DNA from: Geobacter sp.
Lineage (GTDB): Bacteria > Desulfobacterota > Desulfuromonadia > Geobacterales > Geobacteraceae
Direction of reading: 5' to 3'
NCBI GenBank assembly: GCA_003574885.1
Contig: PJFC01000004.1
Coordinates: 124,001 to 188,000, forward strand
Length of the DNA: 64,000 nt
The notes under the pieces are model-generated. The model ran no database searches. It had not been told where the DNA came from and saw only the letters and a program-made list of their open reading frames with translations. A program made the translations under genes and the position numbers. Shown here one piece after another: positions 1 through 64,000 of the stretch; positions within the stretch are counted from its first letter, which is position 1; every line of letters starts with the position of its first letter.

Positions 1-51
1 ACTTAATAAGATCTGATGGAATATGTTACCTGTGTCTTCGAGGAGCGTCAC

Positions 52-378
52 ATGTTGATGGAGTCCTTAGAAAAATTGCCGAAATGGTCCATAGTACTGA
101 TTGGCATGCTGCTGGTGCTGGCTGTAGGGTACATAGACTATAGAACCGGCGATTACTCGGTTTTTGTTTTTTATGCCCTGCCGGTTTTCATGGTTGCATG
201 GTTCGCCGGTCTGAAGCCGGGCATGTTCATCAGTCTGCTGGCCGGGTTAGCCAGATTCTCCGCTGACCAGTCTCTTGGTTCGTTAGAACCCGTTTACGCC
301 TGGAATGCCAGCCAGGACATGATCTTCCTGATACTTGTTGCTTTGCTCATTGCCTATCTGCACAAGGTACTGGAGTGA
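52..378 (+). CDS. Orphan membrane sensor-like protein
   Basis: Predicted integral membrane protein of about 108 residues with three or four hydrophobic segments (roughly residues 12-30, 37-55, 58-72, 90-106). The pattern of an ID-Y-TG motif after the first helix, then a YALPV stretch and a WN near the last helix, resembles the N-terminal membrane domain found before GGDEF or kinase domains in many Proteobacteria (family recollection). No output domain follows, because a stop comes straight after the last helix. The ATG at 52 is preferred because AGGAG lies at 41-45; an upstream in-frame ATG at 16 lacks a good site. It may be a stand-alone sensor or a truncated one. Function unknown. Confidence 0.6.
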   Translation: MLMESLEKLPKWSIVLIGMLLVLAVGYIDYRTGDYSVFVFYALPVFMVAWFAGLKPGMFISLLAGLARFSADQSLGSLEPVYAWNASQDMIFLILVALLIAYLHKVLE

Positions 379-543
379 GTTAAACGGGAGCTTGTCTGAA
401 TGAACATTCATCTTCGGTCATCCTTGGGTGAGTATGTAATTGGTGATAGTGCTGACGTGAAGAGTAGCTGTCTGGCCGGGTGAGTCTGTTCCAGTTCAGA
501 ACATGCCCATCGGTTCCAATCTACCTTTTCCCTGGAATGGGCG

Positions 544-580
544 AAAAAAAAGCGCGAAGCATAATGCTCCGCGCTTTTTT
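544..580. terminator. Bidirectional intrinsic terminator after hcp
   Basis: A GC-rich hairpin (GCGCGAAGCAT against ATGCTCCGCGC) is flanked by A-runs on the left and T-runs on the right, so it can end transcription from either strand. It lies just beyond the hcp stop codon and would mainly serve hcp on the minus strand. Nothing else recognisable is seen in 379-543. Confidence 0.85.
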
Positions 581-603
581 CGTACGTGATGGCAGGGTCG
601 GGG

Positions 604-2256
604 CTACTGGCCAAGCGCTACCTTGAGGTCCGCTTCCGGAGTGCTGATCGGGCCGAGGTTGAAGTTCTGCACCAGGAAGTCGAGGACGTTGGGGGTGATG
701 AAGGCCGGCAGGGCCGGACCGATCTTGATGTTCTTGATCCCCAGGTGGAGGAGGGAGAGGAGGATGACAACCGCCTTCTGCTCGTACCAGGAGAGAATGA
801 AGGAGAGCGGCAGTTCGTTGACGCCGCAGTTGAAAGCACCGGCCAGGGCCATGGCGATCTGCAGGGCCGAGTACGCGTCGTTGCACTGCCCCACGTCCAG
901 AAGCCGGGGAATACCGCCGATGTCGCCGAACTCCAGCTTGTTGAAACGGTACTTGCCGCAGGCCAGGGTCAGGATAACGCAGTCTTGGGGGACTTTCTCC
1001 GCCAGCTCGGTGTAGTAGTTGCGGCCAGGCTTGGCGCCGTCGCAGCCGCCGATGAGGAAGAAGTGCTTGATGGCGCCTGCCTTAACTCCCTCGATCACCT
1101 TGTCAGCGACGCCGAGGACGGCATCATGGCCGAAGCCGGTGAGGATCTCCTTGTCCGGGGCATCGGCGAGCTCGGAACATTCGAGGGCCTTGTTGATCAC
1201 TTCGCTGAAGTTCCAGCCGGTGATGTGCTTGATGCCGGGCCATCCCACCTGTCCCCAGGAAAAGAGGCGGTCCTTGTAGGAGTCGGCAGGGCGCTGGATG
1301 CAGTTGGTGTTGAAGATGATGGCGCCGGGGAAATTGGGGAACTCCTTGTGCTGGTCCTGCCAGGCACCACCGAAGTTGCCGTAGAGATGGGAATACTTTT
1401 TCAGTTCCGGGTAGGCGTGGGCCGGGAGCATCTCGCCATGGGTGTAAATGTCGATCCCTTTTCCCTCGGTCTGCTTCAGGATCTCCTCCAGCATGCGCAG
1501 GTCGTGACCGGAGACGAGGATCCCCTTGTTCTTCCTGGTGCCGATCGGGACCTTGGTCGGAACCGGCATGCCGTAGTGGGCGATATGCCCCTCGTTGAGC
1601 ATCCCCATAACCTTTATGTTGAGCTTGCCGCACTCCATGGCAAGGCCGACGAAGTCCATGAGGCCCTTGGAGTCGTCAGCGGTGGCGGCCAGCGCCTTGT
1701 GGAAGAAGGCGAAGACTTCCTCGTCCTTCCTCCCAAGGATGAAAGCGTGGTCGGCATAGGCAGCCATCCCCTTGAGGCCGTAGATGAGGATCTCGATGGC
1801 GGAACGGATGTCCTGGTCGCTGTGCTGGGTGTTGATGCCGTGTTCCTTCCCCTGCTTGACGAGACCGGCCAGATCGTCGGCGATGACCCAGGCTGCGGGG
1901 CCGGTGGTGATCGCAGGGGCGCTGGCCCCGTTCTTGGTGCGGTAGGCGGTCTCGTAGCTCGCCTTGATCTTTTCCTTGCTGTCAAAACATTTGCGGAGTT
2001 TGCCGGAGAGGCTGATCGGGTCGAAGTCCACATTGGTGACGGTGGTGAAAAGCCCCTCGATCAGGAACAGGTCAACCGTCTCGTCCTTTGCGCCCAGTTC
2101 CCGCGCCTTGTCCGCATAGATTGCGAGCCCTTTCAGTCCGTACAGCATCAGGTCCTGGAGTGCGGCGACTTCGGGGTTCTTGCCGCAGACACCAATCACT
2201 TCGCAGCCGGTTCCCTTTGCTGCCTGTTCACACTGGTTACAAAACATTTCTGACAT
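604..2256 (-). CDS. hcp: Hybrid-cluster protein (hydroxylamine reductase)
   Basis: Cytoplasmic iron-sulfur protein that handles reactive nitrogen species; described in the family as a hydroxylamine reductase and as an NO reductase. The N-terminal CNQCEQAAKGTGC cysteine cluster, the downstream TNCIQRP and GGCDGAKPGRNYY motifs and the length of about 550 residues match class III Hcp. The ATG at 2256 is chosen over the one at 2262: AAGGAGG sits at 2263-2269, directly against the upstream ATG, but about 6 bases from the downstream one. No hcr reductase gene is adjacent. An HcpR/FNR-type palindrome lies about 130 bases upstream. Confidence 0.95.
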   Translation of the reverse strand: MSEMFCNQCEQAAKGTGCEVIGVCGKNPEVAALQDLMLYGLKGLAIYADKARELGAKDETVDLFLIEGLFTTVTNVDFDPISLSGKLRKCFDSKEKIKASYETAYRTKNGASAPAITTGPAAWVIADDLAGLVKQGKEHGINTQHSDQDIRSAIEILIYGLKGMAAYADHAFILGRKDEEVFAFFHKALAATADDSKGLMDFVGLAMECGKLNIKVMGMLNEGHIAHYGMPVPTKVPIGTRKNKGILVSGHDLRMLEEILKQTEGKGIDIYTHGEMLPAHAYPELKKYSHLYGNFGGAWQDQHKEFPNFPGAIIFNTNCIQRPADSYKDRLFSWGQVGWPGIKHITGWNFSEVINKALECSELADAPDKEILTGFGHDAVLGVADKVIEGVKAGAIKHFFLIGGCDGAKPGRNYYTELAEKVPQDCVILTLACGKYRFNKLEFGDIGGIPRLLDVGQCNDAYSALQIAMALAGAFNCGVNELPLSFILSWYEQKAVVILLSLLHLGIKNIKIGPALPAFITPNVLDFLVQNFNLGPISTPEADLKVALGQ

Positions 2257-2360
2257 GGACATCCTCCTTGGTAGAATGGTGGGGGAGTTCCCCCGCTTGT
2301 AGGTAAAGGGCTCTTCGATTATAGCCCGCCGGCATTGTTTTGCAACGTTGCCCGGTACCG

Positions 2361-2402
2361 AAAGTACACCGGCCTGATGGCTAAATCCTTGACCTTGGTC
2401 AA
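2361..2402 (-). promoter_or_regulatory. hcp promoter with HcpR/FNR-type box
   Basis: A perfect 14-base palindrome TTGACCTTGGTCAA lies at 2389-2402. It fits the TTGAC-N4-GTCAA half-site layout of CRP/FNR-family HcpR regulators of hcp. On the minus strand, a TACTTT -10-like hexamer sits at 2366-2361. If transcription starts near 2354, the box is centred at about -41.5, the usual position for activation by this family. The regulator gene is not in the window. Confidence 0.7.
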
Positions 2403-2569
2403 GAGTCTGCAGAAAGTCGGTGTCTCTGGCAATAAATGAGAAGCTGCAGTGATAACGGCGTGTACTGAAAAGGGTGGATTCTGTTCGGATGGGGAGAGTG
2501 AAAGTGGATAGCGACCGCGTTGCATGGGAAGGTTCGGCTGATCTTTATCGTTCTGCCGGGTAAAGGTAT

Positions 2570-2605
2570 AAAAAAAAAGCCCCGCCAGCAGTGCTGACGG
2601 GGCCA
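2570..2605 (-). terminator. Intrinsic terminator of hpnH
   Basis: Read on the minus strand, GCCCCGTCAGCA pairs with TGCTGGCGGGGC and is followed by about nine T residues. It lies 22 bases past the hpnH stop codon. The rest of the 2403-2569 interval shows no gene. Confidence 0.9.
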
Positions 2606-2627
2606 CATGGCAAACCTGGCCGCTTGT

Positions 2628-3626
2628 TCAGGTCAGGTTCCAGACGATCATTTCCCAGATGTCTTTCCAGCTTTTACCCACCTCGTTGACGACGGTTGGC
2701 TCGAAGCCGCAGTGCATCATGCACTGGGCGCAACGCTCGTCCTTGCCGACCCCGTACTTGCTCCAGTCGGTCTTTTCCATCATCTCACGGAATGAGGAAT
2801 AGTGGGTGTCGGTAATGAGGTAGCAGGGGGCCTTCCAGCCGCGGGGATTGCGGGTCGGGTTACCCCACGGGGTACACTCAAGTTTTCGCTCACCTTTGAG
2901 GAACTTGAGGTACATGGGAGTGGAGTAGAAGCGGAACCGCTTGCTCATCTCGTAGACCTGCTCGAACTTCCGCTCGATATCCCGCCGCTCCAGGAAGAGT
3001 TTTTCGCCAACCGCCTCGTAGCCAAAACCGGGGGCCACCAGGATGCCGTCCACCCCCAGGTCGGTCAACTGGGAGAAGAGCATCTCGATCTCGATGAGAT
3101 TGGTCTCCTTGAAGATGGTGGTGTTGGTGCAGACACGGAAGCCGCGTTCCTTCGCCTTGGCGATCGCCGCCATGGCGGTTCTGAACGTCCCCTTTCGCTC
3201 CAGTATCCGGTCGTGGGTCTCTTCCAGGCCGTCCATGTGGATGTTGAGGGTGAAGTTGGGATGGGGTTCCATGCTCTCAAGGGCCTTTTCCAGGAGCAGG
3301 CCGTTGGTACAGAAGTAGATGTGCTTCCCCCGGGCGAGCACCCCCTTGACGAGGTCAAAGATGGGGGGATAGAGGAACGGCTCGCCGCCGGTGATGGTGA
3401 CCACCGGGGCTGGGCACTCGTCAACCGACGCGAGGCACTCTTCCAGGGACATCATCTCCTGGATGGTGTCGGCGTACTCACGGATCCGGCCGCACCCGGA
3501 ACAGGCCAGGTTGCAGAGGTGAGTCGGTTCCAGCATCAGCACCAACGGGTATTTTTCGACCTTGTTCAGCTTGTTGGCAATGATGTATTTGGTGAGGTCA
3601 TAGTTCAATTTCCAGGGGAAACGCAT
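2628..3626 (-). CDS. hpnH: Adenosylhopane synthase, radical SAM
   Basis: Radical SAM enzyme that joins a 5'-deoxyadenosyl group to the hopene product, the first step of side-chain building in extended hopanoids. The CNLACSGC sequence near residues 37-44 is the CX3CX2C cluster motif; TGGEPFLYP follows about 40 residues later. The C-terminal cysteines (CAQCMMHCGFEP) are typical of HpnH. At 332 residues it has the usual family length. An AAAGGA site precedes the ATG. It shares strand and theme with dxs, hpnA and shc upstream, but a palindromic repeat separates it from dxs. No hpnG is seen in the window. Confidence 0.93.
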   Translation of the reverse strand: MRFPWKLNYDLTKYIIANKLNKVEKYPLVLMLEPTHLCNLACSGCGRIREYADTIQEMMSLEECLASVDECPAPVVTITGGEPFLYPPIFDLVKGVLARGKHIYFCTNGLLLEKALESMEPHPNFTLNIHMDGLEETHDRILERKGTFRTAMAAIAKAKERGFRVCTNTTIFKETNLIEIEMLFSQLTDLGVDGILVAPGFGYEAVGEKLFLERRDIERKFEQVYEMSKRFRFYSTPMYLKFLKGERKLECTPWGNPTRNPRGWKAPCYLITDTHYSSFREMMEKTDWSKYGVGKDERCAQCMMHCGFEPTVVNEVGKSWKDIWEMIVWNLT

Positions 3627-3640
3627 ATCATCCTTTCTAG

Positions 3641-3761
3641 GGGAAACGCAGCTTTTCCGCTATCTCGGCGTTGCCAGGCAGGATTCCTTGTGCGGCGTAG
3701 CGTTGCTACGCCTCCGCGTCATCCTTTGGGCGCCTTGACCTCGAAAAATCCACGTTTCTGG
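3641..3761. repeat. Palindromic intergenic repeat, copy 1
   Basis: A 121-base imperfect inverted repeat fills the hpnH-dxs gap. The outer arms (3641-3670 and 3731-3761) align imperfectly, and the centre is a perfect hairpin, GGCGTAGC-GTT-GCTACGCC, at 3694-3712. The stretch 3709-3735 (ACGCCTCCGCGTCA through GCGCCTTG) is nearly the same as 25096-25126 in the pheA-tyrA gap, so this looks like a dispersed family. Which boundary is exact is uncertain. Confidence 0.6.
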
Positions 3762-3811
3762 TGTTAATAGTGATCGTGGAGACTTCACGTGGTTGTCTGA
3801 AATTCGACGGC

Positions 3812-5719
3812 TTACTTCACCCGGGCCAGGGCCGGCTTTCCCTTCTGCTGGAGGAACTCCTCGGCACTGGCGGCGATACCGGCCGCGTCAAGGCCGAGGT
3901 CGGCCCGCAGCCGCGGTTGGGGACCCTGCTCAATGAACCGGTCGGGGATGCCGAGCCGCTTAACCCTTACTCCCGTGACACCTTCCTGCTCCAGGAGTTC
4001 CAGGACGGCGGAGCCGAATCCACCCTGCAGTGCGTTTTCCTCCACGGTGACGAGGCAGCCGGTCCGGGTTGCAGCCTCCAGGATCAGCTCACGGTCAAGA
4101 GGCTTGACGAACCGGGCATTGATAACGGTTGCGCGGATGCCCCGCTCTCCGAGCTTTGTCGCTGCTTCCAGGGCCGGGTAGACGGTGCAGCCGATGGCGA
4201 TGATGGCCAGGTCGTTGCCGTCCGCGAGCATCTCCCCCTTGCCGAGGGGAAGTTCTGTCAGTTCCTGGTCCAGGCCGACCCCGTAACCGTTGCCGCGGGG
4301 GTAGCGGAGGGCGATGGGGCGATCGGCGTAGATGGCGGTCTTCAGCATGTGCTGCAGCTCGTTCTCATCCTTCGGCGCCATGAGGACCATCTCCGGCAGG
4401 TGGCGGAGGTAGGAGAGGTCGAACACGCCGTGGTGGGTCGGACCGTCATCACCCACGAGTCCCGCCCGGTCCAGAGCCAGGGTAACCGGGAGTTTCTGCA
4501 GGCAGATGTCGTGGAATACCTGGTCGTAGGCCCTCTGGACAAAGGTCGAGTAGATGGCCGCTACCGGCCGGAATCCGTCGGCTGCAAGCCCGGCAGCGAA
4601 GGCAAGAGCGTGTTGCTCGGCGATACCAACGTCGAAGAACCGTTCCGGGTAGGCTCTTGCAAAGGGGGTCAGGCCGGTGCCGTCGGGCATTGCTGCGGTT
4701 ATGGCAACTATCTTGGGATCACTGGCGGCCAGCTTGACCAGTGTTTCGCCGAAGATACCGGTGTAGGATTTGGCTCCACCTTTGGAGGCGGTTACTTTGC
4801 CGGTTGCGACGTCAAAGGGGCCAACGCCGTGGAACTGGTCCGGGTTTTTCTCGGCGGGCGCGTATCCTTTCCCCTTGGTTGTCATCACGTGGATAAGGAC
4901 TGGACCCTCAAGGCCACGGGCATTTTCCAGCATTTCAATCAGGTGGGGGAGGTTATGCCCCTGAAGAGGGCCGAAATAGTCGAACCCCAGGGCCTCGAAC
5001 AGGGCACCGGGGGTGAGGAACCCCTTGAGGGAGTTCTCGGCTTTCCGGGCGAAATGGAGCACATGGCCGCCGATGGCGGGGATTCCCTCCAGGAGATCCT
5101 TCATCTCCTTCTTCAGGTCGCGGTAGTAGTTGCCGGTCAGTTTCTTGGAGAGAAAGCTGGAGAAGGCGCCAACATTTTTTGAAATTGACATCTCATTGTC
5201 GTTCAGGATGACAATCAGGTTTTTTTTCAGGTGGCCGGCCTGGTTGAGGGCCTCGAAAGCCATGCCGCCGGTCATGGATCCGTCGCCGATGACGGCGATC
5301 ACCTTGCTGTCACCCCCCTTCAACTCGTTGCCGACTGCCATCCCGAGGCCGGCGGAGATGGAGGTGCCGGAATGTCCGGCGCCGAAGGCGTCGTGGGGAG
5401 ACTCAGACCTTTTCGGAAAACCGCTGATCCCCTGGTACTGGCGCTGGGTGTGGAACTGGTCGCGGCGGCCGGTGAGGATCTTGTGGGTGTAGGCCTGGTG
5501 TCCGACGTCGAAGATGATCCGGTCGGCCGGCGAGTTGAAGCAGTAGTGGATGGCCAGGGTAAGCTCCACGCATCCCAGGTTGGATGCCAGGTGGCCGCCG
5601 GTCTGTGAGACGTTGTCGAGCAGGAATCGGCGGACTTCTGCGGCCAGTTCTCCCAGTTTCTCCTGGGGGAGCTTTTTAAGGTCCGCGGGACTCTCAATCC
5701 GGTTGAGTAATGGGTACAT
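3812..5719 (-). CDS. dxs: 1-deoxy-D-xylulose-5-phosphate synthase
   Basis: Thiamine-diphosphate enzyme that condenses pyruvate with glyceraldehyde 3-phosphate, the first step of the MEP isoprenoid pathway. It shows the [15 protein letters not shown] cofactor motif near residues 145-159, the DRAG and GDDGPTHHG motifs in the pyrimidine-binding half, and about 635 residues, as usual. The ATG at 5719 has GAGGAG 7 bases upstream, which favours it over a TTG at 5734. Its place among hopanoid genes suggests a supply of isoprenoid precursor. The last MEP enzyme, ispH, is at 28161. Confidence 0.96.
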
Positions 5720-5832
5720 ATACGTTCTCCTCAATCCGCTGCACGTTCAGAATTCAATGTTCAGTAACTGAAAAAACCTGGTAACCTCAAACGTTGAACT
5801 TCGAACGTTGAACCTTGAACTGCTAGCGGATT

Positions 5833-6819
5833 TTACCTTGCGTAGCCGTTTGCGCGGAACCATGCTACCGCCCGTGCCAGTGCCTCCCGGGCAGACCGCT
5901 GGGGAAGCCCCAGTTCCCGCACTGCCTTCCGGGAGTCGAAATACATGAATTTTTTTGCCATCTGTACCCCCGCAAGGGGAATGAGCGGTTCCTTCCCGGT
6001 CAGTCGTGACAACCCTTCGTTGACATAGGCGGCGAGCAGGATCGGGGTGTGGGGGAGGCGGAACCGGGGCGCCGGAAGGCCGGCCAGTTCCTCCAGCAGG
6101 GCGAATATCTGCCGCAGGGTCAGGTTTTCGTTTCCCAGAATGTATTTCTCGCCGATCCGCCCCTTCTCCGCCGCCAGGATGTGTCCCCTGGCGCAGTCTT
6201 CCACATCGATGATGTTGAGGCCGGTATCCAGGTAGGCGGGCATCTTACGGTTCAGGAAGTCGACGATGATCTTGCCGGTCGGTGTCGGTTTTACGTCCAG
6301 GGGGCCGACGGGGGTGGACGGGTTGACGATGACCAGCGGCAGTCCCCGGGCGATGAAACTCTCCGCCTCCCGTTCTGCAAGGAACTTGCTCTTCTTGTAA
6401 TGTCCCACCATGTCTGCCAGGGTGACGGGAGTGGTTTCCGTTCCCGGCGTCCCATCCCCCGGATTTCCCAGGGTGCCGACACTGCTCGTGTAGACCACCC
6501 GGGATATGCCGAGCTTCAAGGCCGCTTCCAGTATGTTGCGGGTTCCGTCCACGTTGCTTGCATACATGGCGGCCGGATCCCTTGTCCAGAGCCGGTAGTC
6601 GGCGGCTGCGTGGAAGAGCCGCTCGCACCCCCCCATCCCTCGTATGAGTGAATCCGGGTCCCGCAGATCACCGGTGCATATCTCGACGTCCAGTCCCTGC
6701 AGGTTGCGCAGGTCCGCGCCGGGCCGTGCCAACGCCCTGACCCCCCAACCGTCCCGAAGCAGTTCCCTGACCAGGCTGGCGCCTATAAAACCGGTGGCAC
6801 CGGTTACGAAAACATTCAT
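5833..6819 (-). CDS. hpnA: Hopanoid-associated sugar epimerase HpnA
   Basis: NAD(P)-binding protein of the extended short-chain dehydrogenase type, 328 residues. It begins with the GATGFIG Rossmann motif (residues 7-13). A TSSVGTLG stretch and a YKKSK motif supply the serine and the Tyr-Lys pair of the active site. HpnA-type proteins sit in hopanoid operons, but their exact reaction is not settled. It lies 10 bases downstream of shc on the same strand, so the two are probably co-transcribed. The gap to dxs (5720-5832) holds only short repeats of the type AACGTTGAAC. Confidence 0.88.
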   Translation of the reverse strand: MNVFVTGATGFIGASLVRELLRDGWGVRALARPGADLRNLQGLDVEICTGDLRDPDSLIRGMGGCERLFHAAADYRLWTRDPAAMYASNVDGTRNILEAALKLGISRVVYTSSVGTLGNPGDGTPGTETTPVTLADMVGHYKKSKFLAEREAESFIARGLPLVIVNPSTPVGPLDVKPTPTGKIIVDFLNRKMPAYLDTGLNIIDVEDCARGHILAAEKGRIGEKYILGNENLTLRQIFALLEELAGLPAPRFRLPHTPILLAAYVNEGLSRLTGKEPLIPLAGVQMAKKFMYFDSRKAVRELGLPQRSAREALARAVAWFRANGYAR

Positions 6820-6829
6820 ATATTTCGCG

Positions 6830-8860
6830 CTACTTCGTCAAATTCCGGTAAGTGCCGAGGGCCATGAGGGGGAAGCAGTTCCGGTAGATATGGTACTTGA
6901 TCATGAAGTATTTGGGGAATCCGGTGCCGGTGAACTGGTCCTCGTCCCAGGTCCCATCGCTCTTCTGTTGGTCGAGCAGGTATTGGACCCCCCTGGCGAC
7001 GGTGGATGAATCAGCTTCCCCTGCTGCCATGAGGGACAGAAGTGCCCATGCGGTCTGGGAGGCGGTGCTTTCGCCGCAACCGGCAAGGGTCGGGTCGTGA
7101 TACGATTGACAGGTCTCTCCCCAGCCGCCGTCCAGGTTCTGTTTCGATTTTAGCCAGTTGATTGCCCGCTGGATGTAGGATTGGGCCGGATTTTCCCCAA
7201 TGGCCGCCAGGCCACAGAGGACCGACCAGGTGCCGTAGAGGTAGTTAACCCCCCAGCGTCCCCACCAGCTGCCGTCCGGTTCCTGGTTCTGCTTGACGAA
7301 GTCCAGGGCGCGGACTGCCGCCGGATACTCCTTGCTGTAGCCGAACGTACCCATCAGTTCCAGCATTCGTCCCGTCAGGTCAGCCGTCGGCGGGTCGATG
7401 AGCGCTTCAAGGTCGGCGAAGGGTATCTTGTTCAGGAGGTACTTGGTGTTGTCCTTGTCGAAGGCTCCCCAACCACCGTTTCTGCTCTGCATGCCGAGAC
7501 ACCAGTCAATGCCGCGCTTGATCGACTGATCCTTCGACTTGCTGTTCTTCACGGCCACATCCTTGATGGCCATCATGACGAAGCCGGAGTCGTCCACGTC
7601 AGGATACCAGTCGTTGAGGAACTCGAATGCCCATCCTCCCGGTTTAAGTTCCGGGCACTTTATCTTCCAGTCTCCGTCCCTGCGGATTTCGCGATCGATC
7701 AACCATTCAGTTGCCTTGACCAGCGACGGGTGGTCGGTCGGTACTCCGGCATCGACAAGCGCCTTGAGGGCGAGGGCAGTGTCCCAGACGGGGGAAATGC
7801 ATGACTGGAGAACGAGACTGTCGTTGTCTTCGATGCTGAAGTTGGCCAGGGCCTCCAGCCCCTTGACTACCGCAGGGTGATCGTTGTCGTAACCGAGGCA
7901 GTGGAGCGCCAGCACGGAGTTGAGCATGGCCGGCTGGATCCCTCCCCAGTCCCCTGTCGATTCCTGATGATCCAGAACCCACTTTTCGGCGATGGCCATC
8001 CCCTTCTTCATGAATGGCCGAACCGGACTGCTCTCATACACCTTGAGCATGTGGTCCACGCCGATGAAGAAGTTCTTCCAGGTGAGGATGCCGTCTTCCT
8101 TGGTGAAGGTGTAATCGATGGGGCGTGGAGGCCGGACGTAGAGTTCCTGCACCCGTGACTGGGGAGGGAGCTTGTGCACCGGCCTTTTGGCCATGACGAT
8201 CGAGAGAGGAGTGATGGTGGCCCGGGACCAGCTGGATAATTCGTAGAGATTGAAATAGGCCCAGTTGGGGAGGAGCATCAGCTCGATCGGCATGGAGGGG
8301 ACGCCGAACCAGGCGAACTCGCCGAACAGGGCGAGGAATATCTTGGTGAAGACGCGGGTTTTTATGATGCCGCCGTTGTCCAGGACGAACTTCCGTGCCT
8401 TGACCATTGCCGGATGGTCTTCGCCATACCCCGCCAGCTTGAGGGCCAGATAGGCCTCCACGGTGGTGGAAAGGTCGCCGGGTCCACCGTAGTAGATGGC
8501 CCAGAAACCCTCTTCCGTCTGCTTGGAGAGGAGGTAGTTTGCCATCTTCCGCTCTTTCTGTTTGTCCACCATGCCGAGAAGATGGAAGAGCATGACGTAC
8601 TCGGCGGTTATGGTGCAGTTGGACTCCAGTTCCGCCCACCAGTAGCCGGCAGGGAGCTGTTCGCGGAAGAAGAAGTCACGGCTCCGGACGATTGCCTGAT
8701 CCAGAGGGCTCTGGGCTTCTTCTTCCTTCTTTTTCCAGAGAGAGGGGGGAAGGTGGTGTATTTTTGCCGCCGGTTTCGTGTCAGTCGGGGCACTGGATTC
8801 TCCGTTACTGCCGTTGAATGATGTCAGGGCGTGGGAAATCGGATATTTGCACGACTTCAT
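6830..8860 (-). CDS. shc: Squalene-hopene cyclase
   Basis: Membrane-associated cyclase that turns squalene into hopene/hopanol, the core hopanoid step. It contains the catalytic DVDD motif (within YPDVDDSGF) of the protonating aspartates, and many QW repeats such as QNQEPDGSWWGRWG and KQNLDGGWGE. At about 676 residues it is slightly longer than the usual 630-660; the extra length is a poorly ordered N-terminus of about 50 residues. The ATG at 8860 has AAGGAGA 10 bases upstream, so an in-frame ATG further upstream at 8941 is unlikely. It faces the divergent transporter gene hpnN. Confidence 0.96.
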   Translation of the reverse strand: MKSCKYPISHALTSFNGSNGESSAPTDTKPAAKIHHLPPSLWKKKEEEAQSPLDQAIVRSRDFFFREQLPAGYWWAELESNCTITAEYVMLFHLLGMVDKQKERKMANYLLSKQTEEGFWAIYYGGPGDLSTTVEAYLALKLAGYGEDHPAMVKARKFVLDNGGIIKTRVFTKIFLALFGEFAWFGVPSMPIELMLLPNWAYFNLYELSSWSRATITPLSIVMAKRPVHKLPPQSRVQELYVRPPRPIDYTFTKEDGILTWKNFFIGVDHMLKVYESSPVRPFMKKGMAIAEKWVLDHQESTGDWGGIQPAMLNSVLALHCLGYDNDHPAVVKGLEALANFSIEDNDSLVLQSCISPVWDTALALKALVDAGVPTDHPSLVKATEWLIDREIRRDGDWKIKCPELKPGGWAFEFLNDWYPDVDDSGFVMMAIKDVAVKNSKSKDQSIKRGIDWCLGMQSRNGGWGAFDKDNTKYLLNKIPFADLEALIDPPTADLTGRMLELMGTFGYSKEYPAAVRALDFVKQNQEPDGSWWGRWGVNYLYGTWSVLCGLAAIGENPAQSYIQRAINWLKSKQNLDGGWGETCQSYHDPTLAGCGESTASQTAWALLSLMAAGEADSSTVARGVQYLLDQQKSDGTWDEDQFTGTGFPKYFMIKYHIYRNCFPLMALGTYRNLTK

Positions 8861-8987
8861 TGTCTCGGGTTCTCCTTGGGCGGCAGCGGATTGTCGTCCC
8901 TGCGTGGTACATGGCTGGGTATCTTTATAACAAGCGGGCATTTATATCATAATTTGCTGCCAAGGTACATATTTTTCATGTAATTCA

Positions 8988-8999
8988 TACGTTAACGTA
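8988..8999. promoter_or_regulatory. Palindrome in the shc-hpnN divergent promoter region
   Basis: TACGTTAACGTA is a perfect 12-base palindrome, roughly in the middle of the 237-base interval between two divergent hopanoid genes. It sits in AT-rich DNA suited to promoters. It could be an operator serving both directions, but the binding protein is unknown and a chance palindrome is possible. Confidence 0.35.
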
Positions 9000-9097
9000 A
9001 CAATTCAAGGGTGTTTGGAGGGGGGGAGGTGTCCGGTTGATTTCCTCCATCACTCTGTGCTACGGTGACCATCAGAAAATATGCAGAGCGAGGTTGC

Positions 9098-11761
9098 ATG
9101 AAAACGGATAACAGGTCATATCGTGGTTTTTACGGCGTCATCGTCAGGCATCCCCGCCTGATCCTGACGGTGGCACTTTTAGTTTCTCTTCTGTCGGTCA
9201 TCGTCACGAAGCAGCGTCTCGAATTCCTCACTGGCCGCGATCAGCTGATGCCGGCAAATACCTCCTTCAACCGGGACTACCAGGCCTACCGGGCCGAATT
9301 CGGCGATCAGGAAGAGATTGCCGTCGTCATCGAAAGCAGCGACAGCGCGCTGGCCGGGCGTTTCGGCGAACAGCTTGCCGAGAGGCTGTCGGCCGACAGG
9401 AAGCACTTTCGCGAGGTGTTCTTCCCCTTCGGTCTTCCCTTTTTCCAGCAGAACGGCCTCCTCCTCATGCCCAGGGAGGAACTTGCCACATTCAGCGCCA
9501 ATCTGACCAAGGCCGCGCCGACCCTGAAGGCGCTGGCGGCGGCCCCGTCGGTGCAGACTCTCTTCACCCATCTGACCGGCGAAATGGACGCACTTCTGGC
9601 AATTCCGGCCGGACCGGCAGGGCAGGAACGCCTCGATCGGCTGGTTTTCATGCTCGGTGCCCTGGGAGACGGTATAGGGAGCTTCACCAAGGGGGAGGGT
9701 GCAGGTCTTTCCCTCGAAAGCGTCATGTTCCGCCGGGCCGACGGGAGCGAGTCTTCATTCGCCGCAGCCGGACGCCAGCAGGTGCTGACGGTCCTACCGG
9801 TCAAGGACGAGTTGAGCTTCATGCAGTCCGCGGCCTCCATCGATGCCCTGCGCGCCGAGATCGCAGCAATGCGCAAGCTCCCCGGATTCGCCGGGGTAAC
9901 GGTGGGGATTACCGGCACACCGGTCCTTGAGCATGAAGAGATGGTCACCAGCAAGCGGGACATCACCCTTGCCACGGCGATCACTGTTGTTCTCACGATC
10001 ATCCTGCTCCTCGTCGCCTTCCGTGGTGTCCTTAACACCGTCGTCGCCATGCTCTCCCTCGGGGTGGCCATCTGCTGCTCCTTCGGGTTTGCCACCCTGG
10101 CGATCGGTCACCTGAACATCCTCTCGTCGGTCTTTGCCGTCATGCTCATCGGCATCGGTATCGAGTACGGCATCCAGATCATTCTCCGGATGCAGGAGGA
10201 ACTGGGGCGCGGCGCACAGAAGAACGAAGCGCTTCGGACCGCTCTTGCCCGGAACGGCTGGTCCATCCCCATGGCGGCCGCCACCGTGGCAGCCGCCTTT
10301 GCCACCTTCGCCTTCACCGACTTCAAGGGGATCGCCGAGCTCGGGATTATCGCCGCCGGCGGCATCGTCATCTGCGTCATCGTTACCTTCACCGTCCTTC
10401 CGGCGCTCCTCACCATCTTCCCTGCCCGTATGCCGAAACCTCGCAGAACGGACAGGGAGCCGGTCTGGCAGAGGCTCGTCTTCGGCCGCCCCCGTGCTGT
10501 CCTGGCCGGCGCTCTCGTCCTCTCCCTCGCCTGCATCTATCCCCTCTCCCAGAGCGAGTTTGACTACAACCTGATGAACCTCCAGGCCCGGGGGCTCGAA
10601 TCGGTTACCTATGCCTACAAGCTGATGCGGAGCAAGGAGAACGCCGGCTATTTTGCCGTGGTCATGGCGAATACCGAGGCCGAAGCGGCTGATAAGGCGC
10701 GGCGGCTGGAGAAGCTTCCCACCGTTGATCATGTGGTCTGGGCCCGCACCTTCGTTCCCGACGACCAGGGTGAAAAACTGCGCCTTCTGGCGGCCGCCCG
10801 GCAGTCGCTGGACGGGTTGAAGACGGCTCCCTACGAAGAGGACCTGCAGCTCATGGAACTCCCCACGGTCTTCGAGAATTTCCGGACGCGGGTCGAGAAG
10901 TTGAAGAACCTCCTGGAGAAAGAGAAGCGCCCCGAGGCGAAGCCGGTAGGGAGTTTCCTCGCCACCCTCGACCGCTTCTTCGCCACCCTGGAAAAGAAGA
11001 AGGATACGAACGCCGTCGGCATGCTCAAGGATTTCCAGGGGGAGATGTTCGCCGAGATGCCCCAGAGGATCGGTATGTTGCGCCAGAGCCTCTCCGCCAA
11101 ACCGGTGCAGGCGGCCGACGTTCCCCCTCAGCTCATGCAGCGCTTTGTCGGCAAAACCGGCAAATATCTGCTCCAGGTTGCCCCGAAGGAGGAGATATTC
11201 GCCCGGGTGCCCCTCAAACGGTTTCTGGATGATGTCCGCTCCGTTGATCCGGCCGCTACCGGCGAGCCGGTAATGGTCTACGAATCCATGACGGTGCTCC
11301 GGGACTCCTACCAGAATGCATTCTTCTTCGCTATCGCCGCCATCGCCGCCATTTTGCTCATTGCCTTCCGGAGCGTCCGCTATGCCCTCATCGGCCTGGT
11401 CCCTCTGGCGGTGGGGCTTCTCTTTATGGTGGCCGGCATGCGTCTCTTCGGCATCAGCTTCAATTCCGCAAACGTCATTGTCCTTCCCCTGGTTCTCGGC
11501 ATTGCCGTCGACTCGGGGATCTACCTCATCAACCGCTACCGGCGCGAGGATGAAACGCCGCGCCAGGTGGTTCTCTCCAGCACCGGGGTCGGGGTTTTTC
11601 TCAACACCCTGACCATCATGGCCAGTTTCGGCGCCCTGATGGTCGCCCGGCACCAGGGTGTGTTCAGTATCGGGGTGGTGATGTGTCTCGGGATGGTGGC
11701 GTGCCAGATCGCGTTTATTGTGGTTCTTCCGGCGGTTTTAGAATTAGCAGGCAAAAAATGA
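9098..11761 (+). CDS. hpnN: Hopanoid transporter HpnN, RND family
   Basis: Inner-membrane RND-type transporter of about 887 residues that moves hopanoids toward the outer membrane in characterised relatives. An N-terminal membrane helix is followed by a large periplasmic loop. A helix bundle comes next (MLIGIGIEYGIQIILRMQEE, then AATVAAAFATFAFTDFKG), then a second loop and a second bundle with GIAVDSGIYLINRYR and ATG-like TGVGVFLNTL. The two halves repeat the same plan. The start at 9098 follows a weak GAGCGAGG site. It is divergent from shc, which fits a shared role in hopanoid handling. Confidence 0.9.
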   Translation: MKTDNRSYRGFYGVIVRHPRLILTVALLVSLLSVIVTKQRLEFLTGRDQLMPANTSFNRDYQAYRAEFGDQEEIAVVIESSDSALAGRFGEQLAERLSADRKHFREVFFPFGLPFFQQNGLLLMPREELATFSANLTKAAPTLKALAAAPSVQTLFTHLTGEMDALLAIPAGPAGQERLDRLVFMLGALGDGIGSFTKGEGAGLSLESVMFRRADGSESSFAAAGRQQVLTVLPVKDELSFMQSAASIDALRAEIAAMRKLPGFAGVTVGITGTPVLEHEEMVTSKRDITLATAITVVLTIILLLVAFRGVLNTVVAMLSLGVAICCSFGFATLAIGHLNILSSVFAVMLIGIGIEYGIQIILRMQEELGRGAQKNEALRTALARNGWSIPMAAATVAAAFATFAFTDFKGIAELGIIAAGGIVICVIVTFTVLPALLTIFPARMPKPRRTDREPVWQRLVFGRPRAVLAGALVLSLACIYPLSQSEFDYNLMNLQARGLESVTYAYKLMRSKENAGYFAVVMANTEAEAADKARRLEKLPTVDHVVWARTFVPDDQGEKLRLLAAARQSLDGLKTAPYEEDLQLMELPTVFENFRTRVEKLKNLLEKEKRPEAKPVGSFLATLDRFFATLEKKKDTNAVGMLKDFQGEMFAEMPQRIGMLRQSLSAKPVQAADVPPQLMQRFVGKTGKYLLQVAPKEEIFARVPLKRFLDDVRSVDPAATGEPVMVYESMTVLRDSYQNAFFFAIAAIAAILLIAFRSVRYALIGLVPLAVGLLFMVAGMRLFGISFNSANVIVLPLVLGIAVDSGIYLINRYRREDETPRQVVLSSTGVGVFLNTLTIMASFGALMVARHQGVFSIGVVMCLGMVACQIAFIVVLPAVLELAGKK

Positions 11762-12403
11762 TTGTTTGTAAGGACGGAGGGGGAGGGTGAATCTCTTGCC
11801 GGGGAATATCAATTGCCAACAGTAGACGACAAAATAAACGACCTGCGCGGCGCCGTTCCCCTTTCCCATCTCTTTCTGCGGGAAAGGGTGCGGGCGGGGG
11901 ACCGGGTGGTGGACGCCACCTGCGGCAATGGCAACGACACGCTCCTGTTGGCGAAACTCGTGGGGCCGGCGGGGCGGGTCTGGGGGTTCGATCTCCAGCA
12001 GCGGGCGCTTGACGCTACCCGTGAGCACCTTTTAGCCGAAGGGTGTCTCTCCCAAGTGAACCTGGTCCGTGCCGGTCACGAACGGCTCGGGGAGTTCGTC
12101 ACTGAGTCATTAACGGCGGTGGTCTTCAACCTCGGCTACCTCCCCGGCGGCGACAAGGGGGTCGTCACCCGGCCGGCGACCACCCTGGTGGCTCTCAACG
12201 TGGCGCTCGACCTGCTTCTCTCCGGCGGAATCCTCCTCGTGTCAGTGTATACCGGTCATGAGGGGGCCACTGATGAAGAAAAGGCCGTCCTTGCCTGGGG
12301 GAGCGGTCTTGATCCGAAGGCATTCAACGTCTGGACGAGCCGCCAGCTCAACCGTCCCCCCACCGCGCCCTACCTCGTGCTGGCTCAGAAGAGGGATGTA
12401 TAG
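11762..12403 (+). CDS. MnmM/YtqB-like SAM methyltransferase
   Basis: Rossmann methyltransferase with a DATCGNGNDTLLLA SAM-binding motif and the NLGYLPGGDK block that marks the rRNA_methylase/YtqB family. The Bacillus member of this family methylates the C5 aminomethyl group of the tRNA wobble thiouridine (MnmM). If it is the same here, it would act after mnmA (49037) on the same base. The start is uncertain: the open frame begins at a TTG right after the hpnN stop, with no clear binding site, and a second TTG lies at 11813. It is probably transcribed with hpnN. Confidence 0.75.
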   Translation: MFVRTEGEGESLAGEYQLPTVDDKINDLRGAVPLSHLFLRERVRAGDRVVDATCGNGNDTLLLAKLVGPAGRVWGFDLQQRALDATREHLLAEGCLSQVNLVRAGHERLGEFVTESLTAVVFNLGYLPGGDKGVVTRPATTLVALNVALDLLLSGGILLVSVYTGHEGATDEEKAVLAWGSGLDPKAFNVWTSRQLNRPPTAPYLVLAQKRDV

Positions 12404-12420
12404 ATAAGGATCCGTAGAAA

Positions 12421-12455
12421 AAAGAGGGGGCGAACCGGTCGGTCCGCCCCCTCCA
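12421..12455. terminator. Convergent terminator between methyltransferase and skp genes
   Basis: GAGGGGGCG pairs with CGCCCCCTC around a loop with GGTCGGTC. The minus-strand reading is followed by TTTTTT, so it best ends the skp-like transcript. The plus-strand T-run is weaker. Confidence 0.8.
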
Positions 12456-12476
12456 CATCTTTTCACACTTCACTTT

Positions 12477-13157
12477 TTACTTTTTACTTTTCACTTTTTC
12501 AACCGGTTTTTCCCCCTCCGCGGCATCCACCGCTTTGACGAGATCTGCCGTCAGATCCTTGGCGTCCACGTCTGCACCCATGTAGAGTAGCTCCTTCTTC
12601 ACCACCACGGCGGCATAGCCGTTGGCCTTGCCGTACTCTGCGGCTGCTTTCTCTATGGCCTTGAAGAGCTTGTCGGAGAGCTCCTCCTCCCGGGTCCTCA
12701 TATCTTTTTCCGCGTTCTGCACGTATTTCTGGAAATCTCCCACTTTCTTCTGGAATTCCTTCGCCTTGGCTTCACGCTGCGGGGGGGGCATTGTTGCGAT
12801 TTTCGCCTCGATGGTCGCTTTCAGCTTCTCCAGCTGCTTCTGCTTCGCCTCGATCTGCCCCTTGTATTTGTCGTTCTTCTTCTTCATCTCGGCGAAGGCT
12901 GCTTTCCCCTGGGCCGAGTCGCTGGCCGCCTTGACCATATCCACGTATCCGAGCCGGATGGTTTTGGCCGGCGTTGCCGGAGGTGTTACCGTAGTTACCG
13001 TCACATCAGCCGACGCTGCCGGTTTTGCGCTGATCGAGGGGGTGGCTTCCGGCGACGTTTTCTGTCCGTCGGCGGCAGCGGGTTCCGCTGCAAGGGCGTT
13101 GATGGCGAAGAGTCCTGCAAGGGCTGTAGCGACCACCAGGGTGATAAGTTTCTTCAT
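12477..13157 (-). CDS. Periplasmic OmpH/Skp-like chaperone
   Basis: Exported protein of about 226 residues. It has a signal peptide (MKKLITLVVATALAGLFA up to ALAAE), a Pro/Ala/Thr-rich linker (about 25-70), then the start LGYVDMVKAASDSAQGKAA typical of OmpH domains. A long Lys/Glu-rich coiled coil (95-180) follows. Skp-type trimers hold outer-membrane proteins during transport across the periplasm. The linker is unusual for Skp. The ATG at 13157 follows AGAGG. It is a single gene here, not next to bamA or lpxD as is common, so it may be a paralogue. Confidence 0.8.
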   Translation of the reverse strand: MKKLITLVVATALAGLFAINALAAEPAAADGQKTSPEATPSISAKPAASADVTVTTVTPPATPAKTIRLGYVDMVKAASDSAQGKAAFAEMKKKNDKYKGQIEAKQKQLEKLKATIEAKIATMPPPQREAKAKEFQKKVGDFQKYVQNAEKDMRTREEELSDKLFKAIEKAAAEYGKANGYAAVVVKKELLYMGADVDAKDLTADLVKAVDAAEGEKPVEKVKSKK

Positions 13158-13360
13158 GGAGTACCTCTTTCTGGGGCAGTTCGCTGAGGCCTGACTGCCG
13201 GGATTTGTCCGAACGGGAGGAGCATAAAACATTTCATGTCGGTTAGGCAACAAAGAATCCCCGTGTGGGATTTGAAACCGGTCAACCTTCCCCTTGCGAA
13301 AATCGGGAATAATGTGATACATGTGTTGCAATATTGCCACAGCAAAGGAGCGTCGGAGTT

Positions 13361-14554
13361 ATGGCCATTGCCACCAAGATAGCCGGGCACATAGAGCGTG
13401 CCTCATGGATCAGGAAGATGTTCGAAGAGGGGGAACGCCTCCGTCAGCAGTTCGGTGCGGACAAGGTGTACGATTTTACCCTCGGGAACCCGGATGTTGA
13501 GCCCCCACCGGCGTTCGATGACGAGTTCAGGCGACTGGCGCTCAACCCCGTTTCCGGGATGCACAGCTATATGAACAATGCCGGTTACGACGAGACCCGC
13601 TCAGCTGTTGCTGAGGTGCTTGCCGAGGCGTCCGGGCTCGCGGTCCGTGGTTCCCACGTTATCATGACCTGCGGTGCCGGTGGTGCTCTCAACGTGGTGC
13701 TCAAAACCATTCTCAATCCGGGGGAAGAGGTCATCATCCTCACCCCCTTCTTCGTCGAGTACAAGTTCTACATCGACAACCATGGCGGAGTGCCGGTAGA
13801 GGTCTGGACTGACCGGTCGACCTTCCAGCCGGATATTCCCGCCATAGAAGCCGCCATTACCCACAAAACACGTGCCATCATCATCTGCTCTCCCAACAAC
13901 CCGACCGGCGTCATCTATCCTGCGGAAATCCTGCAGTTGCTGGGGGAGATGCTGAAGAAAAAGGAAAAGGAACTTGGGCGGCAGATCTACGTTATCTCCG
14001 ACGAGCCCTATGCCCGGATAGCCTATGACGGTAAGCAGGTACCCAACATCTTTCCCCATGTGGACAACGCGGTGATCGTCACATCCCATTCCAAGGACCT
14101 GGCGCTTCCCGGTGAACGGATCGGCTATCTGGCTGCCAACCCGCGCATGGCCGGCGTTGAGCAGTTCATGGAGGGTGCGGTATTCAGTAACCGGGTGCTC
14201 GGCTTCGTCAATGCCCCCGCCCTCATGCAGCGGCTGGTGGCCAAACTGCAGCGGGAATCGGTGGACATCTCCCTCTACCAGGAGAAGCGGGACCTTCTCT
14301 GTGACAGCCTGATCTCTCTCGGCTTTTCCCTGGTCAAACCTGATGGTGCTTTCTACCTCTTCCCCAAGTCTCCCCTGGAAGATGACGTGGAGTTCGTGCG
14401 TATTGCGCAGCGGTACAAGATCCTCCTCGTCCCCGGAGCAGGTTTCGGCGCTCCCGGCTACTTCCGGATCGCCTACTGCGTGGGAAAAGAGATGATCGAG
14501 CGGAGCCTCCCCGCATGGCGGGCACTGGCGCAGGAACTGGGGATGGGCAAATAA
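13361..14554 (+). CDS. PLP-dependent aminotransferase, class I/II
   Basis: Fold-type I aminotransferase of 397 residues. Motifs seen: GAGGALN near the phosphate-binding turn, SPNNPTG, DEPYARIAYDG, and SHSKDLALPGERIGY with the cofactor lysine. The C-terminal arginine lies in GYFRIAYC. This resembles the aspartate/valine-pyruvate type enzymes annotated AspC-like; the substrate cannot be told from sequence alone. The ATG at 13361 has GGAG upstream. No linked pathway gene shows its role. Confidence 0.85.
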   Translation: MAIATKIAGHIERASWIRKMFEEGERLRQQFGADKVYDFTLGNPDVEPPPAFDDEFRRLALNPVSGMHSYMNNAGYDETRSAVAEVLAEASGLAVRGSHVIMTCGAGGALNVVLKTILNPGEEVIILTPFFVEYKFYIDNHGGVPVEVWTDRSTFQPDIPAIEAAITHKTRAIIICSPNNPTGVIYPAEILQLLGEMLKKKEKELGRQIYVISDEPYARIAYDGKQVPNIFPHVDNAVIVTSHSKDLALPGERIGYLAANPRMAGVEQFMEGAVFSNRVLGFVNAPALMQRLVAKLQRESVDISLYQEKRDLLCDSLISLGFSLVKPDGAFYLFPKSPLEDDVEFVRIAQRYKILLVPGAGFGAPGYFRIAYCVGKEMIERSLPAWRALAQELGMGK

Positions 14555-14564
14555 CGAACAATAG

Positions 14565-14691
14565 CCACAGAGACACTGAGGCACTGAGAAAAAGAGTTCA
14601 GCGCATTTTATTGCTGGAAGAATTTCCCCGTGCTCTTTTCGGTTAACGGTTTCTTGGGTAGATATCACTCCGTGTCTCCGCGCCTCTGTGG
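14565..14691. repeat. Imperfect inverted repeat with CCACAGAG ends
   Basis: The left end reads CCACAGAGACACTGAGGCA, and the right end reads the near-complement ending CGCCTCTGTGG. The two arms enclose about 80 bases with no gene. Elements with CCACAGAG-type ends are scattered through many environmental bacteria (recollection). It fills the gap before the NtrX-like gene. Confidence 0.55.
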
Positions 14692-14730
14692 CAGGTTTTT
14701 AATAAATTCTTCGGGAAGACTGGAAAACTT

Positions 14731-16107
14731 ATGGGCGCGACGATACTGGTAGTGGACGACGAGGAAAGCATCCGGACCTCCCTGGCGGGAATTCTGGAGG
14801 ACGAGGGGTATACGACCCTCTGTGCGGTTGACGGGGTGGAAGCCCTGGAGTTGGTGCAGAAGGAATTGCCGGACCTGGTCCTCCTGGATATCTGGATGCC
14901 CCGGCTGGACGGGATGGATACCCTGACGAAGCTGAAGGCCCTCTATCCGGAACTGGTAGTGGTGATGATGTCCGGACATGGCACCATCGAAACGGCGGTC
15001 CGGTCGACCAAGATGGGGGCATTCGATTTCATCGAAAAACCCCTTTCCCTGGAAAAGGTGATCGTGACGGTTGCCAACGTTCTGAGCATGCGGCGCCTCA
15101 GGGAAGAGAACGAGTCCCTGAGGGGACAGGCCCTGCAGGACCACGAGATGGTTGGCAGTTCAGCCCCCCTTGATCAGTTGCGGGAAAAGATATCACTGGT
15201 TGCTCCTTCCGATGCAACGGTCCTTATTACCGGCGAAAACGGGACCGGCAAGGAGCTTGTTGCCCGTGCCATCCATTACCACAGCCCTCGCCGCGACAAA
15301 CCGTTCATGGAGATCAACTGCGCTGCTATCCCTGAAGAACTTATCGAGAGCGAGCTGTTCGGCCACGAGCGGGGCGCCTTTACCGGTGCAGCGGCCCAGA
15401 AGAAGGGTAAATTCGAACTTGCCGACGGCGGGACCGTTTTTCTTGATGAGATAGGGGACATGTCCGTCAAGACCCAGGCCAAGGTGCTCCGCGTTCTGCA
15501 GGAAGGGAAGTTCGAGCGAGTAGGGGGACCCCGCACTCTTGACGTGGACGTGCGGGTAGTGGCAGCCACTAATAAAGTTCTGGAAGACGAGATCCGTGCC
15601 GGCAGTTTCCGCGAAGACCTGTTCTACCGGCTTAATGTGGTCTCCCTCAAGGTCCCTCCCCTGCGGGAGCGGAGTGACGACATACCTCCCCTCATCGGTC
15701 ACTTCCTGCAGCTGTTCAGCCGACGTGAGGGGCGTCAGCTCAAGATGATGGTCCCTGAAGCGTTGGCGCTCATGAAGCAGTACGAGTGGCCGGGCAACGT
15801 GCGGGAACTCAAAAATATCATCGAGCGTCTGGTGATCATGACTCCGGGACAGGCGATCGACATTACCCAGCTTCCCGAGTACATCGCCGGCGAAGAGGAA
15901 TCGCGAGGGCTTGGCGGCGGGAGGCTCGATGGAGTGCTGGAGCGGAATTCACTGCGGGAGGCGAGGGAGGAGTTCGAAAAGGAGTTCATCATTCAGAAGC
16001 TGGAGGAGCACGACTGGAATATCAGCAAAACCGCTGAGTCCATCGAGCTTGAGCGAAGCAACCTGCACCGCAAGATCAAGAGCTATGGCATCGACCTGAA
16101 AAAATAA
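14731..16107 (+). CDS. NtrX-like sigma-54 response regulator
   Basis: Three-part transcription activator of 458 residues. The receiver domain (1-120) has DD at 10-11, the phosphorylated D53 and K103. The AAA+ domain has GENGTGKE at 168-175, the sigma-54 contact loop GAFTGA at 215-220 and FLDEIGD after it. A Fis-type helix-turn-helix ends the protein (WNISKTAESIELERSNLHRKIK). The receiver stretch MSGHGTIETAV and the domain order look most like NtrX. Walker A has Asn where Ser is usual. No partner kinase lies beside it, so the signal is unknown. It may be single-gene; carbonic anhydrase follows 38 bases later. Confidence 0.88.
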   Translation: MGATILVVDDEESIRTSLAGILEDEGYTTLCAVDGVEALELVQKELPDLVLLDIWMPRLDGMDTLTKLKALYPELVVVMMSGHGTIETAVRSTKMGAFDFIEKPLSLEKVIVTVANVLSMRRLREENESLRGQALQDHEMVGSSAPLDQLREKISLVAPSDATVLITGENGTGKELVARAIHYHSPRRDKPFMEINCAAIPEELIESELFGHERGAFTGAAAQKKGKFELADGGTVFLDEIGDMSVKTQAKVLRVLQEGKFERVGGPRTLDVDVRVVAATNKVLEDEIRAGSFREDLFYRLNVVSLKVPPLRERSDDIPPLIGHFLQLFSRREGRQLKMMVPEALALMKQYEWPGNVRELKNIIERLVIMTPGQAIDITQLPEYIAGEEESRGLGGGRLDGVLERNSLREAREEFEKEFIIQKLEEHDWNISKTAESIELERSNLHRKIKSYGIDLKK

Positions 16108-16145
16108 ACCTGGATTCGAAGGAGTCCGCGTATAAAGGAGAGCCC

Positions 16146-16688
16146 ATGAACCTGCTTGATACCATTATCGACGCCAACCGGAAATTCGTTCATCCCGGCG
16201 CTTTTCCTCCCCTCACGAAGAACCCCCAGAAGCAGCTGGCCATCTTCACCTGCATGGACACCCGGTTGGTGGATTTTCTCGAACCTGCCATGGGAATCCG
16301 CCGGGGCGAAGCCAAGGTTATCAAGAATGCGGGGAACACGATCATCGACCCCCTCGGCGGGGTGATCCGGAGCCTGGTGGCGGCAATATTCATGCTCGGC
16401 GTTGAGGAAATATTCGTCATCGGCCATCTCGATTGCGGCATGTCCTGTGTGGATGCGGATTATCTGAAACAGCGGATGATCGAGCGGGGGATCGATCCCC
16501 ATGCCATCGAGGGGCTGGTTCCCGACCTCTCCCAGTGGCTCGGTGCCTTTTCCTGCCCCGAAGAGAACGTGGAACGGGTGGTGAATATAATCCGATTTAA
16601 CCCCCTCATCCCGAAGGACGTGGCGGTGCACGGCCTCATTTTCTGCCCCGACGACGGTCACCTGGACGTGGTGGTGCGGGGGTACTGA
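16146..16688 (+). CDS. Beta-class carbonic anhydrase
   Basis: Zinc enzyme for the interconversion of CO2 and bicarbonate, about 180 residues. The ligand set is visible: C36 and the D38-R40 dyad in CMDTR, then H94 and C97 in GHLDCGM. The short form matches the YtiB/type II-like clade. It overlaps the following fxsA start by one base, so the two are translationally coupled. GGAG stands before the ATG. Confidence 0.9.
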   Translation: MNLLDTIIDANRKFVHPGAFPPLTKNPQKQLAIFTCMDTRLVDFLEPAMGIRRGEAKVIKNAGNTIIDPLGGVIRSLVAAIFMLGVEEIFVIGHLDCGMSCVDADYLKQRMIERGIDPHAIEGLVPDLSQWLGAFSCPEENVERVVNIIRFNPLIPKDVAVHGLIFCPDDGHLDVVVRGY

Positions 16689-17083
16689 TGCTGTTCCGTC
16701 TTTTCCTCCTCTTTGCGGTCATCCCCATCATCGAGGTTTATCTGCTCATCAAGGTCGGCCGGCTTATCGGCCCTCTCCCCACCGTTGTGCTGCTTCTCTC
16801 CATAAGCATGGCCGGTGCCTGGCTGGTCCGGCACCAGGGGTTCCATATCCTGCGCCGTATCCAGAATGAACTTGCCATGGGACGGCTTCCCGCCGCTGAC
16901 CTGGTTGACGGCGCCCTGGTCCTGACCGGTGGCATCCTCCTGCTTACCCCAGGTTTCTTCACCGACTTCGTCGGACTCTTCTTCCTCATTCCCCCCACCC
17001 GCGCTTTAATCAAGCGATTTCTCGGCCTCTGGCTCCAGGCCCGCCTCTCCCGGGGCACGACCATCGTCATGCGGCGTTTCTGA
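16688..17083 (+). CDS. fxsA: FxsA family membrane protein
   Basis: Small inner-membrane protein of 131 residues with hydrophobic stretches at about 3-20, 28-46 and 74-100. The IIEVYLLIKVG start and the LLLTPGFFTDFVGLFFLIPPTR block are characteristic of the FxsA family. In E. coli, FxsA eases exclusion of phage T7 by the F plasmid; its normal role is unclear. Its ATG overlaps the anhydrase stop codon. Confidence 0.9.
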   Translation: MLFRLFLLFAVIPIIEVYLLIKVGRLIGPLPTVVLLLSISMAGAWLVRHQGFHILRRIQNELAMGRLPAADLVDGALVLTGGILLLTPGFFTDFVGLFFLIPPTRALIKRFLGLWLQARLSRGTTIVMRRF

Positions 17084-17125
17084 GAATTCCTTCCCCCGCT
17101 CCCTCCTGTATCCTGAGCAAAGCTC

Positions 17126-17134
17126 TGCTATACT
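17126..17134 (+). promoter_or_regulatory. Extended -10 promoter candidate
   Basis: TGCTATACT is an extended -10 element 33 bases before the DUF503 gene start. The -35 region is poor. No experimental support. Confidence 0.4.
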
Positions 17135-17166
17135 CATCGGCATGAGTCAAGATGTCAGGAGGTCCC

Positions 17167-17448
17167 ATGCATGTTTTCTCCGCACAGCTTCACCTTCATC
17201 TCCCCAGCAATTCCCTCAAGGGAAAGCGGGGAATTGTGAAAAGCCTGCTGGCGCGGGCACGCAACCGGTTCAACGTTGCAGCCGCCGAGGTGGACCTGCA
17301 GGACGTGCCGGGTTCGGCCATGCTCGGCTTTGTAACGGTAACGGAAAGCCGGGCTGCCGGCCGACGCATACTGGAACAGCTTGAAGAGTGGCTCGTGGAG
17401 GAGCGGCCCGACGTGGAACTGGTTGCTGCTGATATTGAGGAGAGATGA
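17167..17448 (+). CDS. DUF503 (YlxP-like) protein
   Basis: Small cytoplasmic protein of 93 residues. The LHLPSNSLKGKRGIVKSLLARARNRFNV start and the ELD/EVDLQD region followed by a GFVTV strand match DUF503/YlxP. Family members often sit near rbfA or infB, and their role is unknown; here it stands alone. AGGAGG lies 6 bases before the ATG at 17167, which beats the upstream ATG at 17152. Confidence 0.85.
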   Translation: MHVFSAQLHLHLPSNSLKGKRGIVKSLLARARNRFNVAAAEVDLQDVPGSAMLGFVTVTESRAAGRRILEQLEEWLVEERPDVELVAADIEER

Positions 17449-17580
17449 TGCGGTAAAACTGCTCCCCATGGGGTTCTGCAGGGTGAGCCGGGCGGTTTGC
17501 ATTTTCATCCTTCCGTGGTAACGTTTCGTGTGCATTGATGTTTTTCCCGTTCGATGGAAAAGCGGAACAAGGGGGACAGG

Positions 17581-18267
17581 ATGCTGAACCGACGCGAATT
17601 CATCCAGCTCACGGCGCTCGGCGCAACCGCCCTGCTGCTGGAGCGGGCACTGCCGGCACGTGCCCAGACCAAAAAGGAGGCAAAGACCATGAGCTACACC
17701 GCAAAAGATTATGCAAAACTTGTCGGAATGCCCGGTTTCAGCGAGACGCTGCTGAAAAACCACTTCACCCTCTATCAGGGATATGTGACCAATACCAACA
17801 AGGTGCTCGATACCCTCGACCAGTTGCTGAAAGAGGGGAAGACCGCCACGCCCGAGTTCGCCGAACTGAAACGTCGGCTGGGGTGGGAGTTCAACGGCAT
17901 GCGTCTCCACGAGTACTATTTCGAGAACCTTGGGGGGAAGATGCCTCTCGACAGGAACGGCAAACTGGCCAAAATGCTTGCCGACAGCTTCGGCAGTCTG
18001 GACGGCTGGGAGAAGGATTTCAAGGGGACCGGCGCCATGCGTGGTATTGGCTGGGTTGTCCTCTACCAGGATCCGGCCAACGGCAGGCTCATCAATTTCT
18101 GGATCAACGAGCATGATGCTGGTCATCCGGCCGGCGGGACGCCGATTCTCATCATGGACGTCTTCGAGCATGCCTTCATGCTTGATTACGGCCTCAAGCG
18201 TGCCGACTACATCGAGGCTTTCTTTAAGAATGTCGACTGGAAGGCTGCGGAAGTCCGCCTGAAATAG
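17581..18267 (+). CDS. Tat-exported superoxide dismutase (Fe/Mn type)
   Basis: Fe/Mn superoxide dismutase with a twin-arginine leader: RREFIQLTALGATALLLE then ARAQ near residues 4-30. The mature domain keeps likely metal ligands: His in KNHF, His in GMRLHEYYFENL, and Asp and His in MDVFEHAFM. Total length is about 228 residues, of which about 190 are the enzyme. Export implies the folded, metal-loaded enzyme protects the periplasm, a sensible need for an anaerobe briefly meeting oxygen. GGGGGAC precedes the ATG at 17581. Metal preference cannot be decided by eye. It is followed closely by a PfpI-like gene and an exported cupredoxin. Confidence 0.88.
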   Translation: MLNRREFIQLTALGATALLLERALPARAQTKKEAKTMSYTAKDYAKLVGMPGFSETLLKNHFTLYQGYVTNTNKVLDTLDQLLKEGKTATPEFAELKRRLGWEFNGMRLHEYYFENLGGKMPLDRNGKLAKMLADSFGSLDGWEKDFKGTGAMRGIGWVVLYQDPANGRLINFWINEHDAGHPAGGTPILIMDVFEHAFMLDYGLKRADYIEAFFKNVDWKAAEVRLK

Positions 18268-18285
18268 GACGTACGGAGGTACGGA

Positions 18286-18789
18286 ATGAAAGCCCTGATC
18301 ATCAGTGCAGACAATTTCGAAGATTCGGAACTGCTGGCCCCTTATTACCGGCTGCTGGAGGCCGGGATAGCGGTGGATATTGCCGCACCGGCGAAAGGAG
18401 AGATCACCGGCAAACATGGATATGCGGTAACAGTGACCAAGGCACTGTCGGAAGTTGATCCGGCCGCTTACAATCTGCTCGTTCTCCCCGGCGGCAAAGC
18501 CCCGGCCATTGTTCGCCGCGACGAGAAGGCTCTGGAAGTTGCGCGGCATTTCTTTGCCGCGAACAAGCCGGTGGCCGCCATCTGCCATGGCCCCCAGACG
18601 CTGGCCAGTGCCGGCCTGCTCGGCGGGCGGCATGCAACATGCTATAAAACCGTTGCGGACGAACTGCGGGCTGCCGGTGCCCTTTACGAGGACAGGGAGG
18701 TGGTGGTGGACGGCAACCTGGTGACCTCCCGCGAACCGGGCGACCTGCCGGCATTCCAGCGGGAGATGATGAAGCTGCTCGGGTCGTGA
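18286..18789 (+). CDS. DJ-1/PfpI family protein
   Basis: Cytoplasmic protein of 167 residues of the DJ-1/PfpI superfamily. The nucleophile elbow AICHGPQTL has Cys at about 100 and His at 101; a LVLPGGKAP strand and the acidic ADNFEDSE near the N-terminus complete the usual site. Relatives include stress proteases, deglycase-like and chaperone proteins; the activity here is not known. It lies 18 bases after the superoxide dismutase and overlaps the start of the region carrying the cupredoxin, suggesting one oxidative-stress operon. Confidence 0.85.
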   Translation: MKALIISADNFEDSELLAPYYRLLEAGIAVDIAAPAKGEITGKHGYAVTVTKALSEVDPAAYNLLVLPGGKAPAIVRRDEKALEVARHFFAANKPVAAICHGPQTLASAGLLGGRHATCYKTVADELRAAGALYEDREVVVDGNLVTSREPGDLPAFQREMMKLLGS

Positions 18790-18824
18790 GGTGCCGCGGC
18801 CAACGGGCCAGGGAGGTGTATCAC

Positions 18825-19247
18825 ATGAAAGGACTGGCGATGATCCTGGTTGCGGGGGTGCTATTGTACGGGTATTCTCCGGTCGTTGCCGAGGAAACGC
18901 CTCAGCCGGAGAAGATGTTCCGGGCGACGATCGGCACGGACGGCATACAGCACGTTGATATCCTGGGCGGAGGCTATTTCTTCAGGCCAAACCACATTGT
19001 CGTCAGGGTGAATGTGCCGGTCGAACTCAGAGTCAGGAAGGAAGCGACCTACGTTCCTCACGATATCACCATGAAGGCTCCGGAAGCGGGGATCGATTTT
19101 AGCGTGTCACTGGGCGAGGAGCCGAAAGTGGTCAAGTTCACGCCAACCAGGACCGGAACCTACCCGTTCTACTGCGCCAAGAAACTCCTCTTCTTCGAGA
19201 GCCACCGGGAGAAGGGGATGGAAGGGGTGCTCGATGTGGTCGAGTAG
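18825..19247 (+). CDS. Exported cupredoxin-domain protein
   Basis: Periplasmic protein of about 140 residues with a signal peptide (MKGLAMILVAGVLLYGYSPVVAEE). The C-terminal domain has a probable type-1 copper site: His in VPHDITM, then Cys, His and Met in the YCAKKLLFFESHREKGMEG stretch. This is the cupredoxin ligand order. GGGAGG lies 8 bases before the ATG at 18825. Likely an electron carrier or copper-binding protein; partner unknown. It ends at a strong terminator. Confidence 0.8.
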   Translation: MKGLAMILVAGVLLYGYSPVVAEETPQPEKMFRATIGTDGIQHVDILGGGYFFRPNHIVVRVNVPVELRVRKEATYVPHDITMKAPEAGIDFSVSLGEEPKVVKFTPTRTGTYPFYCAKKLLFFESHREKGMEGVLDVVE

Positions 19248-19296
19248 GGTGGTGCGACGGTTATTACATCCTCTCGCTTCATTGGGTGTTGAAGGG

Positions 19297-19324
19297 CGCG
19301 GCATAACGGCCGCGTCTTTTTTTT
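19297..19324 (+). terminator. Intrinsic terminator after cupredoxin gene
   Basis: CGCGGC pairs with GCCGCG around ATAACG, and nine T residues within ten bases follow. It closes the 17581-19247 group. Confidence 0.85.
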
Positions 19325-19501
19325 GCCGGTTTGTTTTCGACTTCTTCGCCGGCATCTGCCGTAACTGCCACGTCACATTCTCTCCTGTCTTCATTTCGGC
19401 ACTATACATGACCGGAAATAGGTGTTATTTTTTAGCTGCCGAAATGTGAAAGCGGGTCGTGCCGTGAGCAGGGCACGATGACAGCCAGGAGTCGCCGCCA
19501 T

Positions 19502-20716
19502 ATGGCCAATGAAGACCTGACGAAGCTGAAAATTGAAAAGAAAACCATGCATCGGTCCCCTCGTGCGTACAAGAGGCCCCTGTTCTGGATTGCACTTGTC
19601 GTCCTCCTCGTTGTGGCAGTCGTTTTGCTGCGTAGTGGGTTGGGGCCGCGGGTGGAGATAGAGACGACCATGGTGTCGCAGATTTACCCGTCCCAGGGGT
19701 TCACTCTGCTCAATGCCAGCGGGTATGTGGTCGCCCAGCGCAAGGCGGCTGTGGCTTCGAAGGCAACCGGTCGGCTGGAGTGGCTTGGCGTCGAAGAGGG
19801 AAGCCGGGTCAGGGCCGGCGAGGTTCTGGCCCGCCTGGAGAACCGTGATGTCGCTGCGGCCCGTGAACAGGCTGCAGCCAACCTGGTGACGACAAAGGCA
19901 GGTCTGGAACAGGCAAGGGCCGAACTTGACGATGCGACTCTTGCCTTTAACCGACTGAAGGATCTTCTCGCCGGCGGGATCGTGGCGAAGGCCGACTTCG
20001 ATTCGGCCGAGGCACGCTACCGCCGGGCCGTGGCCGGGGTTGCCGGAGCCCGGTCAGGCATACGGTCGGCGGAGGCGGCACTCAAAGGGGCTGCGGTGGC
20101 AGTGGAATACACGCTCATCCGGTCACCTTTCGATGCCGTAGTGCTGACCAAGGATGCCGATGTGGGGGATATAGTCACCCCTCTTGGTGCTGCGGCCAAT
20201 GCCAAAGCCGCGGTGGTGACCATCGCCGATATGAAATCGCTCCAGGTTGAAGCGGACGTGTCAGAAGCCAATCTGGGAAAGGTGAAGGAGGGGCAACCGT
20301 GCGAGATTCAGCTTGACGCCCTGCCGGATGTCCGGTTCAGGGGGATACTCCATACCGTGGTTCCGACGGCGGACCGGAGCAAGGCGACGGTCATGGTCAA
20401 GGTGCGCTTCCTGGATCCCGATAGTCGTATCCTGCCGGAGATGAGTGCCAAGGTGGCTTTCCTGGAACGCCCGGTCGCTAAAACCGAACAGCGGCCGAAG
20501 ACGTCGGTGAGTCAGGCGGCGGTCTGGAGCCGGGACGGAAAGCAGCTCGTTTACCTGGTGAAGGGCGATCGGGTAGTGGAGACGGTGGTAACTACCGGCG
20601 AGCGGATCGGGGATCAGATCGAGATTCTGAGCGGCGTCCGGGCTGGAGACAAGGTCGCACTGAAGCCCCTGGAAAAACTGAAGGACGGGACGAAAATCAA
20701 GACGGCGGAGAAATGA
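19502..20716 (+). CDS. Efflux adaptor protein, MacA/HlyD type
   Basis: Membrane-fusion protein of about 404 residues with one N-terminal anchor helix (about 29-45). The first half of the lipoyl domain (ASGYVVAQRKAAVASKATGRL) comes next, then a coiled-coil hairpin (about 110-200) and the second lipoyl half with TLIRSPFDAVV. The beta-barrel part has RFRGILHTVVP. It should link an ABC permease to an outer-membrane channel. The ATP-binding protein and two permeases follow at once, so one operon is likely. No TolC-like gene is present. The ATG at 19502 follows AGGAG. Confidence 0.85.
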   Translation: MANEDLTKLKIEKKTMHRSPRAYKRPLFWIALVVLLVVAVVLLRSGLGPRVEIETTMVSQIYPSQGFTLLNASGYVVAQRKAAVASKATGRLEWLGVEEGSRVRAGEVLARLENRDVAAAREQAAANLVTTKAGLEQARAELDDATLAFNRLKDLLAGGIVAKADFDSAEARYRRAVAGVAGARSGIRSAEAALKGAAVAVEYTLIRSPFDAVVLTKDADVGDIVTPLGAAANAKAAVVTIADMKSLQVEADVSEANLGKVKEGQPCEIQLDALPDVRFRGILHTVVPTADRSKATVMVKVRFLDPDSRILPEMSAKVAFLERPVAKTEQRPKTSVSQAAVWSRDGKQLVYLVKGDRVVETVVTTGERIGDQIEILSGVRAGDKVALKPLEKLKDGTKIKTAEK

Positions 20717-20726
20717 CATCGTGGGC

Positions 20727-21449
20727 ATGGGCAACAACAAACCTCCCATCGTTGAAATAGCGCACCTCTCCAAGTCCTACCGACGGGGGAGCCAGACCAT
20801 TCCGGTGCTGGAGGATATCACCTTCGACATTGCCGACGGGGAATTCCTCGCCCTCATGGGGCCGTCCGGATCGGGGAAGAGCACACTCCTCAATCTCATT
20901 GCCGGCATAGACAAGGCGGACCGGGGGACAATCCGGGTGGGAGGAGTCGACATTACCACCCTGTCCGATAAGGAACTGGCCACGTGGCGTTCCGCCAATG
21001 TTGGGTTCATCTTCCAGTTCTACAACCTGATGCCGGTTTTGACCGCGTTCGAGAACGTGGAACTGCCGCTCCTCCTGACCGATCTCTCCCGCAGTGAGCG
21101 TCGGGAGCATGTGGAACTCGCATTGCAGCTGGTGGGGCTGACTGACCGGGTGGACCACTATCCGGCCCAGCTGTCGGGGGGGCAGCAGCAGCGGGTGGCC
21201 ATCGCCCGGGCGGTGGTGAGCGATCCGGCCATCCTGGTTGCGGATGAGCCGACCGGCGACCTTGACCGGGTTTCGGCCGGTGAGATCCTGCAGCTCATGG
21301 ACCGGCTGGTGCGTGAGTTCGACAAGACCATCATCATGGTAACCCACGACCCGCGCGCCGCGGAGAAGGCCCGCATCATCCGGCACCTGGAGAAGGGGAT
21401 ACTTACCGATATCGACGGGCAACCTGCGTCACCGGTTGCCGGTTCCTGA
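20727..21449 (+). CDS. ABC transporter ATP-binding protein (MacB/LolD type)
   Basis: Cytoplasmic ATPase of about 240 residues. Walker A is GPSGSGKST, the signature is [14 protein letters not shown], Walker B is ILVADEPTGDLD and the switch His is in MVTHD. The FQFYNLMPVLTAFENVELPL stretch marks the LolD/MacB/FtsE group. It lies 10 bases after the adaptor gene (a GTG at 20721 is an alternative start) and about 14 bases before the permease gene start. The substrate is unknown. Confidence 0.92.
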   Translation: MGNNKPPIVEIAHLSKSYRRGSQTIPVLEDITFDIADGEFLALMGPSGSGKSTLLNLIAGIDKADRGTIRVGGVDITTLSDKELATWRSANVGFIFQFYNLMPVLTAFENVELPLLLTDLSRSERREHVELALQLVGLTDRVDHYPAQLSGGQQQRVAIARAVVSDPAILVADEPTGDLDRVSAGEILQLMDRLVREFDKTIIMVTHDPRAAEKARIIRHLEKGILTDIDGQPASPVAGS

Positions 21450-21462
21450 CCCCCGGTCCGAC

Positions 21463-22623
21463 ATGATGTTCCTCCTCAAACTCATCATAAGGAATGCCTT
21501 TCGTCACAAGCTCCGGTCGATCCTCACCGTCGTCGGCATTGCCATCGCCATTATCGCCTTCGGCCTCCTGAGCACACTTGTCGGTCTCTGGTACCATGGG
21601 GTGGAGGCTTCTTCCGCATCACGACTTGTCACCAGGAATGCCATTTCACTCATTTTCCCCCTTCCCCTCTCGTACAAGGACCGCATACGCCAGGTTCCGG
21701 GCGTGAAAACCGTCTCGTACGGCAACTGGTTCGGCGGGATCTATATCGACGAAAAACACTTCTTTGCCAACGAAGCGATAGAGCCGAAGAGTTTCCTGGA
21801 GCTCTATCCGGAATTCATTCTCACGCCGGAGCAGAAGGATGCCTTTCTCCGCGACCGGAAAGGATGTATCGTCGGCAAGAGGCTTGCGGACACCTATGGC
21901 TGGAAAATCGGCGATCTTATCACCTTGCGGGGAACCATTTTCCCCGGCCAGTGGGAGTTCGTCCTGCGTGGGATCTACCGGGGAGCGGAGAAGGGGACCG
22001 AGGAGCGTGCCCTCTTTTTTCACTGGGACTACCTGAACGAGACGCTGAGAAAGACCATGCCGCGCAGGGCCGACCAGGTTGGTTTCTATATGATTACCGT
22101 GGAACGGCCGGAACTGGCGGCTGAGGTTTCACAGGCTGTGGACGCCATCTTTAAAAATTCATTGGCCGAAACGCTCACGGAAACGGAAAAAGCCTTCCAG
22201 CTCGGCTTTGTTGCCATGACCGAGGCGATTCTGGTAGCCATCCAGATCGTTTCCTACGTGGTGATCGTCATCATCATGGTGGTGGCGGCCAATACCATGG
22301 CCATGACCGCCCGGGAGCGGATCGCCGAGTATGCGACCATGAAGACCCTCGGGTTTGGTGGATGGCATATTGCCGGCATTGTCTTCGGCGAATCCCTCGT
22401 CATTGCCCTTTCCGGAGGGCTCCTCGGCGTGGCTCTGACCTTCCCTGCGGCCCACTGGATAGAGGTCGAGCTGGCCCAGTTCTTCCCGGCCTTCAGCATT
22501 GCGCCTCTTACCATTGGTCTCGATCTTCTGGCCGCCCTGGCCGTCGGGGTGACGGCAGGTATATTCCCCACCTGGCGCGGGGCGACCATCGGCATCGCCG
22601 AGGGGTTGAGGAGGATCGGCTGA
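21463..22623 (+). CDS. FtsX/MacB-type ABC permease 1
   Basis: Inner-membrane permease of about 386 residues. One N-terminal helix (about 16-40) is followed by a periplasmic domain (about 50-260) and three C-terminal helices (about 265-290, 315-340, 350-375). This is the four-helix MacB/LolC plan. The TARERIAEYATMKTLGF block ahead of the third helix is the usual cytoplasmic coupling stretch. It ends directly against the next permease, so the pair probably forms a heterodimer with the ATPase upstream. Confidence 0.88.
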   Translation: MMFLLKLIIRNAFRHKLRSILTVVGIAIAIIAFGLLSTLVGLWYHGVEASSASRLVTRNAISLIFPLPLSYKDRIRQVPGVKTVSYGNWFGGIYIDEKHFFANEAIEPKSFLELYPEFILTPEQKDAFLRDRKGCIVGKRLADTYGWKIGDLITLRGTIFPGQWEFVLRGIYRGAEKGTEERALFFHWDYLNETLRKTMPRRADQVGFYMITVERPELAAEVSQAVDAIFKNSLAETLTETEKAFQLGFVAMTEAILVAIQIVSYVVIVIIMVVAANTMAMTARERIAEYATMKTLGFGGWHIAGIVFGESLVIALSGGLLGVALTFPAAHWIEVELAQFFPAFSIAPLTIGLDLLAALAVGVTAGIFPTWRGATIGIAEGLRRIG

Positions 22624-23790
22624 ATGGCGATCCCCTTCTCCTACAGCATGCGCAACCTCTGGACCCGACGACTCACGACGGTTCTGACCGCGTCCGGCAT
22701 GGCCCTGGTGGTTTTTGTCTTTGCCGCTACCCTTATGCTTGCGGAAGGATTGCGCAAGACCCTGGTGGAGACTGGCTCCTATGACAATGTGGTGGTTATC
22801 CGCAAGTCGGCCAATTCCGAGGTAATGAGCGGCGTGGACCGTGCGCAGACCTCCGCCATAGAAAGCCAGCCCGAGATAGCGCGGGGAAGTGATGGCCGGT
22901 TGCTGCTGGCGAAGGAGCTGGTTGTCCTCATAAATATCCCCAAACGGGAGAGCAACAAGCCAGCCAACGTGGTGATCCGGGGGATTTCCCCGGCTTCGCT
23001 TCTCCTTCGTCCCCAGGTAAGGCTCACTGAAGGGCGCATGCCCCGTCCCGGCTCGGCGGAGGTCATTGCCGGCACGAGCATTGCCCGCCGTTTCAAGGGG
23101 GGAGGTCTCGGCGAAACCCTGCGCTTCGGCATGCGGGACTGGACCGTGGTCGGGATATTTGACGCTGGTACTACCGGCTTTTCCTCGGAGATATGGGGGG
23201 ACGTGGACCAGCTGATGCAGGCCTTCCGCCGTCCGGTCTATTCGTCGGTGACGTTCAAACTGCGGGACCCGGCTGCATTCGAGCAGTTCAAGCATCGGGT
23301 GGAAAGTGATCCGCGCCTGACGGTGGAGGCCAAGCGGGAGACCAGGTATTACGAGGATCAGTCGGAGGCGATGGCGAAGTTCCTCCGCATCATGGGGATA
23401 ACCCTGACGGTCATCTTCTCTCTCGGGGCGGTGATTGGCGCCATGATCACCATGTATGCAGCCGTGGCCAACCGGGTGGTGGAGATCGGCACCCTGCGGG
23501 CACTCGGGTTCCAGAAGATGAGCATCCTCGCCGCCTTTGTCATTGAGTCGCTCCTGCTCGGTCTCTTGGGCGGGGTGGTGGGGTTGTCCGGCGCCTCCTT
23601 CATGCAGCTCATCACCATCTCCACCATGAACTGGCAGACCTTTTCCGAATTGGCGTTCACCTTCACTCTCACTCTCGATATACTCTGGAAAAGTCTGCTG
23701 TTCTCCGTCGGCATGGGGTTTGTGGGGGGAGTGCTCCCGGCGTTCCGGGCGGCGAGGATGAATATCGTGGAGGCGCTGCGGTCCAGCTGA
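22624..23790 (+). CDS. FtsX/MacB-type ABC permease 2
   Basis: Second permease of 388 residues with the same plan: N-terminal helix (about 20-42), periplasmic domain, and three C-terminal helices. VVEIGTLRALGFQKMSILAAFVIES is the coupling region. It starts one base after the stop codon of permease 1. The interval 23791-23952 carries no gene; a promoter for pheA probably lies there. Confidence 0.88.
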   Translation: MAIPFSYSMRNLWTRRLTTVLTASGMALVVFVFAATLMLAEGLRKTLVETGSYDNVVVIRKSANSEVMSGVDRAQTSAIESQPEIARGSDGRLLLAKELVVLINIPKRESNKPANVVIRGISPASLLLRPQVRLTEGRMPRPGSAEVIAGTSIARRFKGGGLGETLRFGMRDWTVVGIFDAGTTGFSSEIWGDVDQLMQAFRRPVYSSVTFKLRDPAAFEQFKHRVESDPRLTVEAKRETRYYEDQSEAMAKFLRIMGITLTVIFSLGAVIGAMITMYAAVANRVVEIGTLRALGFQKMSILAAFVIESLLLGLLGGVVGLSGASFMQLITISTMNWQTFSELAFTFTLTLDILWKSLLFSVGMGFVGGVLPAFRAARMNIVEALRSS

Positions 23791-23952
23791 ATAGGGGGTA
23801 TCTGAAGAAGGATGATCCAGGGTGTAAATCCATCATTCCGCTCCCTGCGGCCTTCCCCGTCGGCCAAAAACTGTTTGCATTTTTAGCGGCATTGCTATAG
23901 ATTAGCTCCCTCCACGGTACTACCCATCCCCTTCCCAAAGGCTGACTAAACC

Positions 23953-25029
23953 TTGCGCGACAAAAAATCGCTCGTTACATTACGTCAGACTATCGACGGT
24001 CTCGACGACCAGATCCTGGATATTCTGAACCGCCGGGCCGAAATGGTCATGGAAGTGGGCAAGCTCAAGTCTGCCGCCAGGGGCGATTTCCATGTCCCGA
24101 GCAGGGAACGGGAGATTTACGACCGTCTCACTGCCAGGAACCGGGGGCCGTTTCCCAACGAGGGACTGAAGAGCGTGTTCCGGGAAATCATTTCCGCATC
24201 CCTTGCCCTGGAAGCACCCATGAAGGTGGCATTTCTCGGCCCCAAGGCAACCTTCAGCCATCTGGCCACCATGCAGCATTTCGGGTTTTCCGCCGAACTT
24301 GTTCCCCAGAAATCCATCCCCGCCGTTTTCGAGGAAGTAGAGAAGGGGCATGCCACCTACGGGGTGGTGCCGGTGGAGAACTCCACCGAGGGTGTGGTCT
24401 CCTATACCCTCGACATGTTCATGGAGAGCGAGTTGAAGATAAATGCCGAGGTGATGCTGGAGGTCCACCACGACCTCCTTTCCCGCACCGGACGGCTCGA
24501 GGATATAAAGAAGGTCTACTCCCACCCCCAGCCCATTGCCCAATGCCGGAAATGGCTTGAGGAGAACCTCCCCAACGTGCCTCTTGTGGACGTGGCGTCA
24601 ACTGCCGTAGCTGCCCAGATCGTTTCCGAGGACTACACCGCCGCGGCCATCGCCAGCGAGCTGGCGGCCACCATGTACGATCTCAAGCTGGTGCGCACAA
24701 GGATCGAGGACCAGGTCAACAACTTCACCCGGTTCCTTGTGATCGGCAAGAAGCTGACGGAGAAGAGTAAGGACGACAAAACCTCCCTCATGTTTGCGGT
24801 TAAGGATGAAGTGGGGATTCTCTACCGGATGCTGGAACCGTTCGCCAAGCGGGGGATCAACCTTTCCAAGATCGAATCGCGTCCCATGAAGAAAAAGGCG
24901 TGGGAGTATATGTTCTTCCTCGATCTGGCGGGACACGTCTCCGATCAGGTGATCGTTGAGGCGATCGAGGACCTCAAGCAGTGCTGTCAGTTTGTGAAGG
25001 TGCTCGGTTCCTACCCCCGTGCAAAGTGA
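23953..25029 (+). CDS. pheA: Chorismate mutase/prephenate dehydratase
   Basis: Bifunctional P-protein for phenylalanine, 358 residues. An AroQ-type chorismate mutase domain (about 1-85) has the LRQTIDGLDDQILDILNRRAE start. The prephenate dehydratase domain (about 90-270) has the NNFTRFLVIG motif with the catalytic Thr. The ACT domain ends with KIESRP for feedback by phenylalanine. A TTG start is inferred, since no ATG lies near the conserved N-terminus; AAAGG stands about 12 bases ahead. Confidence 0.93.
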   Translation: MRDKKSLVTLRQTIDGLDDQILDILNRRAEMVMEVGKLKSAARGDFHVPSREREIYDRLTARNRGPFPNEGLKSVFREIISASLALEAPMKVAFLGPKATFSHLATMQHFGFSAELVPQKSIPAVFEEVEKGHATYGVVPVENSTEGVVSYTLDMFMESELKINAEVMLEVHHDLLSRTGRLEDIKKVYSHPQPIAQCRKWLEENLPNVPLVDVASTAVAAQIVSEDYTAAAIASELAATMYDLKLVRTRIEDQVNNFTRFLVIGKKLTEKSKDDKTSLMFAVKDEVGILYRMLEPFAKRGINLSKIESRPMKKKAWEYMFFLDLAGHVSDQVIVEAIEDLKQCCQFVKVLGSYPRAK

Positions 25030-25153
25030 GCGGCTTCGCCAAAGGTCCATCTGCGGCGTTACGCTCCGGGCCGTAACGCTCAACGTACCTCCAGTACGCC
25101 TCGCGTCACGGTCCTCGCGCGCCTTGCATCTGGAGCCTTTTGCTGTGCCGCTT
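25030..25153. repeat. Palindromic intergenic repeat, copy 2
   Basis: An imperfect inverted repeat of about 124 bases lies between pheA and tyrA: outer arms GCGGCTTCGCCAAAGG and GCCTTTTGCTGTGCCGC, plus an inner hairpin with CGTTACG and CGTAACG. The block ACGCCTCGCGTCACGG to GCGCGCCTTG matches the inner part of the repeat at 3641-3761. Confidence 0.65.
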
Positions 25154-25219
25154 CAGGTATAACCTTGCTGGTTCTGATAGTGCCTACGAATATTCCATTT
25201 TAGTTTTCTTGGAGAAGCA

Positions 25220-26080
25220 ATGCCGCTCATTCAGCGGTTGTGCATAATTGGTGTCGGTCTTATCGGCGGCTCCCTGGCCCGCATCCTGCGGGAGAAGGGA
25301 GAGGTGGGTGAGGTTGTCGGGGTTGGACGGGGTGAGGCGAACCTGCGGAGGGCCGTTGAGCTCGGCGTCATCGACCGTTATGCGACTGACCCTGCAGACG
25401 GTGTTGCAGGGGCCGACATGGTCTTTCTTGCCACCCCGGTCTGCTCCATTGCGACGGTGCTGGCCCGTATTGCCCCTGGCCTGGCCCCCGGATGCATCGT
25501 TACCGACGGGGGGAGTGTCAAGGGGGAGATCGTGGCCAACTGCGAGGCGCTCATGCCGGCTGGGACCTTTTTCATCGGAGGACATCCCATAGCAGGCACC
25601 GAGAATTCGGGGGTCGATGCTTCCTTTTCCACTCTATACCAGGACCGGCGCTGCATCATCACCCCCACCCCTGCTACCGACCGGCCTGCACTGGAAAAGG
25701 TAGTGCGGATGTGGGAACTTGCCGGCAGCGAGGTGGTACTGATGGACGTGGAGAAGCATGACCGGGTCCTCGCCGCCATCTCCCATCTACCCCACATGGT
25801 TGCCTATTCCCTGGTCAACGCTGTGGGTGGGTACGACCGGTTCGAAGAGAGCATCCTCAAGTATTCGGCCGGTGGTTTTCGGGATTTCACCCGCATTGCC
25901 TCATCCGACCCGGCCATGTGGCGGGACATCGCCCTCATGAACCGGGAGGGAATCCTGGAGATGATGGACTTTTTCTCCCGTTACTTCGGGGAATTGAGGT
26001 CGCTGGTGGATGGCGCGGACGGCGCAGGTCTGGAAGCCTTCTTCTCCCGGTCAAAGGAACATCGGGACGCAATTTTATAA
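25220..26080 (+). CDS. tyrA: Prephenate dehydrogenase
   Basis: NAD(P)-dependent oxidative decarboxylation of prephenate (or arogenate) for tyrosine, 286 residues. The GVGLIGGSLA dinucleotide motif is at residues 11-20; GGHPIAGTENSG and the ISHLPHMVAYSL helix carry the conserved active-site His residues. No ACT domain or mutase is fused. It lies between pheA and aroA; the gap to pheA holds the palindromic repeat above. Confidence 0.93.
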   Translation: MPLIQRLCIIGVGLIGGSLARILREKGEVGEVVGVGRGEANLRRAVELGVIDRYATDPADGVAGADMVFLATPVCSIATVLARIAPGLAPGCIVTDGGSVKGEIVANCEALMPAGTFFIGGHPIAGTENSGVDASFSTLYQDRRCIITPTPATDRPALEKVVRMWELAGSEVVLMDVEKHDRVLAAISHLPHMVAYSLVNAVGGYDRFEESILKYSAGGFRDFTRIASSDPAMWRDIALMNREGILEMMDFFSRYFGELRSLVDGADGAGLEAFFSRSKEHRDAIL

Positions 26081-26135
26081 GATGGTCTGGCGGTGCCGGG
26101 CGCCCCGTACCCATAACGGCAGTGAGGTGATGTAC

Positions 26136-27425
26136 GTGAAGAGCTACACCGTTCAGCCTGCAACAACGCTTCAGGGCGAGATCAGCGTCCCCGGCGACAA
26201 GTCCATCTCCCATCGTTCAATCATGCTCGGTTCCATTGCCCGGGGTGAGACGACGGTGCGTGGCTTCCTGCGGGGAGAGGACAATATATCCACCCTTGAT
26301 GCCTTCCGGGCCATGGGGGTAGGGGTCGAAGACGACGGTGAGACCCTGCGCATCAAGGGCGCAGGGCTGCATGGTCTTTCCGAGCCTGCCGATATCCTCG
26401 ATTGCGGGAATTCCGGCACTTCCATGCGTCTCATCACCGGGCTCCTGTCCGGGCAGCGGTTCTTCTCCGTCCTGACCGGTGATCAGTACCTGCGCAAGCG
26501 CCCCATGGGGCGGGTCATCGAGCCGCTCGGGCGGATGGGGGCAACTATTTTCGGCCGTTCCGGTGGTGACAAGGCCCCCCTGGCCATTGTCGGGCGGGAA
26601 CTGACAGGTATCACCCATACGTCGAAGGTGGCGAGCGCACAGGTCAAGTCGGCCCTGATGCTGGCCGGCCTTTATGCCGATGGCACCACCACGGTGACGG
26701 AGCCGCACCTTTCCCGGGATCATTCTGAGCGGATGTTCCGCTATTTCGGTGCCGACGTGGAGACGTCGAATACCACCGTCTCGGTGCGCGGGGGCCGTGA
26801 ACTGACCGGCCGCGATATCGTGGTGCCGGGTGATATCTCGTCGGCTGCCTTCTTCATCGTGGCGGCTCTCATCGTTCCCGGTGCCGAACTCCTCATCCGC
26901 GGCGTCGGCGTCAATCCGACCCGTACCGGCGTCATCGATATTCTTGTCGCCATGGGGGGCTCCATCGAGCTTCTCGACCGGCGGGAAGTGTCCGGCGAGC
27001 CGGTTGCCGACCTGCTGGTCCGTGCGTCGAGGCTCAAAGGTATCGAGATCGGCGGCGAGGTCGTCCCCCGGGCAATCGACGAGTTTCCGGTTATCAGTGT
27101 CGCTGCCGCCCTGGCTGAAGGGAAGACGGTTCTGCGGGATGCCCGTGAGTTGCGGGTCAAGGAAACGGACCGGATTGCAGCTATGGCGGCCAACCTGCGG
27201 CGGTCCGGTGTCCAGGTCGTCGAAACGGAAGACGGCATGGAGATTACCGGCACGGAGAAGCTGCAGGGGTGCATGGCGGAAAGCTTCGGTGACCACCGCA
27301 TAGCCATGTCCATGCTGATTGCGGGCCTTGCCGCCGCCGGCAATGTAACGGTCGATGACATCGACTGTATCGCCACCTCCTTCCCGACCTTTATTGAACT
27401 CCTCGAAAAGGTTGCAGGGCGGTGA
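26136..27425 (+). CDS. aroA: 3-phosphoshikimate 1-carboxyvinyltransferase (EPSP synthase)
   Basis: Shikimate-pathway enzyme joining shikimate 3-phosphate and phosphoenolpyruvate. Motifs: GDKSISHR near the start, LDCGNSGTSMRLITGLL, the KRPMGRVIEPL segment, and ELRVKETDRI near the C-terminus. The start is most likely the GTG at 26136, with GAGGTG six bases upstream; an ATG at 26130 sits against that site. About 429 residues. The gene follows tyrA and overlaps the cmk start. Confidence 0.94.
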   Translation: MKSYTVQPATTLQGEISVPGDKSISHRSIMLGSIARGETTVRGFLRGEDNISTLDAFRAMGVGVEDDGETLRIKGAGLHGLSEPADILDCGNSGTSMRLITGLLSGQRFFSVLTGDQYLRKRPMGRVIEPLGRMGATIFGRSGGDKAPLAIVGRELTGITHTSKVASAQVKSALMLAGLYADGTTTVTEPHLSRDHSERMFRYFGADVETSNTTVSVRGGRELTGRDIVVPGDISSAAFFIVAALIVPGAELLIRGVGVNPTRTGVIDILVAMGGSIELLDRREVSGEPVADLLVRASRLKGIEIGGEVVPRAIDEFPVISVAAALAEGKTVLRDARELRVKETDRIAAMAANLRRSGVQVVETEDGMEITGTEKLQGCMAESFGDHRIAMSMLIAGLAAAGNVTVDDIDCIATSFPTFIELLEKVAGR

Positions 27426-28159
27426 GCGTGGCCCAGGCAGGTAAAAAACGGCTCATCATCGCCATCGACGGCCCCTCGGGGGCCGGCAAGAGCACTATTA
27501 CCAAGCTTCTGGCAGACCGTATCGGCTACATCCATATCGATACCGGCGCCATGTTCCGGACCGTAGCCCTGGCGATACAGAGAGCAGGCGTTTCCCTTGA
27601 GGACCTGCAAGCCATAGAGAACCTGTGCAAGGGATGCTCCATCTCCTTTGTCCGCACCGACGGCTGCTGTCAGGTGCTCCTCAACGGAGAGGACGTCTCC
27701 CGTGCCATCAGGACTCCGGGCATCAGTCTTCTCACCTCCACTGTCTCGGCCTTGAAGGTGGTACGGGATTACCTTCTCGAACTGCAGCGGCAGATGGGAC
27801 GCGAGGGGGGAGTGGTACTGGAGGGGCGTGATATCGGCACGGTGGTCTTCCCCAATGCGGACGTGAAGTTCTTCCTCTCTGCTTCGGCGGAAGAGCGGGG
27901 GCGTCGTCGCTACCTGGAGCTCAAAGCCAGGGGGGAGCAGATCACCCTCGAAGAAACCATCGCAGCTGTCGTCAAACGGGACAGTCAGGATGCAGGGCGC
28001 GAACACGCACCACTGCGACAAGCTGCGGATGCAATTGCCATCGATTCCTCGGGGATTTCCGTCGAGGAAGTCTTGGAGCGGATGGTCAATATCATTGAGG
28101 CGAAGCTGGAAGGGCAGGGGGCAGGAGTCGATGCCCAGTTGCCTATGGAGAACTGTTAG
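27422..28159 (+). CDS. cmk: Cytidylate kinase
   Basis: Phosphorylates CMP and dCMP with ATP, about 245 residues. The P-loop GPSGAGKST and IDTGAMFR/LEGRDIGT motifs are diagnostic. It begins at a GTG overlapping the aroA stop codon by four bases, so translational coupling is likely. It is slightly longer than the usual 220-230 residues because of a C-terminal extension. Confidence 0.94.
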   Translation: MSVAQAGKKRLIIAIDGPSGAGKSTITKLLADRIGYIHIDTGAMFRTVALAIQRAGVSLEDLQAIENLCKGCSISFVRTDGCCQVLLNGEDVSRAIRTPGISLLTSTVSALKVVRDYLLELQRQMGREGGVVLEGRDIGTVVFPNADVKFFLSASAEERGRRRYLELKARGEQITLEETIAAVVKRDSQDAGREHAPLRQAADAIAIDSSGISVEEVLERMVNIIEAKLEGQGAGVDAQLPMENC

Positions 28160-28160
28160 C

Positions 28161-29009
28161 ATGGAAATCATGGTTGCCAAGCAGGCCGGTTTCTGCTTCG
28201 GTGTCAAAAGGGCCACCCAGATGGCCTTCGAGGCGGCAAAAGAAAAGGGGAACACCTTCACTCTCGGACCTATTATCCATTCCCCCCAGGTGGTGCAGAA
28301 ACTCGAGGAGATGGGGGTAACGGTTCGCCGGGACCTGTCCGGCCTGTCCGATGCTACCATTATCATACGTTCACACGGAGTCGCGGCGGAAGAGCTCGAA
28401 GATGCGGTTCGCCGGGAGCTCGAGATAATCGACGCCACCTGTCCCTTCGTCAAGAAGGCCCAGGAACATGTCAAAAGTCTCTCCATGTCAGGTTACGACG
28501 TGGTGGTGGTGGGTGATGCCGACCATCCCGAGGTGCAGGGTATCGTTTCCTACGCAACGGGCAGAGTATTCGTCGTCGGTTCCGGCGATGAAGCATCACG
28601 CCTGCCGAAGATGGGGAAAATAGCGGTCGTCGCGCAGACCACCCAATCATTTGAAAATCTCCAGAACGTTGTGCTGGAGTGCCTTGCACGGGGGTCGGAG
28701 ATCCGCGTGTTCAATACCATCTGCGATGCCACGGCGATCCGCCAGGAAGCGGCCAAAGAGCTTGCCAAGCAGGTAGATTGCATGATAGTAATCGGTGGTT
28801 TTAACAGCGCCAACACCAAACGGCTTACGGAGGTATGCAGCGAACTGCAACCGAGGACCTATCACATAGAGACGGCCCAGGAGCTCGATACGGCGTGGTT
28901 CAACGGGGTCGAACGTGTAGGGGTTACTGCGGGTGCCTCTACCCCCAAGTGGCTGATTGACGAGGTCGTGGAGCGCGTAGAAGAGATTGATCGCGATAAA
29001 AACAATTGA
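28161..29009 (+). CDS. ispH: 4-hydroxy-3-methylbut-2-enyl diphosphate reductase
   Basis: Last enzyme of the MEP pathway, giving IPP and DMAPP; 282 residues with a [4Fe-4S] cluster. The three cluster cysteines are seen at C12 (GFCFGVKRA), C94 (DATCPFV) and C188 (NTICDAT). The conserved TQTT/QTTQS loop is present. The ATG is one base after the cmk stop codon. The cmk-ispH-rpsA order occurs in other Geobacter genomes (recollection). Dxs is encoded at 3812. Confidence 0.96.
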   Translation: MEIMVAKQAGFCFGVKRATQMAFEAAKEKGNTFTLGPIIHSPQVVQKLEEMGVTVRRDLSGLSDATIIIRSHGVAAEELEDAVRRELEIIDATCPFVKKAQEHVKSLSMSGYDVVVVGDADHPEVQGIVSYATGRVFVVGSGDEASRLPKMGKIAVVAQTTQSFENLQNVVLECLARGSEIRVFNTICDATAIRQEAAKELAKQVDCMIVIGGFNSANTKRLTEVCSELQPRTYHIETAQELDTAWFNGVERVGVTAGASTPKWLIDEVVERVEEIDRDKNN

Positions 29010-29079
29010 ATTTTTTAGTAAATGTGTTAATTTAACATGCTTAAAACGAAGCGTAACTATTTCAGGGGGTAATTGGTTA

Positions 29080-30840
29080 ATGATGGATGAAAAACGGATG
29101 CACCGGCAGAAAGAGATGCCGATCAAGCGCTTTCACGATATGGACGATGAACTGGATCAGGGGAGCGGCGGCGAGTTCGAGGAAATGTTCCAGGACAGCA
29201 TTAAGCAGCTTCGTGTCGGCGAGATTGTACGCGGCGTCGTCGTGCAGCTTTCGCCCGATTATGTGCTGGTAGATGTGGGGTACAAATCCGAGGGGTGCGT
29301 ACCGGCCAATGAATTCATGGATGAAAATGGCCAGATGACGGTCAAGGTGGGGGATCCGGTCGAGGTCCTGTTCGAGCGGCGTGAAAACGAACTGGGGTAT
29401 ATCGTCCTTTCAAAGAAAAAGGCCCAGGCCCATCTCGTCTGGGACAGGATCGCCGAAGCTGGTGGTGAAGGTGGAGAGATCGAAGGGAAAATCGTCGCCA
29501 AGGTCAAGGGTGGCCTCAATGTCGACATAGGCGGCATCACTGGCTTCCTTCCCGCTTCCCAGGTTGATCTCCGCCCCGGCGGAAACCTCGACCGTTACGT
29601 GGGGCAGACCACCACGTTCAAAATACTCAAGATGAACCGCAAACGGGGGAACATCGTTCTTTCCCGGCGTGTTCTGCTCGAAGTCGAGCGGGACAAGGCC
29701 AAAGAGGAAACCCTCGCGAACCTGGCTGAAGGGCAGGTGGTTGAAGGGATTGTCAAGAACATCACCGATTACGGCGCATTCGTCGACCTGGGCGGGCTGG
29801 ACGGCCTACTCCACATCACTGATATGTCCTGGGGGCGTCTGACACATCCGAGTGAACTCATCAAAGTTGGCGACAGCGTCAAGGTCATGGTGCTGAAGTT
29901 CGACCGCGCCAAGGGGAAAATCTCCCTCGGCATGAAGCAGGCCATGCCCGATCCGTGGCTCAACGTGGAAGCAAAGTACCAGGCAGGGGAGCGGGTAAAG
30001 GGGAAAGTGGTCAGCCTTACCGAGTACGGGGCGTTCATCGGCCTGGAAGAGGGGGTCGAAGGGCTGGTGCATATCTCCGAAATGTCCTGGACCAAGCGGG
30101 TCCGCCATCCTTCCGAACTGTTGAAGGTGGGTGAAGAGGTGGAAGCGGTCATACTCGGTGTCGATCCGGCAAACCGCCGTATTTCCCTGGGTCTCAAACA
30201 GGCCACCACCAATCCCTGGAACGTTATCGGCGAGCGCTATCCGGTTGGCACCAAAATCGAGGGACAGATCAAGAACATCACCGATTTCGGCATGTTCATC
30301 GGCATCGAGGACGGCATCGACGGCCTGGTGCACGTTTCGGATATCTCCTGGACCAAGCGGATCAAGCATCCGGGTGAGCTCTTCGCAAAAGGGGAGACCG
30401 TACAGGCTGTTATCCTGAACATTGATATTGCCAACGAGCGGCTCTCCCTCGGCATCAAGCAGCTGAGCCCCGATCCCTGGAGCGAGATTCCCGGCAAGTA
30501 CCGTCCTGGGACCAAGGTGACCGGCAAGGTTTCCTCCGTCACCGATTTCGGTGTCTTCCTCGAACTCGAAGAAGGGATAGAAGGGCTTGTTCATGTTTCC
30601 GAGCTTTCCCACGAGAAAGTTGCGACACCGAAAGGTTTCTGCAACGTGGGTGACGAGCTGGAGGCGGTGGTTCTCAACGTGGATACCGTTGACCGCAAGA
30701 TCGGGCTTTCCATCAAGTCGCTGCAGAGTGCGCTGGAAAAAGCCGAGTTCGAGTCGTTCATGGGATCCAAGGGTGAAGCGACGTCCAACCTCGGGGACCT
30801 GCTCAAAGAGATGAAGAAAAACGGTAACGACGACAAGTAA
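29080..30840 (+). CDS. rpsA: Ribosomal protein S1
   Basis: RNA-binding protein of the small ribosomal subunit, about 586 residues, with six S1 repeats (roughly 45-115, 130-195, 215-285, 300-370, 385-455, 470-540). The last four repeats carry the clear motif of DYGAFVDL/EYGAFIGL, then GLLHITDMSW-type strands. Two adjacent ATGs (29080 and 29083) lie 9-12 bases after AGGGGGT. The upstream interval holds the palindrome TGTTAATTTAACA (29025-29037), which could be part of a promoter or operator. Confidence 0.96.
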   Translation: MMDEKRMHRQKEMPIKRFHDMDDELDQGSGGEFEEMFQDSIKQLRVGEIVRGVVVQLSPDYVLVDVGYKSEGCVPANEFMDENGQMTVKVGDPVEVLFERRENELGYIVLSKKKAQAHLVWDRIAEAGGEGGEIEGKIVAKVKGGLNVDIGGITGFLPASQVDLRPGGNLDRYVGQTTTFKILKMNRKRGNIVLSRRVLLEVERDKAKEETLANLAEGQVVEGIVKNITDYGAFVDLGGLDGLLHITDMSWGRLTHPSELIKVGDSVKVMVLKFDRAKGKISLGMKQAMPDPWLNVEAKYQAGERVKGKVVSLTEYGAFIGLEEGVEGLVHISEMSWTKRVRHPSELLKVGEEVEAVILGVDPANRRISLGLKQATTNPWNVIGERYPVGTKIEGQIKNITDFGMFIGIEDGIDGLVHVSDISWTKRIKHPGELFAKGETVQAVILNIDIANERLSLGIKQLSPDPWSEIPGKYRPGTKVTGKVSSVTDFGVFLELEEGIEGLVHVSELSHEKVATPKGFCNVGDELEAVVLNVDTVDRKIGLSIKSLQSALEKAEFESFMGSKGEATSNLGDLLKEMKKNGNDDK

Positions 30841-30879
30841 GGATCTGTTGAAAGTAAACTGCAGCGAAGAGGTGTGGTA

Positions 30880-31164
30880 ATGACAAAAAGTGAACTGGTA
30901 GAAAAGATCGTCGAGTCGAACAGCGTGCTGACCCGCAAGGAATCCGAACTGGTGGTCAACCTGGTGTTCGATGCCATGAGCGCGGCCCTTAGAAAAGGGG
31001 AGAAGGTCGAAATCCGCGGTTTTGGCAGTTTCACCATACGCGAGCGGGGACCGCGCGAGGCGCGCAATCCCAAGAGCGGCGAGGTTGTCCGGATTCCGGC
31101 CAAACGGACGCCGTTCTTCAAGACCGGCAAGGATTTGCGGGAGCGGGTGAATACCCTCGACTGA
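30880..31164 (+). CDS. ihfB: Integration host factor beta subunit
   Basis: DNA-bending protein of 94 residues. IRGFGSFTIRERGPREARNPKSG includes the conserved arm with the Asn-Pro turn that enters the minor groove. The rpsA-ihfB order is the usual bacterial context and supports IHF-beta rather than HU. The ATG at 30880 follows GAGGTG. Tyrosine-integrase islands usually need IHF, and here one is inserted just downstream. Confidence 0.93.
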   Translation: MTKSELVEKIVESNSVLTRKESELVVNLVFDAMSAALRKGEKVEIRGFGSFTIRERGPREARNPKSGEVVRIPAKRTPFFKTGKDLRERVNTLD

Positions 31165-31186
31165 TCGGCAGCAATGATTTGTCTCC

Positions 31187-31226
31187 AACGGGAGGGGAGA
31201 TCACCACGTGATATTCTCCTCCCGTT
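31187..31226 (+). terminator. Hairpin downstream of ihfB
   Basis: AACGGGAGGGGAGATCAC pairs imperfectly with GTGATATTCTCCTCCCGTT. The following T-content is modest, so it may be a weak terminator or a structured 3' end. Confidence 0.6.
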
Positions 31227-31281
31227 TGTGTATCCTGTCCGTTCCTTCCGGGAGTCATCCAGGCAGAACAGCGGACAACAT

Positions 31282-31368
31282 GCCCGAATGGCGGAATTGG
31301 TAGACGCAAGGGACTTAAAATCCCTCGGTCGCAAGGCTGTGCCGGTTCGACCCCGGCTTCGGGCACCA
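31282..31368 (+). tRNA. tRNA-Leu (UAA)
   Basis: An 87-base gene with encoded CCA. The acceptor arms GCCCGAA and TTCGGGC pair, the anticodon stem-loop reads GGACTTAAAATCC with a central TAA anticodon, and a long variable arm follows, as in class II tRNAs. The T-arm has GGTTCGACCCC. The 3' end (CCCGGCTTCG onward) is the integration point of the island. Confidence 0.97.
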
Positions 31369-31429
31369 TGTAATAGTCCAATAAGATGCAAAGCGGTACG
31401 GAAAGCCCTGAGAAATCGGGGCTTTTTCT
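31352..31429 (+). repeat. Left attachment repeat (attL)
   Basis: Begins inside the tRNA T-arm at CCCGGCTTCG, covers the CCA end, and runs through a terminator hairpin GCCCTGAGAAATCGGGGC (31404-31421) followed by a T-run. An imperfect copy lies at 40081-40153. The likely crossover core is the shared CCCGGCTTCG. Confidence 0.75.
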
Positions 31430-31480
31430 TTGTTTGTGGTCTAGTAGTGTCCAGAATAGTCCCTTGACATCCGTTGATTA

Positions 31481-31530
31481 TGGAGGTATATGGAGGTATA
31501 AAATACCTCCAACCGAAAATGGATACCTCC
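31481..31530. repeat. Arm-type repeats left of the integrase gene
   Basis: TGGAGGTATA occurs twice in tandem (31481-31500). TACCTCC, the reverse orientation, follows at 31504-31510 and 31524-31530. Similar GGGGGTA copies lie at the right end. The spacing in tandem and inverted order beside int suggests integrase arm-binding sites; the repeats also overlap the int promoter region, so they may affect its expression. Confidence 0.6.
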
Positions 31531-31547
31531 AAAAAGGAGAAAGAGCC

Positions 31548-32786
31548 ATGCCCAAAAGGATTACGCCACTATCTGAGATTCAGGTAAGGAACGCTAAACC
31601 GAAGGCTCAAGATTACAAACTTATGGATGGTTTTGGTTTGTATCTATTGGTTACTCCTACCGGCGGTAAATTATGGCGTTTTGATTATCGTTGTCTTGAT
31701 AAGCGGAAGGTTGTTGCTTTCGGTGCTTACCCTGCTGTTTCCCTTGCTGATGCCAGACAACGCAGAGAGGATGCCCGAAAGCTATTATCCAATGGCGTAG
31801 ATCCGGCGGAAGTGAAGAAGGCTCAGAAGGCCGCGACGGTTGCAGATGCAGAAAACAGCTTCGAGGTCGTTACCCGTGAATGGCATGAGAAGTTCAAGGG
31901 TAAGTGGGTTGCAAGCCATGCACAGCACAAGCTTGAACGATTTGAAAAGAACGTGTTCCCCTGGATAGGCAAAATGCCGATTGCCGAAGTCAAGGCAACT
32001 GATGTGCTGGCAGTATTACGGAGGATAGAATCGAGGAACCTTCTGGACACGGCACACAGGGTAAAGACGGATTGTGGACAGGTCTTGCGCTACGCCGTGG
32101 CAACCGGTAGGGCGGAACGTGATTGTACCGCAGACCTTAAAGATGCACTTCCACCGGCCAAGAGTGGGCACTTCTCTGCACCCACAGACCCGAAAGCGGT
32201 TGCACAAATGCTGAAAGCAATAGACGGCTTTACCGGTTCTTTCGTGGTTCAGTGTGCCATGAAGCTTGCCCCAATGCTCTTCGTTCGCCCAGGGGAACTC
32301 AGAGCGGCTGAGTGGTCAGAGATTGACCTTGAAGCGGCTGAATGGAACATTCCCGGCCATAAGATGAAGATGAAGGAGCCGCACCTTGTCCCCCTCAGCA
32401 CTCAGGCTGTGTCAATCCTTCGGGAACTGCGACCGCTAACCGGCCATAGCAAGTACGTGTTCCCCTGCAACCGTTCTCCGTTGCGCTGCATGTCGGAAAA
32501 TGCCGTCAATGGGGGACTTCGACGGTTAGGGTTTGAGAAATCTGAGATAACCGGCCATGGATTTAGGGCTACAGCACGTACCATGATTCATGAGGTCTTG
32601 GGATTCTCCCCCGATGCAATAGAGGCACAATTAAGCCATGCCGTACCTGATCGGTTAGGCAAGGCTTATAACCGGACACAACACCTTGCTGAACGGCGGA
32701 AGTTGATGCAGACATGGAGTGATTATCTGGACGGACTCAAGAGTGGGGCGAAGGTTATACCGTTGAAGAGGACGGGAGGGCAGTAG
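31548..32786 (+). CDS. int: P4-type tyrosine integrase
   Basis: Site-specific recombinase of about 412 residues. The N-terminal domain (about 1-90) has the MDGFGLYLLVTPTGGKLWRFDY pattern of the arm-binding DUF4102 fold. A SAM-like core-binding domain and the catalytic domain follow. Catalytic residues seen: Arg in RPGELRAAEW, HGFRATART (His-x-x-Arg), His in LSHAV, and Tyr in KAYNRTQ. The ATG at 31548 follows AAGGAG. It reads away from the tRNA, as is usual for tRNA-targeting integrases. Its C-terminal YLDGLKSGAK is copied in the fragment at 40243. Confidence 0.95.
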   Translation: MPKRITPLSEIQVRNAKPKAQDYKLMDGFGLYLLVTPTGGKLWRFDYRCLDKRKVVAFGAYPAVSLADARQRREDARKLLSNGVDPAEVKKAQKAATVADAENSFEVVTREWHEKFKGKWVASHAQHKLERFEKNVFPWIGKMPIAEVKATDVLAVLRRIESRNLLDTAHRVKTDCGQVLRYAVATGRAERDCTADLKDALPPAKSGHFSAPTDPKAVAQMLKAIDGFTGSFVVQCAMKLAPMLFVRPGELRAAEWSEIDLEAAEWNIPGHKMKMKEPHLVPLSTQAVSILRELRPLTGHSKYVFPCNRSPLRCMSENAVNGGLRRLGFEKSEITGHGFRATARTMIHEVLGFSPDAIEAQLSHAVPDRLGKAYNRTQHLAERRKLMQTWSDYLDGLKSGAKVIPLKRTGGQ

Positions 32787-32832
32787 TCATCCATTCACAG
32801 ACCGGGAACGGTCACAACCAAAGGAGGGTAAC

Positions 32833-33030
32833 ATGAAAGAAATCATGGATTGGACAGACAAACTGAAGGAAGCAAAAGCAAGGCTTTCACTGGTTCAGCG
32901 TTCAGCCTACAGTGAACTTGATTTCGACTCAGATGATATTGCAGGATTAGCGCTCACTATAGGGGACGCTAACGACCTTATCCAAAAGGTAATAGACCAC
33001 ATGGATGCAACTCGTACCAAGGCTGCATAG
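32833..33030 (+). CDS. Small hypothetical island protein
   Basis: 65 residues, acidic, predicted mostly helical, with no signal peptide or cysteine motif. It has a strong AAAGGAGG site. No family is recognised. A small gene just after int could be a regulator or excision factor, but nothing in the sequence proves it. Confidence 0.6.
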   Translation: MKEIMDWTDKLKEAKARLSLVQRSAYSELDFDSDDIAGLALTIGDANDLIQKVIDHMDATRTKAA

Positions 33031-33127
33031 TCCACCATTTCGCGGGGATAGGGGGCACCCGATAAGCCGGTTATCCTGGCCGGTTTCCCCGCGATCACAT
33101 ACCAGGAGCGCTACAGGAGGCGCTAAG

Positions 33128-33793
33128 ATGACAAAAAGACTTTCTGACTTTGCCCTTTCCCAAAAAGAAGTCTTGAAACGTTCACGGGAATCCCAAGCAG
33201 GTTTTCAGTGTGATCTGCTATATGCACAATGGCTCCTTAGGGCAATAAGGCGAGAAGGCAACACGCAGGATTGTCGGGAAATGGAAGCTAGATTGGATAA
33301 AATACTTACCCATCTTGAGTCAATGGAGGATGCACCGGTAAAGATCGGGCCAATAGATAACCCGGAAGCAGTCACAGTGACAGTGAATTTATACCAATCT
33401 AAAGTTGGTTTAAAACGCCAATTAGATGATGCAACAAGCTATTTAATGCTTCAGCGCACGTTTTTAAAAATTGACCATCCCGACAGGTTCCCAAAAGAAC
33501 CAAAGCTAGGTCAAGGAACTGATATTACAAAGAAACTGACCGCCTTGCAGTCAATTCTTGATTGGTACGATAAGAACAACGGAAAACACGTTTACCAGGC
33601 GACAATGGAGAAATATGGCGAAGAATCTGTACAGGACGATAATAAATACAATAGCAAAAAACAGGCATACTATGAGCGCTTACGACAGGCGGAAACGTGC
33701 TTGCTAGCAGCTAAAAGTGGTGTATTCCCCCCTCCCAATCTAACCGGTGCGAGAAAGAAAAGCCCAAAAAGTAGGGGCACTTCCAAAAAGTGA
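33128..33793 (+). CDS. Unknown island protein, 221 residues
   Basis: Soluble protein with an AGGAGG site 6 bases ahead of the ATG at 33128. The N-terminal 120 residues look helical, with the run RRSRESQ-like charged residues and LEARLDKILTHLES. A Lys-rich C-terminal tail (about 205-221) suggests nucleic-acid contact. No family or catalytic motif is recognised. Base composition is the most AT-rich of the island. It sits between integrase and the AlpA-type regulator, a common place for accessory or defence genes in satellites, which is only inference. Confidence 0.65.
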   Translation: MTKRLSDFALSQKEVLKRSRESQAGFQCDLLYAQWLLRAIRREGNTQDCREMEARLDKILTHLESMEDAPVKIGPIDNPEAVTVTVNLYQSKVGLKRQLDDATSYLMLQRTFLKIDHPDRFPKEPKLGQGTDITKKLTALQSILDWYDKNNGKHVYQATMEKYGEESVQDDNKYNSKKQAYYERLRQAETCLLAAKSGVFPPPNLTGARKKSPKSRGTSKK

Positions 33794-33873
33794 ACATACC
33801 GTAACAGATTGATATCATAGCTTATTTGTGACAGGTTACTTCCATGGACACTACTACACGGAGGTAATCAACT

Positions 33874-34080
33874 ATGGACGCAAAGAGTAGAAACACCCTT
33901 CCCGAAACCGGCTTTGTCCGGTTGTCTCAAATCATCCCCTCCATAATCCCTATTTCAAGAAGTCATTGGTGGGCTGGCGTCAAGGCTGGACGCTATCCTT
34001 CCCCCGTCAAGCTATCCGCACGTTGTACGGCATGGCGCGTTGAGGATATTCGCGCCCTAATCGAACGGCTTGCAGCCTAA
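33874..34080 (+). CDS. AlpA-type DNA-binding regulator
   Basis: 68-residue protein with the AlpA/MerR-like winged helix: FVRLSQII, then SRSHWWAGVKAGRYPSPVKLS, and AWRVEDIRALIERLA. AlpA proteins activate integrase or excision in P4-like elements and are the standard regulators of Gram-negative PICIs. A GGAGG site precedes the ATG. It starts what looks like a co-directed group of small genes leading into the primase. Confidence 0.85.
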   Translation: MDAKSRNTLPETGFVRLSQIIPSIIPISRSHWWAGVKAGRYPSPVKLSARCTAWRVEDIRALIERLAA

Positions 34081-34090
34081 GGGGGATATC

Positions 34091-34276
34091 ATGACCAGAA
34101 AACACGAAACCCACCGGGGGACGGTGGGCAACGTGGGAGGGAAAGCAGAAGCACTAACTATCTGCAACCATCCTACCGAAAAAACAGCCACAAGTCAATT
34201 AGTTGGAGCATTTGACCGGGATACCAAAGGCGCGGTTATCCTCCTTCACCAGGAGGTGCTTGATGCCAAAGCCTAA
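34091..34276 (+). CDS. Small hypothetical island protein
   Basis: 61 residues, with a GGGGGA site ahead of the ATG at 34091. The composition is polar and Gly/Thr rich at the N-terminus. It overlaps the next small gene by 14 bases, which fits a compact polycistronic group. No family recognised. Confidence 0.5.
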   Translation: MTRKHETHRGTVGNVGGKAEALTICNHPTEKTATSQLVGAFDRDTKGAVILLHQEVLDAKA

Positions 34277-34412
34277 ACCACTGAATCCCTTGGCGTCGAT
34301 TGCTCTTCGCCGTTACCGCGACGACTTGACCCGCCTTCCATTCTCTCCCACAACCTCTGAGGTCGTAGACTGCATCAACCGTGTACTGGACTATGCGGAG
34401 GTGCAAGCATGA
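34263..34412 (+). CDS. Small hypothetical island protein
   Basis: 49 residues starting at an ATG with GGAGGTG upstream. Pro-rich start, then a helical segment with DDLTRLPFSP and VDCINRVLDYAE. It overlaps the primase start by four bases (ATGA), so it is translationally coupled to that gene. No family recognised. Confidence 0.55.
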   Translation: MPKPKPLNPLASIALRRYRDDLTRLPFSPTTSEVVDCINRVLDYAEVQA

Positions 34413-36742
34413 ATACCGAGCGCTTCCGCGAAGCAATCCTAAACTCTCTTGGTTATGCACCGCCTTCCGAGATCCCCCCGGGCAAGATTGAACGTTTTCC
34501 TACCAGCGACAAGCGGGGAGATGATAACGGATGGTGCAGATTTTTCGATGATTGCGAAGGTGGTGTCTTTGGTTGTTGGCGCCAAGGTATATCCGAAATT
34601 TGGCACTTGCGAAAGCCAAGAACGCCGGAAGATAAAGCAGCATTTCAAGCCAAGGTGAAACAGGCACAAGAAGAGGCCGAACGGCAGCGGGAGCAAGAAC
34701 GGGCCGATTGCCGTGAAAAATCGGCAGAACTCTGGTCGAAGGGGCGGGACGTTGACGCGAAGCACCCTTATCTTGTGGCAAAGAACGTCAAACCCTACGG
34801 TGTGAAGCAGTTGAAAGACTCTTTGCTTATACCTGTCAGGGATGCAACCGGAGTCCTTCAAGGTCTGCAATTCATCGGGTTGGATGGATCCAAGAAATTC
34901 AAGACAGGAACAGCGGTTACAGGTTGCTATCACTCTATAGGCAAACCTAAGGATAAGCTCCTCGTTGCTGAAGGATATGCAACAGCGGCAACAGTCCATG
35001 AGATCACCGGCTATGCTGTAGCTGTTGCCTTTAATGCCGGAAATCTGAAACCAGTGGCCGAAGCATTACGGGCAAAGCTACCGGACATCACCTTAATAAT
35101 CTGCGCCGATGATGACCACTCCACCGAAGGGAACCCCGGATTGACAAAAGCCACCGAAGCAGCGCGAGCCGTCAACGGACTGTTGGCTGTTCCTTCATTT
35201 CCCGACAACAGGGGGGCGAAAGATACCGACTTCAACGACCTGGCGAAACTGGCAGGAGCGGAAGCTGTCAAGGTTTGCATTGAAGATGCGACACCTGTTG
35301 CTCCAATACTAACGCCACAAGATAACCCGTGGGTCTCTGCTATTGACCGTCTAGCAAAGCTATCCCCCCATGAATACGACAGGACCCGCAAAGAGGAAGC
35401 AAAGAAACTAGGGGTACGTCCAGCAACGCTTGACAATGCAGTAAAGGCAGCACAACGAGAAGCGGAGCAGATTGCTGAGACACCATTTCATGAAGTTGAA
35501 CCACATCCGGAACCTGTCGACGGTTCTGAATTGTTGACGGCACTAGTAGCAACAATCAAGCGCTTCATCGTATGTGAACAGCACACGGCCATTGCAGTGG
35601 CGCTTTGGATTGTCATGACGTGGTTCATGGACGTGGTAAAGGTTGCACCCAGGGCGATAATTACCGCGCCAGAGAAACGGTGCGGAAAGACATTGCTCCT
35701 TACCTTAATCGGCAAGCTGGCACCGAGGGCGCTAACCTCGTCAAGCATTACACCATCGGCGCTGTTCCGTGCAATAGACCTTTGGAACCCTACCCTACTA
35801 ATCGATGAAACTGATGCTTGCCTAAAGGAGAATGAAGAGCTACGCGGATTGATCAATAGCGGACACACAAGGGAAAGCGCTTATACCGTTCGTTGTGTCG
35901 GGGATGATCACACCCCTACAAAATTCAGTACATGGTGTGCAATGGGGCTTTCCGGTATCGGCAATGTTGCTGACACCATAATGGATAGAAGCATCATTCT
36001 TGAACTACGCCGGAAGCTTCCCCATGAAAAGGTTGAGCGGATCCGTCATGCAGAAGATGCTTTGTTTCAAGAACTATCCGCAAAGCTTGCCCGTTTCGCC
36101 GAAGATAACGCCGAAGCAGTACACGATGCCCGGCCTGTTCTACCGGAAAAGCTAAATGATCGAGCACAAGACAACTGGGAACCGTTACTTGCTATCGCCA
36201 TGGTTGCAGGAGGGGAATGGTTCAAAAGCGGCACGGCGGCGGCTCTCAAACTATCAGGGAGTGACGGCGAAAACCGAACGATAGGGACGGAACTGCTTTC
36301 TGACATACAGGAGATATTCACGGAACAGAAGCTTGACCGTATCAGTACGGCAGACCTTATCAAGGCACTTTGCGCCGATGATGAAAAAACCTGGGCTACT
36401 TATAACAGGGGATTCCCAATTAAGCCGCGACAACTAGCCAGCAAACTCAAGGGGTACGGTATTCACAGCAAGTCTATACGAATGAGTACCTACGAAACGC
36501 CGAAAGGTTATGAGCGGAGTCAGTTTGAAGATGCTTTTTTTCGTTATGTCTCTATCCCCCCCGATTTTATCCGCCACACGCCACAAATGGCTATCAGTGC
36601 GGGTTTACCTGTTGCGGAAAGCATTTTTCAAGGGGATGAAAAAACAGAAACGCAACGGCCTAAAGCCGCTACCAGTGCGGATTGTGGCGTTGTTGCGGAT
36701 AGAAACCCCCTACAGGTCGAAGTACCAAATTTTGACGTTTAA
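34409..36742 (+). CDS. Toprim primase fused to DUF3631-type helicase
   Basis: Replication protein of 777 residues. The N-terminal region (1-70) has WCRFFDDCEGGVFGCW, like the zinc-less primase entry domain of P4-type proteins. A Toprim domain (about 130-260) has LLVAEGYATA with Glu at 188 and IICADDD with Asp at 234-236. A charged linker follows. The helicase-like part has APEKRCGKT (about 420-428) and LLIDETD (about 464-470) as Walker A and B, with the cysteine-rich loop common in DUF3631. Satellites use such proteins for self-replication from their own origin. It is the largest gene of the island. Confidence 0.85.
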   Translation: MNTERFREAILNSLGYAPPSEIPPGKIERFPTSDKRGDDNGWCRFFDDCEGGVFGCWRQGISEIWHLRKPRTPEDKAAFQAKVKQAQEEAERQREQERADCREKSAELWSKGRDVDAKHPYLVAKNVKPYGVKQLKDSLLIPVRDATGVLQGLQFIGLDGSKKFKTGTAVTGCYHSIGKPKDKLLVAEGYATAATVHEITGYAVAVAFNAGNLKPVAEALRAKLPDITLIICADDDHSTEGNPGLTKATEAARAVNGLLAVPSFPDNRGAKDTDFNDLAKLAGAEAVKVCIEDATPVAPILTPQDNPWVSAIDRLAKLSPHEYDRTRKEEAKKLGVRPATLDNAVKAAQREAEQIAETPFHEVEPHPEPVDGSELLTALVATIKRFIVCEQHTAIAVALWIVMTWFMDVVKVAPRAIITAPEKRCGKTLLLTLIGKLAPRALTSSSITPSALFRAIDLWNPTLLIDETDACLKENEELRGLINSGHTRESAYTVRCVGDDHTPTKFSTWCAMGLSGIGNVADTIMDRSIILELRRKLPHEKVERIRHAEDALFQELSAKLARFAEDNAEAVHDARPVLPEKLNDRAQDNWEPLLAIAMVAGGEWFKSGTAAALKLSGSDGENRTIGTELLSDIQEIFTEQKLDRISTADLIKALCADDEKTWATYNRGFPIKPRQLASKLKGYGIHSKSIRMSTYETPKGYERSQFEDAFFRYVSIPPDFIRHTPQMAISAGLPVAESIFQGDEKTETQRPKAATSADCGVVADRNPLQVEVPNFDV

Positions 36743-36754
36743 AAGGTGATAGTC

Positions 36755-37015
36755 ATGAAATGCGAAGTCATAAAACCATTCATGCGCCGGGGGAAGTTTC
36801 AGGCTGTCGGTAGCATCATCGACGTACCGGAAGATTCAATTGGGAAGCTTGCCGGATATGTGCAGATGGATGATAGCCCCTTTACTGATGACCCGGAACC
36901 AACCGCGCCACCGTTCAAGGATGAGGATTGCCCTACATGGTGCGCCACTCGCGGCTGTCACTGTTCATCACGGCTAGGGTTATCGCCCTGTCTAAATTGT
37001 GGAGGTGCTAAGTGA
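36755..37015 (+). CDS. Cysteine-rich small island protein
   Basis: 86 residues with AAAGGTGAT ahead of the ATG at 36755. The first half is a small beta-rich domain (VIKPFMRRGKFQAVGSIIDVP), and the C-terminal third is cysteine-rich: CPTWCATRGCHCSS and CLNCGG. The six cysteines look able to bind zinc. No family is recognised. Its end overlaps the next start (GTGA). Confidence 0.55.
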   Translation: MKCEVIKPFMRRGKFQAVGSIIDVPEDSIGKLAGYVQMDDSPFTDDPEPTAPPFKDEDCPTWCATRGCHCSSRLGLSPCLNCGGAK

Positions 37016-37347
37016 GCAAATACGACCCGGCGAAGTTTGAAATGTTGATGTCCAGGTATTACGCCTTGCATGACCATGAAAGCGACTATGCACGCGACCT
37101 GTTAGCCAAGGCATTGACCTGTGCACCGCCTGACATTGCAGCGGCCATGCACAATAAGATGATCGAACTTGATTTACTCCCGCCGGTTCTCTTTGTTGAC
37201 GATGCCGGGAACCCCATGTTTACCATTCAGCAAGTAGCAGACAAGCTAGGCGTCCCGATTAAAGAGGTAGAGCAGAGAATGAAGGAAATGGTGAAGGAAG
37301 AGCCGGAACAATTCGCCCCCGTTGGTAATATCCACCGGCTGCATTGA
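37012..37347 (+). CDS. Hypothetical island protein
   Basis: 111 residues, starting at a GTG that overlaps the upstream stop codon. Helical and acidic; a segment FTIQQVADKLGVPIKEVEQRMKEM (about 70-92) looks like a helix-turn-helix. It may be a DNA-binding protein. No family recognised. Confidence 0.55.
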   Translation: MSKYDPAKFEMLMSRYYALHDHESDYARDLLAKALTCAPPDIAAAMHNKMIELDLLPPVLFVDDAGNPMFTIQQVADKLGVPIKEVEQRMKEMVKEEPEQFAPVGNIHRLH

Positions 37348-37432
37348 AACAGGACAACAGAACGTATGCACTCCCAATGAACGAGGGGAAAACCACTAGC
37401 TACCTACCACCTTATTTTAAGGAGAAAACGCC

Positions 37433-37606
37433 ATGAGCAAACATCTAACGCCGATTAAAGCTATACGGGCAAAATGTCTTGATTGCTGTTGTGGGCAGGT
37501 GAAGGAGATCAGAGAGTGCACTCTTTGCAAATGCACCCTTCACCCCTACCGGATGGGAAGGAGACCAGGGACAGCAACTGACACGGAAGAGATTGACGAG
37601 GTATAA
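37433..37606 (+). CDS. Small CxxCC zinc-binding-type protein
   Basis: 57 residues, short enough to be missed by gene callers. It has an AAGGAG site and ATG at 37433 and stops at 37604. KCLDCCCGQVKEIRECTLCKC carries seven cysteines ahead of HPYRMGRRP. Similar cysteine layouts (CLDCC, then CxxxxC, then YR-G) occur in small phage and island proteins, by recollection. Zinc binding is inferred. No function is known. Confidence 0.6.
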   Translation: MSKHLTPIKAIRAKCLDCCCGQVKEIRECTLCKCTLHPYRMGRRPGTATDTEEIDEV

Positions 37607-37639
37607 AAACCATAGCTCAATCGGAAAGGAGGCAAGGAT

Positions 37640-38098
37640 ATGGCTAGAGTGTTCGATGAAAACGGTAACCCTGTCAGGAGGATACCAGACTATCTTGCAA
37701 AGGAATATGCAGCGAAGGGGTACAGAGTGCTTCCAGACGAAGAGGTAAACCCCAAATCCTCATTTTATGTCGATATTCAGACACCCGCCGATGAAAAACG
37801 GGCGGCAGAGGTCAAGGCTATTCGCGATCATCTGTTTAGAGGCACCTTCCCAACCTTGCCAGAAGTTGAGATTCCATCCCCACTTGACGAACGTAAACAT
37901 TCAATACCTCGTCAATGGTCTGGCTGGGGTGCTCAATCTGAGCAGATACCCGCAGCAAATGACGGGGAGAAGGAGACCGCAATACAGGCGACGGACGCAA
38001 CCGACACAGAGCCGACCGGCGACAATGAAGAAAAATCGGATACGGATAGCATCTGGAGCCAGCTTTACGCTAAACATCGGTCAGGATGGAACATTTAG
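37640..38098 (+). CDS. Hypothetical island protein
   Basis: 152 residues with a clear AAAGGAGG site. The N-terminus (ARVFDENGNPVRRIPDYLAK) looks like a small capsid- or packaging-associated start, but this is weak. The C-terminal half is acidic, Thr/Asp/Glu rich and probably disordered. No family recognised. Confidence 0.5.
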   Translation: MARVFDENGNPVRRIPDYLAKEYAAKGYRVLPDEEVNPKSSFYVDIQTPADEKRAAEVKAIRDHLFRGTFPTLPEVEIPSPLDERKHSIPRQWSGWGAQSEQIPAANDGEKETAIQATDATDTEPTGDNEEKSDTDSIWSQLYAKHRSGWNI

Positions 38099-38135
38099 CC
38101 CTTTTTATACGAGGTGAATTGAGGGGGAAAATACA

Positions 38136-38576
38136 GTGAAAAAGACACCAGCAAAACAGCGTCATTTGGACGATTCCGAGCGCAACGAAATAGCCTACAA
38201 ATATGCAGCAGGTATAACACCCACGCGCATCGCCTTGGAGATCGGCAGGGATAAAGGTACGGTAATAAATGCAGTCCGTAATGATGAACAGTTAAAGACC
38301 TTGATTGACGGCTACCGGGAAGAACTAGGGGAGATGTTTGAACAGACCGCCAGACGTGCCTTGGGTGCCTTGACCGATGCAAAGCTAGACGGTGCTTCCG
38401 CACGAGACCTGATCATCGTTGCTGGCACCTCATACGACAAAATGAGACTACACCGCGGCCAGAGCACAGAGAATATTGCTGTAATCATGGCTAGCGCCGT
38501 GGTAGAGGCAACCAAGCAAAGGGGAGATAAAGAATTAACCTGCCAAAGGAGTGAACAGAATGACACGGAAAATTGA
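38136..38576 (+). CDS. Helix-turn-helix protein of packaging type
   Basis: 146 residues starting at a GTG after GAGGGGGA. Residues about 10-45 form a helix-turn-helix (SERNEIAYKYAAGITPTRIALEIGRDKGTVINAVR). A helical part follows, then ARDLIIVAGTSYDKMRLHRG. That last pattern is common in small proteins next to terminase genes in Proteobacterial prophages (recollection). It overlaps the TerS-like gene by 17 bases. It could be a second subunit of a packaging complex or a regulator. Confidence 0.6.
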   Translation: MKKTPAKQRHLDDSERNEIAYKYAAGITPTRIALEIGRDKGTVINAVRNDEQLKTLIDGYREELGEMFEQTARRALGALTDAKLDGASARDLIIVAGTSYDKMRLHRGQSTENIAVIMASAVVEATKQRGDKELTCQRSEQNDTEN

Positions 38577-39072
38577 CGACCAGAAGCTTCTTAAACTCCA
38601 CGCCGAGGGAGTAGAAGGCAAAGCCATTGCTGAGCGCTTTGGAGTATCCCCTGCGGCTATATCCAAGAGATTGAAGCGTCTAACCCGCCCTCCTATATTC
38701 GATGCTCTCACGGCGAAGGAAGAGCGCTTTGTGATGGAAATTGCAGGAGGGAAGAACCAGACACAAGCGGCTATGTCGGCTTTTGACGTGGGGAGCCTGG
38801 ACAGTGCCAAGACCATTGGAAGCAGACTGATGAAGGATACCGATATACAGGAAGCAATCACGGCAGTAATGGAAGCGGAAGGGTTAACCCGGCGTTACCT
38901 TGTCGGCAAGTTGAAGGGCCACGTTGATAATGCTGTTGACCCCTCCGTATCTCTCCGCGCTGTAGATTTGGGGCTAAAGCTGCATGACGCCTACCCCGCC
39001 ACCAAGAACATGAATCTAAACATCAACGTTGATTGTGACCCGGTTGATCTGTCGCAGTTTCGGCAACGGTAG
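38560..39072 (+). CDS. TerS-like small terminase subunit
   Basis: 170 residues. The N-terminus holds a helix-turn-helix (about 5-40, AERFGVSPAAISKRLKRL). Residues about 45-100 read LTAKEERFVMEIAGGKNQTQAAMSAFDV and then IGSRLMKDTDIQEAI, the recognisable core of the Terminase_2 small-subunit family. TerS picks the DNA for packaging. No large subunit is in the island, as in satellites that hijack a helper phage's packaging motor. AAAGGAG precedes the ATG at 38560. Confidence 0.7.
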   Translation: MTRKIDDQKLLKLHAEGVEGKAIAERFGVSPAAISKRLKRLTRPPIFDALTAKEERFVMEIAGGKNQTQAAMSAFDVGSLDSAKTIGSRLMKDTDIQEAITAVMEAEGLTRRYLVGKLKGHVDNAVDPSVSLRAVDLGLKLHDAYPATKNMNLNINVDCDPVDLSQFRQR

Positions 39073-39080
39073 GGAGAGGG

Positions 39081-39677
39081 TCATAATTCGTTAAGGTCTT
39101 TCTGCATATATTCATCCACCAAGTTAGCGCACTCACGCCCTAAATCTTTGGAATAATCAATGGCTAAATCATCCTTGAATTTACCCATACGGAAAGAGCT
39201 ATCCTTTTCGGCTTCCTTATCGTCAAGTACCTTCCCCGTCTTGGCGTCAATCAATTTGCATTCGACTTCAACACGGGGTTTACCGAACCCCCCGACTCCC
39301 ACAAGATACGTCATTACAAACCGTACCCCTTGATTGCCGGATTTAATTTCAGTGAAGGTGGTTTCCAGAATTAACCCATCCTGCGAATTATCGACCTCTT
39401 TGGGGTATACCCGGATATTCTTAATTGCAGTTTCTTCTTTAACCCGCTCCTGTACGCTATCTGCAAAAGCCTTAAACATTCCAGCCGTTGTTTCGTCAAA
39501 TTCTTTTCGCTCTTCCTTATCCATATCTTTGTAAATATCCTCTTTAATCATTGGCGTTTTGATTGTCAGGACAGTACAGGTTGGATATCGGGGGGGCACC
39601 TTCACCGTTTCCGTTTCTATGTTCTTGGTGCATCCTTGGGCTAATACCACCAGAGCGACAGCAAACAAGAATCTCAT
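39081..39677 (-). CDS. Reversed lipoprotein cargo gene
   Basis: Predicted lipoprotein of 198 residues. MRFLFAVALVVLAQGC is a lipid-attachment signal with the Cys at residue 16. The mature part has the layout of DUF4410-like proteins (kept tentative), ending in SKDLGRECANLVDEYMQ. Its gene has GAGGGGGAT ahead of the ATG. It is the only gene of the island on the minus strand and stands nearest to the right end, the usual place for cargo in satellites. An envelope lipoprotein could alter phage adsorption, but there is no direct evidence. Confidence 0.65.
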   Translation of the reverse strand: MRFLFAVALVVLAQGCTKNIETETVKVPPRYPTCTVLTIKTPMIKEDIYKDMDKEERKEFDETTAGMFKAFADSVQERVKEETAIKNIRVYPKEVDNSQDGLILETTFTEIKSGNQGVRFVMTYLVGVGGFGKPRVEVECKLIDAKTGKVLDDKEAEKDSSFRMGKFKDDLAIDYSKDLGRECANLVDEYMQKDLNEL

Positions 39678-39930
39678 AACATCCCCCTCAATTTGTAAAT
39701 GATAGAAGCCTAATTCAAATATACATAACCGTCAACATAGTATAGATGCCACAAGGTGCCACGATTAACCGGCCCTTTTTATTTGGTGCACATCCTGAGG
39801 GGAGATACGAAGAATCCGACGTCTGTCCAATCCCACCCCCCGGTCAAAATGTAGCCACTCTATCCCCCACCCACCGGCCACCCCCCCCCGGAGAGAGAGG
39901 AGGAGGGGAGGCACCAAACTAAATAAAAAA

Positions 39931-39970
39931 AATAACCGGCTTGCCCTGTCGAAAAGGGAGCCGGTTTTTA
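39931..39970. terminator. Terminator near the island right end
   Basis: AACCGGCT plus CCCT pairs with AGGG plus AGCCGGTT, with A-rich sequence on the left and a T-run on the right. It can end transcripts of either direction and insulate the chromosome from the island. Confidence 0.75.
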
Positions 39971-39981
39971 TATGCTTTGAT

Positions 39982-40225
39982 GGGGGTAGTATTATCTTTT
40001 GGGGGTATTTATGGGGGTATATGATGAAAACCACACTGTAAATGTTGCGTAATATCGGTATGTTGTATAAAAAATGTGGTCCCGGCTTCGACCACGTACT
40101 AATCCAATAAGATACAAGCAGTACGGAATGCCCTGAGAAATCAGGGCTTTTTCTGTTTAGTTGTCCGTCTTAGTCTGTTCAGGAATACTGAAATCCAGTT
40201 GTTTTTGGGGGTAGTTTTGGGGGTA
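39982..40225. repeat. GGGGGTA arm-type repeats at the right end
   Basis: GGGGGTA at 39982-39988, 40001-40007, 40013-40019, 40207-40213 and 40219-40225, all in one direction. They match the GGAGGTA repeats next to int except at one base. Three lie left of the attachment repeat and two lie right of it, next to an integrase fragment, so the second pair may belong to another element. Confidence 0.6.
40081..40153 (+). repeat. Right attachment repeat (attR), diverged
   Basis: Matches 31352-31429 from CCCGGCTTCG, with a three-base deletion in the tRNA end (ACCA kept, GGC lost). Most of CCAATAAGAT, GTACGGAA and the hairpin GCCCTGAGAAATCAGGGC are kept. The copy is clearly diverged from the left one, which is unlike a fresh integration. 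Confidence 0.7.
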
Positions 40226-40242
40226 CTGACAGATTATATGGA

Positions 40243-40323
40243 CACTATGGATACCTGGACGGGCTGAAGAGCTGGGCAAAGGTGCTTCCGTTGAAGGAGC
40301 AGAGTGAAAGAAACCTTGGATAA
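40243..40323 (+). pseudogene. C-terminal remnant of a second integrase
   Basis: An in-frame stretch reads YLDGLKSWAKVLPLKE and ends at TAA (40321-40323), matching the end of the intact integrase (YLDGLKSGAKVIPLKR). The 5' part is gone; only the arm repeats remain ahead of it. It lies where a tandem element's integrase would sit after the attachment repeat. It is evidence of a past second element at the same tRNA locus. Confidence 0.75.
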
Positions 40324-40546
40324 TCAGTCCTGGCGTGATCCCTTCCACGAGTTCAAGGAGAATGAGGGAGGGAATGGGATCAGATTTGAGTTTCGCGGGA
40401 TACCCAGGAGAGATTGTAAATTCGTGCTTTAGTCGCAACTGCACAATTGACAGGCTGTTTAAGAAGTGTAAACTGATGCCAGTTGTAACTATTTGTATCC
40501 TCGATATATTCAGGGCCTGAGAGCCCATATCACAAAGGAGGGCAAT

Positions 40547-40873
40547 ATGACTAAAGCTGAACTGGTAGCCAAGATGGCAGAAGGTGCTGGAATCACGAAA
40601 GTACAAGCGGAAAAGGCTCTTGCAGTCTTTACTTGCACCGTCTCATGTACACTCCGTGAGAAAGACAAGGTAACACTGGTAGGTTTCGGTACGTTCAGCG
40701 CACACAAAAGACCTGCGCGCAATGGTCGCAATCCACAGACTGGCAAGCCTATGAAGATTGCTGCCAAGACCGTTGGAAAGTTCACCCCTGGCAAGGATCT
40801 CAAGGATCTCAGCACAGTGCCCTCCTGTAAGGCCAAGAAGAAGCCTGTGGCAAAACCTGCCAAGAAAAAATAG
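40547..40873 (+). CDS. HU-like protein with Lys-rich tail
   Basis: DNA-binding protein of 108 residues. The first 90 residues follow the HU/IHF fold, with VGFGTFSAHKRPARNGRNPQTGKPMKI and a C-terminal KFTPGKDLKD. After that comes a Lys/Pro/Ala tail (CKAKKKPVAKPAKKK), as in some histone-like variants. Two Cys residues (CTVSC) lie in the first helical part. AAAGGAGG precedes the ATG at 40547. It may belong to the decayed second element or be a chromosomal paralogue. A terminator follows. Confidence 0.85.
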   Translation: MTKAELVAKMAEGAGITKVQAEKALAVFTCTVSCTLREKDKVTLVGFGTFSAHKRPARNGRNPQTGKPMKIAAKTVGKFTPGKDLKDLSTVPSCKAKKKPVAKPAKKK

Positions 40874-40905
40874 TAAAATTGAAAGACATTTGAATATGTA
40901 CTTTT

Positions 40906-40930
40906 AGCCCCATTTGTTGGGGCTTTTTTT
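40906..40930 (+). terminator. Terminator of the HU-like gene
   Basis: AGCCCC pairs with GGGGCT around ATTTGTT, followed by seven T residues. Confidence 0.85.
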
Positions 40931-41038
40931 ATGCACCTTGCCTGTTGCGAGGAAATGATACCCATGCTTGCTAAAATGAAAATTCTGCCGCATAATCTCT
41001 CTCATTAGTTTGCTTGCTACGACTCAGGGAGGTTGTGA

Positions 41039-41248
41039 ATGAAAGTGCAATCGTTTTTCTACGGGATAATTCTTGTTATGGCCTTGTCAATGCTGACAGG
41101 CTGTTGTGCAGGGCCTTACTGCTGGTGGCCCTGGCCTTTTGACGATGGATATTATGAAGGCGGTTACCGGGGCGATGGGGGGCACCAGGACAATGGAGAG
41201 CACAGGGGCCATGGGGAGCACAGGGGGCATGGAGGTCATGACGATTAG
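41039..41248 (+). CDS. Small His/Gly-rich lipoprotein
   Basis: 69 residues. The start is a signal peptide ending in a lipobox (MLTGC, Cys at about 22). The mature part is short and aromatic (CWWPWPFDDGYYEGG), then His/Gly/Asp/Glu rich repeats (GEHRGHGEHRGHGGHDD). The His-rich tail could bind metal, as an inference. GGGAGG precedes the ATG. Function not known. Confidence 0.75.
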   Translation: MKVQSFFYGIILVMALSMLTGCCAGPYCWWPWPFDDGYYEGGYRGDGGHQDNGEHRGHGEHRGHGGHDD

Positions 41249-41317
41249 AGGAAGATCGGTATGCCTGTGGCGGTTCCTGCAATACCTGTCAAACCCGTCG
41301 AAGTAGTCATTACAACA

Positions 41318-41350
41318 AAACCGGCTCCCCGCGAGGGGGCCGGTTTTTTC
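41318..41350 (+). terminator. Terminator after the lipoprotein gene
   Basis: AAACCGGC and the GC-rich core around GCGA pair with GCCGGTTT, followed by further T residues. A-rich on the left, so it may act both ways. Confidence 0.85.
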
Positions 41351-41545
41351 GCATAAAAAAAGGCCCCACTGAAAACTGTGAAGCTCTGCAACGCGTGCCA
41401 CTGGTAATTGGCCTGTGAATGCGTGGCTTACAAGGAACTCACGTTAAATCGGCATTACTGGTGCGGGCTGAAAGGGGAATTACGATGACATCCAAAATCC
41501 TTTATCATCCCCCAGTGGGGAGGGTGAGGGATGGGGTGGATTGAT

Positions 41546-41572
41546 GTCGAGTAATCAGGTTCCGAGTTAGTA
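41546..41572 (+). repeat. 27-bp direct repeat, left copy
   Basis: Begins GTCGAGTAATCAGGTTCCGA. The copy at 44209-44235 agrees at 24 of 27 positions, all three differences being A/G or C/T. The two copies bracket the LpxR-like and MFS genes. Confidence 0.65.
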
Positions 41573-41750
41573 ACATTGCATCTGAAGTTATTCTGGATAG
41601 AATCGTAATTAACCTGTCAAGGACGAAGACATTACGTCGCGCACCTTGTGCTCCGGACACTACGGTCTCTTTGTGGCCATGCAGTGCGTTTTTTCTGGTG
41701 GTCCGGTGTTTCCTTGACAGATATTATGCTGGAACTGGAGGGGTGCTGTT

Positions 41751-42737
41751 ATGGCAAGGCTCGTATCGATGCTGATTGCGCTGATGTGTGTTTCGACTAC
41801 CACTTCGTTTGCGGCGGAGCAGCCACCTGCTCCGACCCGAAGCTCCTTTTCGCTCCGTTTCGAAAACGACGCGTTTGGAGGTACAGATGCAAATTACACG
41901 AACGGGCTATCGATGGCGCTGACCCATAAAGGGAACGGCCTTCTCGGCGGATTGTGGGATCTGGCGGGAAAGACCGAAGGGGAGCGGTTTTCCACATACG
42001 AACTTACCCAGCTTCATTTTACTCCCTCCCAGCTCGAACTGAGCAACCCGGACCCGACCGACCGCCCCTATGCGGGGCTGCTCTACCTGGGATTCACGAC
42101 CCATCTGCAGCGTGAGGACAGCCTGCACAGCCTGAAGCTTATGGCCGGAGTCGTTGGCCACGCTTCCTATGCAGAAGGAGTCCAGAAGTTTACCCACCGG
42201 ACTTTGCACTATAGAATGCCCGAAGGGTGGGATCATCAGCTCAAGAACGAGGCGCTCATCAATCTGCTCTATGAGTATCGCTACAAGTACCGGATCACCC
42301 CCGTGGATGCACCGGTCAGCGTCGAACTGATTCCCATGGGCGGGGCGTTTCTTGGTACCTACCTGATCCAGGCCGAGGCCGGAGTGCAATGCCGGGTCGG
42401 CTACCATCCTGATGATTTCGGCGCCACGGTACTGCGGGGGGCAGGCTATCTCCCTTTTCCGCAGGTTCAGGGAACGCACCATGCATGGGGATACTATGTC
42501 TATGTGGGGGGAGTCGCAAACCTGGTCGCCCGGAACCTCACTCTCGACGGCAACACGTTCACTCATAGCCGAAGCGTGGACAAACGCCTGTTCCTGCCTA
42601 TGGCCGAGTATGGCGCGTCTGTTTGGGCAAGCCGGTTCCAGGCTACTTTCTCCTATGTCATGTGGGGGAGGGAGTTTTATGGCCAGCCGAAACGGGAAGA
42701 TTACGGTTCGATCCTTTTTTCCTACTTCTTCAAGTGA
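41751..42737 (+). CDS. LpxR-like outer-membrane lipid A deacylase
   Basis: Outer-membrane beta-barrel of 328 residues with a signal peptide (about 1-22). The mature start, RFENDAFGGTDANYTNGLSMALTH, matches the LpxR pattern of the Asn-Asp pair and YTNG. DRPYAGLLYLG, GWDHQLKNE and the final barrel Phe (FFK) fit the family (PF09982 type). LpxR removes the 3'-acyloxyacyl group of lipid A in Salmonella, using an Asn, an Asp and a His in a calcium site. Lipid A modification would alter the surface that hopanoids also stiffen. GGAGGGG lies before the ATG. Confidence 0.82.
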   Translation: MARLVSMLIALMCVSTTTSFAAEQPPAPTRSSFSLRFENDAFGGTDANYTNGLSMALTHKGNGLLGGLWDLAGKTEGERFSTYELTQLHFTPSQLELSNPDPTDRPYAGLLYLGFTTHLQREDSLHSLKLMAGVVGHASYAEGVQKFTHRTLHYRMPEGWDHQLKNEALINLLYEYRYKYRITPVDAPVSVELIPMGGAFLGTYLIQAEAGVQCRVGYHPDDFGATVLRGAGYLPFPQVQGTHHAWGYYVYVGGVANLVARNLTLDGNTFTHSRSVDKRLFLPMAEYGASVWASRFQATFSYVMWGREFYGQPKREDYGSILFSYFFK

Positions 42738-42840
42738 TGCATAGTGCCATCAGTTGCCTGCCGACCGAAGTGCTGTTCCTTTGGGCAGAACCAGGTACCA
42801 CTGATCTCCACACAACATCCCTGAGAGCGCATCGGACATA

Positions 42841-44178
42841 ATGTCACCTATCGGAATGAATATATCAGGGATGAAGTCGCTTCTGCGTGCTTTGCGCTCC
42901 AGGAACTATCGGCTCTTCATGGCCGGGCAGAGTGTTTCCCTGGTCGGCACATGGATGCAGCAGGTCGCCATGAGCTGGCTGGTCTACCGTCTGACCGGTT
43001 CCGCCTTCCTGCTCGGCGTCGTCGGCTTTACCAGCCAGATCCCCACCCTGCTTTTTGCGCCTGTAGCCGGGGTGCTTGCCGACCGTTGGGACCGGCGGCG
43101 CCTGCTGATATTCACACAGGCCCTCGCCATGGTTCAGGCCGGTCTGCTGGCTGCCGTCGTACTCTCCGGGATCGTCCAGGTCTGGCACATCGTCCTGCTG
43201 AGCCTGCTTCTCGGCGTTGTCAATGCCTTTGACATTCCGATACGCCAGTCCTTTCTCGTCGAGATGGTCACTTACCGGGAAGATCTCGGAAATGCAATTG
43301 CCCTGAATTCATCCATGGTGAACGGTGCCCGTCTTATCGGCCCTACCATTGCCGGTCTTCTGGTCGCGTCGGTCGGAGAAGGTGTCTGCTTCATCCTGAA
43401 CAGCGTCAGCTACCTGGCGGTGCTGGTGGCTCTCGTTGCCATGCGCATCGAACCTCGCCCTCCTGATCCAACGAAACGGCGTCATGTTTTTCATGAACTT
43501 CGGGAAGGCTTTGCCTACGCCGTCGGGTTCGGGCCTATCAGGAGCATTCTGATGCTGGTCGCTCTGGTAAGTCTGACCGGAATGCCTTATACCGTACTGG
43601 TGCCGGTATTCGCCAAGGAAGTCCTCCATGGCGGCGTCCATACCTTTGGTTTCCTTATGACCGCAGGCGGGTGCGGCGCTTTTGCCGGTACCGTCTACCT
43701 CGCTTCCCGAAAGAGTGTCCTCGGTCTTGGCAGGCTCATCGCCCGTGCCGCGATCCTGTTTGCCGCAGGAATAGCCGCTTTTGCCCTGTCGAGCAACCTT
43801 TTCATCTCCATGGTGTCGCTGGCCGTAGCCGGTTTCGGAGCGATAACACTCATCGCTTCTTCCAATACGATTCTTCAGACTATTCTCGAGGAGGACAAGC
43901 GGGGCAGGGTTATGAGCTTCTTCACCGTAGCCTTCATCGGGATTGCCCCTTTCGGCAGCCTGGGCGCCGGAACTATGGCCGGCGTCATCGGCCCGCGCGA
44001 GACACTTCTTCTTGGTGCCGGCTGCTGTCTTATGGGAGCCGCCCTGTTCGCCCGGCATCTTCCCCAGGTCAGGGAGATGGTGCGTCCGATCTATATCAAA
44101 ATGGGGATAATCAAGGAAGTCGCCCACGGGATGGAAACAGCCGCGGAACAGCCACCTTTCCCCGGTGCGCAGGAGTGA
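42841..44178 (+). CDS. MFS exporter, EntS-like
   Basis: Inner-membrane transporter of about 445 residues with 10-12 helices. The start RNYRLFMAGQSVSLVGTWMQQVAMSWLVYRLTGSAFLLG and the loop GVLADRWDRRRLL fit the MFS_3/EntS group of drug and siderophore exporters. The Arg/Asp loop motif between helices 2 and 3 is present. The exact start (42841, 42856 or 42871) is uncertain. It follows the LpxR-like gene by 103 bases on the same strand. The substrate is unknown. Confidence 0.85.
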   Translation: MSPIGMNISGMKSLLRALRSRNYRLFMAGQSVSLVGTWMQQVAMSWLVYRLTGSAFLLGVVGFTSQIPTLLFAPVAGVLADRWDRRRLLIFTQALAMVQAGLLAAVVLSGIVQVWHIVLLSLLLGVVNAFDIPIRQSFLVEMVTYREDLGNAIALNSSMVNGARLIGPTIAGLLVASVGEGVCFILNSVSYLAVLVALVAMRIEPRPPDPTKRRHVFHELREGFAYAVGFGPIRSILMLVALVSLTGMPYTVLVPVFAKEVLHGGVHTFGFLMTAGGCGAFAGTVYLASRKSVLGLGRLIARAAILFAAGIAAFALSSNLFISMVSLAVAGFGAITLIASSNTILQTILEEDKRGRVMSFFTVAFIGIAPFGSLGAGTMAGVIGPRETLLLGAGCCLMGAALFARHLPQVREMVRPIYIKMGIIKEVAHGMETAAEQPPFPGAQE

Positions 44179-44561
44179 CACAGGGACAACCCGGTGAAAT
44201 ACGGACAGGTCGAGTAGTCAGGTTTCGAGTTGGTAGATATATTTCCAGGGGATAGTCGTTAAGTTTTTTGACTGGATATGTTGATGTAACTGGTTGTTGT
44301 GCTGCTTGGTGTATGGTTATATGGCGTTTTTCTTTGCACAATAGCGGAAGTTTTTGCATGGTTCACGGCGTTTTCCGCGAAACCGCCAGTTCTCAGTGAT
44401 AATTACCTGAAAAAATATTGCATATCGTTAACGGCTTGAGACAGGAGGAGTTTTTACAGTATATTCCGGTGCACAGCGTCCCGCGTTGCGGCTGATATAT
44501 CAAATAATGCGAATGTTGGTATGCAATTTGCTCGTCATGTTGTGATGGGAGGGCGAAAATA
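44179..44561. other. Interval upstream of the histidine kinase gene
   Basis: 383 bases with the right copy of the 27-base repeat and AT-rich DNA (44270-44460). No gene, terminator with a good T-run, or known riboswitch was recognised. The kinase promoter probably lies in its right half. Confidence 0.6.
44209..44235 (+). repeat. 27-bp direct repeat, right copy
   Basis: Begins GTCGAGTAGTCAGGTTTCGA. It lies 31 bases after the MFS stop codon; see the left copy at 41546. Confidence 0.65.
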
Positions 44562-46604
44562 ATGGGAAGAGCAAGAATCCTCATAGTAGATGACCAGGTT
44601 TTCGCACGGAAGGTTTTGCATGACGCGCTCCTGCCTGCCGGTTTCCTCGTTCAGGAGGCTGTCAACGGCGATGAGGCCTGTTCGCAGGCTGCTTCATCCC
44701 TCCCTGACCTGATATTGATGGACATGATCATGCCGGGAATTGACGGCATCGAGGCCTGTCGCATACTCAAGAATAACTCCCTGACCGCCTCCATCCCGGT
44801 GATCGTCCTGACGGCGATCAAAGACAAAGACAAGTTGGTCGAGGCGTTTGCGGCCGGTGCCGACGACTATCTCACCAAGCCTTTTTCGAATCACGAGCTG
44901 TTGGCACGAATCAACTCCACCCTGGCCAAACGGGAGGCCACAGAGATGCTACGCCAGGATGTGCGGGATAAGGAAATACTGCTGGAAATTTCCCAGGCCA
45001 TCACCAGCAGCCTCGATACCCATCGCATTCTCCAGATCATCGTCGAGAAGATCGCCGGCAACATTGATGTCCTGCGTTGTTCCATGGTCCGCGTGAATGA
45101 GGACGACAACTGCGGTTATGTGCTGGCGTCCAGTGATAACGCATGCCTCGACGGCTTACGGATCGAATTGGGCCTCTACCCGGAGATTCGCGAGGTGCTC
45201 AGGACCGGCAAGGCCCTCGTGTTGGAAGACTTCAAGAACCACCCCCTCATGGAGGAGGTACGTGAGCATATCACCGGGCTCGGATTCGACTCCATCCTGG
45301 TCTTGCCGGTCATTTACCGGAGCGAGGTAATCGGCACCCTCATGTTGAGATCTGCCCGGGCGGCAAATTCCTTTACCAGCCGGGAGCTCGGTTTCTGCGA
45401 ACTGGTTGCCAATGTTTCGGCCGCCGCGCTCAAGAACGCCCTCCTCTATGAAACAGCCAGAGAGGAATCCCATGAGTTGCGGGAAGTCAAGATCCGGCTG
45501 GAAGAGGAGCTGAGAGAAAAAGCACTGTTCGAAACCCTGTTCGAGCACGCATCCAATGGGCTCATGGCCCTCAATGGCCGTGGCGAACCGGTGTACATCA
45601 ACAGAAGCGCTCTGGCAATGCTTGGATATACCCGAAACGAAGCGCTTGACATTTCCCTGGTGGACATCCTGTCCGCCGAATGCCGACAGTATGCGCTGGA
45701 AAACTTCGTGAGCTTCTTTGCCGGGCATGACTACTGGCAGCGGGGCGATCTGGTGTTTGTCAACAAGAATGAGGAGCCTTTTCAGGTGTCCGTGTCGCTG
45801 AGCGATCACCGGCTCGCGGGGCGATTTCTCATCATGTCCTTTACCGATGTGACTGAAGAGTACCACGTAAAGCAGCAGTTGACGGTTGCCAATGAACGGC
45901 TGCAGGACCTGGACCGGCTCAAGTCCCAGTTCATCCGTACCGCCACCCATGAACTGCGCATCCCTGTCAATATCATGTACAGCTACTGCGCTCTTCTCGG
46001 TGAGAGTGATGTCGGGAACCTGACCGAGACCCAGCGGCAGTACCTGAAGTCTGCAGTCGAGAGTGGCGAACGGCTGGTGGACCTGATAGACAGCATGCTT
46101 GACCTTGCCAGGATCGAGCATGAAGAAACCAGGCTGAGTCTGGGAGAAAAGAGGATTGTCGAGCCTATCAGGGATGTCTACTCGGTGCTTGCCCCCTATG
46201 CGGAGCAGAACGGCCTGCACCTATCCATCGAGTCCTTTGACGACGGGCTTTCTGCCTGTTTCGACTCGGCCAAGATCGAGCTCGTGCTTACCAACCTTAT
46301 CGGCAATGCGATAAAATTCACGCCACCGGGTGGGGCAATCGGCATCTCGGCGGGTCAGGATGGCGAACATGTCCGGGTGACCATCAGTGATACCGGTGCG
46401 GGGATTCCCGAGGAATACCGCGATCGGATTTTTGACGAATTCTGCCAGGTCAAAACGACCGGCGGTCCCAGGAAGGGGAGCGGACTCGGCCTTACCATCT
46501 GCAAGCGCATAATTGCTGCCCACAAGGGGGACCTGTGGGTCGAGAGTGCTCCCCGGCAAGGCAGTGCGTTCAGTTTTACCCTTCCCTCCTCCCCCTGCAA
46601 CTGA
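44562..46604 (+). CDS. Hybrid kinase: REC-GAF-PAS-histidine kinase
   Basis: Cytoplasmic signalling protein of 680 residues with no membrane helix. The N-terminal receiver has DD at 10-11, D54 and the KPF lysine. A GAF domain (about 140-305) and a PAS domain (about 325-430) follow. The histidine kinase core has His463 in THELRIPVN (the usual HELRTPL is changed), then NLIGNAIKFTP (N box), ISDTGAGIP and GSGLGLTI (G boxes). A receiver at the front suggests a relay from another kinase. GGAGGG stands ahead of the ATG. No output gene is linked. Confidence 0.9.
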   Translation: MGRARILIVDDQVFARKVLHDALLPAGFLVQEAVNGDEACSQAASSLPDLILMDMIMPGIDGIEACRILKNNSLTASIPVIVLTAIKDKDKLVEAFAAGADDYLTKPFSNHELLARINSTLAKREATEMLRQDVRDKEILLEISQAITSSLDTHRILQIIVEKIAGNIDVLRCSMVRVNEDDNCGYVLASSDNACLDGLRIELGLYPEIREVLRTGKALVLEDFKNHPLMEEVREHITGLGFDSILVLPVIYRSEVIGTLMLRSARAANSFTSRELGFCELVANVSAAALKNALLYETAREESHELREVKIRLEEELREKALFETLFEHASNGLMALNGRGEPVYINRSALAMLGYTRNEALDISLVDILSAECRQYALENFVSFFAGHDYWQRGDLVFVNKNEEPFQVSVSLSDHRLAGRFLIMSFTDVTEEYHVKQQLTVANERLQDLDRLKSQFIRTATHELRIPVNIMYSYCALLGESDVGNLTETQRQYLKSAVESGERLVDLIDSMLDLARIEHEETRLSLGEKRIVEPIRDVYSVLAPYAEQNGLHLSIESFDDGLSACFDSAKIELVLTNLIGNAIKFTPPGGAIGISAGQDGEHVRVTISDTGAGIPEEYRDRIFDEFCQVKTTGGPRKGSGLGLTICKRIIAAHKGDLWVESAPRQGSAFSFTLPSSPCN

Positions 46605-46646
46605 AAATCTCTCCTCTCCATCCTGTCTCCCTTCCTGATTGATTAC

Positions 46647-46671
46647 ATACTTGACAATTATAGTAAGGTAT
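46647..46671 (+). promoter_or_regulatory. IscR type-1 operator over the cysE-iscR promoter
   Basis: A 25-base imperfect palindrome, with outer arms ATACTTGAC and GTAAGGTAT. By my comparison it agrees with the E. coli IscR type-1 consensus at 23 of 25 positions. It overlaps a TTGACA -35 (46651-46656) and lies against the -10 region (TGCTAATCA). That placement suggests repression by the IscR-like protein encoded downstream. A hairpin TACCGGT-CGA-ACCGGTA follows at 46699-46715 in the leader. Confidence 0.8.
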
Positions 46672-46726
46672 GCTAATCAGGAAAGAGTAAGTTCCGGGTA
46701 CCGGTCGAACCGGTAAGGGGGAATGG

Positions 46727-47404
46727 ATGTTTGCGCGCATGCGAAGTGATATCAAGGCGGTGTTCGATCGCGATCCGGCGGCCAGAAGCGTGCCGGAGGT
46801 GCTGTTCTGCTATCCGGGGCTCCATGCCATCTGGTTTCACCGGGTTTCCCACTGGTTCTGGACCCACAAACGTTATTTCATCGCACGGTTGATTTCCCAC
46901 CTGGGACGCTTTTTTACCGGTATTGAAATCCACCCCGGCGCCACCATCGGCAAGGGTTTTTTCATCGATCACGGCATGGGAGTGGTGATCGGCGAGACAG
47001 CCGAGATTGGCGACAACGTGACACTCTATCACGGGGTAACCCTCGGCGGAGTCAGCTGGGAGAAGGTCAAGCGCCATCCCACTCTTGAGGACAACGTGGT
47101 GGTCGGTTCCGGCGCCAAGATTCTCGGGCCGTTTACCGTTGGCCGGGGGAGCAAGGTCGGCTCGAATTCCGTGGTTGTCAAGGAAGTACCCCCCAATTCC
47201 ACAGTGGTTGGTATTCCCGGCCGCGTCGTCATGGCCACGGAGAAGCCGGCCGATCGAATGGACCTGGAGCACGGCAAGCTTCCTGACCCGGAAGCCAAGG
47301 CGATAGCCTGCCTGTTTGACCAGATCCGTGAGCTGGAGCGGAAGTATGAAACACTTGCCGCCGAGCATGAGACGCTGAAGCGGCAGATTTCCAAGGGGGC
47401 CTGA
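46727..47404 (+). CDS. cysE: Serine O-acetyltransferase
   Basis: Makes O-acetylserine for cysteine synthesis, about 225 residues. The left-handed beta-helix hexapeptide repeats are clear ([30 protein letters not shown], about 64-160), and [12 protein letters not shown] carries the active-site His. The short N-terminal domain is of the epsilon form found in many anaerobes. The C-terminal extension after 180 is a coiled coil. It starts the operon with iscR, iscS and mnmA, so it may supply cysteine to the desulfurase. Confidence 0.92.
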
Positions 47405-47406
47405 CC

Positions 47407-47871
47407 ATGCGTCTCTCCACGCGGGCTCAATACGCGGTGCGGGCCATGGTGGACCTTTCTCTCTATTCCCAAGGGCGGCCGGTGTCGTTGAAGGAAATTT
47501 CCCGGCGGGAGGAGATACCGCTCAACTATCTGGAACAGCTCTTCTTCCGCCTCAAGAAGGGGCAGATCGTGACGAGCGTTCGCGGCCCCGGTGGGGGGTA
47601 TGTACTGGCCCGTGAGGAATCGGCCATCAAAGTCGGCGAGATCGTGGTAACCGTGGAGGAGCAGCTCAATCCCGTTGCGTGTCTTGATGAGGGGGACCGG
47701 AGCTGTCAGCGGGAGGCCCGCTGCCTTACCCATACCGTCTGGCAGGGTTTGGGTGAGCGTATCAAGGGATTTCTCGATTCCATCACCCTTGAGGATCTGA
47801 CCAGGGGGGCCCGGGCCAGGCACGCCGACGAAGGAAACAACGGGAATGGTGCCTGCCGGACGGCGGGCTGA
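47407..47871 (+). CDS. iscR: IscR-like Rrf2 regulator
   Basis: DNA-binding protein of 154 residues. The winged helix (about 1-65) has MRLSTRAQYAVRAMVDL and YLEQLFFRLKKGQIVTSVRGPGGGY. Three cysteines, C92, C100 and C106, plus H109, match the [2Fe-2S] ligand set of IscR, though the spacing C-x7-C is one or two residues longer than in E. coli. It should sense cluster status and bind the operator at 46647. Its ATG is three bases after the cysE stop codon. Confidence 0.9.
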   Translation: MRLSTRAQYAVRAMVDLSLYSQGRPVSLKEISRREEIPLNYLEQLFFRLKKGQIVTSVRGPGGGYVLAREESAIKVGEIVVTVEEQLNPVACLDEGDRSCQREARCLTHTVWQGLGERIKGFLDSITLEDLTRGARARHADEGNNGNGACRTAG

Positions 47872-47891
47872 GCACAGGGAGTACTAACCTC

Positions 47892-49034
47892 ATGGGGTTG
47901 ATTTACATGGATTACAACGCCACGACACCGGTCAAACCGGCGGTGTTGGAGGCGTTGTTGCCGTTTTACCGGCTGCAGTTCGGTAACCCGTCGAGCATCC
48001 ACTGGGCCGGCCGGCAGGTTCGGGGAGCAGTGGAGGAGGCGCGGGAGCGGGTAGCTGCCCTGGCCGGCTGCGAGCCGGTTGAGGTGGTGTTCACCTCCTG
48101 CGGCACGGAAGCGGACAACATGGCTATCATGGGGGTTGCCTCAGCCCGGCGCGGTGAGGGGAATCATATCATCACTTCCCGCGTGGAGCATCCTGCGGTT
48201 CTTAATGCCTGCCTCGCCCTGGAGCAGCAGGGATATGACATCACCCGGCTGGAGGTTGACCGCTACGGCCTGCCGGACCTTGGTGAGCTCGCGGCCGCTA
48301 TTAATGCCCGTACCATCCTCATTTCCCTCATGTTTGCCAACAACGAGACCGGCACTCTCTTCCCGGTGCGGGAGATCGCAGCTCTTGCCGCGGTGCACCG
48401 GATATGTTTCCACTGCGATGCCGTCCAGGCTTTCGGCAAGGTACCGATTGACGTGAAGAGAATGGGAATCGGCCTGGCGGCTCTCTCCGGACACAAGATC
48501 GGCGCCCCCAAAGGGGTGGGTGCCCTCGTGGTACGAACCGGTACGAAGCTTCACCCCCTTCTGTATGGCGGTCCCCAGGAACGGAACCGGCGGGGGGGGA
48601 CCGAGAATGTGGCCGGCATCGTAGCGTTCGGCAAGGCCTGTGAATTGGCCGGCTCCGGTATTGCCGACGAGGCGAAGCGTCTGGCCTTCCTGTGCGACCG
48701 TCTGGAACGGGGGATAGGGGAGCGGATTCCCCATACTCGGGTGAACGGCCATCCAACGGAGCGCCTTCCCAATACACTCAACATTTCATTCCGGGATGTG
48801 GCTGCCGACTCGCTCCTCCTGAATCTCGATCTTGCGGGTATCGCGGTTTCCTCAGGCTCCGCCTGTTCTTCCGGTACCCTCAAGGCATCCCATGTCCTTG
48901 CCGCCATGAGCCTTGATCCCGCCTATGCCAGGGGTTCCGTCCGGTTTTCCCTCGGTGCGGAGAGCACTGAGGATGAGGTGGACAGGGTGCTGGCGGTTCT
49001 CCCCCCACTAGTAGAAAGGCTGCGGAATTCCTGA
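47892..49034 (+). CDS. iscS: Cysteine desulfurase (IscS/NifS)
   Basis: PLP enzyme that takes sulfur from cysteine, 380 residues. K202 in [10 protein letters not shown] binds the cofactor; C325 in SSGSACSSG carries the persulfide. [10 protein letters not shown] and the TSCGTEADN phosphate-binding turn are also present. No iscU or iscA follows; the next gene is mnmA, so at least part of the sulfur goes to tRNA thiolation. Confidence 0.95.
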
Positions 49035-49036
49035 AC

Positions 49037-50152
49037 ATGACAGATAAGAACAGAAAACAACGGGTGGTCGTCGCCATGAGCGGTGGTGTGGACTCTTCGG
49101 TTACCGCAGCCCTTCTCCAGGAGCAGGGGTACGAGGTAATCGGCATTACCATGCAGGTCTGGGACTATGCCAAATTCACCGCACCGGATGGGGAGAAGTT
49201 CGACACCTGCTGTTCCCTTGACGATGTCCATGATGCCCGACGGGTTGCGGAGCAGCTGGGTATCCCCTTCTACGTGGTGAACTTCGAGGAGGAGTTCCAG
49301 GGACTGGTGATCGACGATTTTGTGGGGGAGTATTTCCGCGGCCGCACACCGAACCCTTGCGTACGCTGTAACCAGCGGATCAAGTTCGAGCTTCTTCTGC
49401 AAAAGGCAAAGGAGCTGGCCGCCGACTATCTCGCAACGGGGCATTACGCACGGGTGGAGCTGGATGCTGGCGAGCGCTTTCGCCTCATGACGGGGCAGGA
49501 TGCGGGCAAGGACCAGAGCTATTTTCTCTACACCCTGACACAGGAGCAACTGTCCCGGACACTTTTCCCCCTCGGCGGAATGTCCAAGCCGGAGGTGCGG
49601 CGGCTGGCGGCCCGTTATGGACTGCGGGTGGCCGAGAAGGGGGAGAGCCAGGAGATCTGTTTCATTCCTGATAACGACTACGTCCGTTTTCTGGAAGAGG
49701 CGCGGGGGGCGGGGGAGCTGGACGGCGACATAGTCGACAGCCGGGGGAACGTCCTCGGCCGGCATCGGGGGACCTATCGCTATACGGTGGGCCAGCGGAA
49801 GGGGCTTGGAGTTGCCCACCCACACCCCCTTTATGTGCTCGGAGTGGATACGGAGAAACGGCAGGTAGTGGTGGGGAGCCGGGAGGAGCTCGCCAGCCCC
49901 GGTCTTGTCGCCACTGATCTCAACTGGATCATTCCCCCGCCCCAGTCGCCACTGGAAGCCACCTGCAAGATTCGCTACCGGCACCGGCCGGTCCCCTGTA
50001 CCGTTACCCCCCTGCCGGACAACCGGGTGGAGGTTCGCTTCACGGCCCCCGAGAAATCGGTCACGCCTGGTCAGGCGGTAGTTTTCTACCGGGAGGATGA
50101 GGTGCTGGGTGGGGGATGTATTGAAAAGGCAATTTTGAATGTTGAGTTTTGA
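49037..50152 (+). CDS. mnmA: tRNA-specific 2-thiouridylase
   Basis: Adds sulfur at the 2 position of the wobble uridine in tRNA-Glu, -Gln and -Lys; 371 residues. MSGGVDSS is the P-loop-like ATP motif. [14 protein letters not shown] and [14 protein letters not shown] carry the two catalytic cysteines. It begins 2 bases after iscS ends, so they are coupled. TusA-type carriers are not seen, suggesting direct transfer from IscS. Confidence 0.96.
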
Positions 50153-50170
50153 ATTTTGAATGAAAACCTA

Positions 50171-50329
50171 AAGCTGCTGGAGAGAGTGTCTCATGGAGCG
50201 AATGTGCCCGAGTACCAGCAGCTGTAGGCGAAATGAAGCAGAGCCGGCCGAAAGGCCGGCGCGAAATGAGCCATACAGCGGCGGTGCGAGGGGACTCTGA
50301 GCGGATTGAGGCGCTCTCTCCAGCAGCTT
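50171..50329. repeat. 159-bp nested palindromic element
   Basis: The ends AAGCTGCTGGAGAGAG (50171-50186) and CTCTCTCCAGCAGCTT (50314-50329) are perfect complements. In RNA the next seven bases on each side would pair with GU pairs. Inside lies an imperfect second arm (GTACCAGCAGCTGT against ACAGCGGCGGTGC) and a perfect GCCGGCC-GAAA-GGCCGGC hairpin (50243-50260). There is no ORF inside worth keeping. It lies 18 bases before mtaB. It may be a MITE-like repeat or a structured RNA. Confidence 0.7.
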
Positions 50330-50347
50330 CGGCGACATAAGGACTTC

Positions 50348-51646
50348 ATGCAAAGCGTAGCCATTACAACTTTGGGGTGCAAGATCAACCAGTTCGAGTC
50401 TGCGGCCATGGGTGAGGCGCTCGGGAAGAATGGATTCCGGGTGCTTTCCTTCGAGGAGGCTGCGGACATCTACGTGATCAATACCTGCACCGTCACTGCC
50501 AAAACCGACGCCGAATCCCGCAAGCTGATCCGCCGGGCCCGACGGCGCAATCCGGCGGCACGCATCGTGGTGACCGGCTGCTATGCCCAGGTGGCCTTCG
50601 AGGAACTGCAGGAGATGGAGGGGGTGAACCTCATCATCGGCAACCTGGAGAAAAAGGGGCTTGTGGGTTTTCTGCGGGAGCTGGGGGACGAACAGCGGGT
50701 GCTGGTTTCCGATATTTCCCGTGTGCGGGAGACGGAGGGGACGGAACTGGAGAGCTTTGCCGAGCATACCCGGGCGTTTCTCCAGGTGCAGAACGGCTGC
50801 GATGCCTTCTGCTCTTACTGCATTGTCCCCTATGCGCGGGGGGGGAGCCGGAGTGTCCCGCTGGTCGAAGCTCTGGCAGGGGTACGGACCTTTGCCGCCA
50901 AGGGGTTCAAAGAGGTGGTGCTGACCGGTATCCACCTGGGAGGGTATGGTCTTGATCTGAATCCCCCCGCTACGCTTCTTGATCTTCTGAAAGGGGTGGA
51001 AGAGGGGGATTTGGTGCCGCGCTTGCGGGTCGGTTCGGTCGAGCCGAACGAAGTGACTCCCGAACTGGTTGACTTCCTGGCTTTATCCCGGACGGTCTGC
51101 CCCCATTTTCATATTCCGCTCCAGAGCGGTGATGACGAGGTGCTCGAACGGATGAACCGCCATTACACGACAGCCCGGTTCCGGGAAATGGCGGAAAACC
51201 TGGTGGCCGCTATCCCCGATGTCTGCATCGGCTGTGATATCATCGCCGGGTTCCCGGGTGAGACAGCGGAAGAATTCGCCCGCGGCCTGGAGTTCGTCCA
51301 GTCCCTTCCCCTTGCCTACCTCCACGTCTTTCCCTTCTCTCCAAGGGAAGGAACACCGGCAGCCACCATGGCGGGGCAGGTGAATCCTGCCGTGATCCGG
51401 GAACGGGCCAAGGCGCTTCGCCGGGTCTCCGACGAGAAACGGCGCGCCTACTACCGACGCTTCATCGGGCAGGTGCTGCCGGTCCTCATACAGCGTCCCG
51501 ACAGCGACGGCATCGTGCACGGCCTGTCGCGCAACTACCTGCCGGTGGTCATTGCAGGGGGGGCGGAACTGGTCAACAGTGAAGTACCAGTGCGGATAGT
51601 CTCTGTAGAACGGGAACTCGTGCGGGGAGAAATCTGCGTATCCTGA
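50348..51646 (+). CDS. mtaB: tRNA t6A37 methylthiotransferase
   Basis: Radical SAM methylthiotransferase of about 432 residues that turns t6A37 into ms2t6A. The N-terminal MTTase domain (about 1-120) carries TLGCKINQFES, INTCTVT and VTGCYAQ cysteines. The radical SAM motif is CDAFCSYC near residue 155; the C-terminal TRAM-like end is present. The FES and GCKINQFES signature and the length indicate MtaB rather than MiaB or RimO. AAGGAC lies before the ATG at 50348. It follows the palindromic element after mnmA. Confidence 0.93.
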   Translation: MQSVAITTLGCKINQFESAAMGEALGKNGFRVLSFEEAADIYVINTCTVTAKTDAESRKLIRRARRRNPAARIVVTGCYAQVAFEELQEMEGVNLIIGNLEKKGLVGFLRELGDEQRVLVSDISRVRETEGTELESFAEHTRAFLQVQNGCDAFCSYCIVPYARGGSRSVPLVEALAGVRTFAAKGFKEVVLTGIHLGGYGLDLNPPATLLDLLKGVEEGDLVPRLRVGSVEPNEVTPELVDFLALSRTVCPHFHIPLQSGDDEVLERMNRHYTTARFREMAENLVAAIPDVCIGCDIIAGFPGETAEEFARGLEFVQSLPLAYLHVFPFSPREGTPAATMAGQVNPAVIRERAKALRRVSDEKRRAYYRRFIGQVLPVLIQRPDSDGIVHGLSRNYLPVVIAGGAELVNSEVPVRIVSVERELVRGEICVS

Positions 51647-51680
51647 TTCTTCGTCCTTGCCGGTCCCCGATTCCCAGCCC

Positions 51681-52973
51681 CTAGCCCTTAGCCCCCGCCC
51701 CCAGTATTCGCAGAAATTCCCGCACTGTCTGCACATCGGCCAAGGCACGGAACTCCCGGTAGCCGTCGGCGTGGTCCGGGTCGAGTCCCCGGTAGAACCT
51801 GGGACGCGTTGTCTTGAGCCCCTTGAGGGCCTTGCTGGCGGCGTAGTTGTCGCTTTTGACCACCGCTGCCTGCCGCTGCAGGTCGAGAAGCATACTGAAG
51901 CCCAACTGAAAGAGCCGTTTCAGGTACTCCCCCGTCACAATCTCCCTTCCTTTTCCCTCGTCGCCGCCGCTCAACTCTTCCAGTGCGATATTCAGACAGC
52001 CATACACCCTTTCCATGACCGACTGCAGAGCCGATACATCAGAGAGGGGAGCACCTTCCGCAATCAGGGCGGTGTTCACCAGATAGTTCAGCTCCTGGTA
52101 GATACCTTCGCTGGCCACGCCGGACAGTATCCTCAGCAGAAACGAGTCATCCCTTTCCATGGTTACCGGGAGCTGTTGTCCGGATTCCGTCGGGATAACA
52201 TCCCCTTTGTCCATGGCGGGCCTGAATGTGGCGGGTTTGAGATAAGCATAGAGGGCTGCTGCTTCCAGGGGATCGGGGAAGCCCAAGTCGGCGAGCCGGC
52301 CGGTCCGGAACTGGCCGGCCAGTTCCTCTACCTCGCTGAACAGCTCGTGTTTCACCCCCTCCATCAGTTCACGGTAGAGGTCGTTGTCATGGCGGTAGAT
52401 AATGTCGAGAATGGTGCCGACGAGATGGGCATGTCGCGGCTCCCGGTAGCTGATGAAATAGAGCTCGTCAAACGTGTGATCCCATTCGAAAAGCCGTTCT
52501 TCGTCGTTGATAAGGTCGCCGATACCTCCGCCAACGGTTATTGCCTGTTTAAGGAAGAGGAGGATCAGTTCGCGGTCGAGTTCGGGGATAATCTCTGCCA
52601 GTCGCGGCTCACCCATCTCCAGCAGATGGCCGAACCACTCCCATGCCTTGTCCGGCACGAAGGACTCTTTGTCCCAAAGCTCCATGTCGAGGAAGAACCG
52701 GCACTGGTCGGGCGACGCGAGGGTTATCAGTTCCTGAGCGTCGGTAATGCCTATTTCCTCTATCAGCCAGAAGAGTTCCTGAGGCTGAAAGGCGTGAACA
52801 AGGGAAGCCGGGGCCGGATCGTCGAGGATCAGCTCCAGCTTCCTCCGGGCCGGGAGAGTGTGCAGTGTGGTGATTTTGCGCTCCGTGGGGAGAGAGGCGA
52901 ACTCGCGCTGTTCGATTCTGCCTCCCTGCAATACGGTCAGGGCCGGTTTGTGCCGGTCGTTGTCGTGGCTCAT
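51681..52973 (-). CDS. DUF6178 family protein
   Basis: Soluble protein of 430 residues, rich in helices and acidic residues, with the repeated LELILDDP-like and LFWLIEEIG patterns that I associate with DUF6178 proteins of Geobacter and relatives. No catalytic motif is seen and no function is known. AAGGAG stands 11 bases ahead of the ATG. It is convergent with mtaB; the 34-base gap has only a GC-rich run of CCCTAGCCC type. Confidence 0.7.
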   Translation of the reverse strand: MSHDNDRHKPALTVLQGGRIEQREFASLPTERKITTLHTLPARRKLELILDDPAPASLVHAFQPQELFWLIEEIGITDAQELITLASPDQCRFFLDMELWDKESFVPDKAWEWFGHLLEMGEPRLAEIIPELDRELILLFLKQAITVGGGIGDLINDEERLFEWDHTFDELYFISYREPRHAHLVGTILDIIYRHDNDLYRELMEGVKHELFSEVEELAGQFRTGRLADLGFPDPLEAAALYAYLKPATFRPAMDKGDVIPTESGQQLPVTMERDDSFLLRILSGVASEGIYQELNYLVNTALIAEGAPLSDVSALQSVMERVYGCLNIALEELSGGDEGKGREIVTGEYLKRLFQLGFSMLLDLQRQAAVVKSDNYAASKALKGLKTTRPRFYRGLDPDHADGYREFRALADVQTVREFLRILGAGAKG

Positions 52974-53016
52974 GGCTTTTGGTACTCCTTGGATTGTACT
53001 GTTAAGGGGGGTGTGG

Positions 53017-53304
53017 TCAGGGCTTGCGGCGCTGTCTCTGGTTCCCGCGTTTCAGGCCGAGGGCCTGCCGGTAGCCGCACTCGTCGTGGAGCCAATGGAG
53101 CTTTTCCACCAACTCGGGAGTCAGCTGGATGCAGTCCGGATTGATGGTGAAGCGGCGTGAATAGATGCGGCACTGGCGGGTAACCACGTCCAGATAGCGG
53201 CAGGGGGTCTGGGTGAAGAAGATGGTGCCCCGCTCGTCCTCCAGCTTTTCGAAGCAGCAGAGTCCGCAACGGCTGCAGAGGGATTCCCATTCATCGTTTT
53301 TCAT
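53017..53304 (-). CDS. YkgJ-like cysteine cluster protein
   Basis: About 95 residues with a CxxCGxCC start (CSRCGLCC, about 10-17), then TPCRYLD, RQCRIYSRRF and DCIQL, the cysteine layout of the CxxCxxCC/YkgJ family, probably binding a metal. The start is either 53304 or 53319; neither has a strong site. The C-terminus is basic. It is followed closely by the DUF6178 gene on the same strand. Function unknown. Confidence 0.75.
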   Translation of the reverse strand: MKNDEWESLCSRCGLCCFEKLEDERGTIFFTQTPCRYLDVVTRQCRIYSRRFTINPDCIQLTPELVEKLHWLHDECGYRQALGLKRGNQRQRRKP

Positions 53305-53359
53305 GTCTGGCGGTTGCATTCAGTGAGGATACCCAATATGCACAACGGCTGTCAATGTT

Positions 53360-54055
53360 TCAGCGGTCGTCGGATGATTTCCCCAAAGGGATTTCTATGG
53401 TCCGTGTGCCCACCGTGAAACGAACCCTGTCCGGGAAGATCTCATCCACCCGGGCGCCTTCCACCATTCCCCCTTCCAGCACCGCTGCACCGTTGATCAT
53501 TGCCAATCGTGACGCGTTGTCTTTCTGCCAGGCGATTCCGGTGACTTTCAGTGCCGGAAGCTTGGCAGTGGCGGGTGGAGTCACTGGTTCCCCCTTTGCC
53601 TGCAGAGGGGGGGCAGGCTGATTCTGTGGCTGGGGCAGGGGTAAGGCGGGTTTTCGGGGGGGTGCCTGTTGGGGCACGGCAGTGCCGGCCGGCAGCTCCG
53701 GTGCAGGTTGCGCCGGGCTTTTCCGGCTGTCCGGGATCGGCCTGGGAGGAGGTACTAGTGCCGTAACCGGTAAATCTGCCGAGGGCTTTGTCGTCGCGAT
53801 TTTTTCCAGCGGAGCCACCGCTTGCGGAACGGCCGCGGCCGGGACAGGGGGGTGTCGGGAGAATCCTCCCATGAGGGCGTAGGTCACGATGACCGCCAGG
53901 ATGGTCATGCCAGCCATGGCAGCCGGTATCAACCAGGGGGAGCGCTGTCTGGCCGCTGCCGGTTTGACAATATCCGCGGCAACGTCGGGAGCACCTTGCC
54001 GGTGGATTGCCTTTTCCTGCTCCAGCTTCTGTAAAGCCTTGAGAATGGAACTCAT
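53360..54055 (-). CDS. GspB-like secretion or pilus assembly protein
   Basis: 231 residues. MSSILKALQKLEQEKA is the typical GspB/T2SSB cytosolic start. A single membrane helix (about 40-62) is followed by a long Pro/Ala-rich linker (about 65-165) and a C-terminal domain (LKVTGIAWQKDNASRLAMINGAAVLEGGMVEGARVDEIF) like the T2SSB domain. It overlaps the ExeA-like gene stop by 4 bases, as in GspAB pairs that help place the secretin in the peptidoglycan. No other secretion gene is adjacent. Confidence 0.82.
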   Translation of the reverse strand: MSSILKALQKLEQEKAIHRQGAPDVAADIVKPAAARQRSPWLIPAAMAGMTILAVIVTYALMGGFSRHPPVPAAAVPQAVAPLEKIATTKPSADLPVTALVPPPRPIPDSRKSPAQPAPELPAGTAVPQQAPPRKPALPLPQPQNQPAPPLQAKGEPVTPPATAKLPALKVTGIAWQKDNASRLAMINGAAVLEGGMVEGARVDEIFPDRVRFTVGTRTIEIPLGKSSDDR

Positions 54056-55713
54056 CGCTTCTGTCCGTCTCCCTTGCCGGTTAATCGTGGCATATCGTAT
54101 CTTCCCGCCTCACGGTAGAGGAGAAGAAGGGTCGTCCCCTCGGCCCGCCCATTCACCGGGATTCCCCGGCTTTGCTGGAACTCCTTGATGGCGTTTACCG
54201 TCCCCTCGTCGTAGACTCCCGACGGTACGCCGCGGTACACCTTCCCCGTTGCCAGCAGGTTCTGGAGGCGCAGCACATTCTCCCTGCTGGTGCTGGGTGC
54301 GGCGGCTTGGTCAAGCTGGTCGAAATCCTTCCACGGGACGTAGGCTCGGCCGGACCAGAAGCGCTTCAGGTCAGTTTCGTCGAACGTGCTCTTTCCCAGC
54401 AGAGGTGGCGAAACTGACACTTTTCCGTTCGTTATCCCGGTCAGTGCAAGATAGCGCCTGCCGTCCAGGCCGGCAAGGTCGAATTCAAGCAAAGCGGGGA
54501 CACCGATGCGGCGCAGTGTGGTGAGGTCGGTGGTCATGCTTGCCAGACGAAGGCCCCGATCTCCGGCAATCCGCTCCAGATCGATGGGAAGAGAGAGCTT
54601 CATATCGCCCGTTGCTTCCCGCACGTGCCAGAGTTTGGCCAGGACATTGAATGCCCGTACCGCACTGGCGCTTCCTTCAACCCTCGTCATTTCCCAGCGG
54701 ACCGCCGCCATAAAATCATCGGTGGCGGCAGACTTCCCCGGCGAACGGTAGTAAGCGGCAAGAAGTCCCCCTAGGACTACCACCGCCAGGAGGCAGATCC
54801 ATGCTCTCTGTCGCAGCTGCCTTTGCCCGGCGGATTTCCTCCGCAGCCGTGCTTTCTGCAGGGTGGACTTTTTCCGGAACCACTTCTTCGGCCAGACGGA
54901 CTTGCCAAATTCACCCACCTCCCTGATGGCCTTTTTCGCCATTGAAGCGGATATTTCCCTTTTCTCGTCGGTGTAGCCGATCAGCAGTGCCCGGTCGCAG
55001 GCGACGTTGATGAGCCGTGGTACGCCGCCGGCCCTGCGAAATATCCGTTTCAGCGCCCCCCGGGAGAAACCGGCCGCCCCCTTGCCTCCCGCCACAGCCA
55101 CCCGGTGATTGACATACGCCCGAGTATCCTCGAAATCGAGGGGGAGGAGGTGGTAGCGCACTCCCACCCGTTGGGCGAGCTGGCGCAGTTCCGGTCGGGC
55201 CATGAGATGGTCAAGTTCGGGCTGGCCGGCGAGCACGATCTGGATCAGCTTGTCCGTATCGGTCTCCAGGTTGGAGATGAGGCGGATCTGCTCCAGTGTC
55301 CGGGGGGCAAGGTTCTGGGCCTCGTCGATAACCAGTACTACTGTTCTACCCGCACTGTTCTCCGCCAGCAGAAAGCGGTTGAGATGGGCGAGAAGCTCTG
55401 CGTTGTCGAGACCTTCGGCGGGGAGGGCATATTCGTGGTTGATGCTGCGCAGGAGTTCCAGAGCTGAGAGAGAGGGGTTGAAGATCAACGCGGTGCGATA
55501 CCGGTCGTCATCCAGCTTTTCCATGAGGGTGCGGAGCACGGTTGTCTTGCCGGTTCCCACCTCGCCTGTCAGGACGATGAATCCGGCATGGTTGTCAATG
55601 CCGTAGAGCAGGTGGGCAAAAGCCTCCCGGTGATTTTTACTGAGAAAAACGAATCGGGGGTTGGGGGTGATGGTGAACGGTTTTTCCCGGAACCCGAAAT
55701 AGTTGCAGTACAT
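54052..55713 (-). CDS. ExeA/GspA-like ATPase with peptidoglycan-binding domain
   Basis: 553 residues. The N-terminal AAA domain (about 1-265) has MYCNYFGFREKPFTITPNP, Walker A GEVGTGKT and Walker B VLVIDEAQNL. A Lys/Arg-rich stretch and one membrane helix (about 308-326) follow. A peptidase-like middle part comes next, and a peptidoglycan-binding PG_binding_1 domain ends it (VLRLQNLLATGKVYRGVPSGVYDEGTVNAIKEFQ). The layout of ExeA: energy from ATP inside the cell, wall binding outside. Paired with the GspB-like gene. The gap 55714-56061 separates it from the plus-strand gene. Confidence 0.88.
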   Translation of the reverse strand: MYCNYFGFREKPFTITPNPRFVFLSKNHREAFAHLLYGIDNHAGFIVLTGEVGTGKTTVLRTLMEKLDDDRYRTALIFNPSLSALELLRSINHEYALPAEGLDNAELLAHLNRFLLAENSAGRTVVLVIDEAQNLAPRTLEQIRLISNLETDTDKLIQIVLAGQPELDHLMARPELRQLAQRVGVRYHLLPLDFEDTRAYVNHRVAVAGGKGAAGFSRGALKRIFRRAGGVPRLINVACDRALLIGYTDEKREISASMAKKAIREVGEFGKSVWPKKWFRKKSTLQKARLRRKSAGQRQLRQRAWICLLAVVVLGGLLAAYYRSPGKSAATDDFMAAVRWEMTRVEGSASAVRAFNVLAKLWHVREATGDMKLSLPIDLERIAGDRGLRLASMTTDLTTLRRIGVPALLEFDLAGLDGRRYLALTGITNGKVSVSPPLLGKSTFDETDLKRFWSGRAYVPWKDFDQLDQAAAPSTSRENVLRLQNLLATGKVYRGVPSGVYDEGTVNAIKEFQQSRGIPVNGRAEGTTLLLLYREAGRYDMPRLTGKGDGQKR

Positions 55714-56061
55714 GGGGTTGTTCCTTCGTCAGCCGGGAGTTGCGTGGACGTTAGTGCCACGGGAAGATTATTCCATAACTGCCGGCCGCTTACAAGGGTA
55801 ATCGGGATATTCAGGGCTTTCCGACGAGGGAGGGTATTAAAAGACATTTTTTGTCAGTCAGGGTGTGAGAACGCCGGCTGACCCAGGAATTCATTTGGCC
55901 TTCAATTCCATCGGCATCAATTTTGTTCGCAATTATGGGGCGGTAGGACGTGAAGTTTCAGGGGTACGGAATTTGCTTGTTTTGACGCCGTAGCGCCATG
56001 TTATCAGCAGTAGTTGTCCGGAGGGGACAGGTCCTCTCTCCTGAAAGAAAGGCTTCTGACG
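55714..56061. other. Divergent intergenic interval without a gene
   Basis: 348 bases between two divergent genes. Only promoters and some weak inverted repeats are suspected. No c-di-GMP riboswitch sequence was recognised, although such riboswitches are common in Geobacter. Confidence 0.6.
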
Positions 56062-56997
56062 ATGAAGATTCAGTGCCCCGATTGCCAGCTCAGCGGCCAG
56101 ATAAGCGATGCCAACGTCCCCGCCGAGGGGATGAACATGGATTGTCCCCGCTGCAAGACCAGCTTTTATGTGAAGAAAGAGGCGACTGCCAACTGGAAGG
56201 ATACGGCGACCGAATGTCCTGTCTGCCAGTTTTCGACCTTTTCCGAAGAGCGGTTCGACATCTGCCCCACGTGCGGCCTGGTGATCAAGGATTACAATGA
56301 GAAAAAAGGGAAAGGGGGAGCCTCCCCGGCCAAGGCTGCGTCAGCCAAACCTTCCCGGCAGCAAGAGGCGAGCGATCCTGCCGAAGTATCCCGGCGGACG
56401 GCAGAGGATCTTCGCCGGCTCGAAGAGAAGAATGCAACCCGTTCCTACGGCGGCCTTGATCCCGGGGAGAGCCTTCTCACCGAACAGACCGAAATCCCCC
56501 GTGGACCGCTCATCCCTCTGCCGTTGCAACTAATTGGAGGGGCGTTCATACTGTTGGCGTTGATCGTCATCGTCTATTCGTGGTCGGAAATCAGGTCCTA
56601 TTACGCGAATCTCGCGGAGGTAGGGAATGACGAACTCCTTGCTGCCAATTTTGCCGCACTCCACTCGGTATGGGACGAGGTGGTGCTGCCGGTTATCCGT
56701 ATACTGCTTAGTGCCGTGACTGTGGTGGTTGCCGTCTGCTTCCTCAGAAGACTTCCCAGGAGCAGGGTGTGGATGGAGATGTGTGTCTGGGGAGGGTTGG
56801 TCTGTGTTATACTCGATCAGCTGGTTTCCCTTCTGAACTGGATCCTTCGTTCGTCGACCGATGCTACCATCGGTTATTATTCCATCGGCGCCATGAGTAT
56901 GCTGGTCATGCTGGTGCTCTGGGGCGCCCCGTTCCTGGCCGCTGTCTGGTTCCTGCGGGGAGATCTGGTCGGGGATCTGTTCGATGAGGTCGCCTGA
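56062..56997 (+). CDS. Zinc-ribbon membrane protein
   Basis: 311 residues. Two zinc-ribbon units open the protein: CPDCQLSGQIS...CPRCKTSFYVKK, then CPVCQFSTFSEERFDICPTCG. A charged linker (about 95-160) leads to three or four membrane helices (about 165-185, 210-235, 240-265, 275-300). Proteins of this layout are common in Geobacter and have no known role. The ATG at 56062 is downstream of AGAAAGG. Confidence 0.7.
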   Translation: MKIQCPDCQLSGQISDANVPAEGMNMDCPRCKTSFYVKKEATANWKDTATECPVCQFSTFSEERFDICPTCGLVIKDYNEKKGKGGASPAKAASAKPSRQQEASDPAEVSRRTAEDLRRLEEKNATRSYGGLDPGESLLTEQTEIPRGPLIPLPLQLIGGAFILLALIVIVYSWSEIRSYYANLAEVGNDELLAANFAALHSVWDEVVLPVIRILLSAVTVVVAVCFLRRLPRSRVWMEMCVWGGLVCVILDQLVSLLNWILRSSTDATIGYYSIGAMSMLVMLVLWGAPFLAAVWFLRGDLVGDLFDEVA

Positions 56998-57022
56998 TAT
57001 CCTGTAAGGAAGTGGCTCCGGA

Positions 57023-58285
57023 TCAGTCGTTCCCCTGGATGTTGCGTAACAGTTCCAGTTGATTCCCCACCCCCATGACCGGTTCCAGGCCGGCCCTCTT
57101 CAGGAGAGGAGGGAGCGCGTTTTCCGGGGCGCAGCGGGGGAGGGGGCCGGCCGCCAGATGATGGATCAGTTTCATGGTCCTGAGGCCGTCAAACCAACAG
57201 TGGAATGACGGGAGCAGCCCGTGCGCGCTCCGGTTGTTCCGTTGCAGGCCGGCCCATGCCGGACCGAAATCTTCGCTCTCCAGATACTCCGCAAGATGTG
57301 ACGACACGTCTCCTGCTGCCGTCAGCAGCCTGTCCCCCCTGTCCTCCGGATTATTCCCCACCAGTTGCAACCATTTACGCAGCAGTACAAAACATTCCGG
57401 GTGGTAAAAGCCGATGGCAGGACTGTCGCCTGCAAGTGCCCGTCCGACGGCCCTACCGGTACCGAACGGCACGCGATGTGACGGGCGGGCCGCCGGGTGG
57501 ACCGTCGTTCCCCGCACCTGGCCGATGCCTGCCGTCCGGTAGAGTTGCTGGAGGAAGTAGAAATCCTCCGCTGCGGACCGGCGGTTCATCCCTCCCATCC
57601 GCGCGTAGGCCGTGGCGGTGCAGGCCATGGCACTCCCGACGGTGTGGAAGGCATAGGGAGAGCCGGCGACTTCCAGCCCGAGCACGTAGCTCCGGAGGAA
57701 CAGTTCGTAGTGGTCGATGGCCGCCTGTTCTGCCGCCGTCTCTCCCGGCTGGTGCCGGAACGGGATGATGGCGCCCCCCTTTTTTGTTGCGGAAAAGTGA
57801 TGGACTATTGCCTGCAGGTAGGAGGGCTCCACGAGGGTATCGGCATCGAGGCAGACGAGGAGGGGGTCGCCGTCGCCGGTGAGCCGGGGAAGGGCCAGGT
57901 CGAGGCCGATCTTGCGGGCAAGGCCGACGCCCCCCCCCTTGACCGGCAGTTCTCGCCCGACAGAAGCGGCATCCACCCAGCTGAGCCGGAGCGATGGGTA
58001 CTGCCGGCTCAACCCGGGCAGCAGTCCGAGGGTCGAGGCGTTATCGGACTTGTCCCCGTCCGGTGCGTCGGTACGGTGATTCACCACCACCACGATGAGG
58101 AAACGGGCGAGAAGCCCGGGAGGATTTGCAGCCAGGGTGCGGATGGTGGCGGGAAGCCGTTTGCTCTCCGCCAGGGAGGGGATGACCACGGCACCGGCGA
58201 AGCCGGATTCACCACAGCCGGTGAGCTCCCACGGACCGGTGACTGCGCGGGTCCTCAGGTAACGGGAACGGGCATCAGGAGTCAT
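57023..58285 (-). CDS. Glycosyltransferase, family 2
   Basis: About 420 residues. VVIPSLAESKRLPATI is the usual opening strand, and LLVCLDADTLVEPSYL has the metal-binding DxD. A helical part with YRTAGIGQVRGTTVHPAARPS is in the acceptor region. No membrane helix is seen. The start at 58285 overlaps the miaA stop by 11 bases. The acceptor is not known; polysaccharide synthesis genes are not nearby. Confidence 0.8.
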   Translation of the reverse strand: MTPDARSRYLRTRAVTGPWELTGCGESGFAGAVVIPSLAESKRLPATIRTLAANPPGLLARFLIVVVVNHRTDAPDGDKSDNASTLGLLPGLSRQYPSLRLSWVDAASVGRELPVKGGGVGLARKIGLDLALPRLTGDGDPLLVCLDADTLVEPSYLQAIVHHFSATKKGGAIIPFRHQPGETAAEQAAIDHYELFLRSYVLGLEVAGSPYAFHTVGSAMACTATAYARMGGMNRRSAAEDFYFLQQLYRTAGIGQVRGTTVHPAARPSHRVPFGTGRAVGRALAGDSPAIGFYHPECFVLLRKWLQLVGNNPEDRGDRLLTAAGDVSSHLAEYLESEDFGPAWAGLQRNNRSAHGLLPSFHCWFDGLRTMKLIHHLAAGPLPRCAPENALPPLLKRAGLEPVMGVGNQLELLRNIQGND

Positions 58286-59213
58286 GGCGACCACGTGATA
58301 CTATCTCCAGCGCTTCCGCCAACGGGTCGCCGGCCCCGTCGATCCAGTGGATGACGGTGCCGTTTCGTTCCATGCGGCGGAACCAGGTGTCCTGGCGTTT
58401 GGCGAAGTCGTGAATGGCGCTGTTGAGCTTTTGGAAAAGGTCGTTCCGGTTGAGTTCCCCTTGCAGGTGTTTTGCCACGAAGCGGTATTCCAGCCCGTAG
58501 AACTCCAGCTTCTCCCAGGGGATGCCATCGGCGTGAAGTCGTGCAACCTCGTCGATCAGTCCGTGGTCAAGCCGCTCCCGGAGACGGCCGGTGATTCGTT
58601 GGCGGAGCGCGCTTCGTTCCCAGCGGATGCCGAGGACGAGCGGTCGGATTCCGGGCAGGGGTTCGGGAGGGTTGTCCCGCTCGCAGATGGCGATCTCGAT
58701 AGCCCGTACGAGGCGTTTCCGGTCGAGGAGGTCGGTGGTGTTATGGAGGCGCGGATTGATTTCCCGTAGCCGGTTGGCAAGTCCCTCCATGGGGAGGGTT
58801 GCCAGTTCCCGGCGCAGATCGGGGTCTTCCGGCACTTTCACCAGACGATACCCTCTCAGGGCAGCTTCCAGGTACATGCCGGTTCCTCCCACCAGAACGG
58901 GCAGACGCCTTCGTCGGCGGATATGGTCGAAAGCTTCCAGAAAGCGGCACTGGAACTCGAAGACGTTGAACTCGTACGCCGGTTCAACTATGTCGATGAG
59001 ATGATAGGGAACGTCGCCATACTCGGTCAGGTCCTTGCCGCTGCCGATGTCCATGCCACGGTAGACCTGGCGCGAGTCGGCGGAGATGACCTCGCCGTCG
59101 AGACGCCGTGCCAGTTCGACCCCCAGGCGGGTCTTGCCCGATGCGGTTGGACCGAGTACGACGAGCAGGTCGATGTCAGCGGGGATTCGGGAGGGAGGAG
59201 AAATGCCGGTCAT
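58275..59213 (-). CDS. miaA: tRNA dimethylallyltransferase
   Basis: Adds the isopentenyl group to A37 of tRNAs that read UNN codons; 312 residues. GPTASGKTRL is the P-loop; ISADSRQVYRGMDIGSGK, FVGGTGMYLEA-like (VGGTGMYLEAALRG) and the zinc-less C-terminus are typical. The dimethylallyl donor comes from the MEP pathway genes above. Its ATG overlaps the ctpA stop region by one base. Confidence 0.95.
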   Translation of the reverse strand: MTGISPPSRIPADIDLLVVLGPTASGKTRLGVELARRLDGEVISADSRQVYRGMDIGSGKDLTEYGDVPYHLIDIVEPAYEFNVFEFQCRFLEAFDHIRRRRRLPVLVGGTGMYLEAALRGYRLVKVPEDPDLRRELATLPMEGLANRLREINPRLHNTTDLLDRKRLVRAIEIAICERDNPPEPLPGIRPLVLGIRWERSALRQRITGRLRERLDHGLIDEVARLHADGIPWEKLEFYGLEYRFVAKHLQGELNRNDLFQKLNSAIHDFAKRQDTWFRRMERNGTVIHWIDGAGDPLAEALEIVSRGRHDS

Positions 59214-60556
59214 TATTTCGTGCGGGAAGGCGTGAGCCCCCCCATGACGTCGAGGCCGCGGAGGAGTTCCCGTGCCCGGGAGAGCTGGTAGTCTCCGGCA
59301 AGGTCGGAATCGGGCTTTGCCGGGGTTGGTGATGTGGTGGGAGCAGGAGTCTGAGGGGCCCCCTTGTCCGGTACATCAATGTGCCCGTCCAGATCCTTTT
59401 CGTGGAGTTCCGGGGCAGTCTCTTTCTTTGCTCCCTTCAGATCGACATTCCCCACGATGATGTCCGGGGTGATCCCCTTTGCCTGGATGGACCGGCCGTT
59501 GGGAGTGTAATAGAGGGCCGTGGTCAGCTTCAGGCCTGCACCGTCGCGGAGGGGAATGACCGATTGCACCGATCCCTTGCCAAAGCTCTGAGTCCCCATG
59601 ACAATCGCCCGCTTATGGTCCTGGAGCGCGCCGGCCAGGATCTCGGAGGCGCTGGCCGAGCCGCCGTTGATCAATACCACGATGGGGTAGGGGGGCTCCT
59701 TTTCTCCGATGGAGGCGGTCAGTTCCTGGTTGGCGGATGGTATGCGTCCCCGGGTTGAAACGATGAGGCCGTTGTCCAGGCGGTCACCGAGGAATCGCCC
59801 CGCCACCTGGATGCACGATTCCAGGAGACCGCCGGGGTTGTTGCGCAGATCGATGATCAGCCCTTTGAGTGGGCCGCCATTCTGGCTTCTGAGCTTGTCG
59901 AGTGCCGCGACGACTTCCTCGCCGGTGTGTTGCTGGAACTGGTTGATGCGCAGGAGACCGTATCCGGGCTCAAGGACTCGGTGTTTGACGCTCTTTGTCT
60001 GGATGATGGCGCGTACCAGGGGAAAGACCAGCAGTTTAGGATTCCCCTCCCGGAGTATGGTGAGGGTGACCCTTGTTCCTTCGGGACCACGCATCCGCTT
60101 GACTGATTCGGTGATGGTGAGGCCGTGGGTTGGCTTGTCGTCAATTTTTACGATATGGTCGTTGGGTTTTATGCCGGCCCGGAAGGCGGGGGTATCCTCA
60201 ATGGGGGAAACGACGGTCAGTCTGCCGTCCTTCATGGTGATCTCGATGCCGAGGCCGCCGAAGGAGCCGGACATCTCGATATTCATCTCCTTGAAGGGTT
60301 CGGGTGGGAGGTAGGCGCTGTGGGGGTCGAGGGATGTCAGCATGCCGTTGATGGCACTCTGCATGAGTTTTTTTGACTCGACCTTTTCAACGTAGCTCTC
60401 GTTTACCCTGCTTATGACCTGCTTGAACAGTTCCAGGTAGTACTGATCGCTTCGGTTGACCGTCCGTGCCACGAACTGCATGCTCGCCATGACAGCCAGG
60501 ATGGCAATGGTCACTCCTGTGGCCAGCAGCAGGAATCTCTTTACTCTCTTCGTCAT
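59213..60556 (-). CDS. ctpA: C-terminal processing peptidase, S41
   Basis: Periplasmic serine protease of about 447 residues. A membrane helix or signal (about 6-28) opens it, then a PDZ domain (about 85-165) with GGLGIEI and AFRAGIKPNDHIVKID. The catalytic Ser is in GGSASASEI and Lys in QSFGKGSVQS. A Pro/Thr-rich tail follows. CtpA-type proteases cut envelope proteins, including cell-wall enzymes. GGAGG stands 9 bases before the ATG at 60556. Confidence 0.93.
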   Translation of the reverse strand: MTKRVKRFLLLATGVTIAILAVMASMQFVARTVNRSDQYYLELFKQVISRVNESYVEKVESKKLMQSAINGMLTSLDPHSAYLPPEPFKEMNIEMSGSFGGLGIEITMKDGRLTVVSPIEDTPAFRAGIKPNDHIVKIDDKPTHGLTITESVKRMRGPEGTRVTLTILREGNPKLLVFPLVRAIIQTKSVKHRVLEPGYGLLRINQFQQHTGEEVVAALDKLRSQNGGPLKGLIIDLRNNPGGLLESCIQVAGRFLGDRLDNGLIVSTRGRIPSANQELTASIGEKEPPYPIVVLINGGSASASEILAGALQDHKRAIVMGTQSFGKGSVQSVIPLRDGAGLKLTTALYYTPNGRSIQAKGITPDIIVGNVDLKGAKKETAPELHEKDLDGHIDVPDKGAPQTPAPTTSPTPAKPDSDLAGDYQLSRARELLRGLDVMGGLTPSRTK

Positions 60557-60789
60557 GAAACGGGGCCTCCTGATGGTCTGATCATATGGCACGCAGCGAC
60601 GGCGTACGCCGGTGGGACTACCCTGCGCCGGGAGGAGAGGAAGTCGCCCACCTCAGTCTGTTGCGGGTGGACCCCTGACACTTTAATTTTGGGACGAGCG
60701 GATGTCAACTGCGAATTGTGGAAGAGCGGGGACGGGGTGATCCCTCTCCGGGGATACGGCAGGGGTCCTGCTGAACAGGGTGCCGGTCG

Positions 60790-61479
60790 TCAGGTGACCG
60801 GCACGATGACCAACGGGTCACCGGCGGCGGCACCGAGTTTTCTTTCGATGGCGGGACAGAGGATGAGGGTGCCGTCATACTGGTTCGTTTCGTCATTGAT
60901 GAGCATTACCGGGAAAATGCCGGTTTTGCCGCTCGACTTGTGGGTGATGGTCACTTTCTTGAATGTTCCGCAGTGGTGACGGTCGCCGATTTCACGAGCG
61001 GTGAAATGGTTCAGTCCGACCATCCCCAGTTCGTTGAATCCGCGGCTGGCTGCGCTGCTCTCCAGTCGACCGGCGGCAAGGATAGCCTCAGCGGCGTCGG
61101 CCGTTACCGCAGATGTCTCGCGGGGTGTGTCAGTCGCCACCGCGGGGAGGATTTCCTCCAGTTTCGACTTTGCCACGTTGAGGGAGATGTTCAGCATCGC
61201 CAGGTTGACGGCCTTGGTACAGAGTACCATGAGCAGCCCCCCCTGCAGTTCCCGGGCTATTATCCGCCCGTCGCTGTATCGGAGGTCAAGCACGCCGTTT
61301 GTGCCGGCTTCGTTCTGAAGGGCAAGGGAACTGTCGACAAGGTAAGCTGCCGCCTTCTGCAGGATGGACGAATCGAACAGCGGCGGAAAGGCGTGGCACA
61401 ATACCTGGCCACTTGAGTCACAAACCATGCTGCCGACGATTTCGGGCCCGCCGTTGATCTGTTTGAGAATATTTTTCAT
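60790..61479 (-). CDS. Roadblock/LC7-domain protein
   Basis: 229 residues. The first 110 residues fit the roadblock/LC7 fold (VGSMVCDSSGQVLCHAF and LQGGLLMVLCTKAVNLAMLNISLNVAKSKLEEIL), as in MglB-like regulators of small GTPases. The C-terminal half (about 150-229), with FTAREIGDRHHCGTFKKVTI, is not recognised. No GTPase gene lies here. It shares strand and theme with the DUF4388 gene 2 bases upstream. Region 60557-60789 carries no gene; probably the ctpA promoter. Confidence 0.7.
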   Translation of the reverse strand: MKNILKQINGGPEIVGSMVCDSSGQVLCHAFPPLFDSSILQKAAAYLVDSSLALQNEAGTNGVLDLRYSDGRIIARELQGGLLMVLCTKAVNLAMLNISLNVAKSKLEEILPAVATDTPRETSAVTADAAEAILAAGRLESSAASRGFNELGMVGLNHFTAREIGDRHHCGTFKKVTITHKSSGKTGIFPVMLINDETNQYDGTLILCPAIERKLGAAAGDPLVIVPVT

Positions 61480-61481
61480 GA

Positions 61482-62198
61482 TTAGCTCTGCTTCCTGGCG
61501 GTGAGTGCCGCCCGGAGGTCGGTTTCCACCTGGCTGAGCTGACTTGAACCCTGAACCGCCACGCAGAGATAATTGTTCCGTGCTTCGAACATGAGCAACT
61601 GGTAGTTCCTTCCCTGCCAGGCGGCGGATTTGACCGTGCCGACACCGAATAATCCTCCCAGATCGTTACCTATCCGTGCCAGGGCCAGCCCCCTGTGGGC
61701 CAGTGATTCGGCTTCGAAACTGTCATCCTGCTGGGGAACGCCGCTGCTGTCGGTGACCACGGCGTAGGCGACACCAGCCACGGACAGTGCCCGTTCCGTT
61801 ATGCTCGGCAATGCCCGCTGCTGTTCCTGCACCGGTTCCTGCTGTGGGAACCTGGTCCGGGCTTCGTCCATGAGCCGATGGGCCTCAAGCAGGAGGTAGC
61901 TGAGGCTTTCCGTTATGGTGCGGCTGGTGGTGGTCACTTTCGGCTGGATGGCGAACCTTCCCCCCGGCCAGCAGATGATGGCGTTAAATGCCGCCACCCC
62001 GGTCGCTTTTCCCTGTTCCGCATGGATGATATCGCCATCGCGGAAAAAGATCATTCCCTGTTCCGTTCCATATTCAACGGTTATGCAACCGGAAAATCTG
62101 TTGTGTCCCTTCAACTGCAGTACATCTGCCAGCTGAAGGCCATCGACAGAACCTGCAAAGCCTATTGTCGGGGATTTTTGATGTGTTTCCTGAGCCAT
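61482..62198 (-). CDS. DUF4388-type protein with C-terminal roadblock-like part
   Basis: 238 residues. The N-terminal part (about 10-115) has IGFAGSVDGLQLADVLQLKGHNRFSGCITVEYG and FFRDGDIIHAEQGKATG, the DUF4388/PATAN-type pattern known in two-component and motility proteins. The C-terminal part (about 150-238) looks like a roadblock fold, LARIGNDLGGLFGVGTVKSAAWQGRNYQLLMFEARNNYLCVAV. With its neighbour it may form a signalling pair. Role unknown. Confidence 0.7.
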   Translation of the reverse strand: MAQETHQKSPTIGFAGSVDGLQLADVLQLKGHNRFSGCITVEYGTEQGMIFFRDGDIIHAEQGKATGVAAFNAIICWPGGRFAIQPKVTTTSRTITESLSYLLLEAHRLMDEARTRFPQQEPVQEQQRALPSITERALSVAGVAYAVVTDSSGVPQQDDSFEAESLAHRGLALARIGNDLGGLFGVGTVKSAAWQGRNYQLLMFEARNNYLCVAVQGSSQLSQVETDLRAALTARKQS

Positions 62199-62546
62199 GT
62201 CGTCCCTCTCTCAACAAGTGAGGTGCAAAAAAATCACACTTTACCAAAAAATATGGAAAATTAAAACAGGTCAATTCTCGCGTATCGGGAAGAGACCGGC
62301 GCGGAATGTCCTGATTAGGCCATGAACGATTGGTGAAATAACGGAATATATTTGAATCTGTTTATGTATGTGTCGGGTCGATGTTGCGGGTCCCGCATGA
62401 CAGCACGGTCGCCTTGGCCGTGCCGGCCTTGTCGATACATGCACCTGTCGATAGGAAAGCAAAATGTACGCCGATTGGTGAGGAATATACGGGGAGTATT
62501 CCCCCCGGAGACGGAGCGGTCGGCACGTCCCCGGGGGGAGAAGATA
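62199..62546. other. Interval without a gene
   Basis: 348 bases. AT-rich near the DUF4388 gene (promoter candidate), GC-rich near phoU. A strong hairpin is at 62501-62538. No riboswitch or tRNA recognised. Confidence 0.6.
62501..62538 (-). terminator. Hairpin 3' of phoU
   Basis: CCCCCCGGAGACG pairs with CGTCCCCGGGGGG (one mismatch at A/C). No T-run follows, so it may be a weak terminator or a 3' stabilising structure of the pst operon. Confidence 0.5.
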
Positions 62547-63218
62547 TCAGGCGATGGTGTGGCGGATGTCCTTCCCTTTCACCATGAAGATGACCATCTC
62601 CGCCACGTTGGTGGCGTGGTCGGCGATGCGCTCGATACACTTGGAGACATGGTTCACCTTAATGGCGCGGGAGATGGTCGACGGGTCTTCGATCATGAAG
62701 GTAAGGAGTTCCCGCTGTATCTGCTCGTTCAGTTGATCAACGAACTCGTCGTCCTTGCATACCTTCACGGCAAGTTCATCGTCCCCCCTGACGAAGGAGT
62801 CCAGTGCTTCCTTTACCATCCCTATGGCATAGTGGGCCATGCGGGGCATGTCGATGTAGGGCTTGAGGGGGGGCTCGGCGTTCAATTCCCGTGCCCGTTT
62901 GGCGATGGCGGCGCACTGGTCGCCGATCCTTTCCAGGTCGGTGACGATCTTGAACGCGAGGGTGATGAAACGGAGGTCGCGACCGGCCGGCTGGCGTCTG
63001 GCCAGCACTTCCAGGCAGTGGTCGTCGATCTCCATTTCAAGAGTGTTGATTTCATGGTCAAAGGCGATGGTCCGCTCGGCCAGTGCCGTATCACGCTCTT
63101 CCAGAGCTTTCATGGCGTTGACGAGCATCACCTCCACCTTGCCCCCCATCTCCAGGAGCTTTTCACGAATGATGTTGAGTTCTGCGTCGTACTGTTTGCT
63201 GAAATGTTCCCGTTCCAT
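62547..63218 (-). CDS. phoU: PhoU phosphate regulator
   Basis: Two repeats of a three-helix bundle, 223 residues, with the E-x-x-x-D metal-binding pattern in FDHEINTLEMEIDDHCLEVL and later ADHATNVAEM. It connects the Pst transporter with the PhoR/PhoB system and lowers uptake when phosphate is sufficient. It follows pstB on the minus strand; an inverted repeat separates them. A weak GGGGTT precedes the ATG. Confidence 0.95.
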   Translation of the reverse strand: MEREHFSKQYDAELNIIREKLLEMGGKVEVMLVNAMKALEERDTALAERTIAFDHEINTLEMEIDDHCLEVLARRQPAGRDLRFITLAFKIVTDLERIGDQCAAIAKRARELNAEPPLKPYIDMPRMAHYAIGMVKEALDSFVRGDDELAVKVCKDDEFVDQLNEQIQRELLTFMIEDPSTISRAIKVNHVSKCIERIADHATNVAEMVIFMVKGKDIRHTIA

Positions 63219-63233
63219 GGTAACCCCGTTATC

Positions 63234-63334
63234 AGGGACTGGGGATTGGGGACTGGTAGAACCAGAACCCTTTCCTCGTCCCTCTGATTTTGTCTGTTTT
63301 TTTGCCCGTCCCTAATCTCTAATCCCCAGTCCCT
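63234..63334. repeat. Inverted repeat between pstB and phoU
   Basis: AGGGACTGGGGATT at 63234-63247 and AATCCCCAGTCCCT at 63321-63334 are perfect complements about 73 bases apart. The arms continue with heptamer-like GGGGACTGG/CTAATCT words seen in many bacterial intergenic spaces. It may set mRNA stability between the two genes. Confidence 0.6.
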
Positions 63335-63339
63335 TGATT

Positions 63340-64000
63340 CTACCCGAACCTTCCCGTGATGTAGTCCTCGGTCTGTTTCCTGTCGGGCGTGGTGAAAATC
63401 TTCTTCGTGACGCCGCATTCGATCAGTTCACCCAGGTAAAAGAAGGCGGTGACGTCGGAAACCCGGGCGGCCTGCTGCATGTTATGGGTGACAATAATGA
63501 TGGTGTACCGCTCCTTCAGCTCCTCGATCAGCTCTTCGATCTTGAGGGTGGAGAGCGGGTCGAGGGCAGAGGCGGGCTCATCCATCAGGATCACTTCCGG
63601 CCGGACGGCAATGGTGCGGGCGATGCAGAGCCGTTGCTGCTGCCCCCCCGAAAGCTCCATGGCATTGCTCTTCAGGCGGTCCTTTACCTCATCCCAGAGA
63701 GCGACCCGCTGCAGGCTCGATTCGACAATTTCGTCGGCCTCGTCCCGCCGCATCCGGCCGTTCAGCTTGTAGCCGGCTATCACGTTATCATAGATTGACA
63801 TGGCAGGGAAGGGGTTTGGTTTCTGAAACACCATGCCGATCTTGCGACGGATGGCGACCGGGTCCACTCCCCGCCCATAGATGTCGGTATCGTCGAGAAG
63901 TATCCGGCCGGAAACCTGGGCGCCGGGTGTCATGTCGTGCATCCGGTTGATGGCGCGCAGGACCGTGGACTTGCCGCAGCCGGAGGGGCCGATAATGGCG
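63340..64000 (-). CDS. pstB: Phosphate ABC transporter ATPase PstB (5' end cut by window)
   Basis: The reading frame is open to the window edge, so the N-terminus is missing. It has Walker A within GPSGCGKST at the right edge, [26 protein letters not shown] and VTHNM. The usual PstB pattern [13 protein letters not shown] is present. It pairs with PstC/PstA in phosphate uptake; those genes probably lie beyond 64000. Confidence 0.95.

Follow-up and report, generated by a model that had tools for sequence, protein, structure and literature searches.

The element of ~8.7 kb inserted at a tRNA-Leu gene of the window (the whole stretch of 64,000 nucleotides of a Geobacter sp. genome analysed here) is probably a PICI-like phage satellite of the int-alpA-primase-terS type, whose own TerS would redirect the packaging motor of a helper phage. 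It is inserted at the tRNA gene, has no recognised structural or conjugation gene, and encodes a protein with the DNA-binding domain of small terminases. Its induction, packaging and transfer are predicted, as follows. Infection by a helper phage would trigger the element, AlpA and the integrase would excise it, and the primase/helicase would replicate the excised form. TerS, bound to a packaging site in the element's DNA, would then recruit the helper's large terminase (TerL), and helper capsids would be filled with the satellite genome. Once transferred, the element would be inserted at tRNA-Leu by its integrase. A sequence-only reading of the window had proposed such a satellite, to be abandoned if capsid or TerL genes turned up on an extended element, or if its homologues always belonged to full prophages. 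Neither was found, and the proposal is supported at the level of sequence.

Gene content and limits of the element

Features are listed in Table 1. The integrase, AlpA, primase/helicase and TerS genes reported earlier at tRNA-Leu were borne out by ARAGORN, Pfam and PHROGs. The integrase is presumably of P4 type. AlpA matched PF05930 with 24.1 bits (cut-off 21, E 3.3e-5), and its PHROG with E 0.0065 only. The element is 87% coding (13 frames counted), with a GC content of 0.494 versus 0.588 and 0.595 in the flanks. The co-directed block of about 8.8 kb described before holds for nearly all genes, over ~8.7 kb: int, alpA, primase/helicase and terS are all on the plus strand, and the DUF4410 lipoprotein gene is the only reversed gene among those named.

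Table 1. Features of the insert at tRNA-Leu (window coordinates)
Feature	Position	Strand	Remarks
tRNA-Leu (TAA)	31282..31368	+	ARAGORN; integration target, att core within 3′ part
Terminator-like hairpin, left-end signature	31403..31429	+	just 3′ of tRNA; by eye
Left arm, four TGGAGGTA arm-like sites	31481..31531		+128 to +171 from core centre
Tyrosine integrase with arm-binding domain	31548..32786	+	PF13356 (Arm-DNA-bind_3), PF22022 (Phage_int_M), PF00589 (Phage_integrase); phrog_1
Small ORF	32833..33030	+	no Pfam family
221-aa protein	33128..33793	+	no Pfam family; PHROGs best E 0.027
AlpA-type regulator/excisionase	33874..34080	+	PF05930
Primase/helicase	34409..36742	+	Toprim PF13362 and DUF3631 PF12307; phrog_2249 E 1.6e-70
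Small protein	36746..37015	+	no Pfam or PHROG family
111-aa protein	37012..37347	+	weak matches, E 0.007 or worse (Pfam, PHROGs)
Small Cys-rich protein	37433..37606	+	relative adjoins TerS in L037
152-aa protein	37640..38098	+	no Pfam or PHROG family
HTH protein	38136..38576	+	PF13936; directly before TerS, 26-bp overlap
TerS	38551..39072	+	PF03592, phrog_51; HTH 2-46, SF6-type DNA-binding domain 53-110, family-specific C-terminus
Putative lipoprotein (DUF4410), cargo	39081..39677	-	PF14366 E 3.9e-11; lipobox by eye
Right arm, three TGGGGGTA arm-like sites	39981..40019	+	-101 to -70 from core centre
Right att core CCCGGCTTCG	40081..40090	+	directly 3′, three tRNA-end bases missing
Second same-family element, left end	40091..40310	+	integrase deleted save C-terminus (YLDGLKSWAKVLPLK)
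Remaining insert	40311..44570		absent from this site in G001 and G002; HU paralogue, 69-aa protein, LpxR and, by eye, MFS transporter

As had been claimed, capsid, tail, lysis, TerL and conjugation genes were not recognised. None of the 14 element proteins, each scanned against Pfam, matched a family of TerL, portal, capsid, tail, lysis or relaxase/mobilisation proteins, and neither did the 10 of them compared with PHROGs (for TerS, the best 25 of 27 families). No family named after Sid, Delta or Psu was among these Pfam and PHROG matches, and a repeat search detected short weak repeats and no iteron set as in known PICI origins. Several small genes recur at related loci. The protein encoded after the primase resembles in its N-terminus the post-primase gene of L043 and L048 (by eye), the HTH protein is related (34%) to the product of a post-primase gene in L053, and the Cys-rich protein is 47% identical over 38 aa to that of L037, itself 43% identical over 79 aa to one of L039. 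The HTH protein was considered as a second TerS: a single one of its 50 listed BFVD matches (rank 45) is named terminase small subunit, the others being mostly uncharacterised, unnamed or HTH proteins, and a scan of viral_contigs with it confirmed nothing.

The 10-bp att core CCCGGCTTCG is found within the tRNA gene (31352-31361) and again at the right end; a third copy in the window, at 22989, was taken as chance. The direct repeat of the element consists of this core alone, the surroundings of the right copy having decayed, while relatives have exact repeats of 20-61 bp. A hairpin similar to that following the tRNA was seen by eye in all 8 relatives compared, with a T run in 7 of them, and one of the left-end type recurs at 40127-40154. 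The motif TGGRGGTA occurs 15 times in the window for 2.86 expected, with 7 copies at the two ends of the element and 2 in the abutting remnant. The spacing of these arm-like sites resembles that described for helper-embedded PICIs, where a motif lies 81 bp upstream and 132 bp downstream (PMC10111431).

Of the limits proposed earlier, the start (31352) coincides with the initial base of CCCGGCTTCG, and the end (40153) falls ~60 bp inside the left end of a second, wrecked element. The degenerate right att repeat, the same-family remnant next to it and the extension of the whole insert to ~44570 had all escaped that first reading. What could be recognised beyond 40090 is the remnant of an integrase, genes for HU, a small protein and LpxR, and (by eye) one for an MFS transporter, and no capsid or TerL gene was recognised anywhere from the tRNA to the native flank. 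In two genomes of the same genus (G001 and G002, the two of three where the site was assessable), the tRNA-Leu site is free of both elements. The decayed right att core and the wrecked neighbour suggest an old insertion, which may now be poor at excision.

The small terminase and its family

The DNA-binding domain encoded by the terS gene is, by its sequence, that of phage small terminases. TerS matched PF03592 (Terminase_2) with 31.2 bits (cut-off 26.1) over positions 1-55 of 141, and phrog_51 with E 2.5e-14. Residues 53-110 of its structural model resemble the DNA-binding domains of SF6 small terminases (4zc3, Z 9.0, rmsd 1.4 over 56 residues; 2cmp, Z 8.9); after these two rows the next Z is 7.2, in the caution zone of the structure-comparison tool (Z under 8). 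Foldseek E-values were all above 0.001, and 13 of the 50 listed BFVD matches are named terminase small subunit. The phrog_51 match covers residues 78-144 only, while 16 of the 22 matches compared extend to 217-244, and for this reason the binding of TerS to TerL stays a prediction. Beyond the phrog_51 match, the C-terminus, where oligomerisation and TerL binding would be expected, is kept within its own family (alignment A1), with low model confidence, and has zero matches in 50,697 phage records. No full-length TerS homologue was found in these records, one of which matches in the HTH part only.

Full-length members of this family were found in 4 of 97 genomes, the window included. The three others, all from Geobacterales, are 47-56% identical and reside in small tRNA-bounded elements (at tRNA-Ala, tRNA-Leu(CAA) and tRNA-Pro; 5.9, 7.65 and 9.8 kb; exact repeats of 52, 20 and 46 bp), the opposite of homologues always found in full prophages. 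Among the 107 ORFs of five elements (the window element, its three TerS relatives and L039), five Phage_integrase matches were assigned one per element, while TerL, portal, capsid and tail families did not appear among those listed (the best 25 of 63, 33 and 37 families in three scans); in the elements other than that of the window, a structural match by a single ORF may stand lower in these rankings. The 58-ORF set of one of the scans was a selection without the integrases, the primases and the majority of overlapping reverse frames, to which three short window genes were added. Scanning viral_contigs for the family gave 2 matches, in the HTH part only, and scanning genome_contigs gave 2 loci, L036 and L037; the latter scan missed the copy in G081, so that pattern scans are not exhaustive.

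More broadly, the 97 genomes hold 22 genes of Terminase_2/phrog_51 type, and for 12 of them no large terminase was recognised alongside, 5 by family libraries (the window, L036-L039) and 7 by eye, considering longer ORFs only (L097, L098, L104, L105, L106, L109 and L111). This set is mixed, since some of its loci carry large phage-like proteins. A phrog_2 TerL adjoins 5 of the 22 (G008, G065, G089, G093, G095), TerL was judged by eye to lie beside 3 (G005, G048, G084), and 2 are broken or ambiguous (G082, G081:3431529).

A helper prophage with a matching TerL, looked for at the suggestion of the sequence-only reading, did not materialise: neither TerL (phrog_2, PF05876, PF03237) nor portal (phrog_12) models found a match in the element's own genome. 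This lack of a resident helper by the models tried counts against the satellite reading. In relatives, weak phrog_2 matches (~18-38 bits, short stretches) were set aside by judgement as probable helicases.

Relatives of the integration and replication genes, and alternative explanations

Relatives of the primase are present in 36 of the 97 genomes. An integrase at least 54% identical and an AlpA at least 56% identical occur together in 8 of the 16 primase loci examined, and among the 9 loci with an alpA match, 7 have an AlpA of 60-65% identity. Among 35 ORFs selected from 8 primase loci (the primase accompanied by such int and alpA relatives in six, alone in two), QatA-, RmrA-, type I MTase-, SoFic- and CapP/CapH-like matches were found (PADLOC, best 25 of 52 families); all 17 Pfam families of these ORFs include neither a small terminase nor a relaxase/mobilisation family. 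Because its close int-alpA-primase relatives sit in defence islands devoid of TerS, the element is a mosaic, best explained as a chassis common to defence-carrying Geobacterales islands, upon which the HTH and TerS genes form a packaging module. Nor is the primase restricted to satellites, since its residues 371-767 have their best phage-record match (48.9%) in a 56.9-kb Pseudomonas phage, and other relatives lie on viral contigs bearing capsid genes (viral loci were read gene by gene, except L056-L057 and L124-L133).

These relatives could be taken to mean that the element is itself a defence-type genomic island, moved by generalized transduction or other means, with a borrowed TerS acting in regulation or against phages, for example by poisoning a phage's packaging complex. 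The half of the primase loci sharing int and alpA, the defence genes found with the chassis and the C-terminus unlike that of phage TerS speak for it, as does the reported transduction of int/alpA islands by a jumbo phage (PMC12595487, whose main text does not contain the word "terminase"). We nevertheless hold it to be unlikely: three further integrase backgrounds, distantly related to this one, also carry the TerS family, each time within a small element. This pattern agrees with selection for packaging, and an origin of the chassis in islands is compatible with a satellite TerS.

That TerS is a phage gene, and that the wrecked second element attests to deletions at the site, could also be expected of a prophage remnant having lost its late genes. 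Such a remnant is very improbable given the 87% coding density, the exact att repeats around TerS homologues in small elements and the lack of a full-length homologue in the phage records. Moreover, AlpA and an inward integrase are described as marks of satellites rather than prophages: AlpA Pfam matches are reported for 259 of 273 "other satellite models" versus 1 of 169 prophage models (PMC10111431). Least probable of all is an integrative mobilizable element moved by conjugation. It would account for the tRNA insertion and the replication gene, and related Toprim stretches do lie under plasmid features annotated as MobF relaxases or toprim proteins, but Pfam matched no relaxase/mobilisation family in either the 14 element proteins or the 35 chassis-relative ORFs.

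If the element is a satellite, Geobacterales might possess their own guild of TerS satellites with interchangeable integration/replication chassis, the TerS C-terminus being fitted to the packaging motor of unsampled helpers; we advance this tentatively. TerS and the att sites would offer a handle for finding these helper phages, and the chassis held in common with defence islands a natural comparison of one integration/replication module in two lifestyles.

Comparison with known satellites

Hosts of the satellites in the papers compared are Enterobacterales, Pasteurellaceae, Vibrionaceae, Pseudomonas and Gram-positive cocci, and a coherent family in the iron-reducing Geobacterales of soil and sediment would add a further bacterial order to this range. 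A title search of the literature, with the survey of de Sousa et al. 2023 (NAR) outside its scope, gave no report of Geobacter phage satellites among the titles listed. P4-like satellites combine a P4-type integrase, AlpA, an alpha-type primase and Sid/Delta/Psu genes; the window element has an integrase and AlpA, and its primase is of Toprim and DUF3631 type. Capsid-forming PICIs (cf-PICIs) encode their own capsid, portal and TerL, none of which was recognised here with Pfam or PHROGs. The 9.1-kb contig L121 has a primase half 64% identical to that of the window, and by pairwise BLAST the TerS N-terminus aligns over 44 aa with an HTH of this contig at 38.6% identity. Its gene set, however, includes TerL, a protease, and major head and portal proteins, which were not found in the window element.

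Gram-negative PICIs such as EcCICFT073 and PmCI172 likewise have int, alpA and primase genes in one main direction, sometimes terS, and no structural genes (PMC6092414). The window element differs in its Geobacterales host, its Toprim and DUF3631 primase and the lack of a recognised iteron origin. According to the same source, EcCICFT073 packages via cos, not TerS, and PICIs are defined in part by an attachment site never used by prophages; its main text has no match for Geobacter, Deltaproteobacteria or Desulfo. Also among the defining traits are a mostly unidirectional int, alpA and primase set, found here with one cargo gene reversed, and the absence of structural, TerL and lysis genes, likewise found. 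PICI-exclusive genes, another such trait, are not, as relatives of the primase are also carried by phages in the records, by phage-like contigs and by islands, and the element was therefore filed as PICI-like rather than as a PICI. PICIs further have direct repeats around their attachment site (here the 10-bp core), an origin flanked by iterons downstream of the primase (here short weak repeats), and a helper phage that induces and packages them (here predicted). SaPIs with their own TerS also rely on a satellite-encoded small terminase, for headful packaging, but in Gram-positive hosts (PMC6092414), whereas the C-terminus of the window TerS has no counterpart in the phage records.

PICMI shares the minimal int-alpA-prim set and the absence of capsid remodelling genes, but lies at fis in Vibrionaceae and has a DUF3987/DUF5906 primase in its search model (PMC10803314, in whose main text "terminase" does not appear). 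AH14b of Pseudomonas sp. ANT_H14 is a satellite packed in the capsids of another phage, and the same is proposed, from its genes, for the window element. At 16.8 kb it is larger, with separate primase and helicase genes, and its authors recognised no gene for a terminase in it (PMC4936722). Both have a P4-like integrase, AlpA, a lipoprotein gene and a Toprim primase half, the latter being 40.5% identical between the two.

A candidate satellite with its own small terminase

The element beside tRNA-Leu(TAA) lies in a genome of 3.47 Mb (23 contigs). Its GC content is 0.494 (flanks: 0.588 and 0.595), and 87% of it is coding.

Features of the element and its left end
Feature	Position	Strand	Remarks
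tRNA-Leu(TAA)	31282-31368		next to element
Terminator-like hairpin			directly after tRNA-Leu(TAA)
Four TGGAGGTA sites			between hairpin and integrase
Integrase	starts 31548	+
AlpA gene		+	between integrase and primase/helicase
Primase/helicase		+	777 aa, Toprim and DUF3631; after AlpA gene
Several small genes		+	function unassigned; between primase/helicase and HTH gene
HTH gene		+	near right end
Small-terminase gene (TerS)	38551-39072	+	after HTH gene, near right end
Lipoprotein gene, putative	39081-39677	reversed relative to the rest	last gene of element

TerS matched PF03592 with 31.2 bits (cut-off 26.1) and phrog_51 with an E value of 2.5e-14. Its structure model (mean pLDDT 68.4, built from 4 sequences) has an N-terminal HTH (residues 2-46) ahead of an SF6-like domain: residues 53-110 aligned with the SF6 small-terminase DNA-binding domain of 4zc3 (Z 9.0, rmsd 1.4, 56 residues), and 2cmp, also an SF6 small terminase, gave Z 8.9. 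Using Foldseek alone, 4zc3 came ninth, with a probability of 0.99 but an E value of 0.94. The C-terminus is conserved across the four family members, yet falls outside the phrog_51 match; 16 of the 22 matches in the phrog_51 comparison extend to 217-244, unlike the window TerS.

The element quite probably behaves as a satellite of the PICI type and brings a predicted packaging-specificity gene of its own. One reason against filing it as a true PICI is that it lacks the feature of exclusive genes. The lineage and the host order, taken as Geobacterales, appear to be new, and the kind of element is already known; among the paper titles listed in a literature search, whose reach did not extend to the main satellite survey, none describes a Geobacter satellite. 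TerS is the sole Terminase_2-type gene of its genome, where large terminase (TerL; phrog_2, PF05876, PF03237) and portal (phrog_12) gave no match, so that a helper phage would have to be external to this genome or belong to a type missed by these models.

Ends of the element and a composite insert

The 10-bp core CCCGGCTTCG, from the 3′ part of the tRNA, is found again at 40081-40090, with three TGGGGGTA sites upstream. TGGRGGTA occurs 15 times in the 64-kb window, versus 2.86 expected from shuffles (7 copies at the two ends of the element, 2 in the adjoining remnant, 6 elsewhere). The arm-like sites lie +128 to +171 from the core centre on the left and -101 to -70 on the right, much like the spacing that PMC10111431 reports for a motif in helper-embedded PICIs.

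Right of the core, a hairpin and arm-like sites occur again, as they do where this kind of element has its left end, followed by the C-terminal residues of an integrase; by these signs, this sequence is a wrecked second element of the same family. In two genomes of the same genus (G001 and G002), the window's 44572 sequence begins ~480 and ~580 bp past the tRNA, which makes the insert a composite one of at most ~13.2 kb; the content of 40091-44570 is absent from the corresponding site in both. A further genome, G003, has different sequence past the tRNA, its contig stopping ~2 kb on, so the comparison rests on G001 and G002. The stretch 40091-44570 holds the second-element remnant, an HU paralogue, an LpxR-type lipid A deacylase and, by eye, an MFS transporter. 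We infer that the now wrecked element inserted before the satellite, at the same tRNA, and that the right att copy, freed from serving the tRNA, decayed after the satellite's insertion.

Relatives by TerS and by chassis

The TerS family had matches in 5 of the 97 genomes compared, full length in 4; the other three full-length proteins are 47-56% identical. Their loci measure 5.9 kb at tRNA-Ala (L036 in G058, exact repeats of 52 bp), 7.65 kb at tRNA-Leu CAA (L037 in G011, 20 bp) and 9.8 kb at tRNA-Pro (L038 in G081, 46 bp), and the fifth, weak match lies in 7.25 kb at tRNA-Ser (L039 in G017, 61-bp repeat). Since the integrases of L036, L038 and L039 are just 24-27% identical to that of the window, and no relative of the window's primase was found in the TerS-relative loci, TerS is the part that these elements share and exchange. 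No full-length homologue was present in 50,697 phage records, and IMG/VR gave HTH-level matches only.

Every ORF of 80 aa or longer in the five elements (the window element and L036-L039) was scanned, 107 in total, and a selection of 58 went through a second scan. Among the families listed (the best 25 of 63 PHROGs and of 33 Pfam families for the 107 ORFs, and of 37 PHROGs for the 58), there was no large terminase, portal, capsid or tail, and two ORFs, belonging to L038 and L039, matched Phage_AlpA. We assigned by eye to L039 the type II methyltransferase and the restriction enzyme of this set. At one end, both the window element and L037 (13876-14574, by eye) carry a gene for a putative lipoprotein, for which superinfection exclusion would be a guess.

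Primase homologues were found in 36 of the 97 genomes. An integrase (at least 54%) and AlpA (at least 56%) adjoined 8 of the 16 primase loci inspected; any tRNA in view beside these was tRNA-Leu(CAG), Glu, Phe or Ser. The window TerS family was absent from all 16 (E 1e-3). The left end tRNA-hairpin-integrase is common to the chassis (int-alpA-primase) loci whose sequence was inspected, and several chassis loci have repeat words of their own there. Among 35 selected ORFs from 8 of the 16 primase loci there were matches to Fic, HsdM, KAP/QatA, RmrA, CapP/CapH and similar families; the Pfam families found, 17 in total, include no small terminase. L040-L048 are Geobacterales islands with a related primase, frequently the same int and alpA, anti-phage defence cargo, a 296-aa recombinase-like gene and a membrane protein; L044 has two neighbouring integrase-like frames (12787-14459) at a single tRNA-Ser.

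Other small-terminase and phage-like loci

A 9.1-kb viral contig (IMGVR_UViG_3300038974_000344) carries TerL, protease, major head, portal and integrase genes, and its primase half is 64% identical to the window primase. Nine of its ORFs were scanned and none is a tail gene; it could be either capsid-forming-PICI-like or a phage fragment.

A further candidate without recognised TerL occupies 902-8568 of L098, in G001: it comprises an integrase, an AlpA-like small protein, a DnaB-like helicase (by eye) and a small terminase (PF03592, E 5e-28), and one protein matches phrog_10969. Small-terminase genes with no TerL seen nearby (by eye) also occur in L104, L105, L106, L109, L111 and L097. A 1195-aa protein of L109 matches DarB-like antirestriction, endolysin and head-protein families, and L097 has a match to a tail-protein family.
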